DNA of 64,000 nucleotides, taken from the IMG/VR virus record IMGVR_UViG_3300032282_006516, positions 57,429 through 121,428 of that record, one strand, 5' to 3'. This DNA comes from a virus. The notes under the pieces are model-generated. The model searched no databases and was not told the origin of the DNA. It saw only the letters and a program-made list of their open reading frames with translations. Shown piece by piece: positions 1-64,000 of the stretch. Every line of letters starts with the position of its first letter. Within the stretch, counting starts at the first letter, position 1. A program made the translations under genes and the position numbers.

Positions 1-171
1 AAAGGGCCGCCCGATAATGTCGAACGGCCCACTCGGAGATTCGCTGCGCTGAACGGCGAACGTGTAATCGAGAATGTCCTCGCTCGTATCAACCAGACGC
101 CACGACAGTTCGTTGAAATCAATGTCCAACGAACGGACGCGAAAGTCTTTGACCTCAAGCGAGACACCCAT
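1..171 (-). CDS. Fibronectin III-like virion protein, N-terminal fragment
   Basis: This gene starts with ATG at 171 and runs off the left edge, so only 57 residues are visible. It starts two bases after the stop of the upstream glycine-rich gene. The visible part (FNELSWRLVD, a charged turn, DYTFAVQRSESPSGPF) has the alternating strand pattern and the SWR...L..Y.V.RSESP.GPF wording of fibronectin type III-like domains common in phage neck and tail proteins. The fold assignment is an inference from pattern. Function beyond a virion part cannot be given because the rest lies outside the window. Confidence 0.6.
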   Translation of the reverse strand, partial: MGVSLEVKDFRVRSLDIDFNELSWRLVDTSEDILDYTFAVQRSESPSGPFDIIGRPF

Positions 172-173
172 GA

Positions 174-2015
174 TTAGCTCGTTGCCGCCGGAAGAAGTTT
201 TCCAGCCGAAGGCGAGGGAAGTTCACGTACTTGAATTTGAGGCTCTGGAATAAGGGTTTCAGCCGAATGCGCAGGAAGTTTCGGCGCTTGAGCTTTCGGC
301 ATGCCCTTAAACAGAGGTTCTCCTGAAACGCCACGACGAACCATGTTCACGCCAGACTGCGCGGTATTACCAACCGCCTTTCGGAATGTCTGTCCAGCGT
401 ACATGCGACCCCCGATTCCGCCCGCGGCACCACCAAGCGCGGCTCCCGCAAGTCCGCCCTTCAGCGCACCAGAAAAACCATGCCCGGACTCTGCGCTTGC
501 CGCTCCTCCAGCCGCACCGACGGCCGCACCACCGAGCGCGCCAGCCGTACCGGGGTTCTTCATCGCCCACGCACCGAAACGCTGAAGTCCCTTGGTGACA
601 TCCACTGAGCCAAGTGCCTTCTTCTCCATCTGCGCACGCAGGGCCGCATGCTCTGCCATCGCCTGCTTAATCAAGCGCGCCGACCCCGTAACAATCTTTC
701 CGAGCGAAGGGTCGCCTTGGTTGATAAGCTGCCCCCGCCAGTTCCTTTGAGCCGGCTGGTACAGCATGGCTTCGTTCGCGGCTGGGTCAAAAACCGGTGT
801 TCGATGCGACATGCCATACTCCAGGTCAATCGGCGCTGCCGACCCCGGTGTATGCCCAAATGACGCCGGCGTTGCTGGCTCTTGCAGCGGTGCGCTAAAT
901 CGAGATTTTGTGGGTGACGGCGCATGCTCTGGGTCCACCAACATGTTGTGGACATCCACCAGATTCTTCTGGTTCTCCTTTGCCTCACGCACCTGCTCTG
1001 GCGTCAGCACGGCAGGACGAGGCGCAGGAGCGGCAGGAGCGGGGTGAGGTGCAGCGACGCCACCGGCAGGCGGCGCGGGTGCGCGCCCGACAGGCGCCGC
1101 CGGCACACCCGTTACCGATTGATGCTGAAGGTTTTTCAGGTCGGAAAGGCTCTCATCAATCACGCCCTTTGCCGCCGCACTGTTTGTGAGGTGCTGACTC
1201 ATGCCGCCCGCGAGTCCACCGACGGCGGCGCCACCCAGACCCCCCTTCACTGCCCCCGAGAGACGATTCCCCGGACCTCCGGCCACCGCGCCGCCGACGG
1301 CACCCGCCGCACCGCCCACCAACGCGCCTGCGGCGGCACGATTCTTCATCGCCCATCCGCCAAAGTTTTTCAACGCATCCGCTGCGGGCACCCCGCCCAA
1401 GGCAGTTTTCGCCATCATCGTGCCGGCCTGCGTCCCGTACGACGTCAGCGCCTGAACGTGGGCCGCTTTCTGCATGTCCTGCCGCGCCAGCATCCGACCG
1501 AAGTTGTCCGCAAACGCCACCTTTGCGACACCGCCGCCAAGCCCCTGCGCAGCATCTTGCGCTCCTTCAGCGGGCACCGGACCCGGAGCCCCCGCACCCT
1601 GGGCGGGCATGTCGGGCGCCTCGGGCATCGCAGGGGGCGCACCTTGCATTTTTGCAAGTTCAAGCTCCAACATGCGCTTCTTGAGCTGGATCTTGCTGCG
1701 AAGCTCCCAAGGGTCCCCCGCCGCACGCTGCTCTTCGCGGCGCTGCTGGTCGAGGATGTCGGCCTGAAGCTCTTCCTGCTCCAGTCCGAGAGCCTGCTCA
1801 AAAAGCGGCGTACCCCGGAACCGCTCCAGGAACACCGAACCGCTCTCTTCCGGGTAGGCGAGCTTGAGGTGCCCGTACAAAGTCTCCACCGGAGTACCGC
1901 TCGCCAGAGCGCGCAGCTCATTTTCCGGAAGGCCGCTAAGAAGCGACGTCAGCTCGGCCTGTCCTTGCTTGGCCAACTCCGCGGTGTATGCGACTTTGAG
2001 GAATTCGTTGAGCAT
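174..2015 (-). CDS. Glycine-zipper internal virion protein (613 aa)
   Basis: No named family is recognised. The protein begins MLNEFLKVAYTAELAK and carries several hydrophobic-x-K-x-A tetrads (LKVA, AKVA, AKTA, EKKA) like other late proteins here. Two glycine/alanine-rich stretches, about residues 215-275 and 476-537, are copies of each other and read as glycine zippers, which in phage proteins often insert in membranes. A Pro/Ala-rich linker lies between them. The start overlaps the previous stop by one base (TGATG), so it is translationally coupled. The likely role is an internal head or ejection protein; this is inferred from composition and neighbours. Confidence 0.6.
   Translation of the reverse strand: MLNEFLKVAYTAELAKQGQAELTSLLSGLPENELRALASGTPVETLYGHLKLAYPEESGSVFLERFRGTPLFEQALGLEQEELQADILDQQRREEQRAAGDPWELRSKIQLKKRMLELELAKMQGAPPAMPEAPDMPAQGAGAPGPVPAEGAQDAAQGLGGGVAKVAFADNFGRMLARQDMQKAAHVQALTSYGTQAGTMMAKTALGGVPAADALKNFGGWAMKNRAAAGALVGGAAGAVGGAVAGGPGNRLSGAVKGGLGGAAVGGLAGGMSQHLTNSAAAKGVIDESLSDLKNLQHQSVTGVPAAPVGRAPAPPAGGVAAPHPAPAAPAPRPAVLTPEQVREAKENQKNLVDVHNMLVDPEHAPSPTKSRFSAPLQEPATPASFGHTPGSAAPIDLEYGMSHRTPVFDPAANEAMLYQPAQRNWRGQLINQGDPSLGKIVTGSARLIKQAMAEHAALRAQMEKKALGSVDVTKGLQRFGAWAMKNPGTAGALGGAAVGAAGGAASAESGHGFSGALKGGLAGAALGGAAGGIGGRMYAGQTFRKAVGNTAQSGVNMVRRGVSGEPLFKGMPKAQAPKLPAHSAETLIPEPQIQVRELPSPSAGKLLPAATS
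403..588 (-). repeat. Glycine-zipper repeat, copy 2
   Basis: This segment codes for FGAWAMKN followed by a Gly/Ala-rich run ending near GGIGGRM. It matches, residue for residue with few changes, the segment at about 1195-1371 of the same gene. Boundaries are approximate. Confidence 0.6.
1195..1371 (-). repeat. Glycine-zipper repeat, copy 1
   Basis: This segment codes for FGGWAMKN, a Gly/Ala-rich run, LSGAVKGGLGG and GGM. It is the first copy of an intragenic duplication of roughly 60 residues. Boundaries are approximate. Confidence 0.6.
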
Positions 2016-4201
2016 CAGCCTGCCCTCTTGCTGAGAATGTCCTTGAGATTGCGAGCAATCGAACCGACGTGCTCACCTGACCGTTTCAGCGACCCCACAA
2101 CTTGCGGGCCATTTGACGCACCAAGCAGCGCACCGCCGAGAGCCCCCATCCCTGCCGATACGCCGGGGTGTTCGTTCGCGAACTCACCCATCGTCAGTCG
2201 TGCACGCGACTGCGCGAGGTTAAGCGCATCGCGATAACCTCGGTCCGGCTTCGCCTCCAGCTCTTGGACCTTTTGCCGAAGCGGGTCGTAATCCGCACGA
2301 GATTCTAGGTAGCCGAGACCCCCACCCATGGCTGCACCAGCAGCGGCATGCGGAAGAACTGAAACGGCTTTTCCAGCCTGCATGGTGAGGTAGTTTTTGA
2401 GGGACGCCTGCTTACCGGCGACGCCAAAAGGGAGGAAGTGCGACAAGACCTCCTTGCCCGGCGTCTGCCCCTGCTGGTCCTTCTGGTTCATCGACGTCGC
2501 CGGATTCGCGTTCGCGAACATCGGTTCCGTGCCCGCAGCCGGTGCGTTGTTCTGGTCCTCTCCCATCGGGGCAACCGAGTTCGGTGCCGCACCGGGGCTC
2601 GCCGCCTGACCCGCAGGTCCCGAAGTCGGCTCGGGCGCACTGCTCGGCGCCGCAGCCTGGCTCGCCGCTTGGGCCGCGGCATCCATGCCCGTCAACGACG
2701 GAGGCTCTTGCGATGCCGCCTGAAGCAGCGTCCCACGAAGCTGCTGGTACGCCATGCGCATCGCAGCAGCGGCTTGCTGCTGCTGGAGAATCTGGTCTTG
2801 CGCTGCCATGGCTTTTTGCGTCGACGAGGCGACCTGCGCTTGGTACGCCGCCGTCTGCTGCTCGTTCAGCGCCTGTTGTTGCTGCGCCTGCTGAACTTGC
2901 TGCTGAAGCTGCTGTGCCTCTTGCTGCTGTTGCTCCTGAGCCTGCTGCGCCTGCTGGAGCTTCTGGCGGAGGAAGTCGATGTGATTGTTCTCCGCACCCT
3001 GCTGCGCCTGTTGCTGGAGGGCGAGGTACTGCTGAACCTCCGGGGCAAGCATGGGCTCAATCGGCGCGCCCGGCATGGGCTGCGGAGCCGCTTCCTGCTC
3101 CGGCTGCATGCCCATCTCGTCCAGAGCAAACTTGAACGCCGATGCCGCCTTTTGATATGCCGCCGCCGTCTTCCATTCCTCCGGCAGCGCGCCCGTTTGG
3201 TTAAAGTGGATAACACTCGGCGTAGACTGCTGCGCGTCTATATGGGCCGCAATGCCACGCGCAGCGCGTTCACGCGCCAAAACACGGGCATGCTCCTGCG
3301 CGTATCGCTTACCCCCACGCACAGCACCACCCAGAGTGCCCAAAGTGGCGCCAGCTAGAGCACCACCAAAGGCTCCGTGACTGAGTGGCTTTTTCGCAAG
3401 ATGTGCTAACAAGCTACCGCCGGCAGCGCCGCCCAAAGCACCAAGCAGTTGTCCGCCCCGCACGTTTTGACGGTACGTAGGGACTGCTTCTCTGTTTGCC
3501 GCTTGATGCGCCGCTACTTCGTTTGGGCTAACTACGTGCATCAGGAAGGCATTCCTGCGTGCGATGTCGCGGTCTAGTGGTTGACCGTTGTGCATCGTCG
3601 CGTAGGAATCCACCAACTGACGTAGCTGGTCATTCGCAGTCTTCTCGTGCCGATGACGGTCCATCGACCCGCCCACTTCACGGCCCGCCTTGCCACCCAT
3701 GTGCTGACCGAGCCAAGCACCACCCAACGTCGCCATCGGGTTGCCCTTACCGTAGTGGTGCATGAGCGCTGCGCCGGCAGCGGCCCCAGCTCCACGCCCA
3801 GCCAGCTCACCGTGCCGCTCGCTGCGATGCGCGTGCTCTTTCGCGAACTCCGCACTGAGCGAAGCACGAGCGCGTTCGTGCCCCGTCTCTTCCGGCGACT
3901 TGGACGCCGCCGTTTTTGCAGGGGGCACAGCGTGCTGCCCTTGAGCAGCGGGAGGAAGGGACACAGGGGGCGCGGCCTGCATGTTCTGACCCTGCGCCGT
4001 AGGCGGCAGTGTCATGGGCGCGCCCATTCCCATCGCCTCGGCCTGCTTCAGCAGGGCGTACTGCTCCTGCACGGAGAGTGACTCAAACGCCGCGTCTAGG
4101 TCCGCAACGGTGGCTTGCTTCTCCACACCGCGAACCTGGATGAAGAACGCAGCGGCCTCGGCTTGAGGGATGCCCTTGAGCAAAAAGTCGTCGAAGTTCA
4201 T
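2015..4201 (-). CDS. Q-rich coiled-coil, glycine-rich virion protein (728 aa)
   Basis: Not assigned to a named family. It starts MNFDDFLLKGIPQAEAAAFF. Glycine-zipper-like stretches lie near residues 130-175 and 235-285. A long Gln/Ala segment near residues 385-480 should form a coiled coil, and a Pro/Ala/Ser-rich segment follows. EKQA, EKTA, QKAA and GKQA tetrads recur. The gene lies five bases after its upstream neighbour and overlaps the next start by one base. The same architecture in adjacent genes suggests an internal capsid or ejection protein, possibly tape-measure-like in the coiled region. This is inference only. Confidence 0.55.
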   Translation of the reverse strand: MNFDDFLLKGIPQAEAAAFFIQVRGVEKQATVADLDAAFESLSVQEQYALLKQAEAMGMGAPMTLPPTAQGQNMQAAPPVSLPPAAQGQHAVPPAKTAASKSPEETGHERARASLSAEFAKEHAHRSERHGELAGRGAGAAAGAALMHHYGKGNPMATLGGAWLGQHMGGKAGREVGGSMDRHRHEKTANDQLRQLVDSYATMHNGQPLDRDIARRNAFLMHVVSPNEVAAHQAANREAVPTYRQNVRGGQLLGALGGAAGGSLLAHLAKKPLSHGAFGGALAGATLGTLGGAVRGGKRYAQEHARVLARERAARGIAAHIDAQQSTPSVIHFNQTGALPEEWKTAAAYQKAASAFKFALDEMGMQPEQEAAPQPMPGAPIEPMLAPEVQQYLALQQQAQQGAENNHIDFLRQKLQQAQQAQEQQQQEAQQLQQQVQQAQQQQALNEQQTAAYQAQVASSTQKAMAAQDQILQQQQAAAAMRMAYQQLRGTLLQAASQEPPSLTGMDAAAQAASQAAAPSSAPEPTSGPAGQAASPGAAPNSVAPMGEDQNNAPAAGTEPMFANANPATSMNQKDQQGQTPGKEVLSHFLPFGVAGKQASLKNYLTMQAGKAVSVLPHAAAGAAMGGGLGYLESRADYDPLRQKVQELEAKPDRGYRDALNLAQSRARLTMGEFANEHPGVSAGMGALGGALLGASNGPQVVGSLKRSGEHVGSIARNLKDILSKRAG

Positions 4202-4205
4202 CCCA

Positions 4206-4727
4206 TCACTCCCAGGTGTAGACGTTGTGCATGTTGTCGTTGCCGCTGTACGACCACGTCCAACACGGCGCGGTGTTGTTCACCGCCGAGGGCTTGTAGA
4301 GCTTTCCGACCGTGTCGCGGTCGTCATCAAACCCGAGCAGGCTGTTCGACGTGCCACTCTTCTCAACCGTCACGCCGCTGCTCGGGGTAGCCTCAATGAG
4401 AACCAGACGCTGCTCCGCGTCCAGAAGGGCCAAGACAGAGGGCACTGCCGCCTCAATCTGTGCCTTGATGTCCTTGAAGAGCAGCGTGTATGGGTCTGGG
4501 TTGGTGCCCGGCGGCGTGGCGCTCGCTGCAACCCCAAACGTAACCGTGGCCACGACCGGCGACGTGAACTTAAGGGTGCGCCCCACCAGCCCGTTGATAC
4601 CGGCGGTGAGATTTGCCGGCGTACCGCCGCCCTGCGCGCGGTTCACGCTTCCGCCCGTAACGCCCCCGTTGAGGAACGCGGTCACGTCTTCGATGCGACG
4701 GAATTTGTAGAGACGATTGACGGCCAT
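4206..4727 (-). CDS. Virion structural protein, unknown function (173 aa)
   Basis: Not recognised. The protein starts MAVNRLYKFRRIEDVTAFL, then has a glycine/threonine-rich beta-like body (VNRAQGGGTPANLTAGINGL, VATVTFGV) and a C-terminal YTWE. It carries no EKxA series. Its place between head-gene neighbours on the same strand suggests a small virion component such as a completion protein. No catalytic motif is visible. Confidence 0.5.
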   Translation of the reverse strand: MAVNRLYKFRRIEDVTAFLNGGVTGGSVNRAQGGGTPANLTAGINGLVGRTLKFTSPVVATVTFGVAASATPPGTNPDPYTLLFKDIKAQIEAAVPSVLALLDAEQRLVLIEATPSSGVTVEKSGTSNSLLGFDDDRDTVGKLYKPSAVNNTAPCWTWSYSGNDNMHNVYTWE

Positions 4728-4778
4728 TAGCCCTCTCCAGGTTCTTCTGAGACGAAAGAACGAGGCAACTCGTGCCTT

Positions 4779-5276
4779 TTAGTAGGCGGCGTACGTAGCG
4801 TTGACCGCCCAGAGTTCCGAGTGAACTCCGCTGTTGCTCGGACCAAGAATGCCTTGGATGTTGATGGCGACCTTCACCCGTTGCTTCATCTGGTCCGTGA
4901 ACGCTTTGTAGTACTGGAGCCAGTTCATGAGCATCGGCGTCTTGTCGTTGACGCCGACGTTGATGCCGCCGTTTGAGTAGTTGATGTGGTTTCGCGTCTG
5001 CAGCAGGCCCACGGACTCGATGAGCGAGATGGTCGTCATCCGTAGTAGCAGCGCGTGCTGGTTCAACTGCAGCAAGTCTTCAAGACCAAGCGCGGTGAAG
5101 TGCGGCGTACCGTTGAAGTCGGCGAGCGCATCGTACACCGCCCACGCAATCTGCCGGTCGCTCGACTCTTCGCCCGAAACAATCCGGTTCAGCTCAGGGA
5201 AATCCCGATGATAGAGACGTACCATCTGGACAAAGTCCCGAAAGGTCGGACTCATCGTCGGGATTCCCTGCAGCAT
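4779..5276 (-). CDS. Probable head-tail or neck structural protein (165 aa)
   Basis: The sequence is mostly helical (TFRDFVQMVRLYHRDFPELN, LEDLLQLNQHALLLRMTT) with a central NHINYSNGGINVGVND segment. Length and helical content suit connector or neck proteins, but no family signature is certain. It ends 51 bases before the next gene and starts three bases after the 92-residue gene that precedes it in the transcript. The role is inferred from position in the late region. Confidence 0.5.
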   Translation of the reverse strand: MLQGIPTMSPTFRDFVQMVRLYHRDFPELNRIVSGEESSDRQIAWAVYDALADFNGTPHFTALGLEDLLQLNQHALLLRMTTISLIESVGLLQTRNHINYSNGGINVGVNDKTPMLMNWLQYYKAFTDQMKQRVKVAINIQGILGPSNSGVHSELWAVNATYAAY

Positions 5277-5279
5277 GAA

Positions 5280-5558
5280 TCAGCCGCCCTTCTTCTTCGA
5301 CGGCGCAGCAGGAGCAGGAGCGCTTTGCGCCCGATCCTTCTGAAGCACGTACGAAGCCGGGGGCTGGTCACCGAGCGCCAGCGCACCCACCGAAACGAGC
5401 TGCTGAAGACCCGGGCGCAGCGCGCGAATCTGCTCCTCGCTGACTTCCTGGCTCGCGCCCGGCGCCAGAAGAAACGAACCCACCGCGATGGTGTGATTGC
5501 TGAGGCCGCGCTGCGCGAGCGCCGGCGTCTCCATATCCGTAAGGTTGAAAACCTTCAT
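5280..5558 (-). CDS. Small virion-region protein (92 aa)
   Basis: Not recognised. The N-terminal half reads as a small beta domain (MKVFNLTDMETPALAQRGLS, VGSFLLAPGASQEVS) and the C-terminus is a disordered Ala/Pro/Lys tail ending KKKGG. The start overlaps the previous stop by four bases (ATGA), so it is translated with its neighbour. It may be a capsid or tail accessory protein. Confidence 0.5.
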   Translation of the reverse strand: MKVFNLTDMETPALAQRGLSNHTIAVGSFLLAPGASQEVSEEQIRALRPGLQQLVSVGALALGDQPPASYVLQKDRAQSAPAPAAPSKKKGG

Positions 5559-6142
5559 CGACGATTCCTCCTACCCGAGCGGAAATCCTTACCCGAGGAT
5601 ACTGCGTCCGACGTCATAGGAGCAGAGGGGTCTGCGGAGTTTTGTGCTGCTTCAAGAGCCGCATCAAGTTCTGCATCCGCGTCCGGCGCCGCCGACGTCG
5701 CGACTTCTTCACCGTACTCCAGCGCCGCCTGCGCCAGAAGTGCGGGGCGCTGTCCGGGCGCCATCGTTTGCGGCATGACACCGTCGTCACCCGCGTAGGG
5801 CGGGATGTACTGACCGACCTGCACGTCGTCTGCGACCGAGTCCAAACGCGGACGAGGAAGCGGGGGAATCGGAGCACCGGGCAGTGCCTCGAACGTATCG
5901 AGGTTCACAAGACGGCCGTCTACCGTGCGCACTTCCAAAATGTGCTGCGCGGCCTTCTGTCGAATCTCTTCGAGGTTCTGCTTCAGCATGTCTTCGCTGA
6001 TGAGCAGCCGGCGTTCCGGAACCAGGCGCAGCGTACCGTTGACCAGGTAGTGCTTCCGCGCCATGTGCTCCGGAAGACCTGCGCGGTGAAAGCGGAAATC
6101 CTTCTTCCGCACCACGCTGTGCAATGCGTAGTGAACAGTCAT
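5555..6142 (-). CDS. Conserved-looking late protein, unknown function (195 aa)
   Basis: I start this gene at the ATG at 6142 (MTVHYALHSVVRKKDFRFHR) because a GGAGG lies seven bases upstream. The longer in-frame extension to 6187 is made of the hairpin that follows the capsid gene. The first 90 residues look folded (HYLVNGTLRLVPERRLLISE); the second half is Pro/Ala/Asp-rich and probably flexible. It lies just downstream of the capsid gene in the same transcript. Function is unknown. Confidence 0.55.
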   Translation of the reverse strand: MTVHYALHSVVRKKDFRFHRAGLPEHMARKHYLVNGTLRLVPERRLLISEDMLKQNLEEIRQKAAQHILEVRTVDGRLVNLDTFEALPGAPIPPLPRPRLDSVADDVQVGQYIPPYAGDDGVMPQTMAPGQRPALLAQAALEYGEEVATSAAPDADAELDAALEAAQNSADPSAPMTSDAVSSGKDFRSGRRNRR

Positions 6143-6162
6143 TACAAATCCTCCAAACGCCA

Positions 6163-6215
6163 CGGGCGCCGGCACCTTTACCGGCACCGACGCCCGTTAG
6201 CCTCGCAGATGCGAG
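6163..6215 (-). promoter_or_regulatory. Paired hairpins between capsid gene and next gene
   Basis: Two inverted repeats occupy the gap after the capsid stop: CTCGC/GCGAG at 6202-6215, and GCCGG/CCGGC inside CGGGC/GCCCG arms at 6163-6196. Neither has a T-run on the minus strand, so an mRNA processing or stability element, or a partial terminator that lowers downstream expression, fits better than a simple terminator. Confidence 0.4.
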
Positions 6216-6224
6216 AGCGTGTGG

Positions 6225-7349
6225 CTAGTACTGCTGGACGTTCGGGAACTTCAGGCCGGCGTCGACCTTGTTGTTCGGAGCGCCGAGCGCGTCCTCGGAG
6301 ACCGGGACGAAGTTCGAGATGAGCGCGTCCGCGTTCGTCGTCGGGTTCGCGTCCGCCGAGTACAGCTCCAGCTTACGCACCGCGGCGATGTTGATGATCG
6401 CCATCGCGATGTCTTCCCAAGCCTGGAAGGTGATGACGTTCGCGATCTTGTCGATGTAGAACTTGGTGTTGTTCAGGACGTAGAACTTCCCGAAGAACTC
6501 CGGCTTGGTGAAGCAGTACACGTTGCCCGGACGGAGGATGTCCGACTTCACGGTACGGATGTACGAACGCCCGAAGAGCGTGTTGTACTTGTAGCCGTCG
6601 ACGGCCGTCTCCGACTGGAGCCGGTCACCGAAGTCCTCAAGCGTCCACTGAAGGATGTCGTCCCAGTCGACCTCCGTCATGAGGAGCCGCTCCGAACGAA
6701 GGCGGTTGCCGTCGAGGAGCTTGAAGAGGTTGATGACGTCCGGGCGCTGAATCGGGCGCACCGTCGCGTCGTTCGAGGTCGCCGTACGAGCCAGCTCACC
6801 CTTGCGGATGGAGAACTCGACCACGCCCGCGCCCTGGATCTGCGAAGCGTTGAGCGGCGTAGCCACGCCACCGTTCGCCTGAAGCTGAAGCGCCTGGCAG
6901 GCGGCCTCGATGTTGATCGTGAACTCGCGGTCCTCGACCTCCTGGATGTCCTTCACCGAGTTCTCCTCGATGATCTTGGTGATGGGCATCTCGTAGGCGA
7001 GAAGCTCCTGCTCCGTCTTCTGGAAGATTTCCGACGAGACGGTGTAGAAGCCGACCTCGGCCTTGGCGCCGCGAATCATGCGCGCCGTGGGCGAACCACG
7101 AAACGTCATGGTGAGCGCGCGGCTCTGCGGCTCGACGTCAACGATCTTGACCAGCGTGTCGTGGTTGACCGAGCGCTGGCAGTCGCTGCGCGTCACCTGC
7201 TCCGGGGGGAGCACCTTACGCGCGTACGACACCTCACGGAGACGGTCGCGGATGTAGGACCCGCCGTACTCCGCCATCTTCTCCTTGCCCTCACCCGAGC
7301 CGAGCTTCTGCGTGAAAAGCTCGTTCAGAACGCGTGCCGGAACACTCAT
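6225..7349 (-). CDS. Major capsid protein (374 aa)
   Basis: This is the main shell protein by pattern: MSVPARVLNELF, then YIRDRLREVSYARKVLPP, RSVNHDTLVKIVDVEP, FQKTEQELLAYEMPITKIIEE and a C-terminal DAGLKFPNVQQY, an arrangement typical of long-tailed phage capsid proteins with an N-terminal arm. The start is the ATG at 7349, preceded by a very strong AAGGAAGGAGAG site; the in-frame extension upstream is Arg/Gly-rich and out of keeping. It follows the probable decoration gene at 7379-7930 and the scaffold-like genes. It has no EKxA tetrads, unlike the internal proteins. The HK97 fold is expected for the class but not shown here. Confidence 0.82.
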   Translation of the reverse strand: MSVPARVLNELFTQKLGSGEGKEKMAEYGGSYIRDRLREVSYARKVLPPEQVTRSDCQRSVNHDTLVKIVDVEPQSRALTMTFRGSPTARMIRGAKAEVGFYTVSSEIFQKTEQELLAYEMPITKIIEENSVKDIQEVEDREFTINIEAACQALQLQANGGVATPLNASQIQGAGVVEFSIRKGELARTATSNDATVRPIQRPDVINLFKLLDGNRLRSERLLMTEVDWDDILQWTLEDFGDRLQSETAVDGYKYNTLFGRSYIRTVKSDILRPGNVYCFTKPEFFGKFYVLNNTKFYIDKIANVITFQAWEDIAMAIINIAAVRKLELYSADANPTTNADALISNFVPVSEDALGAPNNKVDAGLKFPNVQQY

Positions 7350-7378
7350 GATGCCTCTCCTTCCTTTCCTGTTCCGGC

Positions 7379-7930
7379 CTACTTGCGACCGCCGGAGACG
7401 AAGCGCAGCTGGCCGCCGTTGCTCGCCGGAAGGCGAGTCACGTAGCCGACAATGGGGTCGACGTCGCCGCCACCAAGGGCGCCCGCACCAACGAGGCCCG
7501 AGAAGTTGCGACCGCCGAACGAAATGGTAGCCACCTTGAGCGGCTGACCGACGTAGCTGATGGCAGCGCCACCGTGAACAGCCGCCGTCGCGTCGAAGAT
7601 GCGCGTGTCGAACTCGTACTCGCCGCGCCAGAGCACCGGCATCTTCGTCTGCGAAAGCGCCTGCACGTCGTAACGACCACGCTCCGCGAAGAGCGGAACG
7701 AGGATACCCGTCGGGTTCGACGCGCCCGCCGGCCGGTACGAACCCACCGACGTGATGTCGGTGGCGCGCACGAGCTGGTAGCTGTTGTTGAGGGTCATCC
7801 ACTCGCCGTCGACGAGCGCGACCGCGTTGAGCGGCTGCGCGAGCGTCGGGTCGCCGAGAGCGAAGTCACGGCGCTGCACCGGCAGGATGTCCGAAACGGG
7901 CGTGAAGTTGATCTTCTGAAGAGTCGACAT
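7379..7930 (-). CDS. Probable capsid decoration (cement) protein (183 aa)
   Basis: A small beta-rich protein (MSTLQKINFTPVSDILPVQR, LVDGEWMTLNN, ILVPLFAERGRYDVQA, GGQLRFVSG) encoded directly before the capsid gene in the same transcript, with GGAGG nine bases before ATG. Small beta-rich proteins next to the capsid gene are usually decoration or head-stabilising proteins. This assignment rests on position and size; no specific family motif was recognised. Confidence 0.55.
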   Translation of the reverse strand: MSTLQKINFTPVSDILPVQRRDFALGDPTLAQPLNAVALVDGEWMTLNNSYQLVRATDITSVGSYRPAGASNPTGILVPLFAERGRYDVQALSQTKMPVLWRGEYEFDTRIFDATAAVHGGAAISYVGQPLKVATISFGGRNFSGLVGAGALGGGDVDPIVGYVTRLPASNGGQLRFVSGGRK

Positions 7931-7967
7931 GTCCTAGTTCCTCCAGTTCCTTCGTTGGTCGGAGCGG

Positions 7968-8336
7968 TCAGCCCACGCCTCCGACGATGTACCGCTCCAA
8001 GTCCGACGAGGCGAAGGAAGTAGACCTCGGCTCGTCATTCGTGAGCTGTGCCAGCTTCGTGCTCATGTCGGGACCGACGAGGTCCACGGCATGCTCAACG
8101 GCCTCAAGTTTGCCCGCCGCAGCCGCCTTCTCCAGACGGTCTGCGAGCGTCTCCACCTGAGTGTCCAGTTCGAGCCCTTTCCGGTGCATCTCCGAAGCGA
8201 GCTTCTCCACCCGCTCACGGCGCTCCTTCGATGCGAGCTTCTCCGCAAGCTCATTGATGTGAACCTGCTGCGCTCGAAGAGCGGCAGACGCGTCGGTGAG
8301 CACCTCCGCAATCTGCGCGTTGCTGAGCTTGTTCAT
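7968..8336 (-). CDS. Small helical EKLA-repeat protein, scaffold-like (122 aa)
   Basis: The ATG at 8336 (MNKLSNAQIAEVLTDASAAL) has a GAGGAG site; the longer start lies within the preceding gene end. The protein is almost wholly helical with heptad-like spacing (INELAEKLASKERRERVEKL) and has three copies of the EK(L/A)A tetrad. Its position between the scaffold-like 509-residue gene and the decoration gene suggests scaffolding or an internal head peptide. No named family was recognised. Confidence 0.55.
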   Translation of the reverse strand: MNKLSNAQIAEVLTDASAALRAQQVHINELAEKLASKERRERVEKLASEMHRKGLELDTQVETLADRLEKAAAAGKLEAVEHAVDLVGPDMSTKLAQLTNDEPRSTSFASSDLERYIVGGVG

Positions 8337-8346
8337 CGTACGCTCC

Positions 8347-9876
8347 TCACATCCCCTTGTTGTTCTCATCAATGCTCGACGCGAGCTTCGAGAGAAGCGC
8401 GCGTGCGGCAGCCGTCTTCACACTGGCCGAAGCGATCTTCGGACCGGCGTTGGACGTATTGTCAAACGCCACCTGCAGCGTCTTGTCGTGAGCCGCCTGC
8501 AGCGCGGGCTCGGCAAAGTACTGCGCGAGGTCCTGCTTGCGGTTCGCGTACGCCTGGCCCTTGGAGTACGCACGCGCCGCATCGGCGCTGCCCACGAGGT
8601 GGGTCGGACCCTGCGGGGCACCACCGACCGGCGTACCGCCCGGCTCACCCGCCATGTTCGTGTCCGGAGGAACCGCAGGCCCCGCCGAAATCTGCGCCGG
8701 GTTGATAGCGTCTTCAGCCTGCTTCACACGCGCCGTCATGTACGCCACGAGGTCGTGCACGCCCGCCGCCTTGGATTCCTCCGACGACTCCGACGTGTGC
8801 GACTTCTTCTTATCGTAGAGCTTCTTGGCTCCGTAGGCAGCACCGACAAGTCCTGCCCCGGCGCCGCCAGCAATCAGCGCCTTCACAGCCGGGCGAAGAC
8901 CCGCGGGAACCGGACCCGGAAGGCGTTTCGGGGCACTGCCTTCCTTCTTGCCGTGGTTTTCCGGCTCGCTGGCGTGCGCGTGCTCGAAGTGCTCCAGGCC
9001 CTTACGAACCTGCTTGATACCCTCGTCCTCTTCCTTCTCCGCCTTCTCAACAGCCTCCGCTGCGAGCTTCTGACGGATGAGGCTGAGTGCGCTCGCCTTC
9101 TTGCCGTAGTTCGACTCCATCATCTCCTGATGAAGCTGCGGAGCATCGTCGATGGTGTTCGCCATCAGCGTGCCGCCATGCTCCTGGGGCATCGCCTTCT
9201 GCGTACCCGGGTGCATCGTAACGACATGAACGCCCTGGCCCTTGTGGTCCGGGAGCGGCGTCGACGACGTTGCCTGCATCACGCCCGGGGGCGATTCCTG
9301 CAGGTGCTCCGTCAGGTTGTACGGCCCCGCCATATCGGCAGCCGACTTCGACAGCTCAACCGCGATGAAATCAAGAGCGCTCGCGAGCTTCTCGACGTGC
9401 GCCGACTTCATGCCCATGCCGCAGGAGCACTTCTCCTTGCCGCACTTCTCGCACTTCTTGTCCTCGTCCTTCTCGTCATCGGACGCGAGCTTCGCGCGCT
9501 GAAAGCGGGCCTCATCCGAAACGCGGACGCGTGCGGCGGACTCCACCATTGCGGCTTTCACCAGGTCCTGCAGTACCGGACGACCTGCCAACTTTCCCAT
9601 GAGCTTCTCTCCTACAGCGGCGCTCTTCGGCAACATCTGAGCGCCCATCGGGGGCAACGATTTCTGTTCGGTAGCCCCCGCATCGGCTTGAGGCGGGGCT
9701 CCTGTGTTCACTCGGGAGTAGTTCTGCCGCGGAGACATTCCATTCGGCCCGCGCCTCCCTGGTGCGCGTGTGGGTTCAATGCTGGGAGTCGGAACCGGGG
9801 CAGGGGCGGTTGCACCTGTGGAAGACATCCCCACGTCATCCGCGGCGAGCTTCCAATTCAGTGCAACCGACCCCAT
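8347..9876 (-). CDS. EKxA-rich internal head/scaffold-like protein with Cys knuckle (509 aa)
   Basis: Not recognised. The protein has a Pro-rich N-terminus, a tight CEKCGKEKCSCG cluster near residue 140 that could bind zinc, acidic and Lys-rich helices, a short hydrophobic glycine segment (ALIAGGAGAGLVGAAYGA) and a C-terminal run of KTAAARALLSKLASS. Tetrads of the EKLA/SKLA type occur at least eight times. The strong charge, low complexity and place upstream of the capsid gene suggest a scaffold or packaged internal protein. GGAGC lies directly before ATG. Confidence 0.5.
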   Translation of the reverse strand: MGSVALNWKLAADDVGMSSTGATAPAPVPTPSIEPTRAPGRRGPNGMSPRQNYSRVNTGAPPQADAGATEQKSLPPMGAQMLPKSAAVGEKLMGKLAGRPVLQDLVKAAMVESAARVRVSDEARFQRAKLASDDEKDEDKKCEKCGKEKCSCGMGMKSAHVEKLASALDFIAVELSKSAADMAGPYNLTEHLQESPPGVMQATSSTPLPDHKGQGVHVVTMHPGTQKAMPQEHGGTLMANTIDDAPQLHQEMMESNYGKKASALSLIRQKLAAEAVEKAEKEEDEGIKQVRKGLEHFEHAHASEPENHGKKEGSAPKRLPGPVPAGLRPAVKALIAGGAGAGLVGAAYGAKKLYDKKKSHTSESSEESKAAGVHDLVAYMTARVKQAEDAINPAQISAGPAVPPDTNMAGEPGGTPVGGAPQGPTHLVGSADAARAYSKGQAYANRKQDLAQYFAEPALQAAHDKTLQVAFDNTSNAGPKIASASVKTAAARALLSKLASSIDENNKGM

Positions 9877-9891
9877 GCTCCTATCGACTCC

Positions 9892-10827
9892 TCAGGCCCA
9901 CTGAACCGGATAACCGGCCAGCTCCAGAAGCTCCAGCGCGCGAACACCGACCGCCGTATCGAGGTCGGCCGCCGCTGCGACCTTCTCGCTCTCGCCGGGG
10001 CCGAGCGTCAATACCGCCGCGATCTTCGACGCTGCCTCATCGGGGTCAAAACCGCCCTCGTAGGCCACGTAGACCGCGTTCTCCGCAGCCAGCGCGTCGA
10101 TGGCGGAAGACTTCTTCTCCTTCTCATCCTCGAACGTACCGGAGTGTACAGAATGGTGAGCGCCGGCCATTCCCTTGGTGTAGCCCTGCTGGACTTTACC
10201 CTTCAAAGCGCCGTATCCGGCGCCCAGCGCTCCACCCACGGCCGCGCCACGCGCGCCGTGCCGAAGCGCGCTTTGGATGGCGGCTTCGGGGTTCGCGTGG
10301 GCCTTGTGCATCTCCTTCAGAGCGCCCAGTGCCATACCCGTCATAGCACCACCCACGCCCGAACGAAGTGCCTCAATCTTGGTGTGATGGCGCCCAAGAC
10401 GCTCGCCCACACGGTGCAGCAGCGGGGCCTTGTGCTCTTCGTGCGACTCGCTCTCTTCCGCGATCTTGCGCATCTCCTGCACGTACGAGTGGGCCATCAC
10501 GCGACCAAGGAAATCGGCCTCGGCGACCTTCTCGGCCTTCTCCGCCTTTTCCTGTTTGGCCGACTCGTGCTCCTTCTTGGCCTCCTCGACGACGGCCTCG
10601 CGGCGCTCCTCTTCCTTCTCGTCCTCGTGGCCCTCGGCCGCCGCCTTGACCCAGGTGTCGTAAAGACCCTGAACCTGCGCGTCCGGAAGCGCATTCAGGT
10701 CGATGCCCTCCTCGCTCGCGAGCTTGAGGAAAAGCTCAACCGACGCCTGCTTCTCGTAATCCTCCTGCGCAGAGGAGGCGGTCTTCGTGGTGCCGTAGTA
10801 CTCGGCAAGAAACTGGTCCATGGCCAT
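9892..10827 (-). CDS. EKxA-rich helical internal head/scaffold-like protein (311 aa)
   Basis: The ATG at 10827 is chosen because GGAGGA lies seven bases upstream; a TTG 18 bases earlier overlaps that site. The N-terminus MAMDQFLAEYYGTTKTAS is followed by YEKQASVELFLKLASEEG, a very charged Glu/Lys helix (about residues 70-110), a glycine-zipper segment (about 155-205) and a C-terminal domain with DPDEAASKIAAVLTLG. Tetrads KTA, EKQA, LKLA, EKVA and SKIA recur. The role is probably scaffolding or an internal head protein. No catalytic motif is visible. Confidence 0.5.
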   Translation of the reverse strand: MAMDQFLAEYYGTTKTASSAQEDYEKQASVELFLKLASEEGIDLNALPDAQVQGLYDTWVKAAAEGHEDEKEEERREAVVEEAKKEHESAKQEKAEKAEKVAEADFLGRVMAHSYVQEMRKIAEESESHEEHKAPLLHRVGERLGRHHTKIEALRSGVGGAMTGMALGALKEMHKAHANPEAAIQSALRHGARGAAVGGALGAGYGALKGKVQQGYTKGMAGAHHSVHSGTFEDEKEKKSSAIDALAAENAVYVAYEGGFDPDEAASKIAAVLTLGPGESEKVAAAADLDTAVGVRALELLELAGYPVQWA

Positions 10828-10856
10828 GTGAATGTCCTCCAGCAATCCTTGGTTCT

Positions 10857-12587
10857 CTAAGCCGGCGTGTTCCCCGAGAGGAAGCCTCTCTGCACGATGG
10901 CGTTTGGTGACGTCACGCCGACTTCATCCCAAAAGGCCTGCTTGAAGTAGCACACCGAAAGCGGGGTGAAGACGGAGTCAACTGAGGCCGAAGCAATCTT
11001 GTGCAGATGCCCGCTGGGTTCGGGCGCTGCCGAAGCTACCAAATCTTGGGCGTGAGCAACAAGGTTCATTAGGTCGGCACGGTAAGCGTTGTACGCAGCC
11101 CCTATCTTATGCAGCAGCCCAGAAGAATGGGAAGAAGATGCTGCGCTCTTTTCGGTTGGCGTTGCCGAGATAATGACGACCCGTTTCTCAATCGACGGGC
11201 CGAAACCCGACCGAGCGCCCATCATCGGAGCCAGCATGCGGGCAAGAAGTGGCGAGAAGAACTGTGGTCCCATCGGCAGAGGCAAGGAGTCTTCAACCCG
11301 AGGGAATACCATGTTCTCCGCATCCAGTCGGTCTGCGAGCGGACGCTGCCCCATCTGAATGAGGATGACGCGCTGGAACTCACGGGGGCGAAGAACCATA
11401 CCCAGCGCTGACGGAGTCGAAAGCGCGCTCTCTAGCGGAGAGGCCCCAAGAGCATCAAGCAAGCTGTCGGGAAGATCGGGTTCATTACGCGTCAGCGCGG
11501 GAACCGCCTTCCCCGCAAACTGCGAAGGCACTACATCCTTCGTAATCTCACTGCTCTTCGACTTGGCGTCTTTACCGAAGAACGCCAGCTTCAAGGCTTC
11601 CTCCGATACCGACGCAACCTTCTCGTACGTACCTTCGGGTGCAAGAGCCGAGAACAGCTCTGAGTCGCCCTCTGCGTACCCGAGCTTCTCTGCCAGCTCC
11701 GCACTCGGCAGGCTCCACATCCGCCCATCGCCTGCAATCTTCATCATGGTCTTCGCCGTCTTGTCGGCGCCGATGAAGACGAAGCTGATGTCGAAAAACT
11801 TGGGGTAGTCGTTGTAGACGAACACTTTCCGCCCATCGGGAAGGATGCGGTTCATCTGCTTCTTGGCGTGGTCACAGTAATCCGCCCGCGTGATGGACAC
11901 GCCGCGAATACCCTTGCCGTTCTTCTTCTGAAGTTCTTTGTGGTAGCGAAGAACCGCGTCGCCCGGAGTCTTGTCTTTACCCGGAACGAACATGGCCTGG
12001 GCCTTACGGTAGGTGTCCCAGTCGAGGCAGATAGAGCAGGTGTCGTAGGGGACTTTGCAGCCCATGCTGACATCGGGATACTGCCCAGCCTTCAGCTTGT
12101 CCCAAACACCCGTGCCACCGAACTTCTGGCACTTGTCTTCGTCGACACGCGCAACCAGCTCAACCCGCTTCATGCGCGGGTTCCAGGCAGCCAGCTCTAC
12201 TTCACCGAAAGCCCGCGTCGCGTCCTTGTTGCGGTGGTGCGCGTACGGGTGAGCGAAGTAGAACGTCGGAAAGCCGTAGCCCCAGTTCTCGGCCTTCGGC
12301 TTGTCGAGAAGAGGATTGCCCGTCCAGTCATTAGGGCAGTGAATCAGCGAGGCTTCCGGAAAGTGGTCACCGTTGATGTTCGAGCCCCAGTACTCTCCAG
12401 CGCCCATGGCGTTGAGAAGAACGTACTGAGCATCCGGGCGAGGACGGAGCGCCGAGATGTAACGAGACACCTCGGGCAAGAGAAGCGGGGCTGCCGTCTT
12501 CTCGAACTCGCGGTCTGCAGGACCGAACAGGGGAAACGCGTGCGTCCCCTGTTCGTCCTCGCCCTGGAAGAAAGCAACTTTGAGCAC
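10857..12587 (-). CDS. Probable prohead maturation protease with long C-terminal tail (576 aa)
   Basis: Residues 50-290 look enzymatic: NINGDHFPEA, then FAHPYAHHRNKD (His113, His117, His118), a strand-rich block, and GQYPDVSMGCKVPYD with Ser174 in a VSMG setting like the S-x-G of herpesvirus/HK97-type prohead proteases. A further ISFVFIGADKTAKT block follows. In that family a His and Ser cut scaffold and capsid proteins inside the procapsid. The remaining 280 residues are low in complexity and rich in EKxA tetrads (EKVA, LKLA, HKIA). The start codon is GTG. It sits upstream of the scaffold-like and capsid genes, as expected. A third catalytic residue was not identified. Confidence 0.5.
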   Translation of the reverse strand: MLKVAFFQGEDEQGTHAFPLFGPADREFEKTAAPLLLPEVSRYISALRPRPDAQYVLLNAMGAGEYWGSNINGDHFPEASLIHCPNDWTGNPLLDKPKAENWGYGFPTFYFAHPYAHHRNKDATRAFGEVELAAWNPRMKRVELVARVDEDKCQKFGGTGVWDKLKAGQYPDVSMGCKVPYDTCSICLDWDTYRKAQAMFVPGKDKTPGDAVLRYHKELQKKNGKGIRGVSITRADYCDHAKKQMNRILPDGRKVFVYNDYPKFFDISFVFIGADKTAKTMMKIAGDGRMWSLPSAELAEKLGYAEGDSELFSALAPEGTYEKVASVSEEALKLAFFGKDAKSKSSEITKDVVPSQFAGKAVPALTRNEPDLPDSLLDALGASPLESALSTPSALGMVLRPREFQRVILIQMGQRPLADRLDAENMVFPRVEDSLPLPMGPQFFSPLLARMLAPMMGARSGFGPSIEKRVVIISATPTEKSAASSSHSSGLLHKIGAAYNAYRADLMNLVAHAQDLVASAAPEPSGHLHKIASASVDSVFTPLSVCYFKQAFWDEVGVTSPNAIVQRGFLSGNTPA

Positions 12588-12595
12588 GATGCCTC

Positions 12596-13108
12596 TTACG
12601 GCCTGCGGCCACTGCTACCGCCACCGCGCGCAGCGCTGAAGGCTCCACGAAGAACTTCCATGCCCAAGGGATCGCGCGCCTTGTCCCGATAGTTCAACGC
12701 CTCTACCGCGCGGTAGCCCGCGTGTTGCGGCTCGGAGACCATCTGGCGCAGATACCCACCAGCAACTATGGGGTCACGAGAGAAAGCCGGGTTCAACGTG
12801 CGCAACGTCGAAAACATCTGGTTGAACGAACGCGGGTCTTCCTGGTGCTTCTCAGCAAGGTCAGGGTTGAACGCGAGCATGTTCTTGAAGTCGCGTGTCT
12901 TGGTCGCGGCATCGTAGAGCTTTTGCGCTCCAAGCGCGGCCAGTGCCACCCCCGCCGTGCCGGCAATACCCAACGCCGCGTTCGCAGCGCGCGAGCCCAG
13001 AACTTCCGGGTCCATGCCTTTACCGAGACCGGCGAGGAATCCCGTTCCAAAACCGGCGGCCTGCTTCTCCGTCAGGTACGCTTCCAGCGGGTTCTTCTCA
13101 GTAGCCAT
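12596..13108 (-). CDS. Small virion protein with central hydrophobic segment (170 aa)
   Basis: The ATG at 13108 (MATEKNPLEAYLTEKQAAGF) overlaps the previous gene end by 11 bases and has GGTGAG upstream. One TEKQA tetrad lies at the N-terminus. An Ala/Gly/Leu segment (NAALGIAGTAGVALAALGAQ) near residues 47-68 could cross a membrane. The rest is helical and charged, ending in GGGSSGRRP. It is probably another internal virion or ejection protein. Confidence 0.5.
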   Translation of the reverse strand: MATEKNPLEAYLTEKQAAGFGTGFLAGLGKGMDPEVLGSRAANAALGIAGTAGVALAALGAQKLYDAATKTRDFKNMLAFNPDLAEKHQEDPRSFNQMFSTLRTLNPAFSRDPIVAGGYLRQMVSEPQHAGYRAVEALNYRDKARDPLGMEVLRGAFSAARGGGSSGRRP

Positions 13109-14327
13109 ACTCACCGCCCATCTGCGGATTCGCCGCCATGTAGTCGGCTTCGAGGTTCTGCTGTGTGCCCGGCACGTTGCGAAGAAAAAGATTGCCAGCG
13201 CCGCGAATGGCACGCGCCGGAAGACTTGGGCTGTGTTTCAGGTAACGGTAGCCCTCAAGACCCGCCAATCCGAGTGCGATGTTGGGCGCGTGCGTGATGA
13301 GGCCCTTGGCGACGCTACCCGCGCCTTCACCCAAGGCCTTAGCGACTAAAGGGCCGGTGGCTTCTCCCGCGCGCGAGCTGAGACGGGTAACCCCCCGGTA
13401 AGCACGACCGGCAAGACTCGGCGATGCCGCCGTCTTGAGGTACTCCTGAAGATGACCAGCCTGCTCCATCAGCTCCGCACGAACCTCGCGGGCCTCGGCC
13501 AGTTTGGACAGCGTGTCGCAGAAGTCGCCAAACTCCACAACCAACGGATGTGCCGGATTGACGACCTTGGCCGACGCCGTCTTGTCCACCGATGAAGTCA
13601 TGTGCTCGACGTTGTAAAACACCCCGTCTTGAAGAAGGCGCGGCGTAACAAGCGAGAAAGCAACCTTCACATGGTCTTCGCTCGGAGCGACCGACTCCCA
13701 CGCCTGCATGACCTCGCCGAGCGTGACGCCCGACAGAGCAGCCTGCTTCACCTGGTGGTACACGCGGTCCGACAGGTCGGAGTAGAGAATCTCCAGCCCG
13801 CTGATTTCTGACCGAAGGTGCTCTGCTGCCCCGGCCAGCTTGTCCTTGAGGTCCATGACCTCGCTGTGCGGGTTCTCGAAAGGGAGGTCGGCTTCAGCGG
13901 TCTTGTCGAGCAGCTCGAAAAGCTCTTGCTCGGCCTTGCTCGAAGAAACCTTGGCCTCGGGCGGAGGGGCGTCGTAGTCCCCCGTACCGCGGTCGTACAC
14001 CGACCCGCCACCGCCGTCGTTTAGGTCCTGCAGAATGGCGCTGGGGTCCGCCGGGCCACCCGGAAAGTCGACCACGTGATGCGGCGCGCCTTCCTTGCGG
14101 AACTCGTCGAGGTAGGCCGAGGTGTTGGCAAACTCCACCACCCGCCGAACTTGCTCCGGCGAGAGCTGCGCCTGCTTGACCGTCGACGTCACCGCATCCG
14201 TCAGCGTCTTGAAGTCGCCTTCACTCCAACGCGCCGCAGCGCGCTTGCCGAGCACCTCAAGGTACTCCCCAGAGTGTGCGTGCGAATTCATTTGCTGCAG
14301 CATGTTCTGCAGAGGAAGGTCCGACAT
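13098..14327 (-). CDS. EKxA-rich internal virion protein (409 aa)
   Basis: The first gene of this leftward block (MSDLPLQNMLQQMNSHAHSG). It is mainly helical, with eight or so tetrads (GKRA, DKTA, VKQA, VKVA, DKTA, SKLA, LKTA) spaced along the chain and a hydrophobic region near residues 330-360. No family was recognised. Being first after the divergent intergenic region, it may be read from a promoter there. AGGAG lies before the ATG. Confidence 0.5.
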   Translation of the reverse strand: MSDLPLQNMLQQMNSHAHSGEYLEVLGKRAAARWSEGDFKTLTDAVTSTVKQAQLSPEQVRRVVEFANTSAYLDEFRKEGAPHHVVDFPGGPADPSAILQDLNDGGGGSVYDRGTGDYDAPPPEAKVSSSKAEQELFELLDKTAEADLPFENPHSEVMDLKDKLAGAAEHLRSEISGLEILYSDLSDRVYHQVKQAALSGVTLGEVMQAWESVAPSEDHVKVAFSLVTPRLLQDGVFYNVEHMTSSVDKTASAKVVNPAHPLVVEFGDFCDTLSKLAEAREVRAELMEQAGHLQEYLKTAASPSLAGRAYRGVTRLSSRAGEATGPLVAKALGEGAGSVAKGLITHAPNIALGLAGLEGYRYLKHSPSLPARAIRGAGNLFLRNVPGTQQNLEADYMAANPQMGGEYGY

Positions 14328-14369
14328 CAGGCGCTCCTTTGCCTAAAAAAGTAACAGGAAGGCAAAACC
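14328..14369. promoter_or_regulatory. Divergent intergenic region with 7-bp inverted repeat
   Basis: This 42-base gap separates the leftward head genes from the rightward DNA-binding gene. It holds TTTGCCT and its exact complement AGGCAAA, 15 bases apart. The repeat could be an operator for the neighbouring helix-turn-helix protein or a hairpin for either transcript. It lacks the ATAAG element seen before other units. Confidence 0.4.
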
Positions 14370-15059
14370 ATGGGAAGAGAACTACCCCCCGGCTACGTCA
14401 CGAGGAGCGAAGCGGCCCACGAACTCAGCATCAGTGTCAGCACCCTTGCTCGCCTGGTGCAACGCGGCCTTCTGTCGCCGAAGCGGCTGGCAGGAGTGCG
14501 TGTCCCGGTGTTCAAGCTGGAAGAGGTGCATGCCGTAAAGAATCGAGGAAACCGAAGTGACTGGAACGAAGTGCAGAGTGTAGCACTCGCGGCCCTGTCG
14601 ACCGCAAAACGCGCCGAAGCACGTCTCAACGAAGTCTACGAGCACCGTGGGCTAGACGTCGAGCCTCTTGCGCGTACTCCCGATGCGATTCGCGCCCTCT
14701 ACACCGAGGTGCAGCTCCCTCTGGACTCGAAAGACCTCTGGGCGCCTGGTTGGCTCCGTCGTTGGGGTGGGGTGCTTTTCGCCCTCGATGAGCACTACCT
14801 AGAACTGGTTGAGCACCTCACCAACAACTCCGAACCGTGGAAGCCGTACCTGGACTTTGCCGCGAGTGTCATGCGCCTCGTACACGCCGAACAAGATGAA
14901 GCGTTGTCGCGTGCCGCCGCACGTTTTCGCGCCGGGCAGCGGCACCTCTACCATGTTGGTTACATGTACTGCCGACGCACGCAGGGAGTGCGCGTAGCCG
15001 GTGTTGTATTTGATGGCCGAGCCGGCGCTGTGGATGAGCTACTGGCCATTTTGGATTAG
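14370..15059 (+). CDS. MerR/excisionase-type helix-turn-helix DNA-binding protein (229 aa)
   Basis: Residues 9-50 (YVTRSEAAHELSISVSTLAR, LVQRGLLSPKRLAGVRVPVF) match the helix-turn-helix of MerR-like and excisionase proteins, including the aromatic/valine strand after the recognition helix. The remaining 170 residues are helical, with no recognised ligand domain. AGGAAGG lies seven bases before ATG. It opens a plus-strand cassette set inside the leftward late genes and is read divergently from the head block, so it may regulate one or both. Confidence 0.6.
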   Translation: MGRELPPGYVTRSEAAHELSISVSTLARLVQRGLLSPKRLAGVRVPVFKLEEVHAVKNRGNRSDWNEVQSVALAALSTAKRAEARLNEVYEHRGLDVEPLARTPDAIRALYTEVQLPLDSKDLWAPGWLRRWGGVLFALDEHYLELVEHLTNNSEPWKPYLDFAASVMRLVHAEQDEALSRAAARFRAGQRHLYHVGYMYCRRTQGVRVAGVVFDGRAGAVDELLAILD

Positions 15060-15075
15060 GCAATTTTTGTCACTA

Positions 15076-15094
15076 TTCGGAGATAAGAATAGTG
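15076..15094 (+). promoter_or_regulatory. ATAAG element 1 (candidate promoter/leader)
   Basis: TTCGGAGATAAGAATAGTG. It contains the ATAAG core with RTG seven bases later, shared by seven sites in the window. CACTATTC and GAATAGTG form a perfect 8-bp inverted repeat around it. A TTAGGCAATTTTT run lies just upstream. The following gene starts at the next base. Confidence 0.55.
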
Positions 15095-15685
15095 ATGCAC
15101 AACATCCAAAACCCCTCGACCTCCACCTCCACCCTCACGGCCGTGCAGTACGACGCGGCGCTCGCGCTCGCGCTCGCGCACGGCCACAACTGGGCCCGAT
15201 GGGCCCATCCCGGCGCGGCCGCGTACGACGAGGCGATGGCGCCCGCGCTGGCGCGCGTCCAGTCTGAGCGCGCCGCGGGCGCGGTAACGCTCGCCGCCAT
15301 TAACGCGTGCGCCTGGAAGGCGCAAGACCTCGGCCTGGCGCTGCCCGGCATCGACGGGCCCTCGTTCGAGGGCCCGGCCGTCGCGCACACGACGGGAACC
15401 GGGCGCCTATACTGGCGCGTAGAGCCCCCGGGCACCGTCCTGATCCACGTGTGGAGGCCGGGCGGTGAGACCCCCTGCCTCGCCGCCATGGTGGTCGAGG
15501 GGCGCATGTTCCGATTCACACTCGGAACGGGCGCCGAAGGGCGCCACGTCGTGGCGCTCGACGTCGCGCTCCGCGCGCTCGGGGTGGCCGAAAAGGTCCG
15601 GCGAGCGCTGTACATGCTTGTTCGGGATGGGGGCGCGGTGCTGGCGGAGGCGGACGCCTACGCGGAGAATGGGGGTGCTCAATGA
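15095..15685 (+). CDS. Hypothetical protein, very GC-rich (196 aa)
   Basis: Not recognised. The ATG at 15095 (MHNIQNPSTSTSTLTAVQYD) directly follows the ATAAG element; a GTG one codon earlier is also possible. The protein is Ala-rich with several Trp (HNWARWAHPG, LYWRVEPPGT) and a likely folded C-terminal part. Base composition is visibly richer in G/C than its neighbours, which suggests separate acquisition. It overlaps the next gene by four bases. Confidence 0.5.
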   Translation: MHNIQNPSTSTSTLTAVQYDAALALALAHGHNWARWAHPGAAAYDEAMAPALARVQSERAAGAVTLAAINACAWKAQDLGLALPGIDGPSFEGPAVAHTTGTGRLYWRVEPPGTVLIHVWRPGGETPCLAAMVVEGRMFRFTLGTGAEGRHVVALDVALRALGVAEKVRRALYMLVRDGGAVLAEADAYAENGGAQ

Positions 15686-15894
15686 GCCCCCCCACCAGCA
15701 AGAAAAACACGGCGTTCATTTTGGTGCGGGGGGACGAGCGCGCCCTCGTCTCCCGGGATGAGAAGGGATGGACCGTCCTGGCCTGGGACGAGGACGGTCA
15801 GGGCCGACGCACCACGGTGCTCGGCCCGAACGACGAGGACGCGCGGGCTGCAATTTGGAAGCTGCTGGAGCAAGGCTTCCGAAACGGCCTGTGA
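15682..15894 (+). CDS. Small hypothetical protein (70 aa)
   Basis: Starts at ATGA overlapping the previous stop. The sequence alternates beta-like strands (AFILVRGDERALVSRDEKGW, TVLAWDEDGQ) with a C-terminal helix (ARAAIWKLLEQGF). No family was recognised. It is the last gene before a strong terminator hairpin. Confidence 0.5.
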   Translation: MSPPTSKKNTAFILVRGDERALVSRDEKGWTVLAWDEDGQGRRTTVLGPNDEDARAAIWKLLEQGFRNGL

Positions 15895-15899
15895 CCGAC

Positions 15900-15946
15900 G
15901 CGAGAAGGGGGAGTCATTCTCTCCCTTCTCGCTAGGCAACTTTTTT
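15900..15946 (+). terminator. Rho-independent terminator
   Basis: GCGAGAAGGG (15900-15909) pairs exactly with CCCTTCTCGC (15923-15932), followed by TAGGCAACTTTTTT. It ends the 15095-15894 unit and lies just before the next ATAAG element. Confidence 0.75.
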
Positions 15947-15951
15947 CATTA

Positions 15952-15970
15952 TTCGTGGATAAGAATGATG
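15952..15970 (+). promoter_or_regulatory. ATAAG element 2 (candidate promoter/leader)
   Basis: TTCGTGGATAAGAATGATG. Same spacing as element 1 and flanked by CATTATTC and GAATGATG, a near-perfect inverted repeat. The last bases lead straight into the GGAGG site of the 54-residue gene. Confidence 0.55.
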
Positions 15971-15979
15971 GAGGTAATC

Positions 15980-16144
15980 ATGTCTCAAAAAGATGAGCGG
16001 CCTGTGGTCGTAGAAGTAACCAGCGATGCGGAAGAGAAAGAACAACTGAAGGGATGGGTCTGTTCTTGCGGTTGCGGCTGCAAGCGCAGGCACTGGTCTC
16101 CGACGAGCGGTTACTGCGGGCACTGCCGCGCAGGAGACTGCTGA
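15980..16144 (+). CDS. Small Cys-rich zinc-ribbon-like protein (54 aa)
   Basis: ATG at 15980 has GGAGG five bases upstream. The N-terminal half is acidic (MSQKDERPVVVEVTSDAEEK); the C-terminal half has WVCSCGCGCKRRHW and GYCGHCRAGDC, with seven cysteines that could hold one or two zinc ions. Small zinc proteins of this kind are often phage regulators of host enzymes, but nothing specific can be assigned. Confidence 0.55.
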   Translation: MSQKDERPVVVEVTSDAEEKEQLKGWVCSCGCGCKRRHWSPTSGYCGHCRAGDC

Positions 16145-16164
16145 AAGTCCTCCCGAAAGGGGGC

Positions 16165-16188
16165 ACGCGGCCAACGCCGCGTTTCTTA
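16165..16188. terminator. Terminator at convergent junction
   Basis: ACGCGGC caac GCCGCGT then TTCTTAGCCTCTA. It ends the plus-strand cassette; the complement may also stop the leftward terminase transcript. The TTAGCCTCTA tail recurs after other terminators here. Confidence 0.7.
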
Positions 16189-16196
16189 GCCTCTAA

Positions 16197-18041
16197 TTAA
16201 CCCTGGTCTACCGGCCCTCGATAGCCCGTACGCAGCGGGCCCTGCCCCGGCATTTCCCGAATCGGGGAGATGATGTCCGGACGCGGAGTAAGAATCATCG
16301 AGACTAGGAAACAGTACAGGATGGAATGAAACGCATCGTCAGGACGGTCCGGACGATGGGTGTACTGAATCATCCGCAACGACTCATTGTACTCACTGAA
16401 GATGTTGAGAATGTCGTTTGCGTACGGGTCTTCAAACTCTTCCCATCGAGGAAAGTCGAGCTGCTTACGCTTCACGGCGTTGAAGAGGTCGCTCATCACC
16501 TCCGTGCGAACCATCTGCCAACGGCGGAACTGTGGGTTCCACTGGAGCTTCTTTTTGCCCCTCGGCATGTACTGATACTTGTGAATGCGCTTGGGGCCGA
16601 ACTTCCGCGTCAGGAAGTCGTTGCGGTCAAAACCGCCGCCGTAGTCGGCCCCGACCAAACGCACATTGAAGTACTGGAGCATCTCGCTGATTTTTGCGAG
16701 CTGCGGCTCTGGGTCGACATCCTCACCGACAAAGCGGTGCACGTAGAAGATGCGGAACTTCTGGTTGATGTACGTGCCCAGGGAGAGAACCGTGTACGTG
16801 TTTTCTCCTGTGCCCCAGTCGATTCCCGCGAAGACAGGCTGACCCGCACCGAGCGAATGGTATGCCTCCAACGCCTTCGGGTGCATCGTCACATCGGGGT
16901 TACAACACTCGCGAACTTGTTGCCGCGTTAGTGGACGAAGACCGGAGTCGTAAGAAACTCCCAGCACCTCGTTGTAGAACTTGGCGCGGTCGTAACGCCC
17001 GTAGTCGAGCATGATTTCATCCCACGACCGCCAGGGCACCATGAGCTGCGGAATCCGGTAGCTCTCAAAAATGCCGCCCTCCTGCATCATCGCCCACTGC
17101 GCATCAGGGTGCATGGGGTTGATGAGGTTGTGACAACGCTCGCAAGAGAGACCGCGCTTTTGAATGTTCTTCTCGCCAAGGACATTCCAGAAACGACCTG
17201 CACCTGCAGAGGAACCGCAGCGGTCACAAGGCACCACCCACTCCCCCATGGTGCTCATCGGACGGCCTTTTGACGTACCGCTGCGGTAATACTCGATGAC
17301 GTTATCGAGACCCTTGGGAGTTCCGGCGTAGATGAACCGGCGCCAGCGTTCCGGCGCGTGGCTCGACGACTGCTCGATAACCGGAATGTTGTCCGCGAGA
17401 ATGTCCTGCAACTCGTCGAGCGCGATGCACCAAGACGGGATACCGCGGGTACGGTCCGCGTTCAGGAAGGCGTAGCGAAGTGTCACCTTCGAGCGGTTGA
17501 CGAACTGCTTTTCGAGAATGTTCTGCTGCAGCAGTGTCGTTGTGTAGGACCGCAAGACCTCACTGGTCTCCAACGGCTCCTTGATGCGGTCCGCCGAGAA
17601 CGTCTTCGTCTGTGTCGCAGACGGCGAGACGTAGAGTGTACGAAAGTCCGGCACCATGCACGAGTACGTGATGATGCGGTTGCCGAGCAGCGTGGACTTC
17701 TCGACCTGGCGACCACAGAAGAGCAGAAGGCGCTTGGCTTCTGTGTCGTAGATGCGCCGCATGTGACGACGCCCTTCAAACGAGAAAGGTTCACGACCCT
17801 GTCCATCCGCTCTCGGCATCCGGAAGGCGAACTCCGTGAACTGCGACGGCAGGATGGCAGGAATCTGAAAAGCAGCTTTGGGCGGCGACCCTGAGAACGA
17901 GAAGTCGCCGAAGGGCTCCGGCTCCGCACACCAAGGATGCCCATACTCGTCGTCGAACAAAGACTCGTCCAAGTCTTCGACGCTCGCATCGGCGTCAAAG
18001 ATTTGCGGGGGACGGGCGTTTGGTAGATACACGGTAGACAT
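16197..18041 (-). CDS. terL: Terminase large subunit (614 aa)
   Basis: ATP-driven packaging motor and nuclease that binds the portal. The ATPase domain has a Walker A variant CGRQVEKST (residues 109-117) and Walker B WCIALDEL with Asp209-Glu210. The RNase H-like nuclease has Asp408 in AGIDWGTG, an Asp in VGADYGGG, and RPDDAFHS near the end. Two CxxC pairs (272/275 and 300/303) between the domains form a zinc-ribbon insertion. I start at ATG 18041; a TTG seven codons earlier is possible. No clear Shine-Dalgarno site is visible. Upstream in the transcript are two uncharacterised genes, one of which may be the small subunit. Confidence 0.93.
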   Translation of the reverse strand: MSTVYLPNARPPQIFDADASVEDLDESLFDDEYGHPWCAEPEPFGDFSFSGSPPKAAFQIPAILPSQFTEFAFRMPRADGQGREPFSFEGRRHMRRIYDTEAKRLLLFCGRQVEKSTLLGNRIITYSCMVPDFRTLYVSPSATQTKTFSADRIKEPLETSEVLRSYTTTLLQQNILEKQFVNRSKVTLRYAFLNADRTRGIPSWCIALDELQDILADNIPVIEQSSSHAPERWRRFIYAGTPKGLDNVIEYYRSGTSKGRPMSTMGEWVVPCDRCGSSAGAGRFWNVLGEKNIQKRGLSCERCHNLINPMHPDAQWAMMQEGGIFESYRIPQLMVPWRSWDEIMLDYGRYDRAKFYNEVLGVSYDSGLRPLTRQQVRECCNPDVTMHPKALEAYHSLGAGQPVFAGIDWGTGENTYTVLSLGTYINQKFRIFYVHRFVGEDVDPEPQLAKISEMLQYFNVRLVGADYGGGFDRNDFLTRKFGPKRIHKYQYMPRGKKKLQWNPQFRRWQMVRTEVMSDLFNAVKRKQLDFPRWEEFEDPYANDILNIFSEYNESLRMIQYTHRPDRPDDAFHSILYCFLVSMILTPRPDIISPIREMPGQGPLRTGYRGPVDQG

Positions 18042-18046
18042 CCGAG

Positions 18047-18367
18047 ATGAAACGTACTGCAAGACCCGATGTATTTGTGGGAGAACTTGTCTCTAGTGTG
18101 CAGCGCGCTGGTCCGGTTCTCACGGGCCAAACGACACTACAACCAGAGGCAGAGGGTGACGGATACTGCGGAACAATGCAGCTCGTGCCGAACGCTTTTC
18201 ACGCCAACGACTTAGGGCGGCGGGTCAAAGACGCTTTCGTCACGTTTGTTCGCGCGTACTGCCGTACCCAGGGATGGAGGCTTCGGGAGTTTCGCGTGAA
18301 GAAGAACTACGTCGAGTTCGCCATCGCCGCTTCAAGACCCCGGTCGAGTTCCAGCAAGAACCGCTGA
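18047..18367 (+). CDS. Possible hypothetical protein, convergently overlapping (106 aa)
   Basis: An ATG at 18047 opens 106 codons antisense to the terminase leader. The second half (FVTFVRAYCRTQGWRLREF, VKKNYVEFAIAA) has codon use and composition like real genes, and without it the 265 bases between the flanking leftward genes would be empty. The last 61 bases overlap the end of the convergent gene at 18307. There is no good Shine-Dalgarno site. An internal start at MQLVPNAF is possible. I give it less than even odds. Confidence 0.4.
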   Translation: MKRTARPDVFVGELVSSVQRAGPVLTGQTTLQPEAEGDGYCGTMQLVPNAFHANDLGRRVKDAFVTFVRAYCRTQGWRLREFRVKKNYVEFAIAASRPRSSSSKNR

Positions 18368-18732
18368 GTGAACGCCTCCGGGTCAAGCAGGTGCGAGAAC
18401 CCGTACGCACGGAGCCACCAGCTCGCCTGCTCTTCGGTGTACGCCGCCTTGAGGCGCGGGTAATCGACCCGGAAGTAGTCCTTCGCGACGCGCTCCAGAA
18501 TCGCGGGGAACGTCTCCAACCAGTACGCGCGTGCCTGCGGCAGTTTCTTTACTTCCTCCGTGGGGAAGAAGTGGAAAACAATGTCGCCGTTGGTCAGAGC
18601 AAACTCGGCCAAGAACGTCGTGTAATCCGGAACCTGCGTGAACTCAATCGCAAGAACCGGAAGCTCGGACTCACTCTCAAGCGCCGTCGTGGCTTGAGTC
18701 GGGTCCATCGTCGTCGAGTTCGTCGTCGTCAT
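18307..18732 (-). CDS. Hypothetical late protein (141 aa)
   Basis: Not recognised. The N-terminus is Thr-rich and low-complexity (MTTTNSTTMDPTQATTALES); the rest looks folded (PVLAIEFTQVPDYTTFLAEF, PYLRLKAAY-like helices, ASWWLRAYGF). It overlaps the end of the previous gene by 56 bases and has AAGGA upstream of the ATG. It lies between a candidate small terminase gene and terL in the same direction. Confidence 0.5.
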   Translation of the reverse strand: MTTTNSTTMDPTQATTALESESELPVLAIEFTQVPDYTTFLAEFALTNGDIVFHFFPTEEVKKLPQARAYWLETFPAILERVAKDYFRVDYPRLKAAYTEEQASWWLRAYGFSHLLDPEAFTQRFLLELDRGLEAAMANST

Positions 18733-19645
18733 GGTCGAGGTCCTTCGTCGGTGCGAGGTCCACCGTGTGGTGCCCCGCGCTCAGTGTGTGAATGGAGGGC
18801 ACCTCACGAGTGTCCATCCGTAGCGCAATCGCGCGAAGCTGCTCCTGCATCTGGTCTTCCGGCTTAACGACCATCTGCAGCATCTCTTCAAAGAGCCGGC
18901 TTCCGTTGGCGTAGTTCAGGAACTTCTGGCTGTCGCCCGGGCCGTCCTGGTGAACCGCTTCCGTCGCACGGAGCGCGGCCATGTCTCGTGCCTCAAGCAT
19001 GCGCAGCGCAAGCTCTTGCCGCCCCGGGCGAATGCCAAGACGCATCTGCGCCAGCGTTGCCGCCATCGGCGAGTGGGGCAGGTCCGCACCAATCTTCCGA
19101 GCGTCCTTGTAGTACGCCGCTTTGAGAACGGCCTGCTTCCCCTGCAGCTCGGGAACGTGGTCAGCCAGCGTGTCGATGCGCAGCTGAATCAGCACACGCA
19201 TCTGCGAGCTGTCGAGCAGGTTCACATTCCAGAAGTAGTGCCGGTACAGCTCCAGCGCCTCGGTCGTGCAGAACACGCCGAGATGCCGAGTTAGGTACGC
19301 CGAGATGGCGGGCAGCGGCACCTGCACGAGCACCATCGCCTCAACGAACTCCTTGGCCCGGGGAAGGCTAAGAATCTCAAGGGCCGTCCGCACCGCAAGT
19401 TCGCGGTGGAACAGCCCATTGATACGTTCGTTGATGAGGAAATGAAACGACGGCGCGTGGTCCCGGTCGTTCGGGTAGAACGGCGTCGGCGGCTTGAGCT
19501 TGCTGCGGAGCCGGTCGATGTAGGCCTCGGAGATGAAATCGAGGCCTTCGTCGAGCAGTCTCTCTTTGATGTCCCGCGTCAGGTACTTGTCCGGATGAAG
19601 GATCAAGTACTTGATGTAGAACTCCGCCGGACTCCGCAGCCGCAT
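18677..19645 (-). CDS. Late protein next to terminase, possible small terminase subunit (322 aa)
   Basis: The protein is helical. It starts MRLRSPAEFYIKYLILHPDK and continues with LTRDIKERLLDEGLDFISEA, and ends in an acidic Asp-rich tail (DDDDELDDD). No defining motif was seen. Position two genes upstream of terL, a helical body and an acidic tail would suit a small terminase subunit or a packaging accessory. It begins one base after the end of the 752-residue gene. Treat the role as a guess from context. Confidence 0.45.
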   Translation of the reverse strand: MRLRSPAEFYIKYLILHPDKYLTRDIKERLLDEGLDFISEAYIDRLRSKLKPPTPFYPNDRDHAPSFHFLINERINGLFHRELAVRTALEILSLPRAKEFVEAMVLVQVPLPAISAYLTRHLGVFCTTEALELYRHYFWNVNLLDSSQMRVLIQLRIDTLADHVPELQGKQAVLKAAYYKDARKIGADLPHSPMAATLAQMRLGIRPGRQELALRMLEARDMAALRATEAVHQDGPGDSQKFLNYANGSRLFEEMLQMVVKPEDQMQEQLRAIALRMDTREVPSIHTLSAGHHTVDLAPTKDLDHDDDELDDDGPDSSHDGA

Positions 19646-19646
19646 C

Positions 19647-21905
19647 TCATGCCTTCTGGAACGCCAACACCTTCAGTCCTTCAAGCACATCCTCTGTCGT
19701 GCGAACAGCTTTTTCAAGAGCTGAGACGGGCACGTCGCGAAGACCAAGGCGCGCCGCGAGCAAAAGCTCGCACATCTTGAGCTGCGCTTCGTCGATGGCC
19801 GGCATGTACGAGATGAACATGCCGACGTTTTCGGGGTTGAGGAAACCCAACGAAAGCACGGTGTCGACAGCCATCGGGTCCGGAATGACCGCCGCTTCCT
19901 TGACGAGGTCGACCTTGAAAAGCGGCATGTCACGAAGAACACCGGCCGCCGCCGTCTTCGCTTCGTCGAGACGCGCGCTGGCCGTCTTGATGTGACGACC
20001 AACACGAACCAAGACAGGCGCGCTGAACGCGCTCGCATGGCCGAGCTTCTGCTGCGCGTAGCCCATGTCGACGCCGAGCGCGCCGAGCATGAACATCGTG
20101 TCGTCGAGCGACAGGAAGTGCTTCTCCGCGCTCGCGAGCTTCTCCACAGGAAACCCGTCGATGGAAAAGCTGTCCACGCCGCCCGAGCGAATCTGCACCG
20201 TCGCCAAAGAAAGCGCTGCCTGCGCCTCCTTGTCGAAGCCGCCCGGGTCGCTCACCAGCGACGTCGGCTCCGCGTCCCCCAACGGAAGCCACGAGAACGA
20301 ATCCGGGATGAGCATGTGGTCGCCTTCCGGCGACGGAAGGATGCGCTGGATGTTGGGCTGCACGATGACCTGCACCTCGCGCCCGTCGAACGTATCCGCA
20401 TGCAGGATGACACCCCCCTGTTCCGGGGACGCCATCGTCGCCTTGATGTTCATCGGGATGGTGGCTTCGGCCCGACCATTCGGCAGCAGGTGGTAGAACA
20501 CACCCATCCCGCGAGGACGACTCTCAAAAAGACCGGCACCGTCGCCCACGCTAACGCCGACAATGTCACCCTGGACCGCCATCTGGCTGCCGTTGGTGAA
20601 CAACGACATCGGGAGCGCCTGTCCGTCCACGTCGATGAGATTCGTGAACACGTACCCCACGAGCTGCTTTCCGTGGTCGTCCTTCACCTTGTAGAGACCG
20701 AACTGACTAATCAGCTCCGGCATGTCCTTCTCAGGACTTTGTGCCTCGGGCACACCGTCGTGGCCGACGACCCCATCACCAAGAGTCATGGTCGCCGCGC
20801 CCGTAAGGTCGGCCGCAAGAACCACCTTCTCCCCAAGAAGCCGAAGTGCCTCCCCACGGTCCAGGGCCTTTGTCTCCGGCAGCCAGCAGTTGTGCGCCGC
20901 CGTCTTCAGCGAGTAACCCGAGGCTTCCTTACGAAGCTGGGCCACCGTGGGCTTGAGGTTTTGCAGAGTGGCACTCGCGAGTTTGTGCGGACTCGCGGGC
21001 TCGTAAGCCGAAAGAATCTTCAGCGCATCGCCCGTGGCAAACCCGTTGACGACGTATTGGGCTTGGAGCCCAAGGTCGCTGGCGACCTTCTGAAAGAAGG
21101 CGCTGTAATCCGACTCATTGATGGTCGGAAGAATGGCTGAGAGAACAGAGGACAGCTTCGTTGCCTTGGAAAAGGAGCTCATCTTCCCCATGCTGGAGGC
21201 CGCATCGAGAAGACCCTTCACCTTCGAGCCGATTCCGCTGGAAGGGCCACGACCGCCGAGGGTGTTCTTGCGGGAATTCGCCTCGTAGTTGTCGCCATCC
21301 GTCATCGCTCCGAAGGGGGTTGGGGACTTCCCCGGAGCGAACGCCTTCTTCTCGGCAGCTTTATACGCCAGGATTGCTGAGCCCTGCTTGCCCATGCCGA
21401 CGTTCATCGTCGCGCCGCCACCGCCGAAGCCGTAGTTCTGGCGGTACGGGGGGTAGAGCTGCCCAATCATCGACATGTCGCCGGGGCCACGACCCGTGAT
21501 GTCGAAAGCCTGCGGACGAAACACGGCTTGACGAAGCCGCGCCTCGGTCAGCGGAAGAACGTGCGAGTCGTCCGTAACCAGAAGGTCGAGCGGCTGGAGC
21601 TTCCGGTCTTTGATGACAATCGGAATACGCGCCGACTTAACGCCCGCCGCGCGCATCGCGTCTTCCGGCGCCCCGTGCTGAATCTCCGTCTTGTTCTGAA
21701 TCTCGATGTGCCCGAAGCCGAAGCCGCGCTCCGCATCCACGCGGTCCATCACCACATGGGGCTCGAAGTCCGCGATGTAAGGAACCTGCTTGAAAAGCTC
21801 CTGCATCAGCTCGTTCGGCCACTGATTCGCGTCCTCGGGCATGGTCACCTCGGCGGCGACCTTCTCGAACTGCACCTGGGGCTCGAAGAACAGCGATTCG
21901 GACAT
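19647..21905 (-). CDS. Large EKxA-rich virion protein (752 aa)
   Basis: Not recognised. The N-terminus MSESLFFEPQVQFEKVAAEV leads to a beta-rich domain, then a Gly-rich linker (NYGFGGGGATMNVGMG), a helical segment, and a long mixed domain with YVFTNLIDVDGQALPMSLF and DHMLIPDSFSWLPLG. Tetrads EKVA, QKVA, HKLA, LKTA, DKEA, EKLA, IKTA and VKEA are spread along it. Its size and central place in the late region make it a main virion component. Possible roles include an internal capsid or tail-tube-associated protein. Confidence 0.55.
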   Translation of the reverse strand: MSESLFFEPQVQFEKVAAEVTMPEDANQWPNELMQELFKQVPYIADFEPHVVMDRVDAERGFGFGHIEIQNKTEIQHGAPEDAMRAAGVKSARIPIVIKDRKLQPLDLLVTDDSHVLPLTEARLRQAVFRPQAFDITGRGPGDMSMIGQLYPPYRQNYGFGGGGATMNVGMGKQGSAILAYKAAEKKAFAPGKSPTPFGAMTDGDNYEANSRKNTLGGRGPSSGIGSKVKGLLDAASSMGKMSSFSKATKLSSVLSAILPTINESDYSAFFQKVASDLGLQAQYVVNGFATGDALKILSAYEPASPHKLASATLQNLKPTVAQLRKEASGYSLKTAAHNCWLPETKALDRGEALRLLGEKVVLAADLTGAATMTLGDGVVGHDGVPEAQSPEKDMPELISQFGLYKVKDDHGKQLVGYVFTNLIDVDGQALPMSLFTNGSQMAVQGDIVGVSVGDGAGLFESRPRGMGVFYHLLPNGRAEATIPMNIKATMASPEQGGVILHADTFDGREVQVIVQPNIQRILPSPEGDHMLIPDSFSWLPLGDAEPTSLVSDPGGFDKEAQAALSLATVQIRSGGVDSFSIDGFPVEKLASAEKHFLSLDDTMFMLGALGVDMGYAQQKLGHASAFSAPVLVRVGRHIKTASARLDEAKTAAAGVLRDMPLFKVDLVKEAAVIPDPMAVDTVLSLGFLNPENVGMFISYMPAIDEAQLKMCELLLAARLGLRDVPVSALEKAVRTTEDVLEGLKVLAFQKA

Positions 21906-21917
21906 GGGACATCTCCT

Positions 21918-22574
21918 CTAGGAAGTCTTGATGATAGCTGACATCGCGATTGAGGCAGAAGGGACCTTCGTCAGCATGATGACGCCCCAAACCTGTTCGC
22001 CTGGATTGATGCCGCCGAGATTAGCCGCCGTCAGCGCCTGGTATTGGTTCCCTGACTCCGCCAGCGTCGTGGCGTTGTCAAACCCGATGCTAAGAAGCAC
22101 GCAGGGGCCTGCGCTGAGATTCGCCGTCAAGCTGGCCATCAAATCCACGACCGGAAGTTTGATGGCCAACGCCGCCTTGATGAGGAAGTTGATTCCTCCG
22201 AGTTTGAGCGCGAGTGTTGCGCTAATGGACGCTGCGGCGGAAAGACTTGCGCTAAGAGAGACGGAAATCGCTGGAAGTCCTATGGACAACCCTAACGATA
22301 AAGCGGCTTGAATTGACGCTTGTATCTGCGCAATCGCCGTCAGCTGGAGCTTCAGCGAGGCAAAGGGGTTTGAGATCGAAATCCCAAACGACAGCTGCAG
22401 GTTGATGGCCGCGTTTAGCTGCGCCGAAAGGTCGACGAGCAGCGACCCAAGGCCGAACTGCCCCATCAACATAAGGTCGAACTGCACGAGCAACGGAACG
22501 ACCAAGGACACCGCGCCGTTAAGGCCGATGTTGATACCTCCCAGGGGAAGGCTTCCAACAACGACCGTGCTCAC
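21918..22574 (-). CDS. Hydrophobic Ser/Ala/Leu-periodic protein (218 aa)
   Basis: Not recognised. Nearly the whole chain is an alternating run of Leu/Ile/Ala/Ser with almost no charge (AIAQIQASIQAALSLGLSIG, VSLSASLSAAASISATLALK). The pattern suggests either amphipathic helices that sit on a membrane or a beta-solenoid. It lies next to the baseplate spike-like gene, overlapping its end by four bases, so a tail-tip or membrane-contacting role is plausible. Basis is composition and context only. Confidence 0.5.
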   Translation of the reverse strand: MSTVVVGSLPLGGINIGLNGAVSLVVPLLVQFDLMLMGQFGLGSLLVDLSAQLNAAINLQLSFGISISNPFASLKLQLTAIAQIQASIQAALSLGLSIGLPAISVSLSASLSAAASISATLALKLGGINFLIKAALAIKLPVVDLMASLTANLSAGPCVLLSIGFDNATTLAESGNQYQALTAANLGGINPGEQVWGVIMLTKVPSASIAMSAIIKTS

Positions 22575-23809
22575 GCGAGAACCTGTGGGTTCGCCGTGGT
22601 GATGCTACCGACGAGCGGAGCCACCGTAGTCACCGTACAGGCAATCGGTGCGTTCGGAACAGGCGGCGAGGAGAACGTAATCAAGGCCGGGGCGGCGATG
22701 AGGTTCATTGAAACAATGTCCCCCAAACGCGCCACTCCAGACTGCCCCGTCCCAAGGCGCACGATGTCGCCCTTCACGTGCGTGTAGTTTCCACCTGAGA
22801 TGTCGAAACCATTCTTCGCGACGAAGTTGATGGTGTCGTCCGTCTTCAGCGTGATGGCTTCCGTTACTTCGATGTTGAGCTTCTTCTTCACCCGCACGAA
22901 GAAGTTTCCCTCGGTGCGCAACACCGTGTTGCCCTTACGGTCGAACACAAACTTCAGCACGGACGTATCGCCGGTCGAGCTTGAAGCCATGTCACCGTTC
23001 TGCGCGACGAAGCCCTTGGGGCTGACGGTCACCTCGTAGACGATGGGGTTGCTCCCCTGCCCGTCATCTCCTTCGGCAACACCCGCAGCAACGAGAAGTG
23101 CCGGGTCCGGCTCCGGGATGGGGTTGTAGACCTTGCCGACCGCTACACGAATGTCCGCGTACTGGTCGGTCGCGAAAACCCGAAACGTCTGCAGGTACTG
23201 GCTCGGGTACTGGTCGAGAGACGGCCCGTCCTGCAGCCCCCACACAATCGACCCGTTCGAGTTGTGGTGCTCGTAGTTTTCGCTGATGTCCGTCATCAAG
23301 TTCCGAAGCGGGATGAACAGACGCTGCGACAGCTCCGTGGCACCAATCTGAAGAACTCCGCCACGATGAAGAATGACGAAGTTATTGTCCCGCGTGCGCA
23401 GGACAATGTCTCCCGCTTTTACCCGAGGACGATTTCCCGCGAACGACGCATCCGTGGGATGAAGCGGCTGGCTACCGTGAGGACTGGTTCCGGACGGCGC
23501 ATCCGGCGACGAGTCATTTACCGTCTGCACAGGCATGAGGAACGCCATAACAAACGGCGCCGTGCTGTCGGACGGGATGCAGACCATGCACGTCGACCCG
23601 ATTTCAGGCACGACGTAGAGCCCCTCCCCGTTGTTCGGGTTCTGATACGGGGACGCTACCTGGACCTGGAAGTACTTCTTCCGGTCGAACTGCGCCACGA
23701 CGTCGACCGTCCACTTCACCAAGTTCACGCCTACAACGCGCCCCTGGACCACCTCGGCCGGGTCTGCCCCGGCCTTGTGCGTGAACGAGTTCCGGAACTT
23801 GGTCGTCAT
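22571..23809 (-). CDS. Baseplate spike / gpV-gp5-like protein (412 aa)
   Basis: The N-terminal 90 residues (VVQGRVVGVNLVKWTVDVVA, VPEIGSTCMVCIPSD, PFVMAFLMP) read as the OB-fold domain of baseplate assembly and spike proteins, in which a central trimer pierces the envelope. The C-terminal part has short repeated strands (LKFVFDRKGNTVLRTEGNFF, ITLKTDDTINFVAKNGFDIS) expected of a beta-helical needle. Such proteins occur in contractile tails and some long flexible tails. It starts three bases after the RNA polymerase stop. Confidence 0.65.
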   Translation of the reverse strand: MTTKFRNSFTHKAGADPAEVVQGRVVGVNLVKWTVDVVAQFDRKKYFQVQVASPYQNPNNGEGLYVVPEIGSTCMVCIPSDSTAPFVMAFLMPVQTVNDSSPDAPSGTSPHGSQPLHPTDASFAGNRPRVKAGDIVLRTRDNNFVILHRGGVLQIGATELSQRLFIPLRNLMTDISENYEHHNSNGSIVWGLQDGPSLDQYPSQYLQTFRVFATDQYADIRVAVGKVYNPIPEPDPALLVAAGVAEGDDGQGSNPIVYEVTVSPKGFVAQNGDMASSSTGDTSVLKFVFDRKGNTVLRTEGNFFVRVKKKLNIEVTEAITLKTDDTINFVAKNGFDISGGNYTHVKGDIVRLGTGQSGVARLGDIVSMNLIAAPALITFSSPPVPNAPIACTVTTVAPLVGSITTANPQVLA

Positions 23810-23812
23810 GGC

Positions 23813-26800
23813 TCAGTAGTGATGTCCCGGTACATTCTTCAGATGCTCGCGTCCAGGCTGAAGTGATTGCTTCTGCGTCAGGCCAAACTCAGCGCCGAAC
23901 ACAACACCCGGAATGGGGTGCGTACCGTGGATGTGGGAAACCTCGCCAAGAGCAGCCGCATCCGCCAGGGTGGTGCGCAGCCTTTGATGCTGCAACTTCG
24001 CCATCCAGTCCTCTTGCAGCTCTAGTGGCATTACCGAAATACCCTTAAGCACCGGCTTGTGCTCGATGGGCTGAAGCCCCTGCTTAACAAGGTTCTGATT
24101 CATCCGATTCACAACGGACAGCGGACGGTACTCACCGCGAAGAACGCTGTCGTGGTCACCGGGATGCACGATCTCGGTCAGGTTACCCATGGCCTTGATA
24201 ACCGTCTCCACGTGCCGGCGCTTGATGCCTTCCTTCTCATAAAGACCGTAAATCTCGTTCGCCAGATGGTGCTGAACCTTGTCCATCGAACCCGTCGCTT
24301 CGTACAGGCGGTGCGGGTTCAGGATTGTTCGATTCGGGTCCGACAGGTGGTCGCCGGCCTCGACCTTGGCGCCAACCACGGGCGGGTTCCAGTGCGTGTA
24401 CCCCGCCACGGCTTCGGCGTTCGGCAGATTCTGGTGAAGCGGAAGACCGCCAGCGTCCTTACCGACGTGGTGTTTGCGGTTTCCGATAAACACGTCCACG
24501 CCAGTCGTCGTCGGCTCAATCTTGGTGATGGTGCCGCTCGTCATCGCAAGAGACGACTCGTTCGGGAGCTTTTGTGGCAGCGACATGAGCTGCTCAAACC
24601 GTGCGAACGAGTTCAGAATCTTCGAGCCGTGCTGCTCTCCGACGCCGCCGGTGTGGAAGCTCTTGAGCGTGAGCTGGATGGCGCGTTCGCCAACGGCATG
24701 CGCCGAGTGGACACCGATGTTCGTACCGAGGGCATACGGGTGCCCGCCCGAGTCCAAGCCCGAGCACTTCTGGCAGATGCCCTTCTCGCTCTCGCACTTG
24801 AGCGGGGAGCGCACCACGATTTTCGCGTCCTTCTTTGCCGCCCGAATCTTTCCCACAACGTCGGGGGTAAGAAGTGTGCCGGCCGGAAGATGAAGGCTAC
24901 CGTGCGTGAAATCTTGCTGCAGATGCCGGTCATGCACGTCGCGCTCGTTGATGTGTAGCGCGATGCCCTTGTCCGTGCCGCAGTCGTGTTCGTTCACCGT
25001 CAAGTGCATCATGTTGTTCATGAGCAGCTTGGACATGTACCCCGGCTCCTGAACCTCCTGCACCTTCATGACCGAGCCGCGACGAGCGCCGTGCATCTGC
25101 GTCCAGTACCCGCCGACATCAAGCCCTTCGGCGTAGCTCTTGGTGACCGGAGTGGGAATCTTCCGGTCCATCGAGTCTTTGTAAATCATCGGAGCGAGAA
25201 CCATCTGCTTGTACTGGTCCCACCCCGGCTTCACACCGGCCTTGTACATGGTGAAGAGGTTCGTCGGATTCTTCTCCAGCTTGGCCTCGTGCAGCGCACG
25301 CATGTCGCGTTCCGCCTTCTCGTAAACCGTCACGGCCTGGTGATCCTTCTCCGACTGCGACAGCCCCGGTTTGGCGTAAATCGCCGTCACCTTTTTGTGT
25401 GCTTCGTCGAGAGCCTGTGCCCGCGCTTGGCGGTCAGGAGTAAAGTCCTCCAACGACAACGTGTGTGCACCGACCGGAACAAAGACACCCTTTGTTTCGG
25501 TTGCAACGGGTGTCTTACCCACGGTCTTGGTCAAATCAAACGGATGCCCTGCGCTCGCAGACCGAGGGAGAGAGACCGAGCCGAACGCCATGCCGTTGCC
25601 CAGGTCTTTCAGCTGATTGACCGCAGTTCCGTACTCCGGAGTGTGGTCCTTCGCGATACGCGTGAGCAGGTTGTTGAGACCTGACTTGTCGATATGATAG
25701 TCCATCTTGTGCAGCACATCCTGCTGCATCCCGCTCGGCACGGCGCTCGCCATGAGAATACGACCCGCTGTGGTCGGCTTTCCGTTGAGATGCACGATGT
25801 CGTTGACGTGCAGGGTGCCCTTGCGTACCGCCTCAACGGCTTCGCCAGGATGCTTGACGGACTTACCTGAATCCTTCCCAACCAACGACAACTTATAGAG
25901 CCCGAGTGCGCTTTCCAAGGTCGGCTGGTACATGACCTGCCCCGTCGCTTCGCTGAACAGGTTGTTCGACGGAAACATTTTGTGTGCCTCCGCCACAGCC
26001 TCACGCGTGATCGGGACGTACGCGCTCATCGTGTCGCCGTCGAAATCGGCGTTGAAGCCACCCGTGACGAGCGGGTGAATCTTGATGGCGTTGCCTTCGA
26101 CTGGCTTCGGCTTAAACGCCTGGACACTGTACTTGTGCAGCGCCGGGTCGCGCTTGAGCAGCACCGGGCGCTCTTCCATCACCTTATCGAGCGCACGCCA
26201 CACCGCAGGCGTTTGTTTTGAGATGAGCGCAGGACCCTGAAGCTCATTTTGAATAGCACCCATGTCCTTGAGCTTCCTCACGACAAACGGGCGGTACAGG
26301 TCAAGCGCCGCATTCTTGGGCAAGCCCACTTCGTCCAGACCCAATGCCGGCTCAGGGACAATCGTAGACCGCATGGTCATGTCCTGACGCCGGTTAACGA
26401 GTACATCCTGGAAGTAGCCGTTCTTCGGAGAACTACCGGCAACCTGATGCAGCAAGCCCTTGTGCTTGGCGTCGGCGTACGACGTTCCCAAGCCAATAAT
26501 CGCCTTCACACCGTCGTAGTAATCCTGGCGCAGAGATTTCTTGTTCTCGTCCAGGGTGTGCCGGGCCAGAGTCGGATTCTTCAGTTGATCGTTGACCTTG
26601 GCGAAGTCCGAATACAACTGGTTGATGTCCGCGAACTTCAACGCGCCGCTCGGCATCGTCGACACCGGGCGCATGACCGGCGGAATGACCGGGATATTGT
26701 GAAGGATGTAGGCTTCGCTCGGCTTCATGTCGAGATCCTTCAAGGCGCGAAGGTACTTCACCTTCTTGAGCGTCTTGTCGATCTCTTGCGTCTTCGCCGT

Positions 26801-29800
26801 TTGCAGCGCCTTCTCCGCTTTGGGCAGTTCCTTTGCTACGTCGATGCGGTCCAGGAGGAGCTTGATACCGGCACCACCCGTCACCCCGGCCTTAGTGTCC
26901 GTAAGACCGCCATTCGCGGCAACGCCCTTTTCGCCGTGAATGACCGCCGTGAAGTCTTTAGCGGACAGACCCGTTAGATGCCGAATCGGCGCCTCAAACA
27001 AAGGATTCGGAAGCGGCTCGGCAAGCCCAATCCGCGTCCACTGACGACCGCCGTGCCCACCGGTCAGGTGCTCATCGAACAAGCCGCCCGGCTTCGGCAT
27101 GGGGTCGCCGTTCTTGTCCGTCTTCGACAGCAGCAAATCGGCCGGATTAGGCAACTCTTTCTTTGCCAGCTGTTTGATGTGCGCGTCCGTCAGAGGAGAA
27201 AGAACAAGGTCATGCCCCTTCTTCTCGATGTTGATTCCAGACCCTTTCAGCATGTCGGTGAACTTCTGAAAGGCAAATGTCGGCTTGGGCGTCGGTAGAG
27301 GCCCACCCGTTTGAATCGCTGCCCAAATCTTGTCGTGGTCCGAAGGCCAGCGTTTTGCCGGATTCGTTTGTGCGTCCGGGCCTTCCGCCTTGTACGTCTG
27401 CATCTCGCGGATGTTCGCCGTCGCACCGTGCGCCAACAGCGCGTAGAGGCCGAGCGTACCCATCGACTGTCCGCCCGTTCCCGAGCCACTAGCCGGCTGA
27501 AGGTTCAGGTCGTACGTCTCGTGCGCCCCGCCCGGCAAGTTCATACCAGACCGCACCGAGAGCTTCTTCTCAACCTGATGCACGAGCTTGAGGTGGTGCT
27601 GCGGCCCCACCATGACCTTGCCGAGGGGCTGCTTCGTCACCGGGTCGAACAGTTCCTCTGTATCCGTCAAACCGTGCGCTTTGAGGTCCGCGCGCACCTT
27701 TCCCAACGCATCCGTGTTTGGCTCAAAGTTCTTGACGATGTAGGGCTTGCCCGTCTTCTCGACGATTTTCCCCGCAGCAGTTTCAAGCAACTGACCGACG
27801 TTCATACGGCCCGGAACACCCGAAGGGTTGAGCGCAACCTCGATGTGCTTACCGTCTTTCGTGTGCGGCATCTCCTGGTCCGGGAGGATCATCGTGACGA
27901 TGCCCTTGTTGCCGTACCGACCCGCCATCTTGTCGCCGACCTGCATCGGCTCGATGGTCCGTACGTGCACCGCGAGACCGTCCTTGCCCTTATGTACCCC
28001 GACAACCTCTCCGGGGAACTCACTGTCCCAACGAAGGCTCTTGTCCGTGTGCGCTCCGCTCATGCTGCGGCGGATGGCGGCCAAACCAGTGCGGTCTTTG
28101 ATGTTGTACGGCTTCATGGCCGCGATCAAAGGGTCACCCGGATGAACCGTCTGTCCGATTCTCACCACGCCCGAATCGTCGAGCTTTTCCAGCTGTTCCT
28201 TCTTGAATACTCCTGGATGTTCAAGATGAAACTTCTTCTTGTTTAGAACAAGGTCATCATCAAGCGGGATAGCGTTCTTCTGAAGGTGTGCGCTGGAGAG
28301 CTTCTGCGCCGCGCTTTCCGAGATGACGATTCCGTCCTCAAAGTTGTAGCCCTTGAACGGGATGTACGCCGTGCGGAGGTTGGTTCCGAGGGCCAATACG
28401 CCGTTCCGCGCGTAGTTCGTGTCCGCGATAACCTGGCCGCTTGTCACCTTGTCGCCAACCTTGACCAGAGGCGTCGAGTGCAACACGCCCTTGGCATCGT
28501 TGAGCGGGTAGTTGTTGTAGAGCTGCACTTCGTGGTGCTGGCCCTTGGCGTCTTGAAGAACGACCGCGTCTTTCTTCAGTTCAACCACTTTTCCGCTCAC
28601 GGGTGCTTGGTGCGATGCCTGCTTACCGAGCAGCGCCTCGAACGTAGGCGTGCTTTGCATCCCCGTGCCCACCTGCACCAGCGGGGCTTGCCGGTGTACG
28701 AGCGAAATCGCCTGTTCCATCTGGCGGCTCGCCATTGATGCACGACCGCCGCTCGTGTTCCCAAGGAACGGAACGAGGTTCGAGGTCATATTGAAAAGCT
28801 GCCAAGCGTGGGGCATCGCGTACTGCGCATCCGACACCTTGCCGTCACGAATCGCCGTACCGGCGCTCATGCGAACGGTGTCGTGTAGGGGCTTTGGCGT
28901 GCCGCCTTCCCAGCGAATCTGGTCCGGGAGAATGATGTTGGAAGTCGCGAACTTGGTTGGCGACACCATCTCCATCGCATTCGTCTTGAGGTTGTAAAGG
29001 CGAATCTTTGCCTCGTTTCCCTCTTTACGAACCCCAAGCGGCAGCCGCAGCGTCACGCCCGTCTTCGCACCCTCAGGCGTATTGATGGGGTCGAGATACC
29101 CGAGATGGCTCGGGTTGACGAACTTCGCCTCGTCTTCGATGCTGCGCTCGCTCTTAATGCCGCCCGTACCCATGATGGTCGTCTGCATCGCGGACGAGAC
29201 CATTTCGACGGGATTGATTTGCGTAGCAACGCGTGCCGCGCTGTTCTTATGAAACACGTCCCTGACGGGCGTGTTGAACATGTCGAACTTGATGATTTCG
29301 CGAATGTCTTTCGCTCCATCAATTTTACGTGCCGTCTTTGCTCGAACCGTTCGTCCGGCCTCGCGCAGCTTGTCGAAGGCGTAGTCACCCGTCGTACGCA
29401 AGTCCTTGAACACGAGCGAGTCCCGGTCATCTTCGGGATGACCGACGCTGACTTTCAAAAGTTTTTCTGTGGCGAGCTTCAACGTGTCTCCCGTCACATG
29501 AGAGAACGGCTTGCCGAGTGTAATCTCCGTCGCATCCGGACGAAGGTTTGACGCGCCCATGACCTGATGGAAATGCGCTGCCGCTTCTTCTTTGCTCGGT
29601 GCAGCGGTCTTCTTGGAGGTCTTGTAGAACGCCTCCAGGGCCGTGTTGACGCCACGTGCGTTCTTATTGGCGTCGAGGACTTCTTTTCCCCACGCCTTTT
29701 CCAGCTCACCGTCACTAACGCCGAGCGTCTTCAAAAACGGGTACAGCGGCAGCGACGCCTTGCTCGACCCATACTGCATCGAGAAGGTCTTTTTGGCCGG

Positions 29801-30247
29801 GTCGAACACCGTATCAAACGCACGCGCGCCCTTGCCCGTGACGTTGAAGTGGTTCTCCAGCTCACCGTTCGGCCGGCGCCGCGAATAGACACCGGACTTG
29901 AGCTGCCACTGGTTATCGACCTGATACTCCTGCCCATCAAGAATGTAACTGTACCGACTCGTCGTCAGCGGCAGCTCGGCGATGCGCACGCGGCGTTGGT
30001 CCACAGCCGCGCCGGTGTTTTTGTCCTTAAGCGTGAGGTGCGCGTAAACCGGCGCCGCCCATGAGTCACCGGCTACTTTTGCTGCATGTTGCCCGCGAAG
30101 GTCGTCAGGGTGCTTGAGCTTCGACACCTCTAGCTTGTCCAAATGAAGCGTCTGCGTTTTCCCTTCGAGCGGGAAATGCGCACGAATTCCCTCCAAGACA
30201 CGGTCCTGGAGATGCTGGGCGGCTTCGTTGGGGTCGAGGTAGGCCAT
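23813..30247 (-). CDS. Single-chain multisubunit-type RNA polymerase, beta fused to beta-prime (2144 aa)
   Basis: Residues 1 to about 1040 follow bacterial beta: HLGYLDPINTPEG (381), GYNFEDGIVISE (633), GDKMAGRYGNKG (771) and the NPSGVPGRMNVGQLLE block. Residues 1050-2144 follow beta-prime: VIPPVMRP, the invariant NADFDGD metal site at 1399-1405, GLDVGGYW and GARRGSVMKVQEVQEPGYMS (bridge helix/trigger loop), Cys1756 with Cys1818/1825/1828 as the second zinc site, and SFHTGG. The beta-prime N-terminal zinc finger is missing. The length is well below the summed host subunits, so insertions are lost. Start ATG 30247 lacks a clear Shine-Dalgarno. No alpha, omega or sigma gene is visible in the window. 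It lies among virion genes, so packaging in the head is possible. Confidence 0.93.
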   Translation of the reverse strand: MAYLDPNEAAQHLQDRVLEGIRAHFPLEGKTQTLHLDKLEVSKLKHPDDLRGQHAAKVAGDSWAAPVYAHLTLKDKNTGAAVDQRRVRIAELPLTTSRYSYILDGQEYQVDNQWQLKSGVYSRRRPNGELENHFNVTGKGARAFDTVFDPAKKTFSMQYGSSKASLPLYPFLKTLGVSDGELEKAWGKEVLDANKNARGVNTALEAFYKTSKKTAAPSKEEAAAHFHQVMGASNLRPDATEITLGKPFSHVTGDTLKLATEKLLKVSVGHPEDDRDSLVFKDLRTTGDYAFDKLREAGRTVRAKTARKIDGAKDIREIIKFDMFNTPVRDVFHKNSAARVATQINPVEMVSSAMQTTIMGTGGIKSERSIEDEAKFVNPSHLGYLDPINTPEGAKTGVTLRLPLGVRKEGNEAKIRLYNLKTNAMEMVSPTKFATSNIILPDQIRWEGGTPKPLHDTVRMSAGTAIRDGKVSDAQYAMPHAWQLFNMTSNLVPFLGNTSGGRASMASRQMEQAISLVHRQAPLVQVGTGMQSTPTFEALLGKQASHQAPVSGKVVELKKDAVVLQDAKGQHHEVQLYNNYPLNDAKGVLHSTPLVKVGDKVTSGQVIADTNYARNGVLALGTNLRTAYIPFKGYNFEDGIVISESAAQKLSSAHLQKNAIPLDDDLVLNKKKFHLEHPGVFKKEQLEKLDDSGVVRIGQTVHPGDPLIAAMKPYNIKDRTGLAAIRRSMSGAHTDKSLRWDSEFPGEVVGVHKGKDGLAVHVRTIEPMQVGDKMAGRYGNKGIVTMILPDQEMPHTKDGKHIEVALNPSGVPGRMNVGQLLETAAGKIVEKTGKPYIVKNFEPNTDALGKVRADLKAHGLTDTEELFDPVTKQPLGKVMVGPQHHLKLVHQVEKKLSVRSGMNLPGGAHETYDLNLQPASGSGTGGQSMGTLGLYALLAHGATANIREMQTYKAEGPDAQTNPAKRWPSDHDKIWAAIQTGGPLPTPKPTFAFQKFTDMLKGSGINIEKKGHDLVLSPLTDAHIKQLAKKELPNPADLLLSKTDKNGDPMPKPGGLFDEHLTGGHGGRQWTRIGLAEPLPNPLFEAPIRHLTGLSAKDFTAVIHGEKGVAANGGLTDTKAGVTGGAGIKLLLDRIDVAKELPKAEKALQTAKTQEIDKTLKKVKYLRALKDLDMKPSEAYILHNIPVIPPVMRPVSTMPSGALKFADINQLYSDFAKVNDQLKNPTLARHTLDENKKSLRQDYYDGVKAIIGLGTSYADAKHKGLLHQVAGSSPKNGYFQDVLVNRRQDMTMRSTIVPEPALGLDEVGLPKNAALDLYRPFVVRKLKDMGAIQNELQGPALISKQTPAVWRALDKVMEERPVLLKRDPALHKYSVQAFKPKPVEGNAIKIHPLVTGGFNADFDGDTMSAYVPITREAVAEAHKMFPSNNLFSEATGQVMYQPTLESALGLYKLSLVGKDSGKSVKHPGEAVEAVRKGTLHVNDIVHLNGKPTTAGRILMASAVPSGMQQDVLHKMDYHIDKSGLNNLLTRIAKDHTPEYGTAVNQLKDLGNGMAFGSVSLPRSASAGHPFDLTKTVGKTPVATETKGVFVPVGAHTLSLEDFTPDRQARAQALDEAHKKVTAIYAKPGLSQSEKDHQAVTVYEKAERDMRALHEAKLEKNPTNLFTMYKAGVKPGWDQYKQMVLAPMIYKDSMDRKIPTPVTKSYAEGLDVGGYWTQMHGARRGSVMKVQEVQEPGYMSKLLMNNMMHLTVNEHDCGTDKGIALHINERDVHDRHLQQDFTHGSLHLPAGTLLTPDVVGKIRAAKKDAKIVVRSPLKCESEKGICQKCSGLDSGGHPYALGTNIGVHSAHAVGERAIQLTLKSFHTGGVGEQHGSKILNSFARFEQLMSLPQKLPNESSLAMTSGTITKIEPTTTGVDVFIGNRKHHVGKDAGGLPLHQNLPNAEAVAGYTHWNPPVVGAKVEAGDHLSDPNRTILNPHRLYEATGSMDKVQHHLANEIYGLYEKEGIKRRHVETVIKAMGNLTEIVHPGDHDSVLRGEYRPLSVVNRMNQNLVKQGLQPIEHKPVLKGISVMPLELQEDWMAKLQHQRLRTTLADAAALGEVSHIHGTHPIPGVVFGAEFGLTQKQSLQPGREHLKNVPGHHY

Positions 30248-30299
30248 GGGCGTTTGCAGCGTACCGCGCCCACTAGAACACGTGCAAGGTTCCGCCCAA

Positions 30300-30338
30300 G
30301 TCGGGGATAAGAACTATGAGGCGCCGCATTTGCGCCTC
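30300..30338 (+). promoter_or_regulatory. ATAAG element 3 plus leader hairpin
   Basis: GTCGGGGATAAGAACTATG lies at 30300-30318. It is followed at once by GAGGCGC (30318-30324) and its complement GCGCCTC (30332-30338), then the AAGGAG ribosome site. The hairpin sits between the candidate promoter and the site of translation start. Confidence 0.55.
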
Positions 30339-30350
30339 AAGGAGACGACT

Positions 30351-30452
30351 ATGAGCGAAGAAGAAAACCAAGGAAATCGTTTTCAGGGTGACATCGACGA
30401 CCTCTTCGAATTTGACGCCCCGTTCTTCGACGAAGAACCGGATAGCGAATGA
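30351..30452 (+). CDS. Tiny acidic protein (33 aa)
   Basis: ATG at 30351 has AAGGAG six bases upstream, a good match for this genome. The product (MSEEENQGNRFQGDIDDLFE, then FDAPFFDEEPDSE) is almost wholly acidic with three Phe in the C-terminal half. Small acidic phage proteins often mimic DNA or bind host enzymes, but no function is assigned. Its stop overlaps the next start as ATGA. Confidence 0.55.
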   Translation: MSEEENQGNRFQGDIDDLFEFDAPFFDEEPDSE

Positions 30453-30556
30453 AAACATTCTGGTTGTTTTTCGTAGCAGGTGCCTTGAACGGCATTCTGC
30501 TCTGGATTCGAGAACACATGAGCACGAGGAATGATCCTCAACCCGTATCGGGATAG
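30449..30556 (+). CDS. Tiny single-span membrane protein (35 aa)
   Basis: ATGA overlap with the previous gene. The product starts MKTFWLFFVAGALNGILLWI, one likely transmembrane helix, then REHMSTRNDPQPVSG. Coupled to the acidic 33-residue gene, it may form a small pair acting at the membrane. It overlaps the next gene by 26 bases. Confidence 0.5.
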   Translation: MKTFWLFFVAGALNGILLWIREHMSTRNDPQPVSG

Positions 30557-31121
30557 GGTCACGGCACTCCCAGGGACTCGGATACTGGAAGCCCTCACCG
30601 GGGTGGAAGGTGTCCGGGTCCCGGACCCTCAGAACATGTTTCGCATGTGGGAGGTGCAGACGCTGTATCTGCCCATCGCGGGACGCGCGCTCGGAGGAAT
30701 CCGAGCCAAACTGGTTGACCAGAAAGGTTTTGTTACCTTCTGCAATCAAAGGGATTTGGAAGTTCTTCTGGGATTCGGAACACCGGGCAGTTTCTGCCCG
30801 TGGTCCGGAACAAGATACGTGAGTCCCGACGACTCAGAATGGTTTGGGTTCTGCTGCGATGAAGAGGATCTTCGCGACGACTTGTTCGAGCGCGAGATGT
30901 TTCTCCGAGCGCAGACACCAGGCGGAGTGCTCATCTCCGCGCCGGGGTTTGACCTGACGCGGCGCATCCACATCAGCGCCACGTACGACGCGGAGGAAGT
31001 CTTCGTCTTTCTCCAGGACATGGACCCCGAGACGGGCTTCTTCCCGGACACCCGTTTCGAGACGCTCGAAAGGAGGTGGGCACGCTCAGAAAGGGAGCGT
31101 ATTCGATGGGAACGTATTTGA
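30531..31121 (+). CDS. Hypothetical protein (196 aa)
   Basis: Not recognised. It starts MILNPYRDRVTALPGTRILE. A central part (GSFCPWSGTRYVSPDDSEWF, GFCCDEEDL) has Cys and acidic residues that might bind metal, and a beta-like stretch (RIHISATYDAEEVFVFLQDM) precedes a charged C-terminus. GAGG lies close before the ATG. The 3' end overlaps the start of the zinc-protein gene by 16 bases. Confidence 0.5.
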   Translation: MILNPYRDRVTALPGTRILEALTGVEGVRVPDPQNMFRMWEVQTLYLPIAGRALGGIRAKLVDQKGFVTFCNQRDLEVLLGFGTPGSFCPWSGTRYVSPDDSEWFGFCCDEEDLRDDLFEREMFLRAQTPGGVLISAPGFDLTRRIHISATYDAEEVFVFLQDMDPETGFFPDTRFETLERRWARSERERIRWERI

Positions 31122-31678
31122 GTGCGCTCGACGAGACACAGCCCAGCGGCCACGTTTGCGCCGACTGCGGAGAGCCGCTGGGTCTCACCGATGAGGTTTG
31201 GATGGTGGGGGTTGCGCAGCCCCACCACCTGAACAACAAGGTGTTCTACTACCCAGTCCTGGACGAGGAAGACGGAGGGTTCATGTTTGAGCCTTTTTTC
31301 TTCTGCTTCGACTGCTGGGAAGGACATTACGCCGCGCTGCGCGAAGAGGTTTCGGATGACTTGCCCGTTGAAGACGCGGCGAGCGCATCGGAATGCCTCT
31401 GCTGCGGCAGCGGAATCCGAGACTGGGAATACGCCGGAGTGTTCACCCTCGGCGAATTCCGCTCTTCGCGTCGATCTCCTAACGGAGTCCGCGGCGCGAA
31501 GTTCGTGGAGATCCAAAAGACGGAGGCGCTCTGCCTCTACTGTCTGGTTCTCATCAACACAGGGCACATCGAGATGTGGGACGACGTCTCGCAATTCGAT
31601 GAGTGCGCTGATTGCATTCAGATGCGCTGCTGGAGATACGGCAGCTGCGACTGTTACTGCCACACCGACCAAGGATAG
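31106..31678 (+). CDS. Multi-zinc-ribbon protein (190 aa)
   Basis: ATG at 31106 has AAGGGAG nine bases upstream. Cysteine pairs recur: CADC (18/21), CFDC (67/70), CLCC (97/100), CLYC (143/146), CADC (167/170) and a dense C-terminal CWRYGSCDCYCH. Three or more zinc sites are likely. No catalytic domain is seen. It sits directly upstream of the MoxR-type ATPase gene, so it could be an adaptor or substrate of that system. Confidence 0.6.
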   Translation: MGTYLSALDETQPSGHVCADCGEPLGLTDEVWMVGVAQPHHLNNKVFYYPVLDEEDGGFMFEPFFFCFDCWEGHYAALREEVSDDLPVEDAASASECLCCGSGIRDWEYAGVFTLGEFRSSRRSPNGVRGAKFVEIQKTEALCLYCLVLINTGHIEMWDDVSQFDECADCIQMRCWRYGSCDCYCHTDQG

Positions 31679-31682
31679 AAAA

Positions 31683-32837
31683 ATGCTCGAAGATGTACTT
31701 TCGGTTGTTCTCCTCACTCCCATGGACGACCCCGCGGATCCCACCTGCCGGTGGGGCGCACCCACGCTCTTCTGGGGTCCACCCGGCATCGGCAAGTCCG
31801 GACGGGTCGAGGCCGCCGGGGCGGCCGTCGACCTGCCCGTCGAGACCCTCTACCTCAGCACTCTCCAGCCCGAGGACCTCTCGGGCATCCCGATGCCGAC
31901 CAAGAAGGGTGAAGTCGAAAACGTCTGCTCGTTGCCCCAGGTCCGGGGCCTCACCGCCGCCGGCAAGGGCATCCTATTCCTAGACGAGCTGACCACGGCG
32001 CGCCCCGCAGTGCAGGGTGCCGGTCTCGGTGTCGTCTACAACAGGGTCGTCGCCGGCAAGCGGCTCCCGGGCCGCGTCCGTGTCATCGCCGCGGCTAACC
32101 CGCCGGAGGAGGCCGCAGGCGGGTGGGGGCTCGCCCCGCCCATGGCAAACCGGCTCCTGCACCTCGACATTACGCCCCCTACCGGCGAAGAGTGGGCGGC
32201 ATGGCTGCTGTCGGGAAGCGAGAAAACGCCTCCCATCGAAGCGGGAGAAAAGAAGGTCATTGAAGGTTGGGGGTCGGCGTGGCCCAAATACCAGGGGCTT
32301 GGCGCCGGTTTTGCCCGGCGTAACGCGAGCGCGCTCTACAAGCTGCCCCCCGAGGGTAGCAAGAACCGGGGAAAGGCATGGCCCAGCCCTCGGTCGTGGG
32401 AGGTGGCGCTCCGCGCCATGGCCACCGCCGAAGCGCTCGGCAAGCGCCCGCTTCAGCTCCGGCTCCTCGCCGCTTCGTGTGGTGAGGCCGTGACCAAGGA
32501 GTGGGCCGAGTGGGTGGCTTACGCCAACCTCCCGGACCCGGAGGACGCACTCAAGAACAACTGGAAGCCGGACCCGCGTCGGCTGGACGTCGCGTTCGCG
32601 GTCTACGGCGCTGCCATCGCCTTCGCGCTGGGCAAGAAAGACAAGAACTACGCAATCATGGCGTGGAAGCTCCTCCAGGGGGGCATCGACGCCGGGCTGC
32701 CGGACCTGGCACTGGCGCCGGCAACGGCGCTCGTTCGCGGCGGATGGGGCACAAAAGACCCCGCGGTGGCGGCGGTGTGCAGGCCCGTCATCGCGTTGTT
32801 CGGCGAGACGGGCCTCGCCAACTTCGTGGGGCGATGA
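31683..32837 (+). CDS. MoxR-family AAA+ ATPase (384 aa)
   Basis: The N-terminal half is an AAA+ domain: Walker A GPPGIGKS (32-39), the LQPEDLSGIPMP segment of MoxR-like ATPases, Walker B GILFLDELT (Asp101-Glu102), and VIAAANPPEEA as sensor 1. The C-terminal half is a helical lid region. MoxR ATPases remodel partner complexes, usually with a VWA-domain protein encoded next door. That partner overlaps this gene by four bases, so they almost certainly work together. Substrate unknown. Confidence 0.85.
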   Translation: MLEDVLSVVLLTPMDDPADPTCRWGAPTLFWGPPGIGKSGRVEAAGAAVDLPVETLYLSTLQPEDLSGIPMPTKKGEVENVCSLPQVRGLTAAGKGILFLDELTTARPAVQGAGLGVVYNRVVAGKRLPGRVRVIAAANPPEEAAGGWGLAPPMANRLLHLDITPPTGEEWAAWLLSGSEKTPPIEAGEKKVIEGWGSAWPKYQGLGAGFARRNASALYKLPPEGSKNRGKAWPSPRSWEVALRAMATAEALGKRPLQLRLLAASCGEAVTKEWAEWVAYANLPDPEDALKNNWKPDPRRLDVAFAVYGAAIAFALGKKDKNYAIMAWKLLQGGIDAGLPDLALAPATALVRGGWGTKDPAVAAVCRPVIALFGETGLANFVGR

Positions 32838-34141
32838 GTCACCATGTGAAGATGGCCTCTGCACGGGCGTACGTCCTGCAGAAGGCGCCGTACTTTTCCA
32901 GCGCGGTCTACGCGCTGGTCCCCAAACCCATGCCGGGAATCAAGACGATGCTCGTGACCAAGCAACTGGTCATGGGCTACGACCCGGCCTGGGCGGAGCG
33001 GGCAACAGTGGAGGAACTCGGCGCCGACATCGCGCATGAGGTCAACCACTTCTTGCGCCACCATTTCGAGCGGGCCGGGAAGTGCGACCCATCGCTGTGG
33101 AACATCGCGGGCGACCTCGCCATCAACCCCAACCTGCGCAACGCGGGTTGGCAGTTGGCGAAGGACGCCATCTTTCCGGAGAGTTTCAACCTTCCGGAGG
33201 GCAAGTCCGCGGAGGAGTATTACCAGCTCCTCCGCAACGCGCAACTGCAACAGCCTCAGTTGCAGGACGCCCCCAAACAGGGCGAAAAGCCGCAACCGCC
33301 GCAACCCGAAGGAGGCCCCGAGGAACAGGACGGCGGAGGGCAACCCATGTCCCCACCACCTCCCGCGGTGCCGAAACCAGGCACCGGTCGGTGCGGTTCC
33401 ATCGGGGGACACAGCGACCCCGAAATCGAAAAAGCACTGGAGAAGGAAGAAGGCCTCGGGCGCGACCCCGCAGAAATGCAGGGCATCGCCCAGAGGACAC
33501 TTCACGACGTCAAAGAGCACGCGGCAAAACACGGCCGCGGGTCGGTTCCGGGAGACCTCCTGGAGCACCTCAAAGCGTTTGAGGAAGTGAGCAAGGTTCA
33601 CTGGAAGGACCTGCTCGCGCACATCATTCGCGACGCAACGGGACGCTTCCAAGCAGGCGGGGATGATTTCTCGCTACGCCGACCATCGAAGCGTTCCTGC
33701 ACACGCGGCTTCTTACGGCCTGGGCTCATCGAGCACCTGCCGGAAGTTGCCATTGTCCGGGACACGTCCGGGAGCATGGGGCAGAAACAACTCGCGGATG
33801 CAACGCGCGAGGCGTACGCCATCATGCAGGCGCTCAGTATCGAGGAGGTCTGGTTCGCCGATGCGGACACCGCCCTCGCGATGCCGTGGCGCCGAGTCGG
33901 CGGACAGTTCTTCAAGACGCTTACCGAAGCCAAGGGACGAGGCGGAACAGACTTCCAGCCCGCAATCGACAGCGCGCTGACACTTCAGCCGCGTCCCAAC
34001 GTGATTGTGTACGTGACCGACGGCGACGGCTCGGTGGCGGAGTTTCCGCCGCCTGATGTCGAAGTCGTCTGGGTCATCGTGCCCAGCTACTACAAGAAGC
34101 CCCCTGCTACGTGGGGGAAAACGGTCTTCGTAGAAGACTAA
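32834..34141 (+). CDS. VWA protein with HExxH metallopeptidase-like domain (DUF2201-type, 435 aa)
   Basis: The N-terminal domain has HEVNHFLRHH (His68, Glu69, His72), the zinc-peptidase motif of the putative metallopeptidase part of DUF2201 proteins, followed by WNIAGDLAINPNL. A Gln/Pro-rich linker spans about residues 135-190. The C-terminal VWA-like domain has the MIDAS motif DTSGSM at residue 310, and GRGGTDFQPA. In bacteria such proteins pair with MoxR ATPases. ATGA couples it to the ATPase gene. Peptidase activity is not proven by sequence. Confidence 0.8.
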   Translation: MSHHVKMASARAYVLQKAPYFSSAVYALVPKPMPGIKTMLVTKQLVMGYDPAWAERATVEELGADIAHEVNHFLRHHFERAGKCDPSLWNIAGDLAINPNLRNAGWQLAKDAIFPESFNLPEGKSAEEYYQLLRNAQLQQPQLQDAPKQGEKPQPPQPEGGPEEQDGGGQPMSPPPPAVPKPGTGRCGSIGGHSDPEIEKALEKEEGLGRDPAEMQGIAQRTLHDVKEHAAKHGRGSVPGDLLEHLKAFEEVSKVHWKDLLAHIIRDATGRFQAGGDDFSLRRPSKRSCTRGFLRPGLIEHLPEVAIVRDTSGSMGQKQLADATREAYAIMQALSIEEVWFADADTALAMPWRRVGGQFFKTLTEAKGRGGTDFQPAIDSALTLQPRPNVIVYVTDGDGSVAEFPPPDVEVVWVIVPSYYKKPPATWGKTVFVED

Positions 34142-34148
34142 GAGAGAC

Positions 34149-34170
34149 GGGCGCCTCTTCGGGGGCGCCC
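34149..34170 (+). terminator. Hairpin after the VWA gene
   Basis: GGGCGCC (34149-34155) pairs with GGCGCCC (34164-34170) eight bases after the stop codon. There is no long T-run, so termination may be partial. Confidence 0.5.
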
Positions 34171-34191
34171 ACTCATCAATTAGCTCCTCAT

Positions 34192-34210
34192 TCTAGGAAT
34201 AAGAAAGATG
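34192..34210 (+). promoter_or_regulatory. ATAAG element 4
   Basis: TCTAGGAATAAGAAAGATG, with the same core and spacing as the others. CCTCAT and ATGAGG flank it. The AGGAGG site of the next gene begins at the following base. Confidence 0.5.
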
Positions 34211-34221
34211 AGGAGGCCACT

Positions 34222-34671
34222 GTGGAAATTTTGTCATGGTACTTGGTGCAGCTAGGGTGGTGGATGGTTTGTGTTTTGGCGAGTGACCCCGGGCGGGCCC
34301 TCGCTATTGCCGAACGGCAAGTCCCGGACGGCGCGCCCGCACGGGGCACTTGGAAAGTGACCTGGTACGCGGCGGGGTCCGCGTACGACCGGGTCCTTCA
34401 AAAAATCCCGATGAGTTTCGAGAGTACTGACGCGGAGGAAAGTCGCCTGGCGGTGACCGCCAGCGCAGCAACAGCCTGCGTCCGGGGACTCTTGATTGAG
34501 GGTGTAAATGCCCGTCAGATCGGGTCGTACGTCTGGGTAGAGGGGATGAGCATCGCCCGAGTCTTCGCTGATGGCGAAGAGTTCTGGGTTGAAACGGATG
34601 TGTACCGGTGCGAACTGCATGCACAGGTATGGCAGCAGCCTCTCAAGAAGCTGCTGCGCCCAAGATGCTAA
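34222..34671 (+). CDS. Hypothetical protein (149 aa)
   Basis: Not recognised. The start is GTG at 34222, with AGGAGG five bases upstream. The N-terminus has a hydrophobic Trp-rich stretch (VEILSWYLVQLGWWMVCVLA) that could be a membrane anchor or part of a globular core. The rest looks like a compact alpha/beta domain (FESTDAEESRLAVTASAATA, GSYVWVEGMSIARVF). It is a single-gene unit with its own ATAAG element and terminator. Confidence 0.5.
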   Translation: MEILSWYLVQLGWWMVCVLASDPGRALAIAERQVPDGAPARGTWKVTWYAAGSAYDRVLQKIPMSFESTDAEESRLAVTASAATACVRGLLIEGVNARQIGSYVWVEGMSIARVFADGEEFWVETDVYRCELHAQVWQQPLKKLLRPRC

Positions 34672-34673
34672 AA

Positions 34674-34718
34674 GAGCGCGTCTGCACGACGCGCTCGCAG
34701 GGCACACGCCCTGTTTTA
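34674..34718. terminator. Double terminator at convergent junction
   Basis: GAGCGCGTC/GACGCGCTC (34674-34696) is followed by CAGGGC acac GCCCTG (34698-34713) and TTTTAGCC. It separates the plus-strand unit from the leftward portal gene and could act both ways. Confidence 0.75.
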
Positions 34719-34726
34719 GCCTCTAG

Positions 34727-36772
34727 TTACACTGGAGAGTTTGTTCGACGCGGCGCACGCTGCTCAGGCAGTGGACGCATGTCCACACCCGTCTGCTCAC
34801 CCCCTTGAGGCTGCCGAGCCGCCAACATCTGGCGCACAAGGTCAGCAAGCTCTGGACTCTGCAGCTCAAGGTTCTGAAGAGCCTGCTCCTGTTGTTGCGG
34901 AGGGAGAGTGGCAAGCATCTGTGCTTGCGCCATCGCGAGCGAAGGCAGGTCGACGTTCTGGCCCTCACCCATGCGCTGCTGTCCCGTGAGTTGGCTAGAC
35001 ACCTGACTCAAGAAGTCCTGCGGAGACGACGCTGCAGGAGGAAGCTGCGCGGGCGCTTGCGCCGGGGGTTGTTGGGCGGGCTGCACCTGTTGCGGGACAC
35101 CCTGCCCCTGTTCCACCGCTTCTGCGCCCGGCGCCCCACCAGCCGCTTGCTGCTCCGGGCCACCCGGTTCACCCGGAGCCTGCGGAGCCTGCATGGCCTG
35201 CTGCTGCGCCTGCTGCGCCTTGGCTTGGAACTTCATCATAATGAGCTGAGACTCGCCTTGAATCTCGGCCATGGCGAGCTGCTGTTTCTTCGTAGCCGCA
35301 AGGCGCGTGTCCGTCTCACGAATCATGATGTCGTTCTCTTCATCCTGAGACAGGTCGCTGTCCGCCAGAAGCGTCGTATCCGAAACCTTGTTGGCCTGAT
35401 TCAGCTGCAGCAAGTATGCCTTGCGTTGAATGTCATCCGCCATCTTGAACGGCTTGAAACGGATGCTCGCCTCGGGCCAACCAAGATATGCAGACACTTG
35501 CTTCATGATGAACTTCGCAAGCGCCTTGTGCCGCAGGATGTAGCCGAGGAACATGTTCTCCATCATGCGCATGGAGACGTTGGTTCCGGCGTAACTCATG
35601 CCGCCCACCAAGAACTCGCGGGGCACGCCCATGCCGGTCATGATTTGCTCAGACCACTGCTGAATCTCACCCGTCAGCAGCAGTGCCTTGCCGTCCCCGC
35701 CAATCGTCTGGTTGCCGACCGGCAGCGGCAGAATCGGGATGTAGTTGCTGTCGTAGCGCCAACGTGCGATCTCCGCCGCAATCTGGTCGCGCCAGTCCAC
35801 CAAATTGATGGTGGTATATGGGTCACTGGAACCCGAGCCCGCCTGCGGGAATAGAACGCGGAGAGGAACGATGTGCTCCAGGAGAATGGCCTCCTGCGCC
35901 TTCTTCATCACCTGCAGGTAGAAGGTGTCCTTCAAAACCGGCAAGAGCAACGGCGTGCCCCAACCACGGTCCTGCGTCGCCAGCGTAGGCCGACGCATGT
36001 GAAAGAAGTTGTCCTTCGAGAAGATGACACCCTTCTGCTCCCGCATGGCCTGGATGAATACCTGCGGTACACCTTCGACGATGTCTTTCCGGCCAATGAC
36101 AACGTCATTTCGAACTACGGCCGGGATCGTGTAGAAGTAGGTGTAATCACCCGTGATGTCGTTGTAGGTGATTTCAATGTCTTCGGGGTTCCAGCGAATG
36201 GTTTTGATGCCGCTCGCGTTCTTGTAGTAGACGTCCTGCGCCTGCGCGTCTCCAACGTACTGACAACGAGGGCAGGTCAGACGGAACTGGAAGCTCGTGA
36301 AGATCCACTGCGCACGAATCTTCGAGGCCTCGTCCCGGAAATCGCACTGGCTGCAGTAGAGGTACTTCTTGAACGGAAAGCCGAGGCTGACGCAGCCGTT
36401 GCCGTAGGCGTGGTAATCGAGACCGGTTTCGATCTGAAACGCGCGGTAGCGCAAGTGGTCGTGGAAATACTCCATCCACCGATTGCGGACTTCAGGTGAC
36501 TCGTGGTCGATGATGAGATCCGTGACGGGATACTCACTGAGTTTGAAGACCGTCGCGTTGATGAGCGGGTTCGTGAGGAAGTAGTAACGACACCACTTGA
36601 ACAGCTGCTTGACCGTAACGGGCAAGTACGTGTGCGCGACATCAAAGAACGGCGAAGGGTAGTTGACGCCCTGTACCGGCGAACCCTGAATTCGACCCCG
36701 TGTTGACGCGAAGCGCAGACCGGAAGCCGGTCCGCTCGCCACACCCATTCCACCGCCACCAATGAAGCTCAT
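34727..36772 (-). CDS. Portal protein (681 aa)
   Basis: The portal ring connects head and tail and admits DNA. The body shows typical portal features: YYFLTNPLINATVFKLSEYP, VTDLIIDHESPEVRNRWMEY, ALLLTGEIQQWSEQIMTGMG, VPREFLVGGMSYAGTNVSMR and the helical stem/wing that follows. Two CxxC pairs (140/143 and 167/170) form a zinc-ribbon insertion. The last 150 residues are a Gln/Pro/Ala-rich tail likely to lie inside the head. The length is greater than usual because of this tail. EKxA tetrads are essentially absent. Confidence 0.85.
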   Translation of the reverse strand: MSFIGGGGMGVASGPASGLRFASTRGRIQGSPVQGVNYPSPFFDVAHTYLPVTVKQLFKWCRYYFLTNPLINATVFKLSEYPVTDLIIDHESPEVRNRWMEYFHDHLRYRAFQIETGLDYHAYGNGCVSLGFPFKKYLYCSQCDFRDEASKIRAQWIFTSFQFRLTCPRCQYVGDAQAQDVYYKNASGIKTIRWNPEDIEITYNDITGDYTYFYTIPAVVRNDVVIGRKDIVEGVPQVFIQAMREQKGVIFSKDNFFHMRRPTLATQDRGWGTPLLLPVLKDTFYLQVMKKAQEAILLEHIVPLRVLFPQAGSGSSDPYTTINLVDWRDQIAAEIARWRYDSNYIPILPLPVGNQTIGGDGKALLLTGEIQQWSEQIMTGMGVPREFLVGGMSYAGTNVSMRMMENMFLGYILRHKALAKFIMKQVSAYLGWPEASIRFKPFKMADDIQRKAYLLQLNQANKVSDTTLLADSDLSQDEENDIMIRETDTRLAATKKQQLAMAEIQGESQLIMMKFQAKAQQAQQQAMQAPQAPGEPGGPEQQAAGGAPGAEAVEQGQGVPQQVQPAQQPPAQAPAQLPPAASSPQDFLSQVSSQLTGQQRMGEGQNVDLPSLAMAQAQMLATLPPQQQEQALQNLELQSPELADLVRQMLAARQPQGGEQTGVDMRPLPEQRAPRRTNSPV

Positions 36773-36796
36773 GCTGTTCTCCGCCTCAACGGGGCA

Positions 36797-37912
36797 TCAA
36801 AGACCAATGTCCGGCTGCTGCCCGGCGGCTGCAGGGCTCATGATGCGTTCGCTCGGCACGTTCTGGCTTTCCGCGGGCTCAAGCGTACTGGGAGTCATTC
36901 CGGGATTCATTCCCGGAGCCCGTACACCACGCAGCCGGTCGACGCCACGCCCAACAAGGCGCCCCGCTGTACCAAGCGTGCCGCCTAGCACGGACTGTCC
37001 GACAATCGGCAAGAAACTACCCGCCACGGCACCCGCCGTTTCGCCGAGGTTCTGGCCGATGTCTTCTCCCTTACCCACCGGACGCTGCCCATCGGCTTGT
37101 GTTGTTTCTTCACGTCGAGCCAACGTGGCAAGTGTACTCAATCCGGCCGGCACCAGTGTCATCGCGCCAGTCAGACTGAGGGGGCTTCCTTGCAATCCCG
37201 CCCTCAGCACCTTTCCAGCACCATGCTGCCGTGCAGCACTCGCTATACCTGGAAGGCTCGTCAAATCCATCTGGCCTCCCGTGTATGCCCGGGCTTCACT
37301 CAAAGCCTTTTCAGCCGACTGCACGTTTTTCGCAAGGTTGGCGTGTTGAGCGGCGTCGGCCGCGGCAACGGACTGACCGCGAACACGTCGCCACGCCTCG
37401 CCCATTAGACCACGAGGAGCCGGATTGGCTGCCGCTTGCTGTGCGGCGTGCAACGCCGCTTGAGCGTCGTACGCGCCACCACGGACAGCCATAAGTTCTG
37501 CGGGAGAGAGCATCCCCGTCAAGCCATGAACCTGCCTTTGGCCAAAACGCGCAGTTGCCCCCAACGCACCCCCGCGCTGCGCTAGACCTGAAATGTCGCC
37601 GCGCGCCAGCAGTCCCGCACCAGCGCCTAAGCCGGCACCGAGCAAAGCGCCCTTTTTTGCACCAGACACCGCTCCGCCAAAACCGTGCAATACGGACTGC
37701 CCGGCGCTTGCACCTTGCCGGCGGGCTTCTCGGTAATCGCGCACGACACCCAAGCCGGCACCGCCGAGCGTTCCAGCCGCCGTTCCAATACTCATCAGCG
37801 TGCCGACATTTTTTAGCTGCGGCGCAAAACGAGCCACCACGTCCGAGTAACCGGCCGTCTTCTGAAGTTCGTCACGAAAAGCGCCCAGAGCGTGTTCACT
37901 TATCTTAGACAT
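36797..37912 (-). CDS. Glycine-rich internal virion protein (371 aa)
   Basis: ATG at 37912 with AGGAG seven bases upstream; it overlaps the previous gene by eight bases. The N-terminus MSKISEHALGAFRDELQKTA has the tetrad in an N-terminal helix. Glycine-zipper stretches follow (GTAAGTLGGAGLGV, GALLGAGLGAGAGLLARG), and more near residues 285-330. It resembles the glycine-zipper proteins at 174-4201 in design. It is likely an ejection or internal head protein. Confidence 0.55.
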   Translation of the reverse strand: MSKISEHALGAFRDELQKTAGYSDVVARFAPQLKNVGTLMSIGTAAGTLGGAGLGVVRDYREARRQGASAGQSVLHGFGGAVSGAKKGALLGAGLGAGAGLLARGDISGLAQRGGALGATARFGQRQVHGLTGMLSPAELMAVRGGAYDAQAALHAAQQAAANPAPRGLMGEAWRRVRGQSVAAADAAQHANLAKNVQSAEKALSEARAYTGGQMDLTSLPGIASAARQHGAGKVLRAGLQGSPLSLTGAMTLVPAGLSTLATLARREETTQADGQRPVGKGEDIGQNLGETAGAVAGSFLPIVGQSVLGGTLGTAGRLVGRGVDRLRGVRAPGMNPGMTPSTLEPAESQNVPSERIMSPAAAGQQPDIGL

Positions 37913-38681
37913 GAAGGCGCTCCTGCTGCCGTAGCCGTTCACGGCTCTCTTCAAGATAACCGTTCACTGTCAGCAGCCGGCGAAGCTGCTCGTCAACGAA
38001 CGTGTCTCCCTTAGGTGGACGACCTGCTTGACGCACGGCGGGCCACTTCTGCGCGAGTTCCTTCTCGTCGATTTCTTCAGGAACATCGAGCTGGACGAAG
38101 TCGAGCGGAGGCAGCGGCAAGAACACTCCATCGTGGTGGTAAACCGTTTTGAAGTACGCCTTCATCTCGCTTGACCACTCCACGTCTTCGCGGATTCGGT
38201 TGGCGATGTCAGCCGCCACCAAGCACTGAGCGACCGTGGGCGCGTGCATGACGCGGAAGTCCGGAAACTCCCCGTTGAACGGAAGCAGGCAGGCGACAAA
38301 CACCTCCCAGCGCTCCCAGAACGAATCCACAAGATGAAGCGTTCGGCACGCTTGAATCTTCGCGATGTTCAGTTCGCTAACGGAGGGTGTCTTGAACTCA
38401 AGCGGAATGCGGTGGCGAAGCGTCGCGGCCTCCCACCCCAACCATTCCGGCCCGTAACGCCGCAGCAACGCAAGATCGAGAACCAACGGATGTGCATCCG
38501 GGTGTCGCCAAAGATTCGCTGCGGTAACGGTCGACGGCGGTGCGGGAAGCTCCGCCGTGTACGTCTCCTCCTTGGGAACCTGTGTCTCGACCTTGTCGGA
38601 CTCCGGACTAAGCGGCTCAGGCGTTCGTGCCGTTATCGTCTGGAGCGCCTCCAAAAAGGCCCGCTCATGGTCCGGCTGCAT
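37905..38681 (-). CDS. Late protein of unknown function (258 aa)
   Basis: No named family. After a Pro-rich N-terminus, a folded part begins at WRHPDAHPLVLDLALLRRYG and continues PEWLGWEAATLRHRIPLEF, SVSELNIAKIQACRTLHLVD, FWERWEVFVACLLPFNGEFP. The density of aromatic and conserved-looking residues suggests a real globular domain. It lies between two EKxA proteins in the portal block, so it may be a head or neck protein. Confidence 0.5.
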   Translation of the reverse strand: MQPDHERAFLEALQTITARTPEPLSPESDKVETQVPKEETYTAELPAPPSTVTAANLWRHPDAHPLVLDLALLRRYGPEWLGWEAATLRHRIPLEFKTPSVSELNIAKIQACRTLHLVDSFWERWEVFVACLLPFNGEFPDFRVMHAPTVAQCLVAADIANRIREDVEWSSEMKAYFKTVYHHDGVFLPLPPLDFVQLDVPEEIDEKELAQKWPAVRQAGRPPKGDTFVDEQLRRLLTVNGYLEESRERLRQQERLHV

Positions 38682-38683
38682 GG

Positions 38684-40174
38684 TCAGTAGTACGTGCGCT
38701 CAGCGCCCGGTTGCGTGCTGTTCGCAATCCGCATGATCATCTTCTTCTGGTCGAGCGGGAGACTCTTGAAGATGCCCACCGGGTCCTTCAAGAACTCTTC
38801 CTGAAAGTCCCCACCAAACGTCAGCTTCACCGTGTGGGCCGCAATACGCGAAAGGCGCTTGAGGTCGGCTTCCGTCACCAGCTCGTTGCCGATGACTTCA
38901 CTGAACTCCGGCTCCTGCGCCTCTTTCTCAAACCCGTAGACGGAGTAGTACGGGTCCGGGATGGTGCGGTCGTAGTGGTGGTCAAGACCCGCTACCTTAT
39001 CGAACTCGGCGAGCATGCCCGCGACCTCAGCCGCGGTGAACGACTGAACCTGCTGCGCGCTCGCTTCTTTCCACATGCGGAAACGAGCGACCTTCTCAAC
39101 CTCACCCAGCAGCGCGAGCGCGTCGGCGTTGTGCGCCACCTCAAGACGGCGCGCATCGAACGCCGCTTTGATTTCGTGCTCCGGGGCAAAGTCATCGGCG
39201 CCGTACTTCTGCGCGACGTCGCTCACGGGAAGGGCGAGAGCGCTCGCCGACTTCACCAGATTGACGGCAAACTCACGGCGCATCTCCGGCACCATGTGCC
39301 GAACATACGTATCGAAGTACGCGCTGGCAGCCTTGACCTGCGCATAGCTGTCGAGCGGGTACTTCTGCAGTGTCGGCAGCGCGTACCTCGACGCCTTCTT
39401 CTCCACGACGACCTTGGGGGGTTCCTTGTTGGAAACGTCCACCGTCGGGCGAAGCGACTGCGCCTGCGGATGCGACCCGGCCTGCTCCTTCGTCGGCGGC
39501 TGCACAAGGTCCGGCGGCACATCCGTGTCCCCCTTCGACGCCGAGATGAGCCGACCAATCGAAGCCGTCTTATTCACGACGGTCTTGGATTTCAGTGCAG
39601 CGCTTGGGTCGCTCGGCGGCTGGGAGGGCATCAAAGTCGTGCCGCTGGCTTCGGCCATCTTGCGCCCAAGAAACTCGTTACGCATCTGCGGCGTTACCAG
39701 GGCGTTTCCCTGAGCCTGAAGCGCCTTCTGCGCGGTGCGGTTTTCCTTGATGGTGTTCGCCGTCCCTTGAATCGTCGGAATCGCCGTCAACGCCGTCAGT
39801 GCCGTGCCAACGCCCAGCGCAATCTTCTCCAGCGGCTCTGGTGGCGTAAGGTCGTACCACGCGCACGCCGTCTTCAGATTTTCCGCCGCAATCTGCTGCG
39901 CTTCCACCGGCAGCTTGTGGGCGTTCTTCAAGAAGTACTCGACCGACAAGGCTGTGTTGCCCGCGTCGATGCACGCGTACTTGCGGAGCTTCTCACCGTT
40001 GTTCAGCATGACGAGCGCGAACACGTCGTCAGGAAGCTGCTGCCGGTCCTCGGCCGTCACGACGTGCGCCTGCTTCACGTGACCAGGAATCTGGTCGAAA
40101 CGCGGGTACAGCTCACGCAGCGTCGCGCCGTTGAAGTCGTCGTAGACATCCAAAACAAGTCCGCTCGTCTGCAT
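38684..40174 (-). CDS. EKxA-rich virion protein (496 aa)
   Basis: The first gene of the portal block. The N-terminal 100 residues look globular (SGLVLDVYDDFNGATLRELY, DDVFALVMLNNGEKLRKYAC). The rest is largely helical with tetrads EKIA, NKTA, EKKA, VKSA, EKVA, DKVA and EKEA and a low-complexity linker near 180-250. It ends QPGAERTYY. No family is recognised; an internal head protein is likely. Regulation is probably from the 40175-40261 divergent gap. Confidence 0.55.
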   Translation of the reverse strand: MQTSGLVLDVYDDFNGATLRELYPRFDQIPGHVKQAHVVTAEDRQQLPDDVFALVMLNNGEKLRKYACIDAGNTALSVEYFLKNAHKLPVEAQQIAAENLKTACAWYDLTPPEPLEKIALGVGTALTALTAIPTIQGTANTIKENRTAQKALQAQGNALVTPQMRNEFLGRKMAEASGTTLMPSQPPSDPSAALKSKTVVNKTASIGRLISASKGDTDVPPDLVQPPTKEQAGSHPQAQSLRPTVDVSNKEPPKVVVEKKASRYALPTLQKYPLDSYAQVKAASAYFDTYVRHMVPEMRREFAVNLVKSASALALPVSDVAQKYGADDFAPEHEIKAAFDARRLEVAHNADALALLGEVEKVARFRMWKEASAQQVQSFTAAEVAGMLAEFDKVAGLDHHYDRTIPDPYYSVYGFEKEAQEPEFSEVIGNELVTEADLKRLSRIAAHTVKLTFGGDFQEEFLKDPVGIFKSLPLDQKKMIMRIANSTQPGAERTYY

Positions 40175-40212
40175 GTGGGCATCCTATCTCGTCTAGGAAA
40201 ATAGCGGTAGTC

Positions 40213-40252
40213 CGCGGGCATAAGGTAGGTGAGCGCTCTCCAACTAGAGCGC
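40213..40252 (+). promoter_or_regulatory. ATAAG element 5 plus leader hairpin
   Basis: CGCGGGCATAAGGTAGGTG at 40213-40231, then GCGCTCT (40233-40239) and its complement AGAGCGC (40246-40252), then CGGAG and the ATG. An AAAATAGCG segment upstream also occurs before the thyX element. The gap 40175-40261 also serves the leftward 496-residue gene. Confidence 0.55.
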
Positions 40253-40261
40253 CGGAGCACT

Positions 40262-40891
40262 ATGACAACGCACCTTCAACAGCAAACCGCTCCTAGTTGT
40301 TTCGGTCAGGAGTGGGACCGCAACGAACCGGAATGTGCTGGTGGCCCTGACGCCGCGTACATCCATCCCAAGACCGGACAACACATTCGAGACCAGTGCA
40401 ACTTCTTTCAGTCCTGCGGTGCCCGAACGCAAGTCAAAAAGATGCAAGCGCCTGCACTTGTCGCCCCGCAGCAGCTCGTGCGCCCGCCGGTCATCCCGAC
40501 CGTACAGGCTGCCGCTGTACCGGCCAAACCACCAACGCCCCAAACGCCTGCAGCGCAACCACAAAACTTCTCCGATTTCCTGAGACATCAGCAGGCGGCG
40601 CACATCGAGGCGCAACGCCAGGCCGCCCTTACAGCGTCTCGTCCACAAGCACCGGCACCCTACCAACCACCGCAACATCAACAACAACAACAACCAGCAC
40701 AGTTCGCGCAGTATCCTGCGCCGGCATACCAGCTGAACTACATGATGCCGGGCTATCTCTCCGCGCCGGAAGTAAGGCATGAAGGCGAAGGACTATTGCC
40801 TGTGCTGGGGCGTGAGGTTATTCGGTCCGTGTTCAAGGCGCTCGGCCATTCGGTGTCGCACTTCTTCGACGTACGGGTGATGAAGCCGTGA
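40262..40891 (+). CDS. Cys-containing, Pro/Gln-rich protein at head of replication block (209 aa)
   Basis: ATG at 40262 with GGAG four bases upstream. The N-terminus has CFGQEWDRNEPECAGGPD and CNFFQSCG, a four-cysteine pattern that could bind zinc. A Pro/Ala/Gln linker with a pure CAA run (about residues 130-165) follows, then a C-terminal helix (GREVIRSVFKALGHSVSHFF). GTGA couples it to the helicase gene. A DNA- or helicase-binding accessory is plausible. Confidence 0.5.
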   Translation: MTTHLQQQTAPSCFGQEWDRNEPECAGGPDAAYIHPKTGQHIRDQCNFFQSCGARTQVKKMQAPALVAPQQLVRPPVIPTVQAAAVPAKPPTPQTPAAQPQNFSDFLRHQQAAHIEAQRQAALTASRPQAPAPYQPPQHQQQQQPAQFAQYPAPAYQLNYMMPGYLSAPEVRHEGEGLLPVLGREVIRSVFKALGHSVSHFFDVRVMKP

Positions 40892-42612
40892 GACTGCTCG
40901 TACGCCGGCCCGATACCGGCTACCTCGATTCCATGCTCTGGGTCCCCAAGGCGGCAGTGAACGCCGAGGGGACCAAGCGCGCGTTGACGTTTCAGTTTTC
41001 CGACGCGCAGAAGGTAACGCTACTCACGCTCTACAAGGAGACGGAGCACCATCTTCTCGTACCGCGCGAGTTCTGGCGACCGGAAGACTTCACCTTCCCC
41101 GTCGTCGACTGCCGCCCGCAGCAGTATCCCCGTGTCTCGATTCGGAGTCGAATCCATCTCGACCACCGATACGAGAACGGTGTCCCCTCCCCAACGGGAA
41201 CCACGGTTCAGCAGGAAGCGATGACAGCGCTTCTACAGTCGCGGGGCGGCGTGCTGCAACTAGCCTGCGGTCTCGGCAAGACGGTCGTGGCGCTCGATTA
41301 CATCGCGCGCCGCGGCGTCCCCGCACTCATCGTGCTCGACACGACGCAGCTGATGAAGCAGTGGCGTGAGGAAATCGAGCAACATCTGGAAGTGCCAGAC
41401 GGCGTCGGCTTGATTCAGGGCGAGACGTTCGACTGGAAGAAACCGGTGGTACTTGCCACGTACCACTCACTCGCTGCGCGAGCCGGAACAATGCCGGAAG
41501 AAGTACGTCGGTGGTTCGGCACCGTGGTGTGGGACGAGGCACATCACGTTGGAGCCCCGATGTTTTCACGCAGCGCCGACTTGTTCTACGGCGTCCGCCT
41601 TGGCCTTACAGCAACACCCGACCGAGATGACGGGTTGCACGTCGTCTACAACTTTCATCTCGGTCCCGTCATCTACAAGAACCTTACCCAAGACCTGAAG
41701 CCGCGCATCTACTTCATGTGGACCGGCCTGAGTCTGGATAAGACCGACCCACACGTCCTAGCCGCCGTGAACGATAAGAACGGCGAGCTGCACATCAACA
41801 AGGTTGCGGGCTTCCTTGGTGGGTGGAAGCCGCGCATCGACTTCGTCATCGACCAAATACGACAAGCCGTAGCGAACGGCCGCAAGGTCATCGTGCTCTC
41901 CAAGAGCGTCGATTCGCTCATCAACATGCTCGGCGCTTGGAACAACGCGACGCAGCTCGTCTCCGACATTCCCTTCCCAACCGCTCAAGACGTAGGCGAA
42001 ACAACACCACCCGCAGAGCTTTCGGAACACGACGAACGCCGGTTGACGCGGAAGCTACATGCGACCATCGCCGCTATCCAGCGTAAACCCGCCAATCTAC
42101 AAACCGAGCTTGTCGCAAAAGCGAACATCGAGCAGGCGCTTGAGGCGCACCGCGTCTACAAGAAATGTCTTGCTTTGTGGAACAAGAAACGTGCAAGCCA
42201 CCTCAAGCAACTGCTTGCACAACCGAGCAGCGCCGGGTTGATGATTTACAAAGTCGACCCCGAAGAACGCAGCCGCATGCTGCGCGAGAAACAGGTGACG
42301 TTTGCCATCGCGAAGTACGGCCGCGAAGGGCTAAATGAACGAAGCCTGGACACTATCATCGTTAACGAGCCTTTAAGCAGCCGTAACGCACTACAGCAAC
42401 TAATGGGGCGTGTACTGCGTCACAAGGTTGGCAAGAAAGAGCCGGTAGTTGTCTTTCTCGAAGACGACATTGGCCCTTTCATTGGCATGTGCCGCAAGTT
42501 AAGACAGCACCTACGCGAATGGCCCACCGATGAGGGCGGGCCGTTTGAATACGACAACGTCGGACATCCCAACAACGTAAGGAAGAACAAATGGAAAACG
42601 GTCTTTGGGTGA
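40888..42612 (+). CDS. SF2 helicase, UvsW/XPB-like (574 aa)
   Basis: A DEAD/DEAH-box ATPase. Walker A ACGLGKT near residue 126, TYHSLA (motif Ia region), DEAH in WDEAHHV near 216, GLTATPDR as motif III, then a second RecA-like domain with motif VI QLMGRVLRHK. The N-terminal extension (TVQQEAMTALL Q-motif-like) and DEAH box resemble XPB/UvsW helicases, which anneal or remodel branched DNA. It starts with GTG overlapping the previous stop. A long helical insertion lies between motifs IV and V. Confidence 0.85.
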   Translation: MRLLVRRPDTGYLDSMLWVPKAAVNAEGTKRALTFQFSDAQKVTLLTLYKETEHHLLVPREFWRPEDFTFPVVDCRPQQYPRVSIRSRIHLDHRYENGVPSPTGTTVQQEAMTALLQSRGGVLQLACGLGKTVVALDYIARRGVPALIVLDTTQLMKQWREEIEQHLEVPDGVGLIQGETFDWKKPVVLATYHSLAARAGTMPEEVRRWFGTVVWDEAHHVGAPMFSRSADLFYGVRLGLTATPDRDDGLHVVYNFHLGPVIYKNLTQDLKPRIYFMWTGLSLDKTDPHVLAAVNDKNGELHINKVAGFLGGWKPRIDFVIDQIRQAVANGRKVIVLSKSVDSLINMLGAWNNATQLVSDIPFPTAQDVGETTPPAELSEHDERRLTRKLHATIAAIQRKPANLQTELVAKANIEQALEAHRVYKKCLALWNKKRASHLKQLLAQPSSAGLMIYKVDPEERSRMLREKQVTFAIAKYGREGLNERSLDTIIVNEPLSSRNALQQLMGRVLRHKVGKKEPVVVFLEDDIGPFIGMCRKLRQHLREWPTDEGGPFEYDNVGHPNNVRKNKWKTVFG

Positions 42613-43028
42613 TCATCACCACCACCAGCGGAGCGCGTGTGCTCGGTCAAATCGCCGCACTGAACTTCAACAAGGAGCTGCCGAGCATCGACCCCTCAGA
42701 CGTACTGGCCGCCGAGGTCGTCACGCTCATGCCGGCGTTCGACTTCTTCGCGCCGCTGCGCCCCGTCCCGGTCACGGGGCCGAACGGTCAGCAGCAAATG
42801 GCCATGGCCCGCGACCCCATCGTCACGGGCCGCGACTTCGCGCTGAAGCCGTACCCGGTGCACATCACGGTCGGCGGCAACATGCAGTTCGACTTCATCC
42901 ACGAGATGGAGCCGACCGACCAGCGCACCTACCGCAACTTCATCGAGTCGGCGCAGCAGGCGACCGACGCCGAGTCGGCGCGCAAGGCCGGGGTCATTCT
43001 GCCCACAGGGCCGCGTGTCCACGCCTGA
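42591..43028 (+). CDS. Hypothetical protein in replication block (145 aa)
   Basis: Not recognised. The first half (MENGLWVIITTTSGARVLGQ) looks like a small Sm/OB-type beta barrel; a conserved-looking DPIVTGRDFALKPYPVHITV follows, then a helical tail. It overlaps the helicase end by 22 bases. AAGGAAG lies upstream of the ATG. It may be a small nucleic-acid-associated protein, but this is not supported beyond context. Confidence 0.5.
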   Translation: MENGLWVIITTTSGARVLGQIAALNFNKELPSIDPSDVLAAEVVTLMPAFDFFAPLRPVPVTGPNGQQQMAMARDPIVTGRDFALKPYPVHITVGGNMQFDFIHEMEPTDQRTYRNFIESAQQATDAESARKAGVILPTGPRVHA

Positions 43029-43881
43029 GCTAGTACCGAACATCCGTAAGCCCCTCCCCCAGCTTCGCGCTGAGTGGGAGGGGTGCACGGCATGTAACCT
43101 CGGTCACAGCCGCCAAGAGCGCCAAGGACATTTCGTGTTTGGCGCCGGAACAACTGGCGGCGTGATGTTCATCGGCGAAGGGCCGGGGCTGGAAGAGGAG
43201 CAGACGGGTGACCCTGCGGTCGGCGCCAGCGGCGCTCTTCTCCGGCAGGTTCTCGCAAAGCTCGGGCTTGAGTCCTACTACATCACCAACATCGTCGCCT
43301 GCCGGTCTTGCGCCGTGCAGCTGGACGAGAAGCAACAGCCGATTTTCCGCAAGAACTGGCAGACGAAGCAGATGGGACTTGTCTACAAAGACGAGCCTCC
43401 GACACCGCCGCAATACAACGCCTGCCTCGCTCGGCTCTACGAAGAAATCTACCTCGTCGACCCAACCGTCATCGTCGGCTTGGGCGGCAAGGTCGTCGAG
43501 GCCCTCACGAGGCGCCCTGCCACGATTACCCGAGATCGGGGTGAGCCCACTCAGATTGAGATTCCCGGCGCAAGCTGGCGAGCCAAGCTGACGGACAAGA
43601 AACAAAGCTGGCTACGACGCAGCAAAGAAGGGACGTTCGCACCGGTCGAGCAAAACACCGTCCGGTACTACTTCCTACCTACGTTGCCTCCGTCGTACGT
43701 GATTCGCAAGTTTGCGGACCGTGCGCCGGACAGCCCGTTCTATCTGTTCCTCAACGACTTGAGGACCGCCATTCGCACGCACGAAGTCCACCAGGAGCTA
43801 GTCCACGGCGTCCTCCCGACGACCGAGATGCGCACCGACGACCAAATCATCCACAACGAGCTGCAGTTCCAAGGAGAATAA
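43015..43881 (+). CDS. Family 4-like uracil-DNA glycosylase (Fe-S, 288 aa)
   Basis: The layout fits family 4/5 UDG: CTACNLGHSR at residues 24-30, GVMFIGEGPGLEEEQTGDP as the active-site motif region, GASGALLRQVL, YITNIVACRSC (96/99), a later Cys137, and VDPTVIVGLGGKVVEALT. Four cysteines could hold a 4Fe-4S cluster. The canonical GEAPG is GEGPG here. The protein has a long insertion and C-terminal extension. Such proteins remove uracil or act as divergent repair or DNA-binding factors. Start is a weak GTG at 43015. Confidence 0.75.
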   Translation: MSTPELVPNIRKPLPQLRAEWEGCTACNLGHSRQERQGHFVFGAGTTGGVMFIGEGPGLEEEQTGDPAVGASGALLRQVLAKLGLESYYITNIVACRSCAVQLDEKQQPIFRKNWQTKQMGLVYKDEPPTPPQYNACLARLYEEIYLVDPTVIVGLGGKVVEALTRRPATITRDRGEPTQIEIPGASWRAKLTDKKQSWLRRSKEGTFAPVEQNTVRYYFLPTLPPSYVIRKFADRAPDSPFYLFLNDLRTAIRTHEVHQELVHGVLPTTEMRTDDQIIHNELQFQGE

Positions 43882-43883
43882 CC

Positions 43884-44321
43884 GTGAAGAAGAAAACCGC
43901 CGCGAAGGTCAGCCCGGCAGAGATGCCGGCCGTCATCGAGTTCCTCGACGCGCAGGCCGCACTGGAGGAGTTCCGGCAGGAGCACGCCGTCGTGTTCGAG
44001 CAGCTCGCGCAGCTGACCGAGCGGTACAACTCGTGTCTGGAGCAGGCGGAGAAGTCCTGCCGCCAGGCATCCGTGACGTGCGGCCCGTTCCAGCTCTACC
44101 AGTTCACAACGAAGTACGACCCGGAGGCCCTCTACAACGCCGTGGGTCGTGAGGCGTTCCTGGAACTCGGCGGCAGCGTCGGCACGAAGGTCAGCTACGA
44201 GGTCGACCGCGGCCGCCTGGAGGCAGCTATCGCACAGGGCAAGCTGCCCGAGGAGACCGTGACGGTGGTGCGTAAGGAAACCCCTTGCTACCGCAAGCCG
44301 GAGAAGCTGGTGCTTCCGTGA
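43884..44321 (+). CDS. Coiled-coil hypothetical protein (145 aa)
   Basis: GTG start with AAGGAG seven bases upstream. After MKKKTAAKVSPAEMPAV there is a helical hairpin (QAALEEFRQEHAVVFEQLAQ, LTERYNSCLEQAEKSCRQAS), then a small alpha/beta part (VTCGPFQLYQFTTKYDPEAL). Three Cys are spaced CLEQAEKSC...C. No family recognised. It ends in a GTGA overlap with the next gene. Confidence 0.5.
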   Translation: MKKKTAAKVSPAEMPAVIEFLDAQAALEEFRQEHAVVFEQLAQLTERYNSCLEQAEKSCRQASVTCGPFQLYQFTTKYDPEALYNAVGREAFLELGGSVGTKVSYEVDRGRLEAAIAQGKLPEETVTVVRKETPCYRKPEKLVLP

Positions 44322-44611
44322 ACACCGCGCAGGTGGACTACACCGGGCCGAACGGTACGCGCTCACGCCGTGAACCGCTCGACCCGATTGCGGGACTCTG
44401 CAGCCCGAACACACCGAAGGCCCGCGTAAGCATTTCGGTGGGCACGCAGCACGACTACGGGCGCATCAAGGTAGCTGCCACGGTGAGCTACGAATGTGAC
44501 CAAACGCAGGGCCGGGTGGATGAGGCCGGTGTCCTGGCGTTTACAAAGGCCGTCGAGTTCATGACCGACAGCCTCGACCTGCTCCTGAACGAGCAAGAGA
44601 AGACGCCATGA
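44318..44611 (+). CDS. Small hypothetical protein (97 aa)
   Basis: GTG start in a GTGA overlap. The chain (KARVSISVGTQHDYGRIKVA, ATVSYECDQTQGRVDEAGVL) alternates strands and ends in a helix, suggesting a compact alpha/beta fold. Not recognised. It is coupled on both sides, so it is part of the same translation unit. Confidence 0.5.
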   Translation: MNTAQVDYTGPNGTRSRREPLDPIAGLCSPNTPKARVSISVGTQHDYGRIKVAATVSYECDQTQGRVDEAGVLAFTKAVEFMTDSLDLLLNEQEKTP

Positions 44612-44937
44612 TTCGAGGTCATGCCAAGTTCGACGGTATGGCGCTGGGTGAAGGCACGTTCAGCTTCCTCGGCGCAACCGTGCATCTCGAAGCTAAGGCG
44701 GCGTTCATCAACACCAAAACGGGGGACACGCATGGGTGGACGAAGAACACCCAGTGGTCCCCCGCGGTGATTGAGAAGCTCCAAGAGCTGCGTGCGCTGA
44801 TGGAGGCGGATCTCGGACGCATCCATCTCCAGGAGGGCGGCGAGGTTCTCGTCGCCGGGGCGCCGACCCGGACCCCGCGCATCGTCGAAGCCGGAGGCCT
44901 CGGCGAGCACCTCCGAGACCCGACGCCCCAGGTCTGA
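44608..44937 (+). CDS. Small hypothetical protein (109 aa)
   Basis: ATGA overlap with the previous gene. The N-terminal part is beta-like (FDGMALGEGTFSFLGATVHL), the middle is a helix (AVIEKLQELRALMEADLGRI). No family recognised. It is the last gene before a long terminator, closing the first half of the replication block. Confidence 0.5.
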   Translation: MIRGHAKFDGMALGEGTFSFLGATVHLEAKAAFINTKTGDTHGWTKNTQWSPAVIEKLQELRALMEADLGRIHLQEGGEVLVAGAPTRTPRIVEAGGLGEHLRDPTPQV

Positions 44938-44949
44938 AACGACCCACCA

Positions 44950-45000
44950 CAACCCCTAGTGGTACGCCGCGCTGTGTACCGCTAGGGGTTGTGTGCTTTT
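44950..45000 (+). terminator. Strong terminator
   Basis: CAACCCCTAG (44950-44959) pairs with CTAGGGGTTG (44982-44991), extended inward by GGTAC/GTACC. TGTGCTTTT follows. It divides the replication block in two. Confidence 0.75.
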
Positions 45001-45067
45001 GGCATGCGTTGACGCTGCTCCTTGAGCGGGGGCAAGGTCGCGCGCTCGCGCACAACTTTAGCCCCCC

Positions 45068-45086
45068 GACCGGCATAAGACCGGTG
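45068..45086 (+). promoter_or_regulatory. ATAAG element 6
   Basis: GACCGGCATAAGACCGGTG. ACCGG and CCGGT form an inverted repeat with the core in the loop. It precedes the DnaB-like helicase gene, whose GGAGG lies at 45104-45108. A TTTAGCC lies just upstream. Confidence 0.55.
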
Positions 45087-45112
45087 CCTGCCGCTCTACT
45101 TCCGGAGGAAGA

Positions 45113-46555
45113 ATGTCGTATCAGCTCGCTCTATGCTCCCGTGTCGTTCGCACGGGAAACATCGCCCCCGTACTCAATTTCGGAATCACCATCGACGACT
45201 TTACGACCAACGAAGCCCGCGCCTTTTGGAACCTCATTCTCGCGTATTACACCCAGCACGAAAGCCGTGGGTCGATTGTGGCCCCCACGATGCTGCAGGG
45301 CTGGTTCAAAGACCTCATCCTGCACGACGACATCCCCTCGATGACCATCGAGGCCCTCTGCTACGAAGTCCGCCGCGAACGCGTCATCGTTGAAGGCAAT
45401 CGCGCGCTGGTGGCTTACTCGGAGGAAGTCTCCCTCCCCACAGCAAACCCAGCCGCGGCCCTATCGCGGCTGCAGAAGAGCGTCTCCGACCTCATCGCAC
45501 TCGGCACGGTCGCCAACTCTGACGTGCCCCTCTCGGCTGGACTCTCGAACATCATGCAGCAAGTTCAGCTGGCCAAGACCGGCGTGAACCGTGCTCGCAT
45601 GGACTGGCCGTGGGAGGCGCTGAACGACGCCACGTTCGGCCTGCAGCCGGACGACTACATCATCTTCTACGGGCGCCCGAAGTCCATGAAGACGTGGGTG
45701 CTCGTCTACCTAATCGCGTGGGCCTACGAGCACGAGAAGCGCATCCTGGTCTACACGAAGGAGATGACTCCCGACAACGTCTACCATCGGGTCATCTCCT
45801 GCATCGCGCGCCTGCCCTATGACGACGTTCGCGGAGCGCTTTCGGGTTACGCCCGAAACGACCCAGCACGCACGGCAAGCATCGAACACGCCGAGAAGGT
45901 GCTGTCCGAGCTGCACACATTCGTGAAGAGCGCGCCAGGTGAAGGCGAACGCTTGCAGGTGTTGAGCGGTCGTGACGTATCGGCGGGCGGCGACACCGTT
46001 TCGTGGCTGAAGAGCAAAGTCGAGCAGTACAAGCCGGACATTCTGTTCGTGGACGGGTTGTACCTCCTCAGCGACCAGCGCAAGGCCACCAGCGACCATG
46101 TCCGCGTGATGAACATCTCGCGTGACCTTCGGAACCTGGTTCTCCACACGGGTGTGCCGCTCGTCGCGACCATGCAGGCCAACCGCAAAGCTGCGGCTCA
46201 TGGCGACGCAAACCTCGACGAGATTGCTTACTCCGATGCAATCTCCCAGGACGCCACCATCGCGGCGCGTGTCATCAACGACAAGAACGCACCGACCATC
46301 AGCATCCTCATTGGCGGCAGCCGTGAGTTCAAACTCCACGGGTTCCGCATCAACGGCGTGCCGTCGACGGACTTTACCTTCCACTCCCAACTGACGGAAC
46401 AAGACGCGCTCAAGGCACGTGAAGGAGATCAAGAGCCGAGCGAAAAGAAACCGAAGAAAGACAGCATTCGACGCCCCGCCACCACTCCCGACCTGAGCGC
46501 TTCGGGCGTATCGGACGCGGAGCTGGGGCAGCGAATAGCTGCGGCGCGGCCGTGA
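45113..46555 (+). CDS. DnaB-like replicative helicase (480 aa)
   Basis: The RecA-like motor domain has FYGRPKSMKTWVLVYLIAWA (Walker A at 187-194), ILVYTKEMTPDNVYHRVISC, Walker B DILFVDGLYLLS (309-320) and VPLVATMQANRKA, as in DnaB/gp4-type hexameric helicases. Walker A departs from the usual GxxGxGKT: Gly before Lys is replaced by Met, while the Lys-Thr pair is kept. The N-terminal 150 residues are helical and may bind primase. The primase gene follows with a GTGA overlap. Confidence 0.82.
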   Translation: MSYQLALCSRVVRTGNIAPVLNFGITIDDFTTNEARAFWNLILAYYTQHESRGSIVAPTMLQGWFKDLILHDDIPSMTIEALCYEVRRERVIVEGNRALVAYSEEVSLPTANPAAALSRLQKSVSDLIALGTVANSDVPLSAGLSNIMQQVQLAKTGVNRARMDWPWEALNDATFGLQPDDYIIFYGRPKSMKTWVLVYLIAWAYEHEKRILVYTKEMTPDNVYHRVISCIARLPYDDVRGALSGYARNDPARTASIEHAEKVLSELHTFVKSAPGEGERLQVLSGRDVSAGGDTVSWLKSKVEQYKPDILFVDGLYLLSDQRKATSDHVRVMNISRDLRNLVLHTGVPLVATMQANRKAAAHGDANLDEIAYSDAISQDATIAARVINDKNAPTISILIGGSREFKLHGFRINGVPSTDFTFHSQLTEQDALKAREGDQEPSEKKPKKDSIRRPATTPDLSASGVSDAELGQRIAAARP

Positions 46556-47550
46556 CCGACGATATTCTCACCCTCGCCCAGAAGTATCTGGAGCGGGTAA
46601 AGCGGTCGGGGGCGGACGACATCATGTCCGTCTGTCCCTTTCACCGAAAGTCAGACGGAACAACAGAGCGAACGCCGTCGTTTGCGATGAGCATTCGCAG
46701 CGGGCTCTGGTACTGCCACTCGTGCCACGCACGCGGCAATCTGCACTCGTTCCTGAAAAACGTCGGGGTGCCGCACGCCGAAATCGAGCTGCGTTACAAG
46801 CCGCTACTCGACGACGCAACGAGGCACGTTCCGGCGAAGACAAACCCACTCGTTCCCCTCGAAGCCGTCAAAGAACCTCTTCCAGAGAGTCTTTTGGCAC
46901 GGTTTGAGACTTGCCCGACGATGCTGCTGGAAGAGGGATTTCCCGAAGACCTCTTACGGCGCTTTGACGTTGGGTTCGACCCAATCCACAACCGGATCAC
47001 CTTCCCGCTGCGTAACGCACGCGGGCAGCTCATCGGAATCAGCGGAAGAGCGGTCGACGGACAACACCCTCGGTACAAGGTGTACGACTGGGAGTACCGC
47101 GACTTTGAGCTTCCCGAAAGAAAGACCGAGAAGCGGGCGATTGTGTGGAATCTGCACAACGTCCTCATCGAAGGTCTCTTCACAAAACAACAACCTGACC
47201 GGTTCGTCGTTGTCGTAGAGGGCTTCAAGGCCGTCATGCGCGTTGCCCAGGCGGGAATAAGCAACGTGGTAGGACTGCTTGGTTCCTTCCTTTCCGAAGA
47301 GCAACAAGGGGTACTCTGCCGACTCGGCTGCCCCATCCTGCTCATGCTGGACAGCAACGACGCCGGACAAGCCGGTCAGTTTGACGCCGGGGTCCGTCTC
47401 AACCGTGACGTCCCGAATCTTTACGTCGTCCACTACAACGCACCGCAGCCCAGCGACCTACAGCCTGCCGAAATACACACAGCACTGCTACAAGCACAGC
47501 GGTTTCAGACGTGGGCGGTCAACGTCCCACTCCAACAGCTACGCCACTAA
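46552..47550 (+). CDS. DNA primase, CHC2-TOPRIM (332 aa)
   Basis: It makes RNA primers for the replication fork. The zinc domain has Cys28, His31, Cys55 and Cys58 (CPFHRK...YCHSCHARGN). The TOPRIM domain has VVVVEGFKAV with its Glu and LLMLDSNDAG with the DxD-like acidic pair. At 332 residues it is short, lacking the C-terminal helicase-binding part of DnaG. GTG start overlaps the helicase stop. Confidence 0.88.
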   Translation: MTDDILTLAQKYLERVKRSGADDIMSVCPFHRKSDGTTERTPSFAMSIRSGLWYCHSCHARGNLHSFLKNVGVPHAEIELRYKPLLDDATRHVPAKTNPLVPLEAVKEPLPESLLARFETCPTMLLEEGFPEDLLRRFDVGFDPIHNRITFPLRNARGQLIGISGRAVDGQHPRYKVYDWEYRDFELPERKTEKRAIVWNLHNVLIEGLFTKQQPDRFVVVVEGFKAVMRVAQAGISNVVGLLGSFLSEEQQGVLCRLGCPILLMLDSNDAGQAGQFDAGVRLNRDVPNLYVVHYNAPQPSDLQPAEIHTALLQAQRFQTWAVNVPLQQLRH

Positions 47551-47565
47551 GAAAGGTGATTCTTC

Positions 47566-48720
47566 ATGTCGTACGGTAAATCCCAGAACGCCCTCAACAA
47601 CGTCGGTTCGTTTCGCCAAATCAGCGGGAAGGCTACGCAGCAGCTCACGCAGAAGAAGCCCAAGGGAGGCGTTCCCTACTTCGTGGACATGTACCAGCCG
47701 AGCACGAGCGACATCGACCTCGTTCGCTTGGTGCCGGGCGAGTACATCCAAGACCAGCTGCAGGGAGAGGGCAACGACGTGACGGCAGTGCCGCAGGTCA
47801 TGCCGTTCATCAAGTTCGTCGAGCACTACGACGGCGCGAAGAAGACCGGACTCATCTGCAGCGCCGGCCCGTTCGCGAACTTCAAGGACAAGCGGGAGCC
47901 GTGCCACGGCTGCGACATCTTCTGGGAAACGGCGGTGCGCACTCCCGAAGGGCGTCTCCAGTCCCCGCGCATGAGCCGCCAGAACAAGTACGCCTTCAGC
48001 GTCTTTGACTACGGCGTCTACCACAAGATGGAGCAGTACGACCGTGACGGCCGCGTCAAGATCAACCAGGTCACGAAGGAGCCGTATTTCAACTGGGTGA
48101 AGTGCCAAGGCCAGGGCTGCGATGCGTGCCGTGCGCGCAAGGAAGCCAAAACCGGAGACATGCGCCACTGGCCGATGAGCTACACGCAGCTCCAGGTTCT
48201 CCGCAGCGCCGAGACGGACATCGGAAAGTCGTGCGCCGCGTGCGGTACGGCCGACAGCATCATCAGCCACGGCTGGATGTGCGCGTCGTGCGGTGAGTGC
48301 GCTATCGACATGGAGAGCACGCAGCTGAAGAAGGACGAAATCCTTCGCACTACGGACAACGAGTACCACTGCCCCTGCTGCAACTACCGTGGGTTTCTGG
48401 TCGAGGTTTTCGAGTGCCGCGTCTGCTCGCAGCGCGGTCAGACGGGCGTGCGCGCGTCGCTCTTCGACGTCGACCTGCGCGTCAAGCTGATCGAGACCCC
48501 AGGCCAGAAGGGCAAGGTGCTCCAAATCATGGGCTGGTCGTCTCCGCACCCGGTCGACACCCAGTACACGTCGCTCGTGAAGCCGGTCGACCTCGTGGCG
48601 CGCTACGCGCCGGATTCGATGGAACGCCAGGCGGCCAAGCTCGGCATCACCAACTTGCCGGGACCGCGCCGTGAACCGCAGACGAGTCCAAACCCGTCTG
48701 TGCCCTACGGCAACCGCTAG
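47566..48720 (+). CDS. Multi-zinc-ribbon replication-block protein (384 aa)
   Basis: Not assigned to a family. Cys clusters: 98/113/116, 180/185/188, 223/226 with 239/242/245, and 269/272 with 284/287, so up to four zinc sites. Between them are short strands (PYFVDMYQPSTSDIDLVRLV, KYAFSVFDYGVY, VLQIMGWSSPHPV). It lies between primase and DNA polymerase, where phages often encode the single-strand DNA-binding protein, and no other SSB is visible in this block. T4 gp32 also holds zinc. SSB is a plausible but unproven role. Confidence 0.55.
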   Translation: MSYGKSQNALNNVGSFRQISGKATQQLTQKKPKGGVPYFVDMYQPSTSDIDLVRLVPGEYIQDQLQGEGNDVTAVPQVMPFIKFVEHYDGAKKTGLICSAGPFANFKDKREPCHGCDIFWETAVRTPEGRLQSPRMSRQNKYAFSVFDYGVYHKMEQYDRDGRVKINQVTKEPYFNWVKCQGQGCDACRARKEAKTGDMRHWPMSYTQLQVLRSAETDIGKSCAACGTADSIISHGWMCASCGECAIDMESTQLKKDEILRTTDNEYHCPCCNYRGFLVEVFECRVCSQRGQTGVRASLFDVDLRVKLIETPGQKGKVLQIMGWSSPHPVDTQYTSLVKPVDLVARYAPDSMERQAAKLGITNLPGPRREPQTSPNPSVPYGNR

Positions 48721-48732
48721 TCAACGTGTAAG

Positions 48733-48769
48733 CGCCGCCGGTCTGTACAACCGGCGGCGTTTGCCTTTT
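48733..48769 (+). terminator. Terminator before DNA polymerase gene
   Basis: CGCCGCCGGT (48733-48742) and ACCGGCGGCG (48750-48759) pair exactly, followed by TTTGCCTTTTC. It sits 11 bases before the polymerase ATG, so it likely reduces read-through into that gene. Confidence 0.7.
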
Positions 48770-48779
48770 CAGAGGACCT

Positions 48780-50843
48780 ATGGGCTGGAATATCCGACTT
48801 CCGGATGCCGAGTGGTACGACCTCGGTGATCCGCGCCTTCCTGCACTCATCGACGAAGTCTGCGACCAAGACGTCGTCGCTATCGACACCGAGACCACAG
48901 GTCTCAAAATCTGGTTCGACAAGGTGCTGTTCTGGTCTCTTGCTTGGGGACCGCACCGCCGTGTGTGCATGCCCGCGCGCACCCTACCATTGTTCCAAGA
49001 CGCGTTCGCCGATGCGGGGAAGCGTTGGGTATTCGCGAACGCGAAGTACGACCTGCACATGCTCGCCAACTCTGGCGTGAACATCACGGGCGACGCGGTG
49101 GACACCGCCGTGATGCACGCGTTGCTCTACGAAGAAGAGAGCCACGCTCTCAAGGACATGGCGAAGCAGGTTCTCGGCTGGCGTTGGACCGACTTCTTCG
49201 ACACGTTCCAGGCGCAGAACGTCGACGACCTGTCGAAGTCGCCGAAGCGATTGCCAAGCGGGCTGTTCGTTCAGCCCACGCGCAAGGAAACCATCGAGGA
49301 GATGCTTCTGCGCTGCGCGCACGAAGACCTCCCACGCCTCGTCGACTACGCCTCCAACGACGCCTACGGCACGCTCCGGCTGTACGAGAAGCTACGGCAA
49401 GAGCTGCAAGACACGGCGATTTACTCGCTGTACCCGGACTGGCTTCCCGACATGGAAGCTCTGTTCTTCAAAACCGAGGTTCCGTTCACCCGCGTCCTCT
49501 GGGAGTGCGAGCGCAACGGCGTCTTCGTGAACCAAGAGTACCTACAACAACTGCGCGGTCCGATGTGGGCCGAGCACGAACAACTCAGCCGCGAAGCAGC
49601 TCGTCTCTGGCATGCCGCCGGATTCACCGAGGCGTTCAACCCGAACTCCACCGACCAGCTTCGTCGCTACTTCTTCGAGCATCTGCACCTCAAGCCGCTG
49701 ATGTTCACCAAGGGTGGCAAGAGCGGTGTTCGGACTCCCTCCGTGGATAAGGGATTCCTGGAGCGCTACGAGCACGAAAGCCCCATGGCGGCGCACCTGC
49801 TTCGTGACCGAAAGCTGACCAAGCTCATCGGCACGTACATCGACGGCGCCAACGAACACATCGACCCGAACGGGCGAATCCACACGCGGTTCAACCAAGA
49901 CGTAGCGCGGACGGGCCGCCTCTCATCAAGCAGCCCCAACTTGCAGAACATCCCCACGCCTGAGAAGGATAAGTTTCAACTGCGCGGTGCGTTCCAAGCG
50001 ACACCCAACTCGGGCAACACGCTGATCGTCGGCGACTACTCGCAGCTCGAAATGCGGTTGCTGGCGTGCGCTACCGTCACGCAGGCCAATCCCCGAGGCG
50101 CCGAGGAGATGATTCAAATCTTCCTCGACGGCAAGGACATCCACATGGGCAACGCCGCGATGGTCTTCGGCCCCATGGTCAAGCGCCAATATGGATGGGA
50201 CCTGACCTACGACTTCATCAAGGAGGCCAAGAAGGTCGACGGCAAGGTGAAGTCGGGCGAACTTCCTGAGAGCGCGCTCACCGACCAGCACCGCCTCGCT
50301 CTCGAAAAGCGAGTCCACATCAAGTCCGTAGGCTTCGGCCTGAACTACGGCATGAAGGAAAACAAGCTCGCTCGGCAGCTCGGCATCACGAAGGAAGAAG
50401 CGGCCAGCATCATCGAGGCGTACCTCGGAACCTACCCGGCGGTGAACGACTTCTACGCGGCGGCTATCGAAGAGACTCAAACTACTGGGTTTTCCTTCAC
50501 CCTGCTCGGACGCCGCCGGTTTCACCCCGGCATCGCAAGCCCGAACGCCCTCGACCGCTGGAGCGAGGAGCGCAAGGCCGTGAACAATCAGATCCAGGGA
50601 ACGGCTGCCGACGCTGTTCGTCTGGCGATGATTCGCATCGCGCAAGCGCGCCTCGACCGCAAGTACGGCTGCAAGATGCTGTTGCAGGTACACGACGAGT
50701 TGATGTTCGAGTGCCCGCAGGAAACTGCGGAGGAAGCTCGGGCTGAGATTCAACGCATCATGGAGCACCCGTTCCCGACCGACCTCGCCGTTCCGCTCGA
50801 TGTAAGCATCGGCATCGGCCCGTCCTGGAACAAAGCAAAATGA
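48780..50843 (+). CDS. Family A DNA polymerase with 3'-5' exonuclease (687 aa)
   Basis: The replicative polymerase. Exonuclease: DTETTG near residue 36, NAKYDLHML near 96 and YASNDAYGTLRLYE near 195. Polymerase: RLSSSSPNLQNIP, motif A VGDYSQLEMRLL near 417, motif B (O helix) KSVGFGLNYGMKENKLARQL near 518, motif C VHDELMF near 636. It lacks the 5' nuclease domain, as in T7-type enzymes. Motif B has the GLNYG wording. The start follows AGAGGAC. It ends in an ATGA overlap with the HU-like gene. Confidence 0.95.
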   Translation: MGWNIRLPDAEWYDLGDPRLPALIDEVCDQDVVAIDTETTGLKIWFDKVLFWSLAWGPHRRVCMPARTLPLFQDAFADAGKRWVFANAKYDLHMLANSGVNITGDAVDTAVMHALLYEEESHALKDMAKQVLGWRWTDFFDTFQAQNVDDLSKSPKRLPSGLFVQPTRKETIEEMLLRCAHEDLPRLVDYASNDAYGTLRLYEKLRQELQDTAIYSLYPDWLPDMEALFFKTEVPFTRVLWECERNGVFVNQEYLQQLRGPMWAEHEQLSREAARLWHAAGFTEAFNPNSTDQLRRYFFEHLHLKPLMFTKGGKSGVRTPSVDKGFLERYEHESPMAAHLLRDRKLTKLIGTYIDGANEHIDPNGRIHTRFNQDVARTGRLSSSSPNLQNIPTPEKDKFQLRGAFQATPNSGNTLIVGDYSQLEMRLLACATVTQANPRGAEEMIQIFLDGKDIHMGNAAMVFGPMVKRQYGWDLTYDFIKEAKKVDGKVKSGELPESALTDQHRLALEKRVHIKSVGFGLNYGMKENKLARQLGITKEEAASIIEAYLGTYPAVNDFYAAAIEETQTTGFSFTLLGRRRFHPGIASPNALDRWSEERKAVNNQIQGTAADAVRLAMIRIAQARLDRKYGCKMLLQVHDELMFECPQETAEEARAEIQRIMEHPFPTDLAVPLDVSIGIGPSWNKAK

Positions 50844-51328
50844 CCGACGCCGCCGTCAAGAAAATACACATCGACGAAGAGGTGGCCGACATCCTTGGAA
50901 AGAAACCCCGAGAGGTGTCGGTCATCACAACCGCTTTTTTCGACGAGGTCGTTCGCGCCCTCGCCGATAAAGGTAGCGTTCACATCCCGCAGCTGGGCAC
51001 GCTCAAAGTCGTTGCCCGGCACGGCGTGGTCACCCCACGAACACAGCTCACGTCCTTTGACGGGAAAAAGCGCGTCGTTCGCGTCCCGCTAAAGTACTAC
51101 GTCACGCTGAGTAAATCGGCGAAACTACGGAGTGCGCTAAATCGTTGGTGCACTCCCCCTCGAAAGGAAACGGTCATGGAGAAGTACGGTGTCGATGAGT
51201 CCGCCGACGAGCGGCTGGAAAAGCAAGCGTCGGACGGCTGCCCCAAGTGCGGCAAGAAACCGCTCGTGCACGGTCGCGTGCTGATGTGTCCGACCCACGG
51301 GTCGGAGCCGTTCGAGACGAAGAAGTAG
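50840..51328 (+). CDS. HU/IHF-like protein fused in frame to a zinc ribbon (162 aa)
   Basis: Residues 1-105 match HU/IHF: VITTAFFDEVVRALADKGSV, HIPQLGTLKVVARHG, the flexible arm, then KYYVTLSKSAKLRSAL. Residues 113-162 are a second domain with CPKCGKK and CPTHGSEPFE, which forms a zinc ribbon. There is no stop between them, but an internal ATG at 51176 has AAAGGA eight bases upstream. The second domain could therefore be made alone as well as fused. HU-like proteins bend DNA in replication or packaging. Confidence 0.75.
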   Translation: MTDAAVKKIHIDEEVADILGKKPREVSVITTAFFDEVVRALADKGSVHIPQLGTLKVVARHGVVTPRTQLTSFDGKKRVVRVPLKYYVTLSKSAKLRSALNRWCTPPRKETVMEKYGVDESADERLEKQASDGCPKCGKKPLVHGRVLMCPTHGSEPFETKK

Positions 51329-51359
51329 TTTTCTCCCCAACCCCAGGAGCCATACCAAC

Positions 51360-52649
51360 ATGCCGCGCACTCCGGTCAACGAACTCAACAAGAAGCTCGC
51401 CCAACTCGAAGCCAAGCTCAATCGCAGCCCTGAAGCCAAGGGCGCGAAGGTGATGACGGACATCGACCAATCGCCAAACACTTACTTCCTGCGTCGCCCC
51501 TCCGGCATCATGCCGCTCGACCTCGACACGGGTGGCGGCTTGCCCGCCGGAGGGCTGACGTACCTGTCCGGACCGGACGGCGCGGGTAAGACGTTCCTGC
51601 TCTACAAGTACATCGCGATGAACCAGAAGCTCTACGGAGAGCGTTCTGCCGTCGCGCTCGCCGTCAGCGAGGCGGCTCCCGACCACTTCTTCATGCGGAA
51701 GTGCGGGGTGCAGATTGCGATCCCGGAAACGATGCTGGAGGAGCGCATCAACGAGCGGAAGGAGCGTGGGCTCCCGAGCTTCACCAAGGAACAGCTTCGG
51801 GAGTTCCGGTCGAAGACGGTCGGCACCGTCAAGCTCCTGCGTGGTGCTCATGGCGAGGAGCTGCTCGGAGCCGTGCTGGAGTGCTTCGACGCCGGCATCT
51901 TCGACATCATCGCTCTCGACTCGGTGTCGGCTGTGCTGCCTGAAGCCGATGCGGGCAAGGACCTGGATGAGCCCGGAAAGCGCGCCGCCGCGGCAGGCAT
52001 GCTGACGAAGTTCTTCCAGCACTACCTCAACGGGACGACCGGCTACTACGGCCTGAACCCGACGACGGTCATCTTCACGTCGCAGGTCCGGTCGAACAGC
52101 AAGAAGGCCGAAGCCCCGGCCCACATCCAGAAGTACCTGCCCGACTACGCTCCGCAAGGCGCGTGGGCGGCGAAGCACGGCAAGCTCATCGACATCCTCG
52201 TCAAAGGCGGCGCCAAGGAGAAGGAAGAGGTCAAGGTTGCCCCCAGCAGCCTTGGAGAGCTTGCGGCGCAGCAACGCAACAAGCGCGTTCAGGTCGGCAA
52301 GACCGTTCAGTACGAAGTGCTGAAGGGTAAGGCGGGCGTTCACGAGGGCATCACGGGGGAGTTCGAGTTCCACTTCCCCGCCAGCGCCACCGAGATGAAC
52401 GACCCCTCGAAGCTGCTGACGGAGGACCAGCGCATGGTGCTCGTCTCCGCTATGCAGCGCGGCATCCTCTTCGAGCGCGAGGGCTTGGTGACGGTCTACG
52501 ACCTCGCTACGCAGCAGCCTTACCCGAACCTGAAGGACATCGCCGGTATCAACCGGCTGGTCGACATGATGCGCGCCGACTTCGAGTTGGAACTCATGCT
52601 CCGCCGCGCGGTACTCAGCGCCGCGGCAATCGAATGCGCGTATCGCTGA
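51360..52649 (+). CDS. RecA/UvsX-like recombinase (429 aa)
   Basis: The strand-exchange ATPase. Walker A GPDGAGKT at 71-78 in the LTYLSGPDGAGKTFLLYKYI setting, Walker B FDIIALDSVSA (Asp187), and VIFTSQVRSNSK for the region before loop L2. The N-terminal 35 residues form a helix likely used for polymerisation. It is longer than UvsX, with a C-terminal helical part. It heads a run of recombination nucleases and overlaps the next gene by 16 bases. Confidence 0.88.
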   Translation: MPRTPVNELNKKLAQLEAKLNRSPEAKGAKVMTDIDQSPNTYFLRRPSGIMPLDLDTGGGLPAGGLTYLSGPDGAGKTFLLYKYIAMNQKLYGERSAVALAVSEAAPDHFFMRKCGVQIAIPETMLEERINERKERGLPSFTKEQLREFRSKTVGTVKLLRGAHGEELLGAVLECFDAGIFDIIALDSVSAVLPEADAGKDLDEPGKRAAAAGMLTKFFQHYLNGTTGYYGLNPTTVIFTSQVRSNSKKAEAPAHIQKYLPDYAPQGAWAAKHGKLIDILVKGGAKEKEEVKVAPSSLGELAAQQRNKRVQVGKTVQYEVLKGKAGVHEGITGEFEFHFPASATEMNDPSKLLTEDQRMVLVSAMQRGILFEREGLVTVYDLATQQPYPNLKDIAGINRLVDMMRADFELELMLRRAVLSAAAIECAYR

Positions 52650-53182
52650 GTGTTGAGGCTCGGCTCGGGACCTGCGCCAAGTGCGCGGGTTCCGGGCCGG
52701 TCATCCCCTTCACACTCATCGCAGACGACCAAGCAGGAGAGGCCGAAGCGCTCTGCGCCGCGTGCCTCTTCACGCCGAATGGTCTGCGTGTCGACGTGCC
52801 CATGGAACCGCTCGTTTCGGGACCGGTCAGTCGACGGAAGGGCCTGCGTAAGGCCAAGAAGACCTCACAACGCCAAGAGGTCGACATCGCCGAAGAACTC
52901 GGTGGACGCACGCAACCCGGCTCCGGGAACCAACCCGGAGCCAAGGGCGACATCCGGAAAAAGGGAGAGCTTCGAGTCGAAGCGAAGTTCACCTCCGCCA
53001 ACTCCTTCAGCCTCAAGCTCGACGAACTCTACAAAATCGCCGGAGAGTGTGGAGTCGGTGAGAAGCCCGTCTTTGTCATCGACTTCCTCGAACCGGGTAC
53101 AAGAAAACCGAAGGACCGCTTTGCGGTCATCCACTTCCACGACCTGAAGGAGCTACTAAATGCCGCTGGCGAGCATCGCTGA
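52634..53182 (+). CDS. Zinc finger fused to Hjc-like PD-(D/E)xK nuclease (182 aa)
   Basis: Residues 14-44 hold CAKC and CAAC, a zinc pair. Residues 80-182 match Holliday junction resolvase-like nucleases: QEVDIAEELGG, GRTQPGSGNQPGAKGD with Asp106, and LRVEAKFT with Glu116 and Lys118 as the PD-(D/E)xK site. It probably cuts branched recombination intermediates made by the upstream recombinase. An independent RusA-like resolvase is encoded downstream. Confidence 0.78.
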   Translation: MRVSLSVEARLGTCAKCAGSGPVIPFTLIADDQAGEAEALCAACLFTPNGLRVDVPMEPLVSGPVSRRKGLRKAKKTSQRQEVDIAEELGGRTQPGSGNQPGAKGDIRKKGELRVEAKFTSANSFSLKLDELYKIAGECGVGEKPVFVIDFLEPGTRKPKDRFAVIHFHDLKELLNAAGEHR

Positions 53183-54038
53183 TCTAAACGGACCGACCGA
53201 AGAAGTCATTCGCTGCGTGGAAATGGCGAAGGAACTGTCCAGCCTCTACGACGACTACATCGTCCTCGACCAAGACGACGGCGGACACCGGGCTCCTGGC
53301 ATCCATGCCTCCGAGCTTTACCCCTGCCTTCGCAAGTCCGTGTACTCCGTGCTCGGGACGCCGAAGAAGCCGCACGTAGCCAAGTTCTGGAAGCAGCGCT
53401 TCAAGGTCGGAACGGCCGTGCACACGATGATGCAGGAAGACTTCCACAAAATGGCGAAGCGCTCTCAACAGGGCAAAGCCATGCGGGTCGCGGAAGACGC
53501 GGCAAACAAGATGAACTGCATCCTGGAGTTTGAGGATGAGGTTCGAGTTCACCCGAGCAAGCAAGCGATTGCAGCACGCTACAAGCTGCACTCTAGCTGC
53601 GATGGTGTGTTCACCTTCCGTGACAAGACCACGAACGAAGTGGTTCTGCGTGTGGGCCTCGAAATCAAGACGGAGGCCCCTGACGGCTACGAAAAGCTGA
53701 AGGAGCCGAAGAAGGAGCACGTCCGGCAGGCGCACATCTACATGGCTTGCCTGGACCTACCCCTCATGTGGTTCCTCTACATGAACAAGGGAAACCAGAA
53801 CAACACGGGCTCTGCCGCCCCGTGGCTTGTCACTTGGCAGCCGCAGGTGTGGGCTGAACTGGAGGAGCGCTGCAAGACCGTCCTCGACTTCGCGGAACGG
53901 AACGAGCTTCCCGACCGCACCGAGACGATGGTCTGCGAGTTCTGCCCATGGAGCTACACCTGCCAGCCAAGCAACATGACACGAGCGTTCCAGCGCCCAA
54001 ACAACCGTCGCGAATCCATCCGCAAACCAGGAACCTGA
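53160..54038 (+). CDS. Cas4/RecB-like Fe-S exonuclease (292 aa)
   Basis: A PD-(D/E)xK nuclease of the Cas4/AddB type. HASELYPCLRKSVY (Cys56), GTAVHTMMQED (His88), SSCDGVF (Asp148), VGLEIKTE (Glu168, Lys170) and HVRQAHIYMACLD as the QxxxY-like motif. CEFCPWSYTC (259/262/268) together with Cys56 can hold a 4Fe-4S cluster. It should resect DNA ends for the RecA-like protein. It overlaps the previous gene by 23 bases. No CRISPR array is present nearby. Confidence 0.85.
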   Translation: MPLASIADLNGPTEEVIRCVEMAKELSSLYDDYIVLDQDDGGHRAPGIHASELYPCLRKSVYSVLGTPKKPHVAKFWKQRFKVGTAVHTMMQEDFHKMAKRSQQGKAMRVAEDAANKMNCILEFEDEVRVHPSKQAIAARYKLHSSCDGVFTFRDKTTNEVVLRVGLEIKTEAPDGYEKLKEPKKEHVRQAHIYMACLDLPLMWFLYMNKGNQNNTGSAAPWLVTWQPQVWAELEERCKTVLDFAERNELPDRTETMVCEFCPWSYTCQPSNMTRAFQRPNNRRESIRKPGT

Positions 54039-54039
54039 C

Positions 54040-54660
54040 ATGCGCAACCCACACATCGGGGGACTTTCGCTCCCCAAAGACATCGGCATCTCCGCCAGCA
54101 CTGCGCAAGCTATCGAAAGCCAGTGGAGCACGATCTCGGACGTGGACGCACAACTGGCAAAGCAAGGTATCCACGCAAACCAGGAGCCGGATGTCGAGTG
54201 CCCTGACGTCACGGCCGAAGCGCTACTCACGCCGGACGTGGCAGCCTACACGCGCGTCTTCTCCGCCCAGCTGCGCTGGTACAACTACGTCACCCGTCTC
54301 CTGGCGGACGTGCGCGCTCTGCTGCTGCAAGTCGACAACGAGATGGACGACATCGCCGCGGCGAAGCGCACACACTTCCGGCAGCTCAACGAGGGACGTA
54401 CCAAGACCGACCGCATGAGCGTCGGCGAGATGGACGACCTCATCCTTCAAGACCCGCACTACCGCGACTTGAAGCTGCAGCGGCAAAAGCTGGAGCAGCA
54501 GCGCATGAAGCTCGACGCCTGGGAGTCGACGCTCGACAAGAACCTCAAGACGGTCTCTCGCCAAATCGAGAACCGCAAGGCCGAGGTTACGGGCGGCAGC
54601 CGCGAGAACAACATGCCCGGCCACGCCGCCGGTCGGTGGGAGCAGCGGTTCGCTCGATGA
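54040..54660 (+). CDS. Coiled-coil recombination-block protein (206 aa)
   Basis: Not recognised. The middle and C-terminal parts form long helices (AAYTRVFSAQLRWYNYVTRL, YRDLKLQRQKLEQQRMKLDA, ESTLDKNLKTVSRQIENRKA). The N-terminus MRNPHIGGLSLPKDIGISAS is less regular. It follows the Cas4-like gene by one base and overlaps rusA as ATGA. It may be an accessory to the recombinase or nuclease. Confidence 0.5.
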   Translation: MRNPHIGGLSLPKDIGISASTAQAIESQWSTISDVDAQLAKQGIHANQEPDVECPDVTAEALLTPDVAAYTRVFSAQLRWYNYVTRLLADVRALLLQVDNEMDDIAAAKRTHFRQLNEGRTKTDRMSVGEMDDLILQDPHYRDLKLQRQKLEQQRMKLDAWESTLDKNLKTVSRQIENRKAEVTGGSRENNMPGHAAGRWEQRFAR

Positions 54661-55103
54661 TTCGACTGGAACTGCCGTGGTTGCCCCCCAGCACCAACCA
54701 CGCCTACATCAACAACGGATTCGGGGGACGCTCGCTTTCAAAAGAAGGGCGGGCGTTCCTCACCAAGACCAAGGCGCATTTTGCACAGCGCTACCCGCGC
54801 GAGATGACTGTCTTTCGACCGGACAAGCCGTACCTGATTGTCATCCGCTTCTTCTTCGAGGACATCGAGACGAAGGGGTTCCGGACAGGAAAAGCAAAGA
54901 ACCGGTATAAGACGTTTGACGGCGGCAACCGCACCAAGCTGCTCGAAGACGCACTCAAAGACGCGGGCGGCATCGACGACTCGCAGACCATGACGTCCGT
55001 CTGGCAGAAGGTGCAGGGGCGGCCTGAGCGCACGGTCCTCTGGGCATGGAGCTTGGAGGAAGAAGGAACCCCATTCGATGAGCTACTCCAGCAGCTCACC
55101 TGA
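54657..55103 (+). CDS. rusA: RusA-like Holliday junction resolvase (148 aa)
   Basis: The RusA fold is shown by LPWLPPSTNHAYIN at the start, SLSKEGRAFLTKTKA, then KTFDGGNRTKLLEDALKDAG with Asp88 and nearby acidic residues, and GIDDSQTM with Asp107-Asp108. RusA cuts four-way junctions as a dimer. I start at ATG 54657, overlapping the previous stop. The last 26 bases overlap the next gene. Confidence 0.82.
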   Translation: MIRLELPWLPPSTNHAYINNGFGGRSLSKEGRAFLTKTKAHFAQRYPREMTVFRPDKPYLIVIRFFFEDIETKGFRTGKAKNRYKTFDGGNRTKLLEDALKDAGGIDDSQTMTSVWQKVQGRPERTVLWAWSLEEEGTPFDELLQQLT

Positions 55104-55455
55104 CGAGTATCGAGCACTATTCGAGGCCTGCAACCGAACGGAGCTGTATCAAATCGCCCGGGCCGCAGGGTTTCCTGTTCCGCCCGGGAGCACCCGAAGC
55201 GAACTCATCTCCATCATCATCTACGAGAAGGAATGCCTCAACGTCCCGCCCGACATCGACGAGTGGCGGCGCGCAATCATGCGGTTTCTCATCGACCACC
55301 GCCGGGTGCTGGAGACGCAAATCACCTGCCCCGCCAAGTCGTTTGAAGAGGACGCATGCTTCACCTGCATTGATACGCAGGTGGTTCACTGCCTGAGCAG
55401 CAACGGTACTGAGAACTTCAAACTCATCGAACTCCGAAAGAAGAAGAAGCCATGA
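55078..55455 (+). CDS. SAP-like domain protein (125 aa)
   Basis: Residues 8-45 (EYRALFEACNRTELYQIARA, AGFPVPPGSTRSELISIII) look like a SAP/HeH helix-extended loop-helix motif that binds DNA. The rest is helical with CFTCIDTQVVHC near the C-terminus, possibly metal-binding, and a Lys-rich tail. It is coupled to both neighbours. A DNA-binding accessory role in recombination is plausible. Confidence 0.55.
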   Translation: MSYSSSSPDEYRALFEACNRTELYQIARAAGFPVPPGSTRSELISIIIYEKECLNVPPDIDEWRRAIMRFLIDHRRVLETQITCPAKSFEEDACFTCIDTQVVHCLSSNGTENFKLIELRKKKKP

Positions 55456-56171
55456 GCGCAGAACCGAACGTCCCCGTCGCCGCAGCCCCCCGCAACATCG
55501 ACGGCCTCGTCAAAATCACGCCCTTCAAGCTGCGCATCCTCGCGCAGAGCCTGGGCGGGTTGGAGAGCCCCGAGCAGAAGCATGCGTGGCACACCACGCT
55601 TTCGACCCAGGAGGCACGAGCGGGGTACGTGCTTGACCTGCTGACCGAGCATGACCGGAAGAACGGTGGGCCGCCCGCACCTCCGCCGCCGCCGGTCGTG
55701 CAGCCCATGGCCATGCCGGCACCTGCCGAAGTGGCTCCTGCCGCACTGGCTGCGGCTGCCGCGGCTGCGGTGGAAAAGCCGCGTGCCCGCCGCTCGCCGG
55801 CAACCGCTACCGCAGACGCTGCTCCGGCCGTTCCGCCTCCGCCTGCGGACCTGGGGACCGACATCCTCAACCTGCTGGCGAAGGTCGCGGCAGGAACGGA
55901 GGCCAACACGAACGCGCTCGGGGCGTTCGACCGCCGCGTGGTGAACGTGCTGAACGAGCAGGCCGAGCGCATCGCGCGGCTAGAGGCGCTCACCATGGAC
56001 CTGGCGGAGAAGCTGAAGGCGTCGCAGCAGCTGCAGACGTGGACGCTGACCGCGTTCCTCACCTTCATGCAGGAGAGCATGCAGGCCAGCACGGCGGACC
56101 TCGTCTCGGCGGCTATCGCTGACTCGGCGCAGCTCGAAGCGCTGGTCAAGCAGGCCACGGGAAAAGGATAG
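55452..56171 (+). CDS. Helical Ala/Pro-rich protein with -1 frameshift site at its end (239 aa)
   Basis: Not recognised. The N-terminal domain is PFKLRILAQSLGGLESPEQK, followed by a Pro/Ala linker (about 75-135) and a coiled coil (VNVLNEQAERIARLEALTMD, LAEKLKASQQLQTWTLTAFL). The frame-0 product ends GKG*. Six bases before the stop is G GGA AAA in the correct phase, a canonical -1 slippery heptamer. It probably makes both a short and a long product. Confidence 0.65.
   Translation: MSAEPNVPVAAAPRNIDGLVKITPFKLRILAQSLGGLESPEQKHAWHTTLSTQEARAGYVLDLLTEHDRKNGGPPAPPPPPVVQPMAMPAPAEVAPAALAAAAAAAVEKPRARRSPATATADAAPAVPPPPADLGTDILNLLAKVAAGTEANTNALGAFDRRVVNVLNEQAERIARLEALTMDLAEKLKASQQLQTWTLTAFLTFMQESMQASTADLVSAAIADSAQLEALVKQATGKG
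56159..56165 (+). other. Slippery heptamer G GGA AAA
   Basis: GGGAAAA lies in phase X XXY YYZ in the frame of the 239-residue protein, two codons before its TAG. A CTGG/CCAG pair and ACGCC/GGCGT arms downstream could form a stimulating structure. The next feature describes the resulting -1 reading frame. Confidence 0.6.
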
Positions 56172-56368
56172 ACGCCGTACTCGATGACTGCTGGCCGGGG
56201 TGCTCCAGGGCGTTCAACGTCGACGTACTCGTCTTCGACAACTCCCTGGACACCCTGAGCGACGCATCCGTCATCGACCTCGCGCACCGAGTCGGGGTCC
56301 TGGTAGACGAAGAAGCCAGGTTCCCCGACTTGGTGCGGGTACGGCTCAAACGAAACGAGGCTCCATGA
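56165..56368 (+). CDS. -1 frame extension of the 239-residue gene (67 codons; total about 305 aa)
   Basis: This frame reads RIDAVLDDCWPGCSRAFNVD, VLVFDNSLDTLSDASVIDLA and HRVGVLVDEEARFPDLVRVR to a TGA that overlaps the next ATG as ATGA. Third positions are almost all G or C, as in real genes here. From its opening after a TGA at 56120 until base 56330 the frame has no ATG, GTG or TTG, so ribosomes must enter by frameshift, or from a rare start such as CTG or ATA. The alternative frame is Arg-rich and unconvincing. Confidence 0.6.
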   Translation, partial: RIDAVLDDCWPGCSRAFNVDVLVFDNSLDTLSDASVIDLAHRVGVLVDEEARFPDLVRVRLKRNEAP

Positions 56369-56700
56369 AACGCTATGTAGTTCTCGCCCTGGCCTTGGCC
56401 GGGTGCGACCATGCCCCGAAATGCCAAGAACTCGACGCGGGCGTCATGGCCTGCGCCACGGCGACCATCGTGCGGTGGGAGTACAAGACCATCGCGGTCG
56501 AGGCCCCGTTCGACCAGTACATCACGCTAGATGAGGGGCGCCTCGACGCCCTTGGAATGGAGGGCTGGGAACTGGTCTCGACGTGGGTCGAGCCGGAAAG
56601 CTCCGTGCTCGGATTCAGCGATGTCGAGTACACGACAGGTGTTGCCCCGCGGGTTCGTCCCGTGAGGGCGACGCTGCTGTTCAAGCGACCCGTGTGGTGA
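56365..56700 (+). CDS. Lipoprotein, DUF4177-like (111 aa)
   Basis: A signal peptide with lipobox MKRYVVLALALAGCDHAPKC is clear, so the mature protein should be anchored at Cys14. The body has VRWEYKTIAVEAPFD, LDALGMEGWELVSTWVEPES, the Y...L...G.EGWELVS pattern of DUF4177 proteins. An exported phage lipoprotein could block superinfection or aid lysis; this is inference. It starts with an ATGA overlap and is followed by a strong terminator. Confidence 0.7.
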   Translation: MKRYVVLALALAGCDHAPKCQELDAGVMACATATIVRWEYKTIAVEAPFDQYITLDEGRLDALGMEGWELVSTWVEPESSVLGFSDVEYTTGVAPRVRPVRATLLFKRPVW

Positions 56701-56709
56701 ATGAACATG

Positions 56710-56746
56710 AACGCCGCCGGGATTCCGACGGCGTTCTGTTTTTTAG
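56710..56746. terminator. Terminator at convergent junction
   Basis: AACGCCG (56710-56716) and CGGCGTT (56729-56735) pair, then CTGTTTTTTAGCCTC. It ends the replication/recombination unit against the leftward fibre block. Confidence 0.75.
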
Positions 56747-56756
56747 CCTCTAACGG

Positions 56757-56984
56757 CTAGTCATCGCGGTACGTGACCTTGCGCGGCGGTCGAACGAAGA
56801 CCGGCACGGTGTTGCTGATGTTGCCGCGCACCTGCGGGCCGGGTGCGTTGGCCTTCAACACCAGCGGCGGTGGGACGTACGGCGGAAACGGCGCCGGGTC
56901 TGGAAGCCCGAGCCCGAAGCTGAGTGAGTTGCTTCCTAGCCCCACAAAACCAGCCCGGCCTAGAAACCCGCTTCGTACGGTCAC
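56757..56984 (-). CDS. Small Pro-rich fibre-block protein (75 aa)
   Basis: I choose the GTG at 56984 (MTVRSGFLGRAGFVGLGSNS) because it makes a GTGA overlap with the upstream gene's stop and has GGAG nine bases before it. The longer reading has an Arg-rich start inside the neighbour. The product has a glycine-rich start and a Pro-rich middle (LGLPDPAPFPPYVPPPLVLK). It is a possible fibre or tail accessory. Confidence 0.5.
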   Translation of the reverse strand: MTVRSGFLGRAGFVGLGSNSLSFGLGLPDPAPFPPYVPPPLVLKANAPGPQVRGNISNTVPVFVRPPRKVTYRDD

Positions 56985-57529
56985 GTTGCCGCACTCCGCC
57001 GTGCAGGAGCGCCGATACCCCCAACGATTGGCCCGCCCTGAGCGTCGCGAAGTTGCCACGTGAGGAGCGGCGTGATGCCGTCGTCATCGAAGAGAATCAG
57101 CGTACCCGGATTGCCAGGGGTCTCTTCCATGCGGTTCGTCAGCGCCTTGCGAAGCAGCACCGTATCTCCGCCGCTGCCCAGCGCCACGACCAGTAGCACG
57201 TCTTGGTCAGCACCCTTGCCGACGACCGAGTCCAGGCCGTACTCCGCCACGAACGCGTCGCCCGTGTTGGGCGTCGGCACCAGCGCGGTCATGTCCACGA
57301 GCGTCTGGTACGTCCCGCGCTCGGTCTCGCCAAGCAGTGCGTACTTCGTGGTCCAGCCGCCGGTCTTGAACTGATTGTCTGCGAAATCGAGGTAGCTATC
57401 CGGCGTCGCTGCAGACCGAAGCGCCACAACAGGCGCCTGCCCGGTCACACCGCCTACGCCCTCCTGTGTCACCGTGAGAACGAGAGGCACCGCGATGTTG
57501 GTGGCTTCTACGACGAGCGACAAACCCAT
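56981..57529 (-). CDS. Tail-fibre-region protein (182 aa)
   Basis: The ATG at 57529 (MGLSLVVEATNIAVPLVLTV) is used; a TTG six codons earlier would lie next to the hairpin stem. The chain is beta-rich with GERGTYQTLVDMTAL-like and VVGKGADQDVLLVVALGSGG segments. No enzyme motif is seen. Its place after the fibre gene suggests a fibre tip, adaptor or chaperone. Confidence 0.5.
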   Translation of the reverse strand: MGLSLVVEATNIAVPLVLTVTQEGVGGVTGQAPVVALRSAATPDSYLDFADNQFKTGGWTTKYALLGETERGTYQTLVDMTALVPTPNTGDAFVAEYGLDSVVGKGADQDVLLVVALGSGGDTVLLRKALTNRMEETPGNPGTLILFDDDGITPLLTWQLRDAQGGPIVGGIGAPARRSAAT

Positions 57530-57544
57530 GCGGACATTCAAGCA

Positions 57545-57583
57545 CAACGCCGCCGAACCCCCAAGAGGAGTCCGGCGGCGTTG
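57545..57583 (-). terminator. Hairpin after tail fibre gene
   Basis: CAACGCCGCCG (57545-57555) and CGGCGGCGTTG (57573-57583) form an 11-bp stem. In the leftward transcript it follows the fibre stop; the T-run is short, so termination may be partial. Confidence 0.6.
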
Positions 57584-57602
57584 AGTCCGACTAGAGCCTA
57601 GC

Positions 57603-59000
57603 TCAGGCCTTACCGAAACGCTGGATCATGACGAACAGGTCGGTCGCGTTAATGGCGAAGCCGACCTGCACGACGTTGTTGCCTCCCGACGGCACCGTGG
57701 TGCCAATGCCGCCCGACGCCTGGAGGTAGTAAACGGTGCCCGCGGTCGCGCTCGAAAGAACGCCCGCGTTGTAGCCCATCGAGACGACGCGCGCGTTCCC
57801 GTTCGCGAGAACCGACGAGCTGTTGTTGAGACCACAGACGAAGCTCTTGGCGTCCGTACCGGCCTCCGCCTTGTCGAGCTTATCGTTCGTCGACGACCAG
57901 TAGACGGGGTCACCCGCGCTGAGCGCGGACGACGAGGCCGCCGTGAATACCGGACCCGACTTGTGCGAGTGCAGCGACGACGCGTCGCCCGAGGCGCCGC
58001 CCGTGAGGGTGTTGAGATTCGACGCCGTGACGTTCGTGCTGACAGCGTTGAGCGACCCGCCAATCGTGAACTGCGACGGAAGGCCGATGACGCGGAGACC
58101 GTTCGACCCAACCGCCACGGTCGGGTTGCCCGACGTGGTCGTGTCCACGCTGACCGCGAGGCCACCGCTGCCCGTCGTAAGACCGCCCGAGCTGTCGACC
58201 TTCGTGTTGAGCGTCTTGGTCGGCGAGCTGCCCGAGAGCGCGAGGCCCGCACCAATCGTCGGGAGCGAAACCTGGATGTACGTGTTCGTGCCATCCAGCG
58301 TGAGGCCGTCACCCGGATTCGCCTGGATGTCCGAGCCCGACTTCACAAGGCCATGGCTCGCCGTAATGGTGCCCGCGGTCGAGAACTGCACAAACGCGAG
58401 AGCGTCCGTGCCAATGACAGCGCTGCCCGAGTTCGTCGAGCACACCCAGCCCGAATCGGCGTACGACGTGCCCTGCTCGACAAAGCACGCCACGCCATCC
58501 GCCGTGTTGCCCGTGGCGAAGTCGTCCGGACGCGTCCAAGACCCAGACTGGACAACCCAGATGCCGTTGTTGACGTTGCTCGTTCCAATCGTCTGCTGGC
58601 TCGTGAGGAGCACGCGGTTGCCCGCAGACAGGCTGACACCGTCGATGGTCGTGGTTCCCGACAGGGAAAGCACGCGGGTCGTAGCCACGGCCGCAACCGG
58701 GGCAACCCACTTGAGGCCATTGATGGCGCTATCGACGTAGCCCTTCGTGGCCGCGTCAGTCGACGACGACGGCGTCCCAAGGCCCGTGACCTTGTAGGTG
58801 CCCATCGCAAGGTCCGCCGTGAGGGTAAGACCCGCGAGCGACGCCCCCGACTGCCCGTACGACAGCGCGTCACCGCTCGACGCGCCCGCCGCGAGGTTGA
58901 CGATCTTCCCCGTCGACTGAAGGTCGAGGTTGTCCCCCGCCGCCAGCGACTCCGCAAATCCGTAAGTCGAATTGAACGCAAGAACAACGCGATTCGCCAT
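57603..59000 (-). CDS. Tail fibre protein (465 aa)
   Basis: A fibre by pattern: short Gly/Ser/Thr-rich beta repeats through the chain, the LGTPSSSTDAATKGYVDSAI segment typical of phage fibre linkers near residue 75, and repeated LTLDGTNTYIQVSLP-type strands. The C-terminal 120 residues (VFTAASSSALSAGDPVYWSS, YNAGVLSSATAGTVYYLQAS) look like a globular tip related to the protein at 59383. It probably binds the cell surface. Confidence 0.75.
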   Translation of the reverse strand: MANRVVLAFNSTYGFAESLAAGDNLDLQSTGKIVNLAAGASSGDALSYGQSGASLAGLTLTADLAMGTYKVTGLGTPSSSTDAATKGYVDSAINGLKWVAPVAAVATTRVLSLSGTTTIDGVSLSAGNRVLLTSQQTIGTSNVNNGIWVVQSGSWTRPDDFATGNTADGVACFVEQGTSYADSGWVCSTNSGSAVIGTDALAFVQFSTAGTITASHGLVKSGSDIQANPGDGLTLDGTNTYIQVSLPTIGAGLALSGSSPTKTLNTKVDSSGGLTTGSGGLAVSVDTTTSGNPTVAVGSNGLRVIGLPSQFTIGGSLNAVSTNVTASNLNTLTGGASGDASSLHSHKSGPVFTAASSSALSAGDPVYWSSTNDKLDKAEAGTDAKSFVCGLNNSSSVLANGNARVVSMGYNAGVLSSATAGTVYYLQASGGIGTTVPSGGNNVVQVGFAINATDLFVMIQRFGKA

Positions 59001-59008
59001 GATGCCTC

Positions 59009-59386
59009 CTAGCCGGGCAACTGATGGATGAGCCCGGTCTTATCGTCGTACGCAACCTTGGACCAGTCCTCGACCCCGTACTTCTTACCCAGCTCCGCCT
59101 TGAGCGTCTCAAGAGCCCCACCGGCTTGTGACTGGAGGTGCAGGAGTTTCTTGTCTTCCTGCGCACGCTCCAGTCGACGCACCTGCAACTCCAGCTGCTT
59201 GTTGTCGTTCTGAAGCGCCAGGTTCCTTACGGACAGCTCATCAACTCGATCTTCGAGTTGGAGAATCTTGTGACGAAGGGCTTGAGAAAGAAGACGCTCC
59301 TGGGCCAGTTCAAGGCGCAGGAGGTCTTCACGAGTGAGCTTCTTTTCGGCGGGGGCCGTTGTAGTCGTAGTGCGGTCGGTCTTCAT
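59009..59386 (-). CDS. Coiled-coil fibre-block protein (125 aa)
   Basis: The middle is one long coiled coil (LLRLELAQERLLSQALRHKI, LQLEDRVDELSVRNLALQND), preceded by a Thr-rich N-terminus and followed by a short charged segment. It could be a fibre assembly chaperone or trimerisation part. It overlaps the previous gene as ATGA. No family recognised. Confidence 0.55.
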   Translation of the reverse strand: MKTDRTTTTTAPAEKKLTREDLLRLELAQERLLSQALRHKILQLEDRVDELSVRNLALQNDNKQLELQVRRLERAQEDKKLLHLQSQAGGALETLKAELGKKYGVEDWSKVAYDDKTGLIHQLPG

Positions 59387-59814
59387 GTGTTGAGCCTCAA
59401 TAGGTCTTTAGAAGGGGTCAACAGAAGCCGGCCTGAATCAAGTGCTTGTCCAAGTACTTGAATGATAACAGGCCGAACTGCTGGAAGGGAATCCACGGCA
59501 AATCCCGTTGAATCTAAGAAGTAGCGCGCATTCGGAGTGAGTCCGGCAAGCGCCACAACGCCAAGCCAAACGACAACACAATCGGTTGCCGAGCTTTTAC
59601 TAAGAATCATTCCGATGGCCGGCATCTTGGCCGGGTCGGTAGGGTCTGCGCAGGCGACGACGGCGACGCCACCAACGGCGTCGCCCGCAACGCACACAAA
59701 CTGATTTACTGCGTCGGTAGCCTGACAAGTAGCGGCGAAAACAAACGGGTCAATCGTCGATTCCGCCGCAACGTCAAACGTGCCCGTGAACGGGTTGAAA
59801 ACGAACCGCGTCAC
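59383..59814 (-). CDS. Fibre tip-like beta protein (143 aa)
   Basis: MTRFVFNPFTGTFDVAAEST is a common opening of phage fibre-associated proteins. The body is beta-rich with AGDAVGGVAVVACADPTDPA and LAGLTPNARYFLDSTGFAVD, similar in style to the C-terminal tip of the 465-residue fibre. It is probably a separate receptor-binding or capping module. Confidence 0.6.
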   Translation of the reverse strand: MTRFVFNPFTGTFDVAAESTIDPFVFAATCQATDAVNQFVCVAGDAVGGVAVVACADPTDPAKMPAIGMILSKSSATDCVVVWLGVVALAGLTPNARYFLDSTGFAVDSLPAVRPVIIQVLGQALDSGRLLLTPSKDLLRLNT

Positions 59815-59815
59815 G

Positions 59816-60079
59816 TTACGACCTCGTGACCGACGTCAAGTTGGAACCGCTGTACGTCAAGCTAAGCGTCGCCACCACCGTGCCTCCGGAACCACCCTGC
59901 TTGTAGACGACCGTCGTCAGGTCCGAGCCCGTGTAGTCGAGGCCGATGTAGTCGTACGACTCGGGAACAAGCTGAGATACATTTCGGACAAGCCACGGAG
60001 TGCCGCCCGGAGTTCCCTGCGCCGCGGTGACGGAGTCGGTCGCCTCATTCAAGGTCCGACCTAACGTAATCGTTGCCAT
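59816..60079 (-). CDS. Small fibre-block beta protein (87 aa)
   Basis: The protein (MATITLGRTLNEATDSVTAA, PESYDYIGLDYTGSDLTTVV, VVATLSLTYSGSNLTSVTRS) is beta-rich with the DYIGLDYTGSDLTTVVYK wording seen in small phage proteins encoded beside fibres. No named family. One base separates it from the next gene. Confidence 0.55.
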   Translation of the reverse strand: MATITLGRTLNEATDSVTAAQGTPGGTPWLVRNVSQLVPESYDYIGLDYTGSDLTTVVYKQGGSGGTVVATLSLTYSGSNLTSVTRS

Positions 60080-60090
60080 CCGTACGCCCT

Positions 60091-60549
60091 TTACTTGGCT
60101 GCGTTGATGAGGGCCGCCGTTCCGGCAGCGGCGGCGACGGTCACCAATACACCAATCGCCACACCGAATCCGGTGGTTTTGTACCAGGGCGGGCCTTCGG
60201 CGAGTTCTTTCTGCGCCGCGTCGAGCTTCTTCTGGAGGTCGCCCGTAACCTGCGTGTACTGCGCCCTCTCCAGCTCCAGCTGCTTCTTAGCGTAGTCCAG
60301 CTCCAGCCCGTCGTACTTCTTCTGGAACTCAACGTCCGCCTGCAGTCGGAACTTGTACTGCTGGAGGTAGTTCGCCCAACGAAGGGCCGTGGGCTGGTCA
60401 AAGAGCTGCCCCGTGAATGGCGCCGGGTCGCCCTTCTTCACCACCTCGATACGGTCTTCTCCTGACGGAACAGGAACAACCGGAACGGTGTCGCCCCAAG
60501 CGCGAGAAGGCAGAAGTGTGAGGAGCACGATGAGGGCAACGGTACGCAT
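60091..60549 (-). CDS. Signal-peptide, coiled-coil, C-terminal membrane protein; spanin-like (152 aa)
   Basis: A signal-like N-terminus (MRTVALIVLLTLLPSRAWGD), then a periplasmic coiled coil (KKYDGLELDYAKKQLELERA, DLQKKLDAAQKELAEG), then one membrane helix (GFGVAIGVLVTVAAAAGTAA) at the C-terminus. That layout could bridge the envelope, as spanins do, but the orientation is not the usual one. A fibre-block role cannot be ruled out. GGGCATACTGCGCGC lies directly before the ATG and resembles a weak ATAAG-type element. Confidence 0.5.
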   Translation of the reverse strand: MRTVALIVLLTLLPSRAWGDTVPVVPVPSGEDRIEVVKKGDPAPFTGQLFDQPTALRWANYLQQYKFRLQADVEFQKKYDGLELDYAKKQLELERAQYTQVTGDLQKKLDAAQKELAEGPPWYKTTGFGVAIGVLVTVAAAAGTAALINAAK

Positions 60550-60574
60550 GCGCGCAGTATGCCCGCGGTTCAGA

Positions 60575-60606
60575 GGCTAAGAAAAGGGATGCGTGCGCAT
60601 CCCTTC
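60575..60606 (-). terminator. Terminator after the 68-residue gene
   Basis: In the leftward direction AAGGGATGCG and CGCATCCCTT pair, followed by TTCTTAGCCTC. The sequence shares the TTAGCCTC tail of the plus-strand terminators. Confidence 0.7.
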
Positions 60607-60631
60607 TCTGATTCTCCGACGAACTCGCGAA

Positions 60632-60838
60632 CTACTTCCCGGCCGCTTCGGCCGCGTGAAGTTCCGACTCTAGGCGGTCGAGCGTGTCCGCCAACTTCGC
60701 CCGGCTCTCACCTTCCAGCTGTCCCACCGCAAGCGCGATGATACGCGTCGCAGCGCGAAACCCTTCGGCGTAACGACGCCGACCGGCGGTCTCCACCAGA
60801 GCCAAAACCTTCTGCATCACGGGGTCTGTCGCGTCCAT
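60632..60838 (-). CDS. Small helical protein (68 aa)
   Basis: ATG at 60838 (MDATDPVMQKVLALVETAGR) has AAGGAG five bases upstream and follows the thyX stop by two bases. The longer reading is Ala-rich and lies inside thyX. The protein is helical and charged (ESRAKLADTLDRLESELHAA). Not recognised. It may be a regulator or adaptor co-transcribed with thyX. Confidence 0.5.
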   Translation of the reverse strand: MDATDPVMQKVLALVETAGRRRYAEGFRAATRIIALAVGQLEGESRAKLADTLDRLESELHAAEAAGK

Positions 60839-60840
60839 CG

Positions 60841-61704
60841 TTACTCCTTGTGCATCCAGGGCTGCGGAAAAAGGTTGGGCCAACGACGGACACACAGCCG
60901 CCGCCAAGCCCGCGCGAATCGTCGAATCTCCAGGTCGGCCACCTCGTTCTCACGCTCGCGAACGAACTTGGCGATGGCCGCAGGGTTGGTCGTCCAGAGG
61001 AACGAGGTCTCGGCCTGATGCGGAAGAAAGCTCGAAGCGGCTTCGTAGATGCGCTTCCGCTCCATGCCCTTCGGGGCGCTGCCGTTTTGCTCCGTGTAGA
61101 AGCGCGTGTCGTCGAGCACCGCGTTGAGGTACGCCTCGTAACTCGTCTCCATCGCCTGCCGGAACCGCGCCTGCAGCAGCGGGCTGTCGGCGTAGCGCAG
61201 GGGCTCGACGAAGTAGCCGTAGTGATGCGTGAACCGCGTCGACTCCTGACTGGGGTTGCCCTCTTCGTCGCGGTCGGCTCCGACGTAGTTTCGGATGATT
61301 TCGTGGCTCACACGCCGTGACACGCCCGCGAAGAAGAAGGTCATCTTCGCGTGGTAGAGAATGCTGGCGTGGGCGACGTCGCCTTCTTGCGTGTGGCGGA
61401 TGTACTCCGCGTTGCTCTTCCGCCCCGCCTTCACGCCGAAGCTGTCGTAGCACTTGCGCCCAGCCAGCTCGACGAGCAGCTCGTTGGCCGTCAACTCGCG
61501 GTTCGTGTCCGCATCGACGCCCTCGTGTGGAAAGAGTGCCAGCCACCGAGGCGGGGCGAGCGGGTTCTCATCAAAAGGCGGTAGGCACTCAGGGCGATGC
61601 GACTGCACCCACTCCATCATGTCCTCGACGCCCAACGTCGAGAGCTGCATCTCGGCGATGGGAATGATGGTGGGATCGCCCCGAAGAATCGTGACGTTAC
61701 TCAT
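60841..61704 (-). CDS. thyX: Flavin-dependent thymidylate synthase ThyX (287 aa)
   Basis: It makes dTMP from dUMP using FAD and folate. Motifs fit ThyX: HASILYHAKMTFFFAGVSRR, VSHEIIRNYVGA, and NPSQESTRFTHHYGYFVEP, in which SQESTRF matches the NExSxRY part of the ThyX signature. GMERKRIYEAASSFLPHQAE and FLWTTNPAAIAKFV follow as the C-terminal half. The classic RHRxxS start is SRRVSHEI here. It has its own ATAAG element and hairpin leader. Confidence 0.85.
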   Translation of the reverse strand: MSNVTILRGDPTIIPIAEMQLSTLGVEDMMEWVQSHRPECLPPFDENPLAPPRWLALFPHEGVDADTNRELTANELLVELAGRKCYDSFGVKAGRKSNAEYIRHTQEGDVAHASILYHAKMTFFFAGVSRRVSHEIIRNYVGADRDEEGNPSQESTRFTHHYGYFVEPLRYADSPLLQARFRQAMETSYEAYLNAVLDDTRFYTEQNGSAPKGMERKRIYEAASSFLPHQAETSFLWTTNPAAIAKFVRERENEVADLEIRRFARAWRRLCVRRWPNLFPQPWMHKE

Positions 61705-61712
61705 GGAACCTC

Positions 61713-61749
61713 CGTGCGCGACAATCCGCGCATAGGCCTTATCCCGCGT
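61713..61749 (-). promoter_or_regulatory. ATAAG element 7 plus leader hairpin (thyX)
   Basis: On the minus strand ACGCGGGATAAGGCCTATG spans 61749 to 61731, then TGCGCG and CGCGCA pair around a six-base loop just before CGGAGG and the ATG. An AAAATAGCG segment lies upstream, as before element 5. Confidence 0.55.
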
Positions 61750-61761
61750 CGAGCGCTATTT

Positions 61762-62559
61762 TTAGGCCGTGGGATAACGGAGGTACGTCAACACTCCGCC
61801 GCAGTTGAGCAGCGGTGCAAACAACGGATTCTGCGCAGCGTCGACAAACGGCACCGTGTCGTCGTTGATGGTGACGTTGGCCGCAATCAGGCGGATTCCG
61901 TGCGAGTAATCTGCGTACGTAATCTCGTGCGTAAGGTGCGTCGTCGGCATCGGGTTGAGCGACTGAATGGGAGCACCCGTCAGTTTATGCCAGCCGTAGA
62001 TGGCGACGCGATTGTCTTTGAACTCCGGACGCGAGAGCGTGTTCGCAAGAACAACGTCTTTCTTGTGCCCCGCGATGAGACCCGTACGACTCGCGCGAAG
62101 ATGTTCGACCTTGTCGTTCTGGTCCACGAACCAGCGCGTTGACGTCATCTCGGAGCACGGGGGCATCGTGGTCCGAAGTGCATCAATCCGAACGTCCGCT
62201 TGCCGCCAGATGGCATCCGACAGCGCCTGCGTAATCAACGAGGCGCCAAACAGGTCCGCCACCCGTTGCGCCGTCTTCGGGTTCATCGGGACGCGAACAA
62301 AGTCGTCGTCCATCCCCACGCACAGCACATCCGGCAAGACCTCTACCGTGATGCTGATGGAGCTGGCGGACAGCACAATCGTCCGCGACGCACGAAGGAA
62401 GTCCGGGATGTTGCCCGTGCTGAGTTGCTGAAAGATAGCTTCCTCGCGGTCGGGACCGAGAGGAACGTCCATGACCTGCGCAGCAAACTGGCTGCCCGTC
62501 AGGGCGTCGTCTGCCCGTGCCGGGATCGTGAACGTCGGAGCATCTTTCTCGTTCGACAT
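61762..62559 (-). CDS. Lysis-region protein of unknown function, possible hydrolase (265 aa)
   Basis: ATG at 62559 follows the upstream stop by one base. It has conserved-looking, possibly enzymatic text: GLIAGHKKDVVLANTLSRPE, VAIYGWHKLTGAPIQSLNPM and ITYADYSHGIRLIAANVTIN, where His, Lys, Asp and Trp recur. I do not know a characterised member. Lying next to holin- and spanin-like genes, it could be the cell-wall hydrolase, since no other endolysin is visible. That is inference from position. Confidence 0.5.
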   Translation of the reverse strand: MSNEKDAPTFTIPARADDALTGSQFAAQVMDVPLGPDREEAIFQQLSTGNIPDFLRASRTIVLSASSISITVEVLPDVLCVGMDDDFVRVPMNPKTAQRVADLFGASLITQALSDAIWRQADVRIDALRTTMPPCSEMTSTRWFVDQNDKVEHLRASRTGLIAGHKKDVVLANTLSRPEFKDNRVAIYGWHKLTGAPIQSLNPMPTTHLTHEITYADYSHGIRLIAANVTINDDTVPFVDAAQNPLFAPLLNCGGVLTYLRYPTA

Positions 62560-62560
62560 C

Positions 62561-62908
62561 TCAGGGCTCCCGCACCGCGTTTCCCGTCTTCTTGAGATAC
62601 TCGTTCGTCGCGTCCGGGTCATCCTCAAGCCGCGGAGTGTCTTGCTTCTGCTGCTCCACCACCGCTGCCACGCTCTGCGCGTGGTTCTCTGCTGCCGCCT
62701 GTTGCCCCGCCTGCTTATCCCCAAGCGCGGCCTGTTCGGCTGCGCCCGTGGCGTTCTCAATCGTCGTTTTCTCTGGGTTGTCGCCCTGAACGACGACAGG
62801 GCGTTTCTTGACCAGCAGGCCAAGAAGGAACCCACCAACGACCGCAGCGCCCGCTGCCAACCAGCGCCACCACTTCTTCAGCCACTCCGACACGACAAGC
62901 CAGGTCAT
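62561..62908 (-). CDS. Membrane-anchored helical protein, i-spanin-like (115 aa)
   Basis: An N-terminal membrane helix (WWRWLAAGAAVVGGFLLGLL) is followed by a charged, Gln/Ala-rich segment (DKQAGQQAAAENHAQSVAAV) that should extend into the periplasm. This matches inner-membrane spanin architecture. It overlaps the holin-like gene by four bases. No o-spanin lipoprotein was seen overlapping it, though a lipoprotein is encoded at 56365. Confidence 0.5.
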   Translation of the reverse strand: MTWLVVSEWLKKWWRWLAAGAAVVGGFLLGLLVKKRPVVVQGDNPEKTTIENATGAAEQAALGDKQAGQQAAAENHAQSVAAVVEQQKQDTPRLEDDPDATNEYLKKTGNAVREP

Positions 62909-63318
62909 GGCGCACGCTCCTCGGCCTCAACCGGCTTTTCTTCCTTTACCGGAGCGTCATCCGGAAAGGGAATGTTCCACCGTTTCTGCACGAGGGCCTT
63001 CACCACATGGTAGCCCCACGTCGCGAACCACCCCACCGAAAGGCCGTAAAGACCACGGGACACGCGGCTTCCGATGACTACGTCCGGATACGCGAACAGC
63101 GCCGGAGGACAGAGGAGGCAGAACGCCAACCCCAACGCCGGGGGCAGCGTAGGAAGGACGAACTCCTCCCACACCCGCTGACCCCGGGTAAGCGGCGTCT
63201 TGTCTCCAAGGTCCGGACGAAGCGCTTCTACCAGACGACGCAGTGCGAACGCCGTGATGTAGATGCCCAGCACCAAGAACGCCGTAGAAAGCGTGAGTAC
63301 GTCGTCTAGGCGGTTCAT
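62905..63318 (-). CDS. Holin-like membrane protein (137 aa)
   Basis: Three likely membrane helices: TLSTAFLVLGIYITAFALRR, LPPALGLAFCLLCPPALFAY and LSVGWFATWGYHVVKALVQK. The C-terminus is highly charged (PFPDDAPVKEEKPVEAEERA), as in many holins, which form lesions that time lysis. It sits directly upstream of the spanin-like gene. Assignment is from topology and context. Confidence 0.6.
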   Translation of the reverse strand: MNRLDDVLTLSTAFLVLGIYITAFALRRLVEALRPDLGDKTPLTRGQRVWEEFVLPTLPPALGLAFCLLCPPALFAYPDVVIGSRVSRGLYGLSVGWFATWGYHVVKALVQKRWNIPFPDDAPVKEEKPVEAEERAP

Positions 63319-63320
63319 GG

Positions 63321-64000
63321 TCAGTTCTTAGGCAAGAGGGGCTCAGTGAGATCCGGAACAGAAATGTGCGTAAGCGTGTAGGTCGTCAGGTAATCCGTCA
63401 TAAGGCCGACACCTGAGTAGAGACAGGTAAAGGTGCAAATCAACGTGTTCCCAATCCCTTGCGGGACTGCAGGGTCCCCAAGCACCGCAATGCGGAACAC
63501 CGTACCACCAATGGTCTCTGTGCGGCTGGATACCGTCACAACATCTGCCACGGAAATCGGCTGTGTGACTTCACAGAGCAGCAGGGTAAACTGCTGCCCA
63601 ACCTCGGCCTTTCTCGGAAGTTTGACCCGTGTCAGACCAATCAAACCGCCGCCGCCGTCGTACGCCTTAACCATACACGCGCCATAGCGCGGGCGAGAGT
63701 TAAGAATTGAGTCTCCATCCTGCTCCGTGCTGAAGTCGGCGGTGACGAAAATTTCAGGACCACCCAGCCCGTTTGCGGTGATGGTTTGAACACTCGGGAG
63801 CGACGTCAAGACGCTACCGGTTATGTGACCATCGCCGTAAATGAACCCAGAGTTAGCGACCGCACCACTTCCCTTGTGGGAGAAATTGATGCTGGTAACT
63901 TCCAGGCTGTTTGTCGCGGTCGGAGCGGCCCCTGTCGGGAATGTGAAAGACGTAGCGCCGACCGTAGGCGCATCAACTTTCAATGCTGTGACGTCGTTTG
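63321..64000 (-). CDS. Virion protein, N-terminus beyond window (at least 226 aa)
   Basis: The reading frame stays open to the right edge (NDVTALKVDAPTVGATSFTF continues from outside), so the start is not in the window. The chain is beta-rich with TNSLEVTSINFSHKGSGAVA and GFIYGDGHITGSVLTSLPSV, resembling fibre or baseplate-associated proteins. It ends LTEPLLPKN. No specific family recognised. Confidence 0.5.
   Translation of the reverse strand, partial: NDVTALKVDAPTVGATSFTFPTGAAPTATNSLEVTSINFSHKGSGAVANSGFIYGDGHITGSVLTSLPSVQTITANGLGGPEIFVTADFSTEQDGDSILNSRPRYGACMVKAYDGGGGLIGLTRVKLPRKAEVGQQFTLLLCEVTQPISVADVVTVSSRTETIGGTVFRIAVLGDPAVPQGIGNTLICTFTCLYSGVGLMTDYLTTYTLTHISVPDLTEPLLPKN

Follow-up and report, generated by a model that had tools for sequence, protein, structure and literature searches.

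The window analyzed here is a stretch of 64,000 nucleotides, corresponding to positions 57429–121428 of an uncultured virus record of 121,428 bases. A recombination operon occupies its plus strand (Table 1), and at the start of this operon lies a 687-aa ORF (48780–50843) that we take to encode a family-A-like DNA polymerase. The 125-aa protein encoded near the 3′ end of the operon has a SAP/HeH-like N-terminal half, recognized by eye, and a conserved Cys-containing segment (CPAKSF..ACFxC); a Pfam search with the window's copy gave no match. It is followed by the gene studied here, P239, and then by a short lipoprotein-like ORF. A relative of the latter also lies 3′ of the extension in the related contig L002, but no counterpart was found in contig L004, which places this ORF outside the operon core. 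On its minus strand, opposite to this operon, the window encodes the terminase large subunit (phrog_675, E 6e-51; 16197–18062) and a 2144-aa ORF (23813–30247, minus strand) that matches several RNA polymerase beta-subunit PHROGs and carries an NADFDGD catalytic motif at residue 1399. Judged by these matches, the 2144-aa ORF is the putative single-chain multisubunit-type RNA polymerase of the phage. An ORF at 60841–61704 (minus strand) may encode a ThyX-type thymidylate synthase, which it resembles by eye.

Table 1. Features of the recombination operon and of the P239 junction in the window.
Feature	Position	Strand	Basis or remark
HU (Pfam Bac_DNA_binding), RecA/UvsX-like, Holliday junction resolvase, Cas4-type exonuclease, coiled-coil protein, RusA	50840..55103	+	syntenic operon, listed in gene order
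125-aa conserved partner gene, directly upstream of P239	55078..55455	+	
P239 0-frame gene, 239-aa short product	55452..56171	+	ORF, AF2 model, homologues
Slippery heptamer G_GGA_AAA, in phase	56159..56165	+	in-phase heptamer in 26/27 phages
−1 extension, 67 codons + TGA	56165..56368	+	tblastn matches, dN vs dS
0-frame stop TAG, one codon past heptamer	56169..56171	+	
S1 outer stem, 5′ arm (GCCGTACTCG), predicted	56174..56183	+	8 nt past heptamer
S2 inner helix of three-way junction, predicted	56186..56268	+	consensus fold
WPG motif (W-P-G-C) near extension start	56192..56203	+	alignment of relatives
S3 inner hairpin (CACCGAGTCGGGG / CCCCGACTTGGTG), predicted	56285..56335	+	abuts S1 3′ arm
S1 outer stem, 3′ arm (CGGGTACGGC), predicted	56336..56345	+	about 150 nt past the 5′ arm
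Next gene, short lipoprotein-like ORF	56365..56700	+	ATG overlaps extension stop by ATGA

The P239 frame ends in ACG GGA AAA GGA TAG, with a single codon (GGA) between the heptamer and the stop. The last upstream stop of the −1 frame is at 56120–56122, and the frame is open from 56123 to the TGA at 56366–56368. Its 67 post-slip codons (56165–56365) run into an ATGA overlap with the ATG at 56365 of the next gene, and the fusion of the two frames measures 305 aa, 238 from the 0 frame and 67 from the −1 frame. The earlier note, made from the letters of the DNA, had described a 239-residue frame, 67 further codons and the ATGA overlap, and it had placed GGGAAAA in phase at the frame end; the coordinate check bears out each of these points. 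It had also held that the extension has no usable start codon, and indeed, from the stop at 56120–56122 to the WPG motif, the −1 frame of the window contains no ATG, GTG or TTG. The single near-start there is an ATA at 56168, overlapping the TAG; an AUA start was considered and rejected, as the same position is CTA in L002 and L004.

The plain string GGGAAAA is no more frequent in the window than expected (6 observed, 7 expected), so the evidence lies in its phase, place and conservation. A scan of every end of ORFs of at least 80 aa in four pieces of the 121-kb record identified six X_XXY_YYZ sites, all types counted, that lead into a −1 frame of at least 40 codons; only one of the six is GGGAAAA. 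An SD-like stimulator upstream of the heptamer is absent from 15 of 26 phages, the window among them, and is present in the other 11. Such an element is not conserved; it is optional for −1 frameshifting, so its absence is not disqualifying.

Searched directly, the 239-aa and 68-aa sequences matched nothing in viral contigs or named phages. The neighboring exonuclease identified three contigs at 66–69% identity, two of which (L002 and L003) differ by one base in 20.9 kb of the locus. In these contigs P239 is only approximately 36% identical (tblastn), the extension is 64–70% identical in its own −1 frame, and the two are joined at the same GGGAAAA. Profiles of the extension, of RusA and RecA, and of the 125-aa protein retrieved further contigs with the same operon. 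Across the relatives, tblastn matches to the extension at the homologous position range from 36 to 70% identity. The first set comprised 13 distinct phages, all with an in-phase GGGAAAA at the junction. A last scan, made with the exonuclease profile only, added 13 phages with the heptamer in phase (L049, L051, L054, L055, L058, L059, L060, L061, L062, L065, L067, L070 and L072) and one, L066, in which the junction is covered and the in-phase heptamer is missing. Named phages held no close relative of the operon, only weak RecA and exonuclease matches.

Altogether, 26 of 27 distinct uncultured phages have an in-phase heptamer followed by a −1 extension (22 with GGGAAAA and 4 with GGGAAAC). The 27 include the window and share the operon HU–RecA/UvsX–resolvase–exonuclease–RusA–SAP-like–P239 with the junction covered. 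Three contigs that end before the site (L053, L057 and L068) were left out, and near-identical contigs were counted once (leaving out L003, L025, L050, L052, L063, L064, L069, L071 and L073). Elsewhere in the same operons, in-phase G_GGA_AAA or G_GGA_AAC occurs 4 times in 33,921 codons. The GK dipeptide encoded by the heptamer makes up two of only six invariant columns in the alignment of 13 members, which are 20–46% identical. In these GC-rich operons GGA accounts for 9–24% of Gly codons and AAA for 4–36% of Lys codons. The product of the frequencies of GGA, AAA and G at the preceding wobble position is 0.0025–0.0145 per phage, values that are not to be multiplied across phages because the relatives share ancestry. 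The G_GGA_AAC form is found at L054:10034, L055:10069, L060:10525 and L061:10043, and an AAG ending in none of the 26 phages, in which the stop often follows the heptamer immediately. In the exceptional phage (L066:9990–10100) a WPG-type extension lies in the −1 frame without a canonical heptamer (CAG AAG AAA GCC TAA).

These relatives bear on the possibility that an assembly error, or a real frameshift mutation, interrupts a normally continuous gene. A single additional A in the AAAA run would fuse the frames; none of the relatives, however, has a continuous frame, and the interruption falls at an in-phase heptamer in 26 distinct phage contigs. The comparison effectively refutes this reading, to which we assign a negligible likelihood. 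The earlier note had asked whether related phages keep the heptamer and the frame, and all but one of the 27 keep both. Transcriptional slippage, in which the polymerase would realign on the A run and yield a fusion mRNA, likewise relies on runs at the junction. The run here is only four A (three A in four phages), whereas runs that support such slippage often have eight or more (PMC3711429), and the codon phase is conserved, a feature that transcription does not require. We regard this route as extremely improbable.

A separate small protein, translated by termination–reinitiation from a non-standard start, has to be weighed with more care. The ATA of the window overlaps the TAG, and two phages have an ATG start at the stop (L028, GGGAAAATGA; L059, GGGAAAATAATG). 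The ATA, however, is the codon that reads CTA in two relatives, and in most relatives the stretch of −1 frame that begins at −150 and ends at the W of the motif contains no ATG, GTG or TTG; outside L028 and L059, the only such codon is a GTG in L016, L030, L049 and L067. Re-initiation, moreover, needs no in-phase G_GGA_AAA or G_GGA_AAC, yet nearly all the phages have one. Two separate genes are therefore very unlikely, if somewhat less so than the readings above. A normal start codon in homologues, which the earlier note had named as the sign of a separate gene, was found as an ATG at the junction in only 2 of 26 phages. In these two, the heptamer is followed by ATGA (L028:7365–7374) or by TAATG (L059:10364–10375). 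There, re-initiation could possibly add to slippage or replace it, and an evolutionary switch between both is conceivable.

The extension shows the marks of a coding sequence, as had been proposed. In pairwise comparisons there are more changes at third positions of the −1 codons, and dN is below dS in every pair (0.28 versus 0.62 for the window and L002; 0.34 versus 1.69 for the window and L031). By this measure, the −1 extension is evolving as a protein, under purifying selection. The WPG motif is common to nearly all relatives, including L049 and L051 with extensions of 24 aa. Most widely kept is W-P-G-x-x-x-P with an acidic position after it, and the extensions of L049 and L051 hold little beyond it. 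Variants of the motif are LAG (L023), WAG (L028), WPC (L030) and WPN or WPS (L055, L058, L060 and L061). Three phages (L027, L059 and L062) have shorter tails of 48–50 aa; since these recur in three phages, we take them as a real variant and not as errors.

The RNA of the extension was folded next to shuffled controls. The MFE of the window extension is −107.6 kcal/mol, lower than in 1000 of 1000 shuffles that keep the protein and the codon counts (z −7.2); a repeat run gave z −7.1, with 0 of 400 synonymous-codon shuffles as low. In 10 of 12 phages the extension has z ≤ −2.1, with values from −5.2 to −1.2 in phages other than the window, and 38 control tiles of the operon have a mean z of −1.4 and a minimum of −5.2. 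In 25 of 26 phages, the 110 nt past the heptamer fold more stably than the average for the locus (median z −1.8). In the clade of the window, the RNA is predicted to form a three-way domain of about 170 nt, with stem S1 as its closing stem. The window, L002, L004 and L031 all have a stem 6–8 nt past the heptamer that pairs approximately 150 nt downstream, with S2 and S3 inside; in the first three this stem begins at +8 with a pair probability of about 0.9–1.0. In the alignment of these four sequences 91% of cells pair, against 35–47% when the sequences are slid, a contrast that is to some extent expected, since these four sequences also served to predict the structure. Covariation is weak (2 two-sided pairs; 143 of 500 shuffles reach as many). 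Related long-range stems with a shifted register occur in L009, L010 and L030. In these three and the four phages above, 5–22% of synonymous shuffles reach the long-range pairing (about 10% in each close phage). A search of Rfam gave no match. The fold predictions thus point to a probable three-way RNA structure, which may act as a frameshift stimulator.

The AlphaFold2 model of P239 has an N-terminal helical domain (about residues 8–71; pLDDT approximately 95 for residues 11–70), a disordered Pro/Ala-rich linker, a long coiled-coil helix (residues 134–210) and two short C-terminal helices that lead into the shift site. A fold search with the long protein gave no significant match. For most extension tails AlphaFold2 predicts three short helices (34–44, 49–53 and 55–64; mean pLDDT 77). 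Foldseek listed HeH/LEM, Rho_N and SAP among weak matches to the tail, all with E > 2 and none significant, and Pfam had no match to the extension. The tail that most extensions carry may be helix-extension-helix-like. No family in Pfam, PHROGs or PDB sequence searches fits P239 or its extension, and P239 is a new phage protein family without annotation.

Could P239 be a gpG/gpGT-type tail assembly chaperone pair displaced into another operon? The heptamer is of the same class, and Phage_TAC_7 matches one of 13 members near its C-terminus, although below threshold (E 0.0067; 16.9 bits, cut-off 25). The 12 other members, however, have no TAC match, no PHROG matches, the Pro/Ala linker and coiled coil are unlike TAC, and the synteny with recombination genes is constant. 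The terminase of the phage (16197–18062) is on the other strand, and the neighbors of the site, the recombination operon and, downstream, convergent genes, are unlike a position just upstream of a tape measure gene. We consider a displaced chaperone scarcely credible. The site had been reported to sit among recombination genes and not tail chaperones, which agrees with the lack of any tail-chaperone family match above threshold.

We conclude, with a probability of roughly 0.92, that a conserved programmed −1 ribosomal frameshift lies at the end of the P239 gene. This reading is based on the heptamer, its phase, the open −1 frame, the missing start, conservation and the purifying selection on the extension; the slippage itself and its rate are inferred. 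In a large group of uncultured phages, one gene of the recombination operon appears to give rise to two forms of its protein. Most ribosomes would make the 239-aa protein and terminate at the TAG. A fraction would slip back by one base on G_GGA_AAA, with tRNA-Gly and tRNA-Lys re-pairing with GGG and AAA, and would produce the 305-aa fusion; the structured RNA downstream would aid slippage. The two isoforms share the coiled coil and may mix in one oligomer, in which the minority long form would recruit a partner through its WPG/helix-extension-helix tail. This partner, a protein or a nucleic acid, would probably belong to the recombination machinery. That an ancient, near-universal frameshift sets the isoform ratio in a widespread uncultured lineage, while the whole extension gene also serves as a three-way-junction RNA that regulates slippage, we put at even odds.

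Phage frameshifts are known mainly for virion parts and have not previously been tied to P239. If the reading is true, a conserved switch based on translational recoding would operate in the DNA metabolism of phages and not in virion assembly, and phages would fix isoform ratios there too. Gene callers will miss or mis-split the P239 gene in all these genomes. The finding gives a route into a protein family without annotation, and it can be tested directly in E. coli because the heptamer is near-invariant and the cassette small. No report of a frameshift site in such an operon was found in a search of open-access full text, which is not proof of novelty, or in the PRFect predictor paper (PMC10885494). 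The reviewed phage frameshifts are mostly in tail chaperones, capsid and tail tube proteins, with cro of phage A2 as the regulatory exception (PMC5009743). G_GGA_AAA is one of the X_XXY_YYZ heptamers, a class measured in E. coli, where G_GGA_AAG is among the most efficient (PMC4066793).

One close parallel is with the tail assembly chaperones of dsDNA phages (lambda gpG/gpGT), where a −1 frameshift yields a minor fusion and is conserved across divergent phages (PMC5009743). Like them, P239 has an X_XXY_YYZ heptamer close to where the upstream frame ends, a −1 extension and conservation across divergent phages, but it is a different gene, without homology above threshold, in a recombination operon. 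A large downstream RNA is predicted in P239, whereas some tailed-phage shifts seem to lack stimulators (PMC5009743). In IS911 the −1 stimulator is a three-way-junction RNA past the heptamer (Rettberg et al. 1999, as described in PMC4066793 and PMC5009743), and an RNA of this shape is predicted 3′ of the heptamer here; unlike P239, IS911 adds an upstream SD-like element. The predicted outer stem in P239 lies wholly within the extension gene and closes about 170 nt, longer than the 17–140 nt of the stimulator length rule (PMC4066793). The csoS2 gene of α-carboxysomes also gives two frameshift-made isoforms of a protein with disordered parts, and has a complex stem-loop on the 3′ side, with a 5′ SD stimulator apparently absent (PMC5009743). 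It has no homology to P239 and encodes a cellular organelle scaffold, compared with a phage protein with a coiled coil. In the major capsid protein of T3/T7 and the head proteins of Lactobacillus phage A2, a −1 shift likewise yields a C-terminally extended isoform (PMC5009743); those are virion proteins, whereas the P239 gene belongs to a recombination operon.
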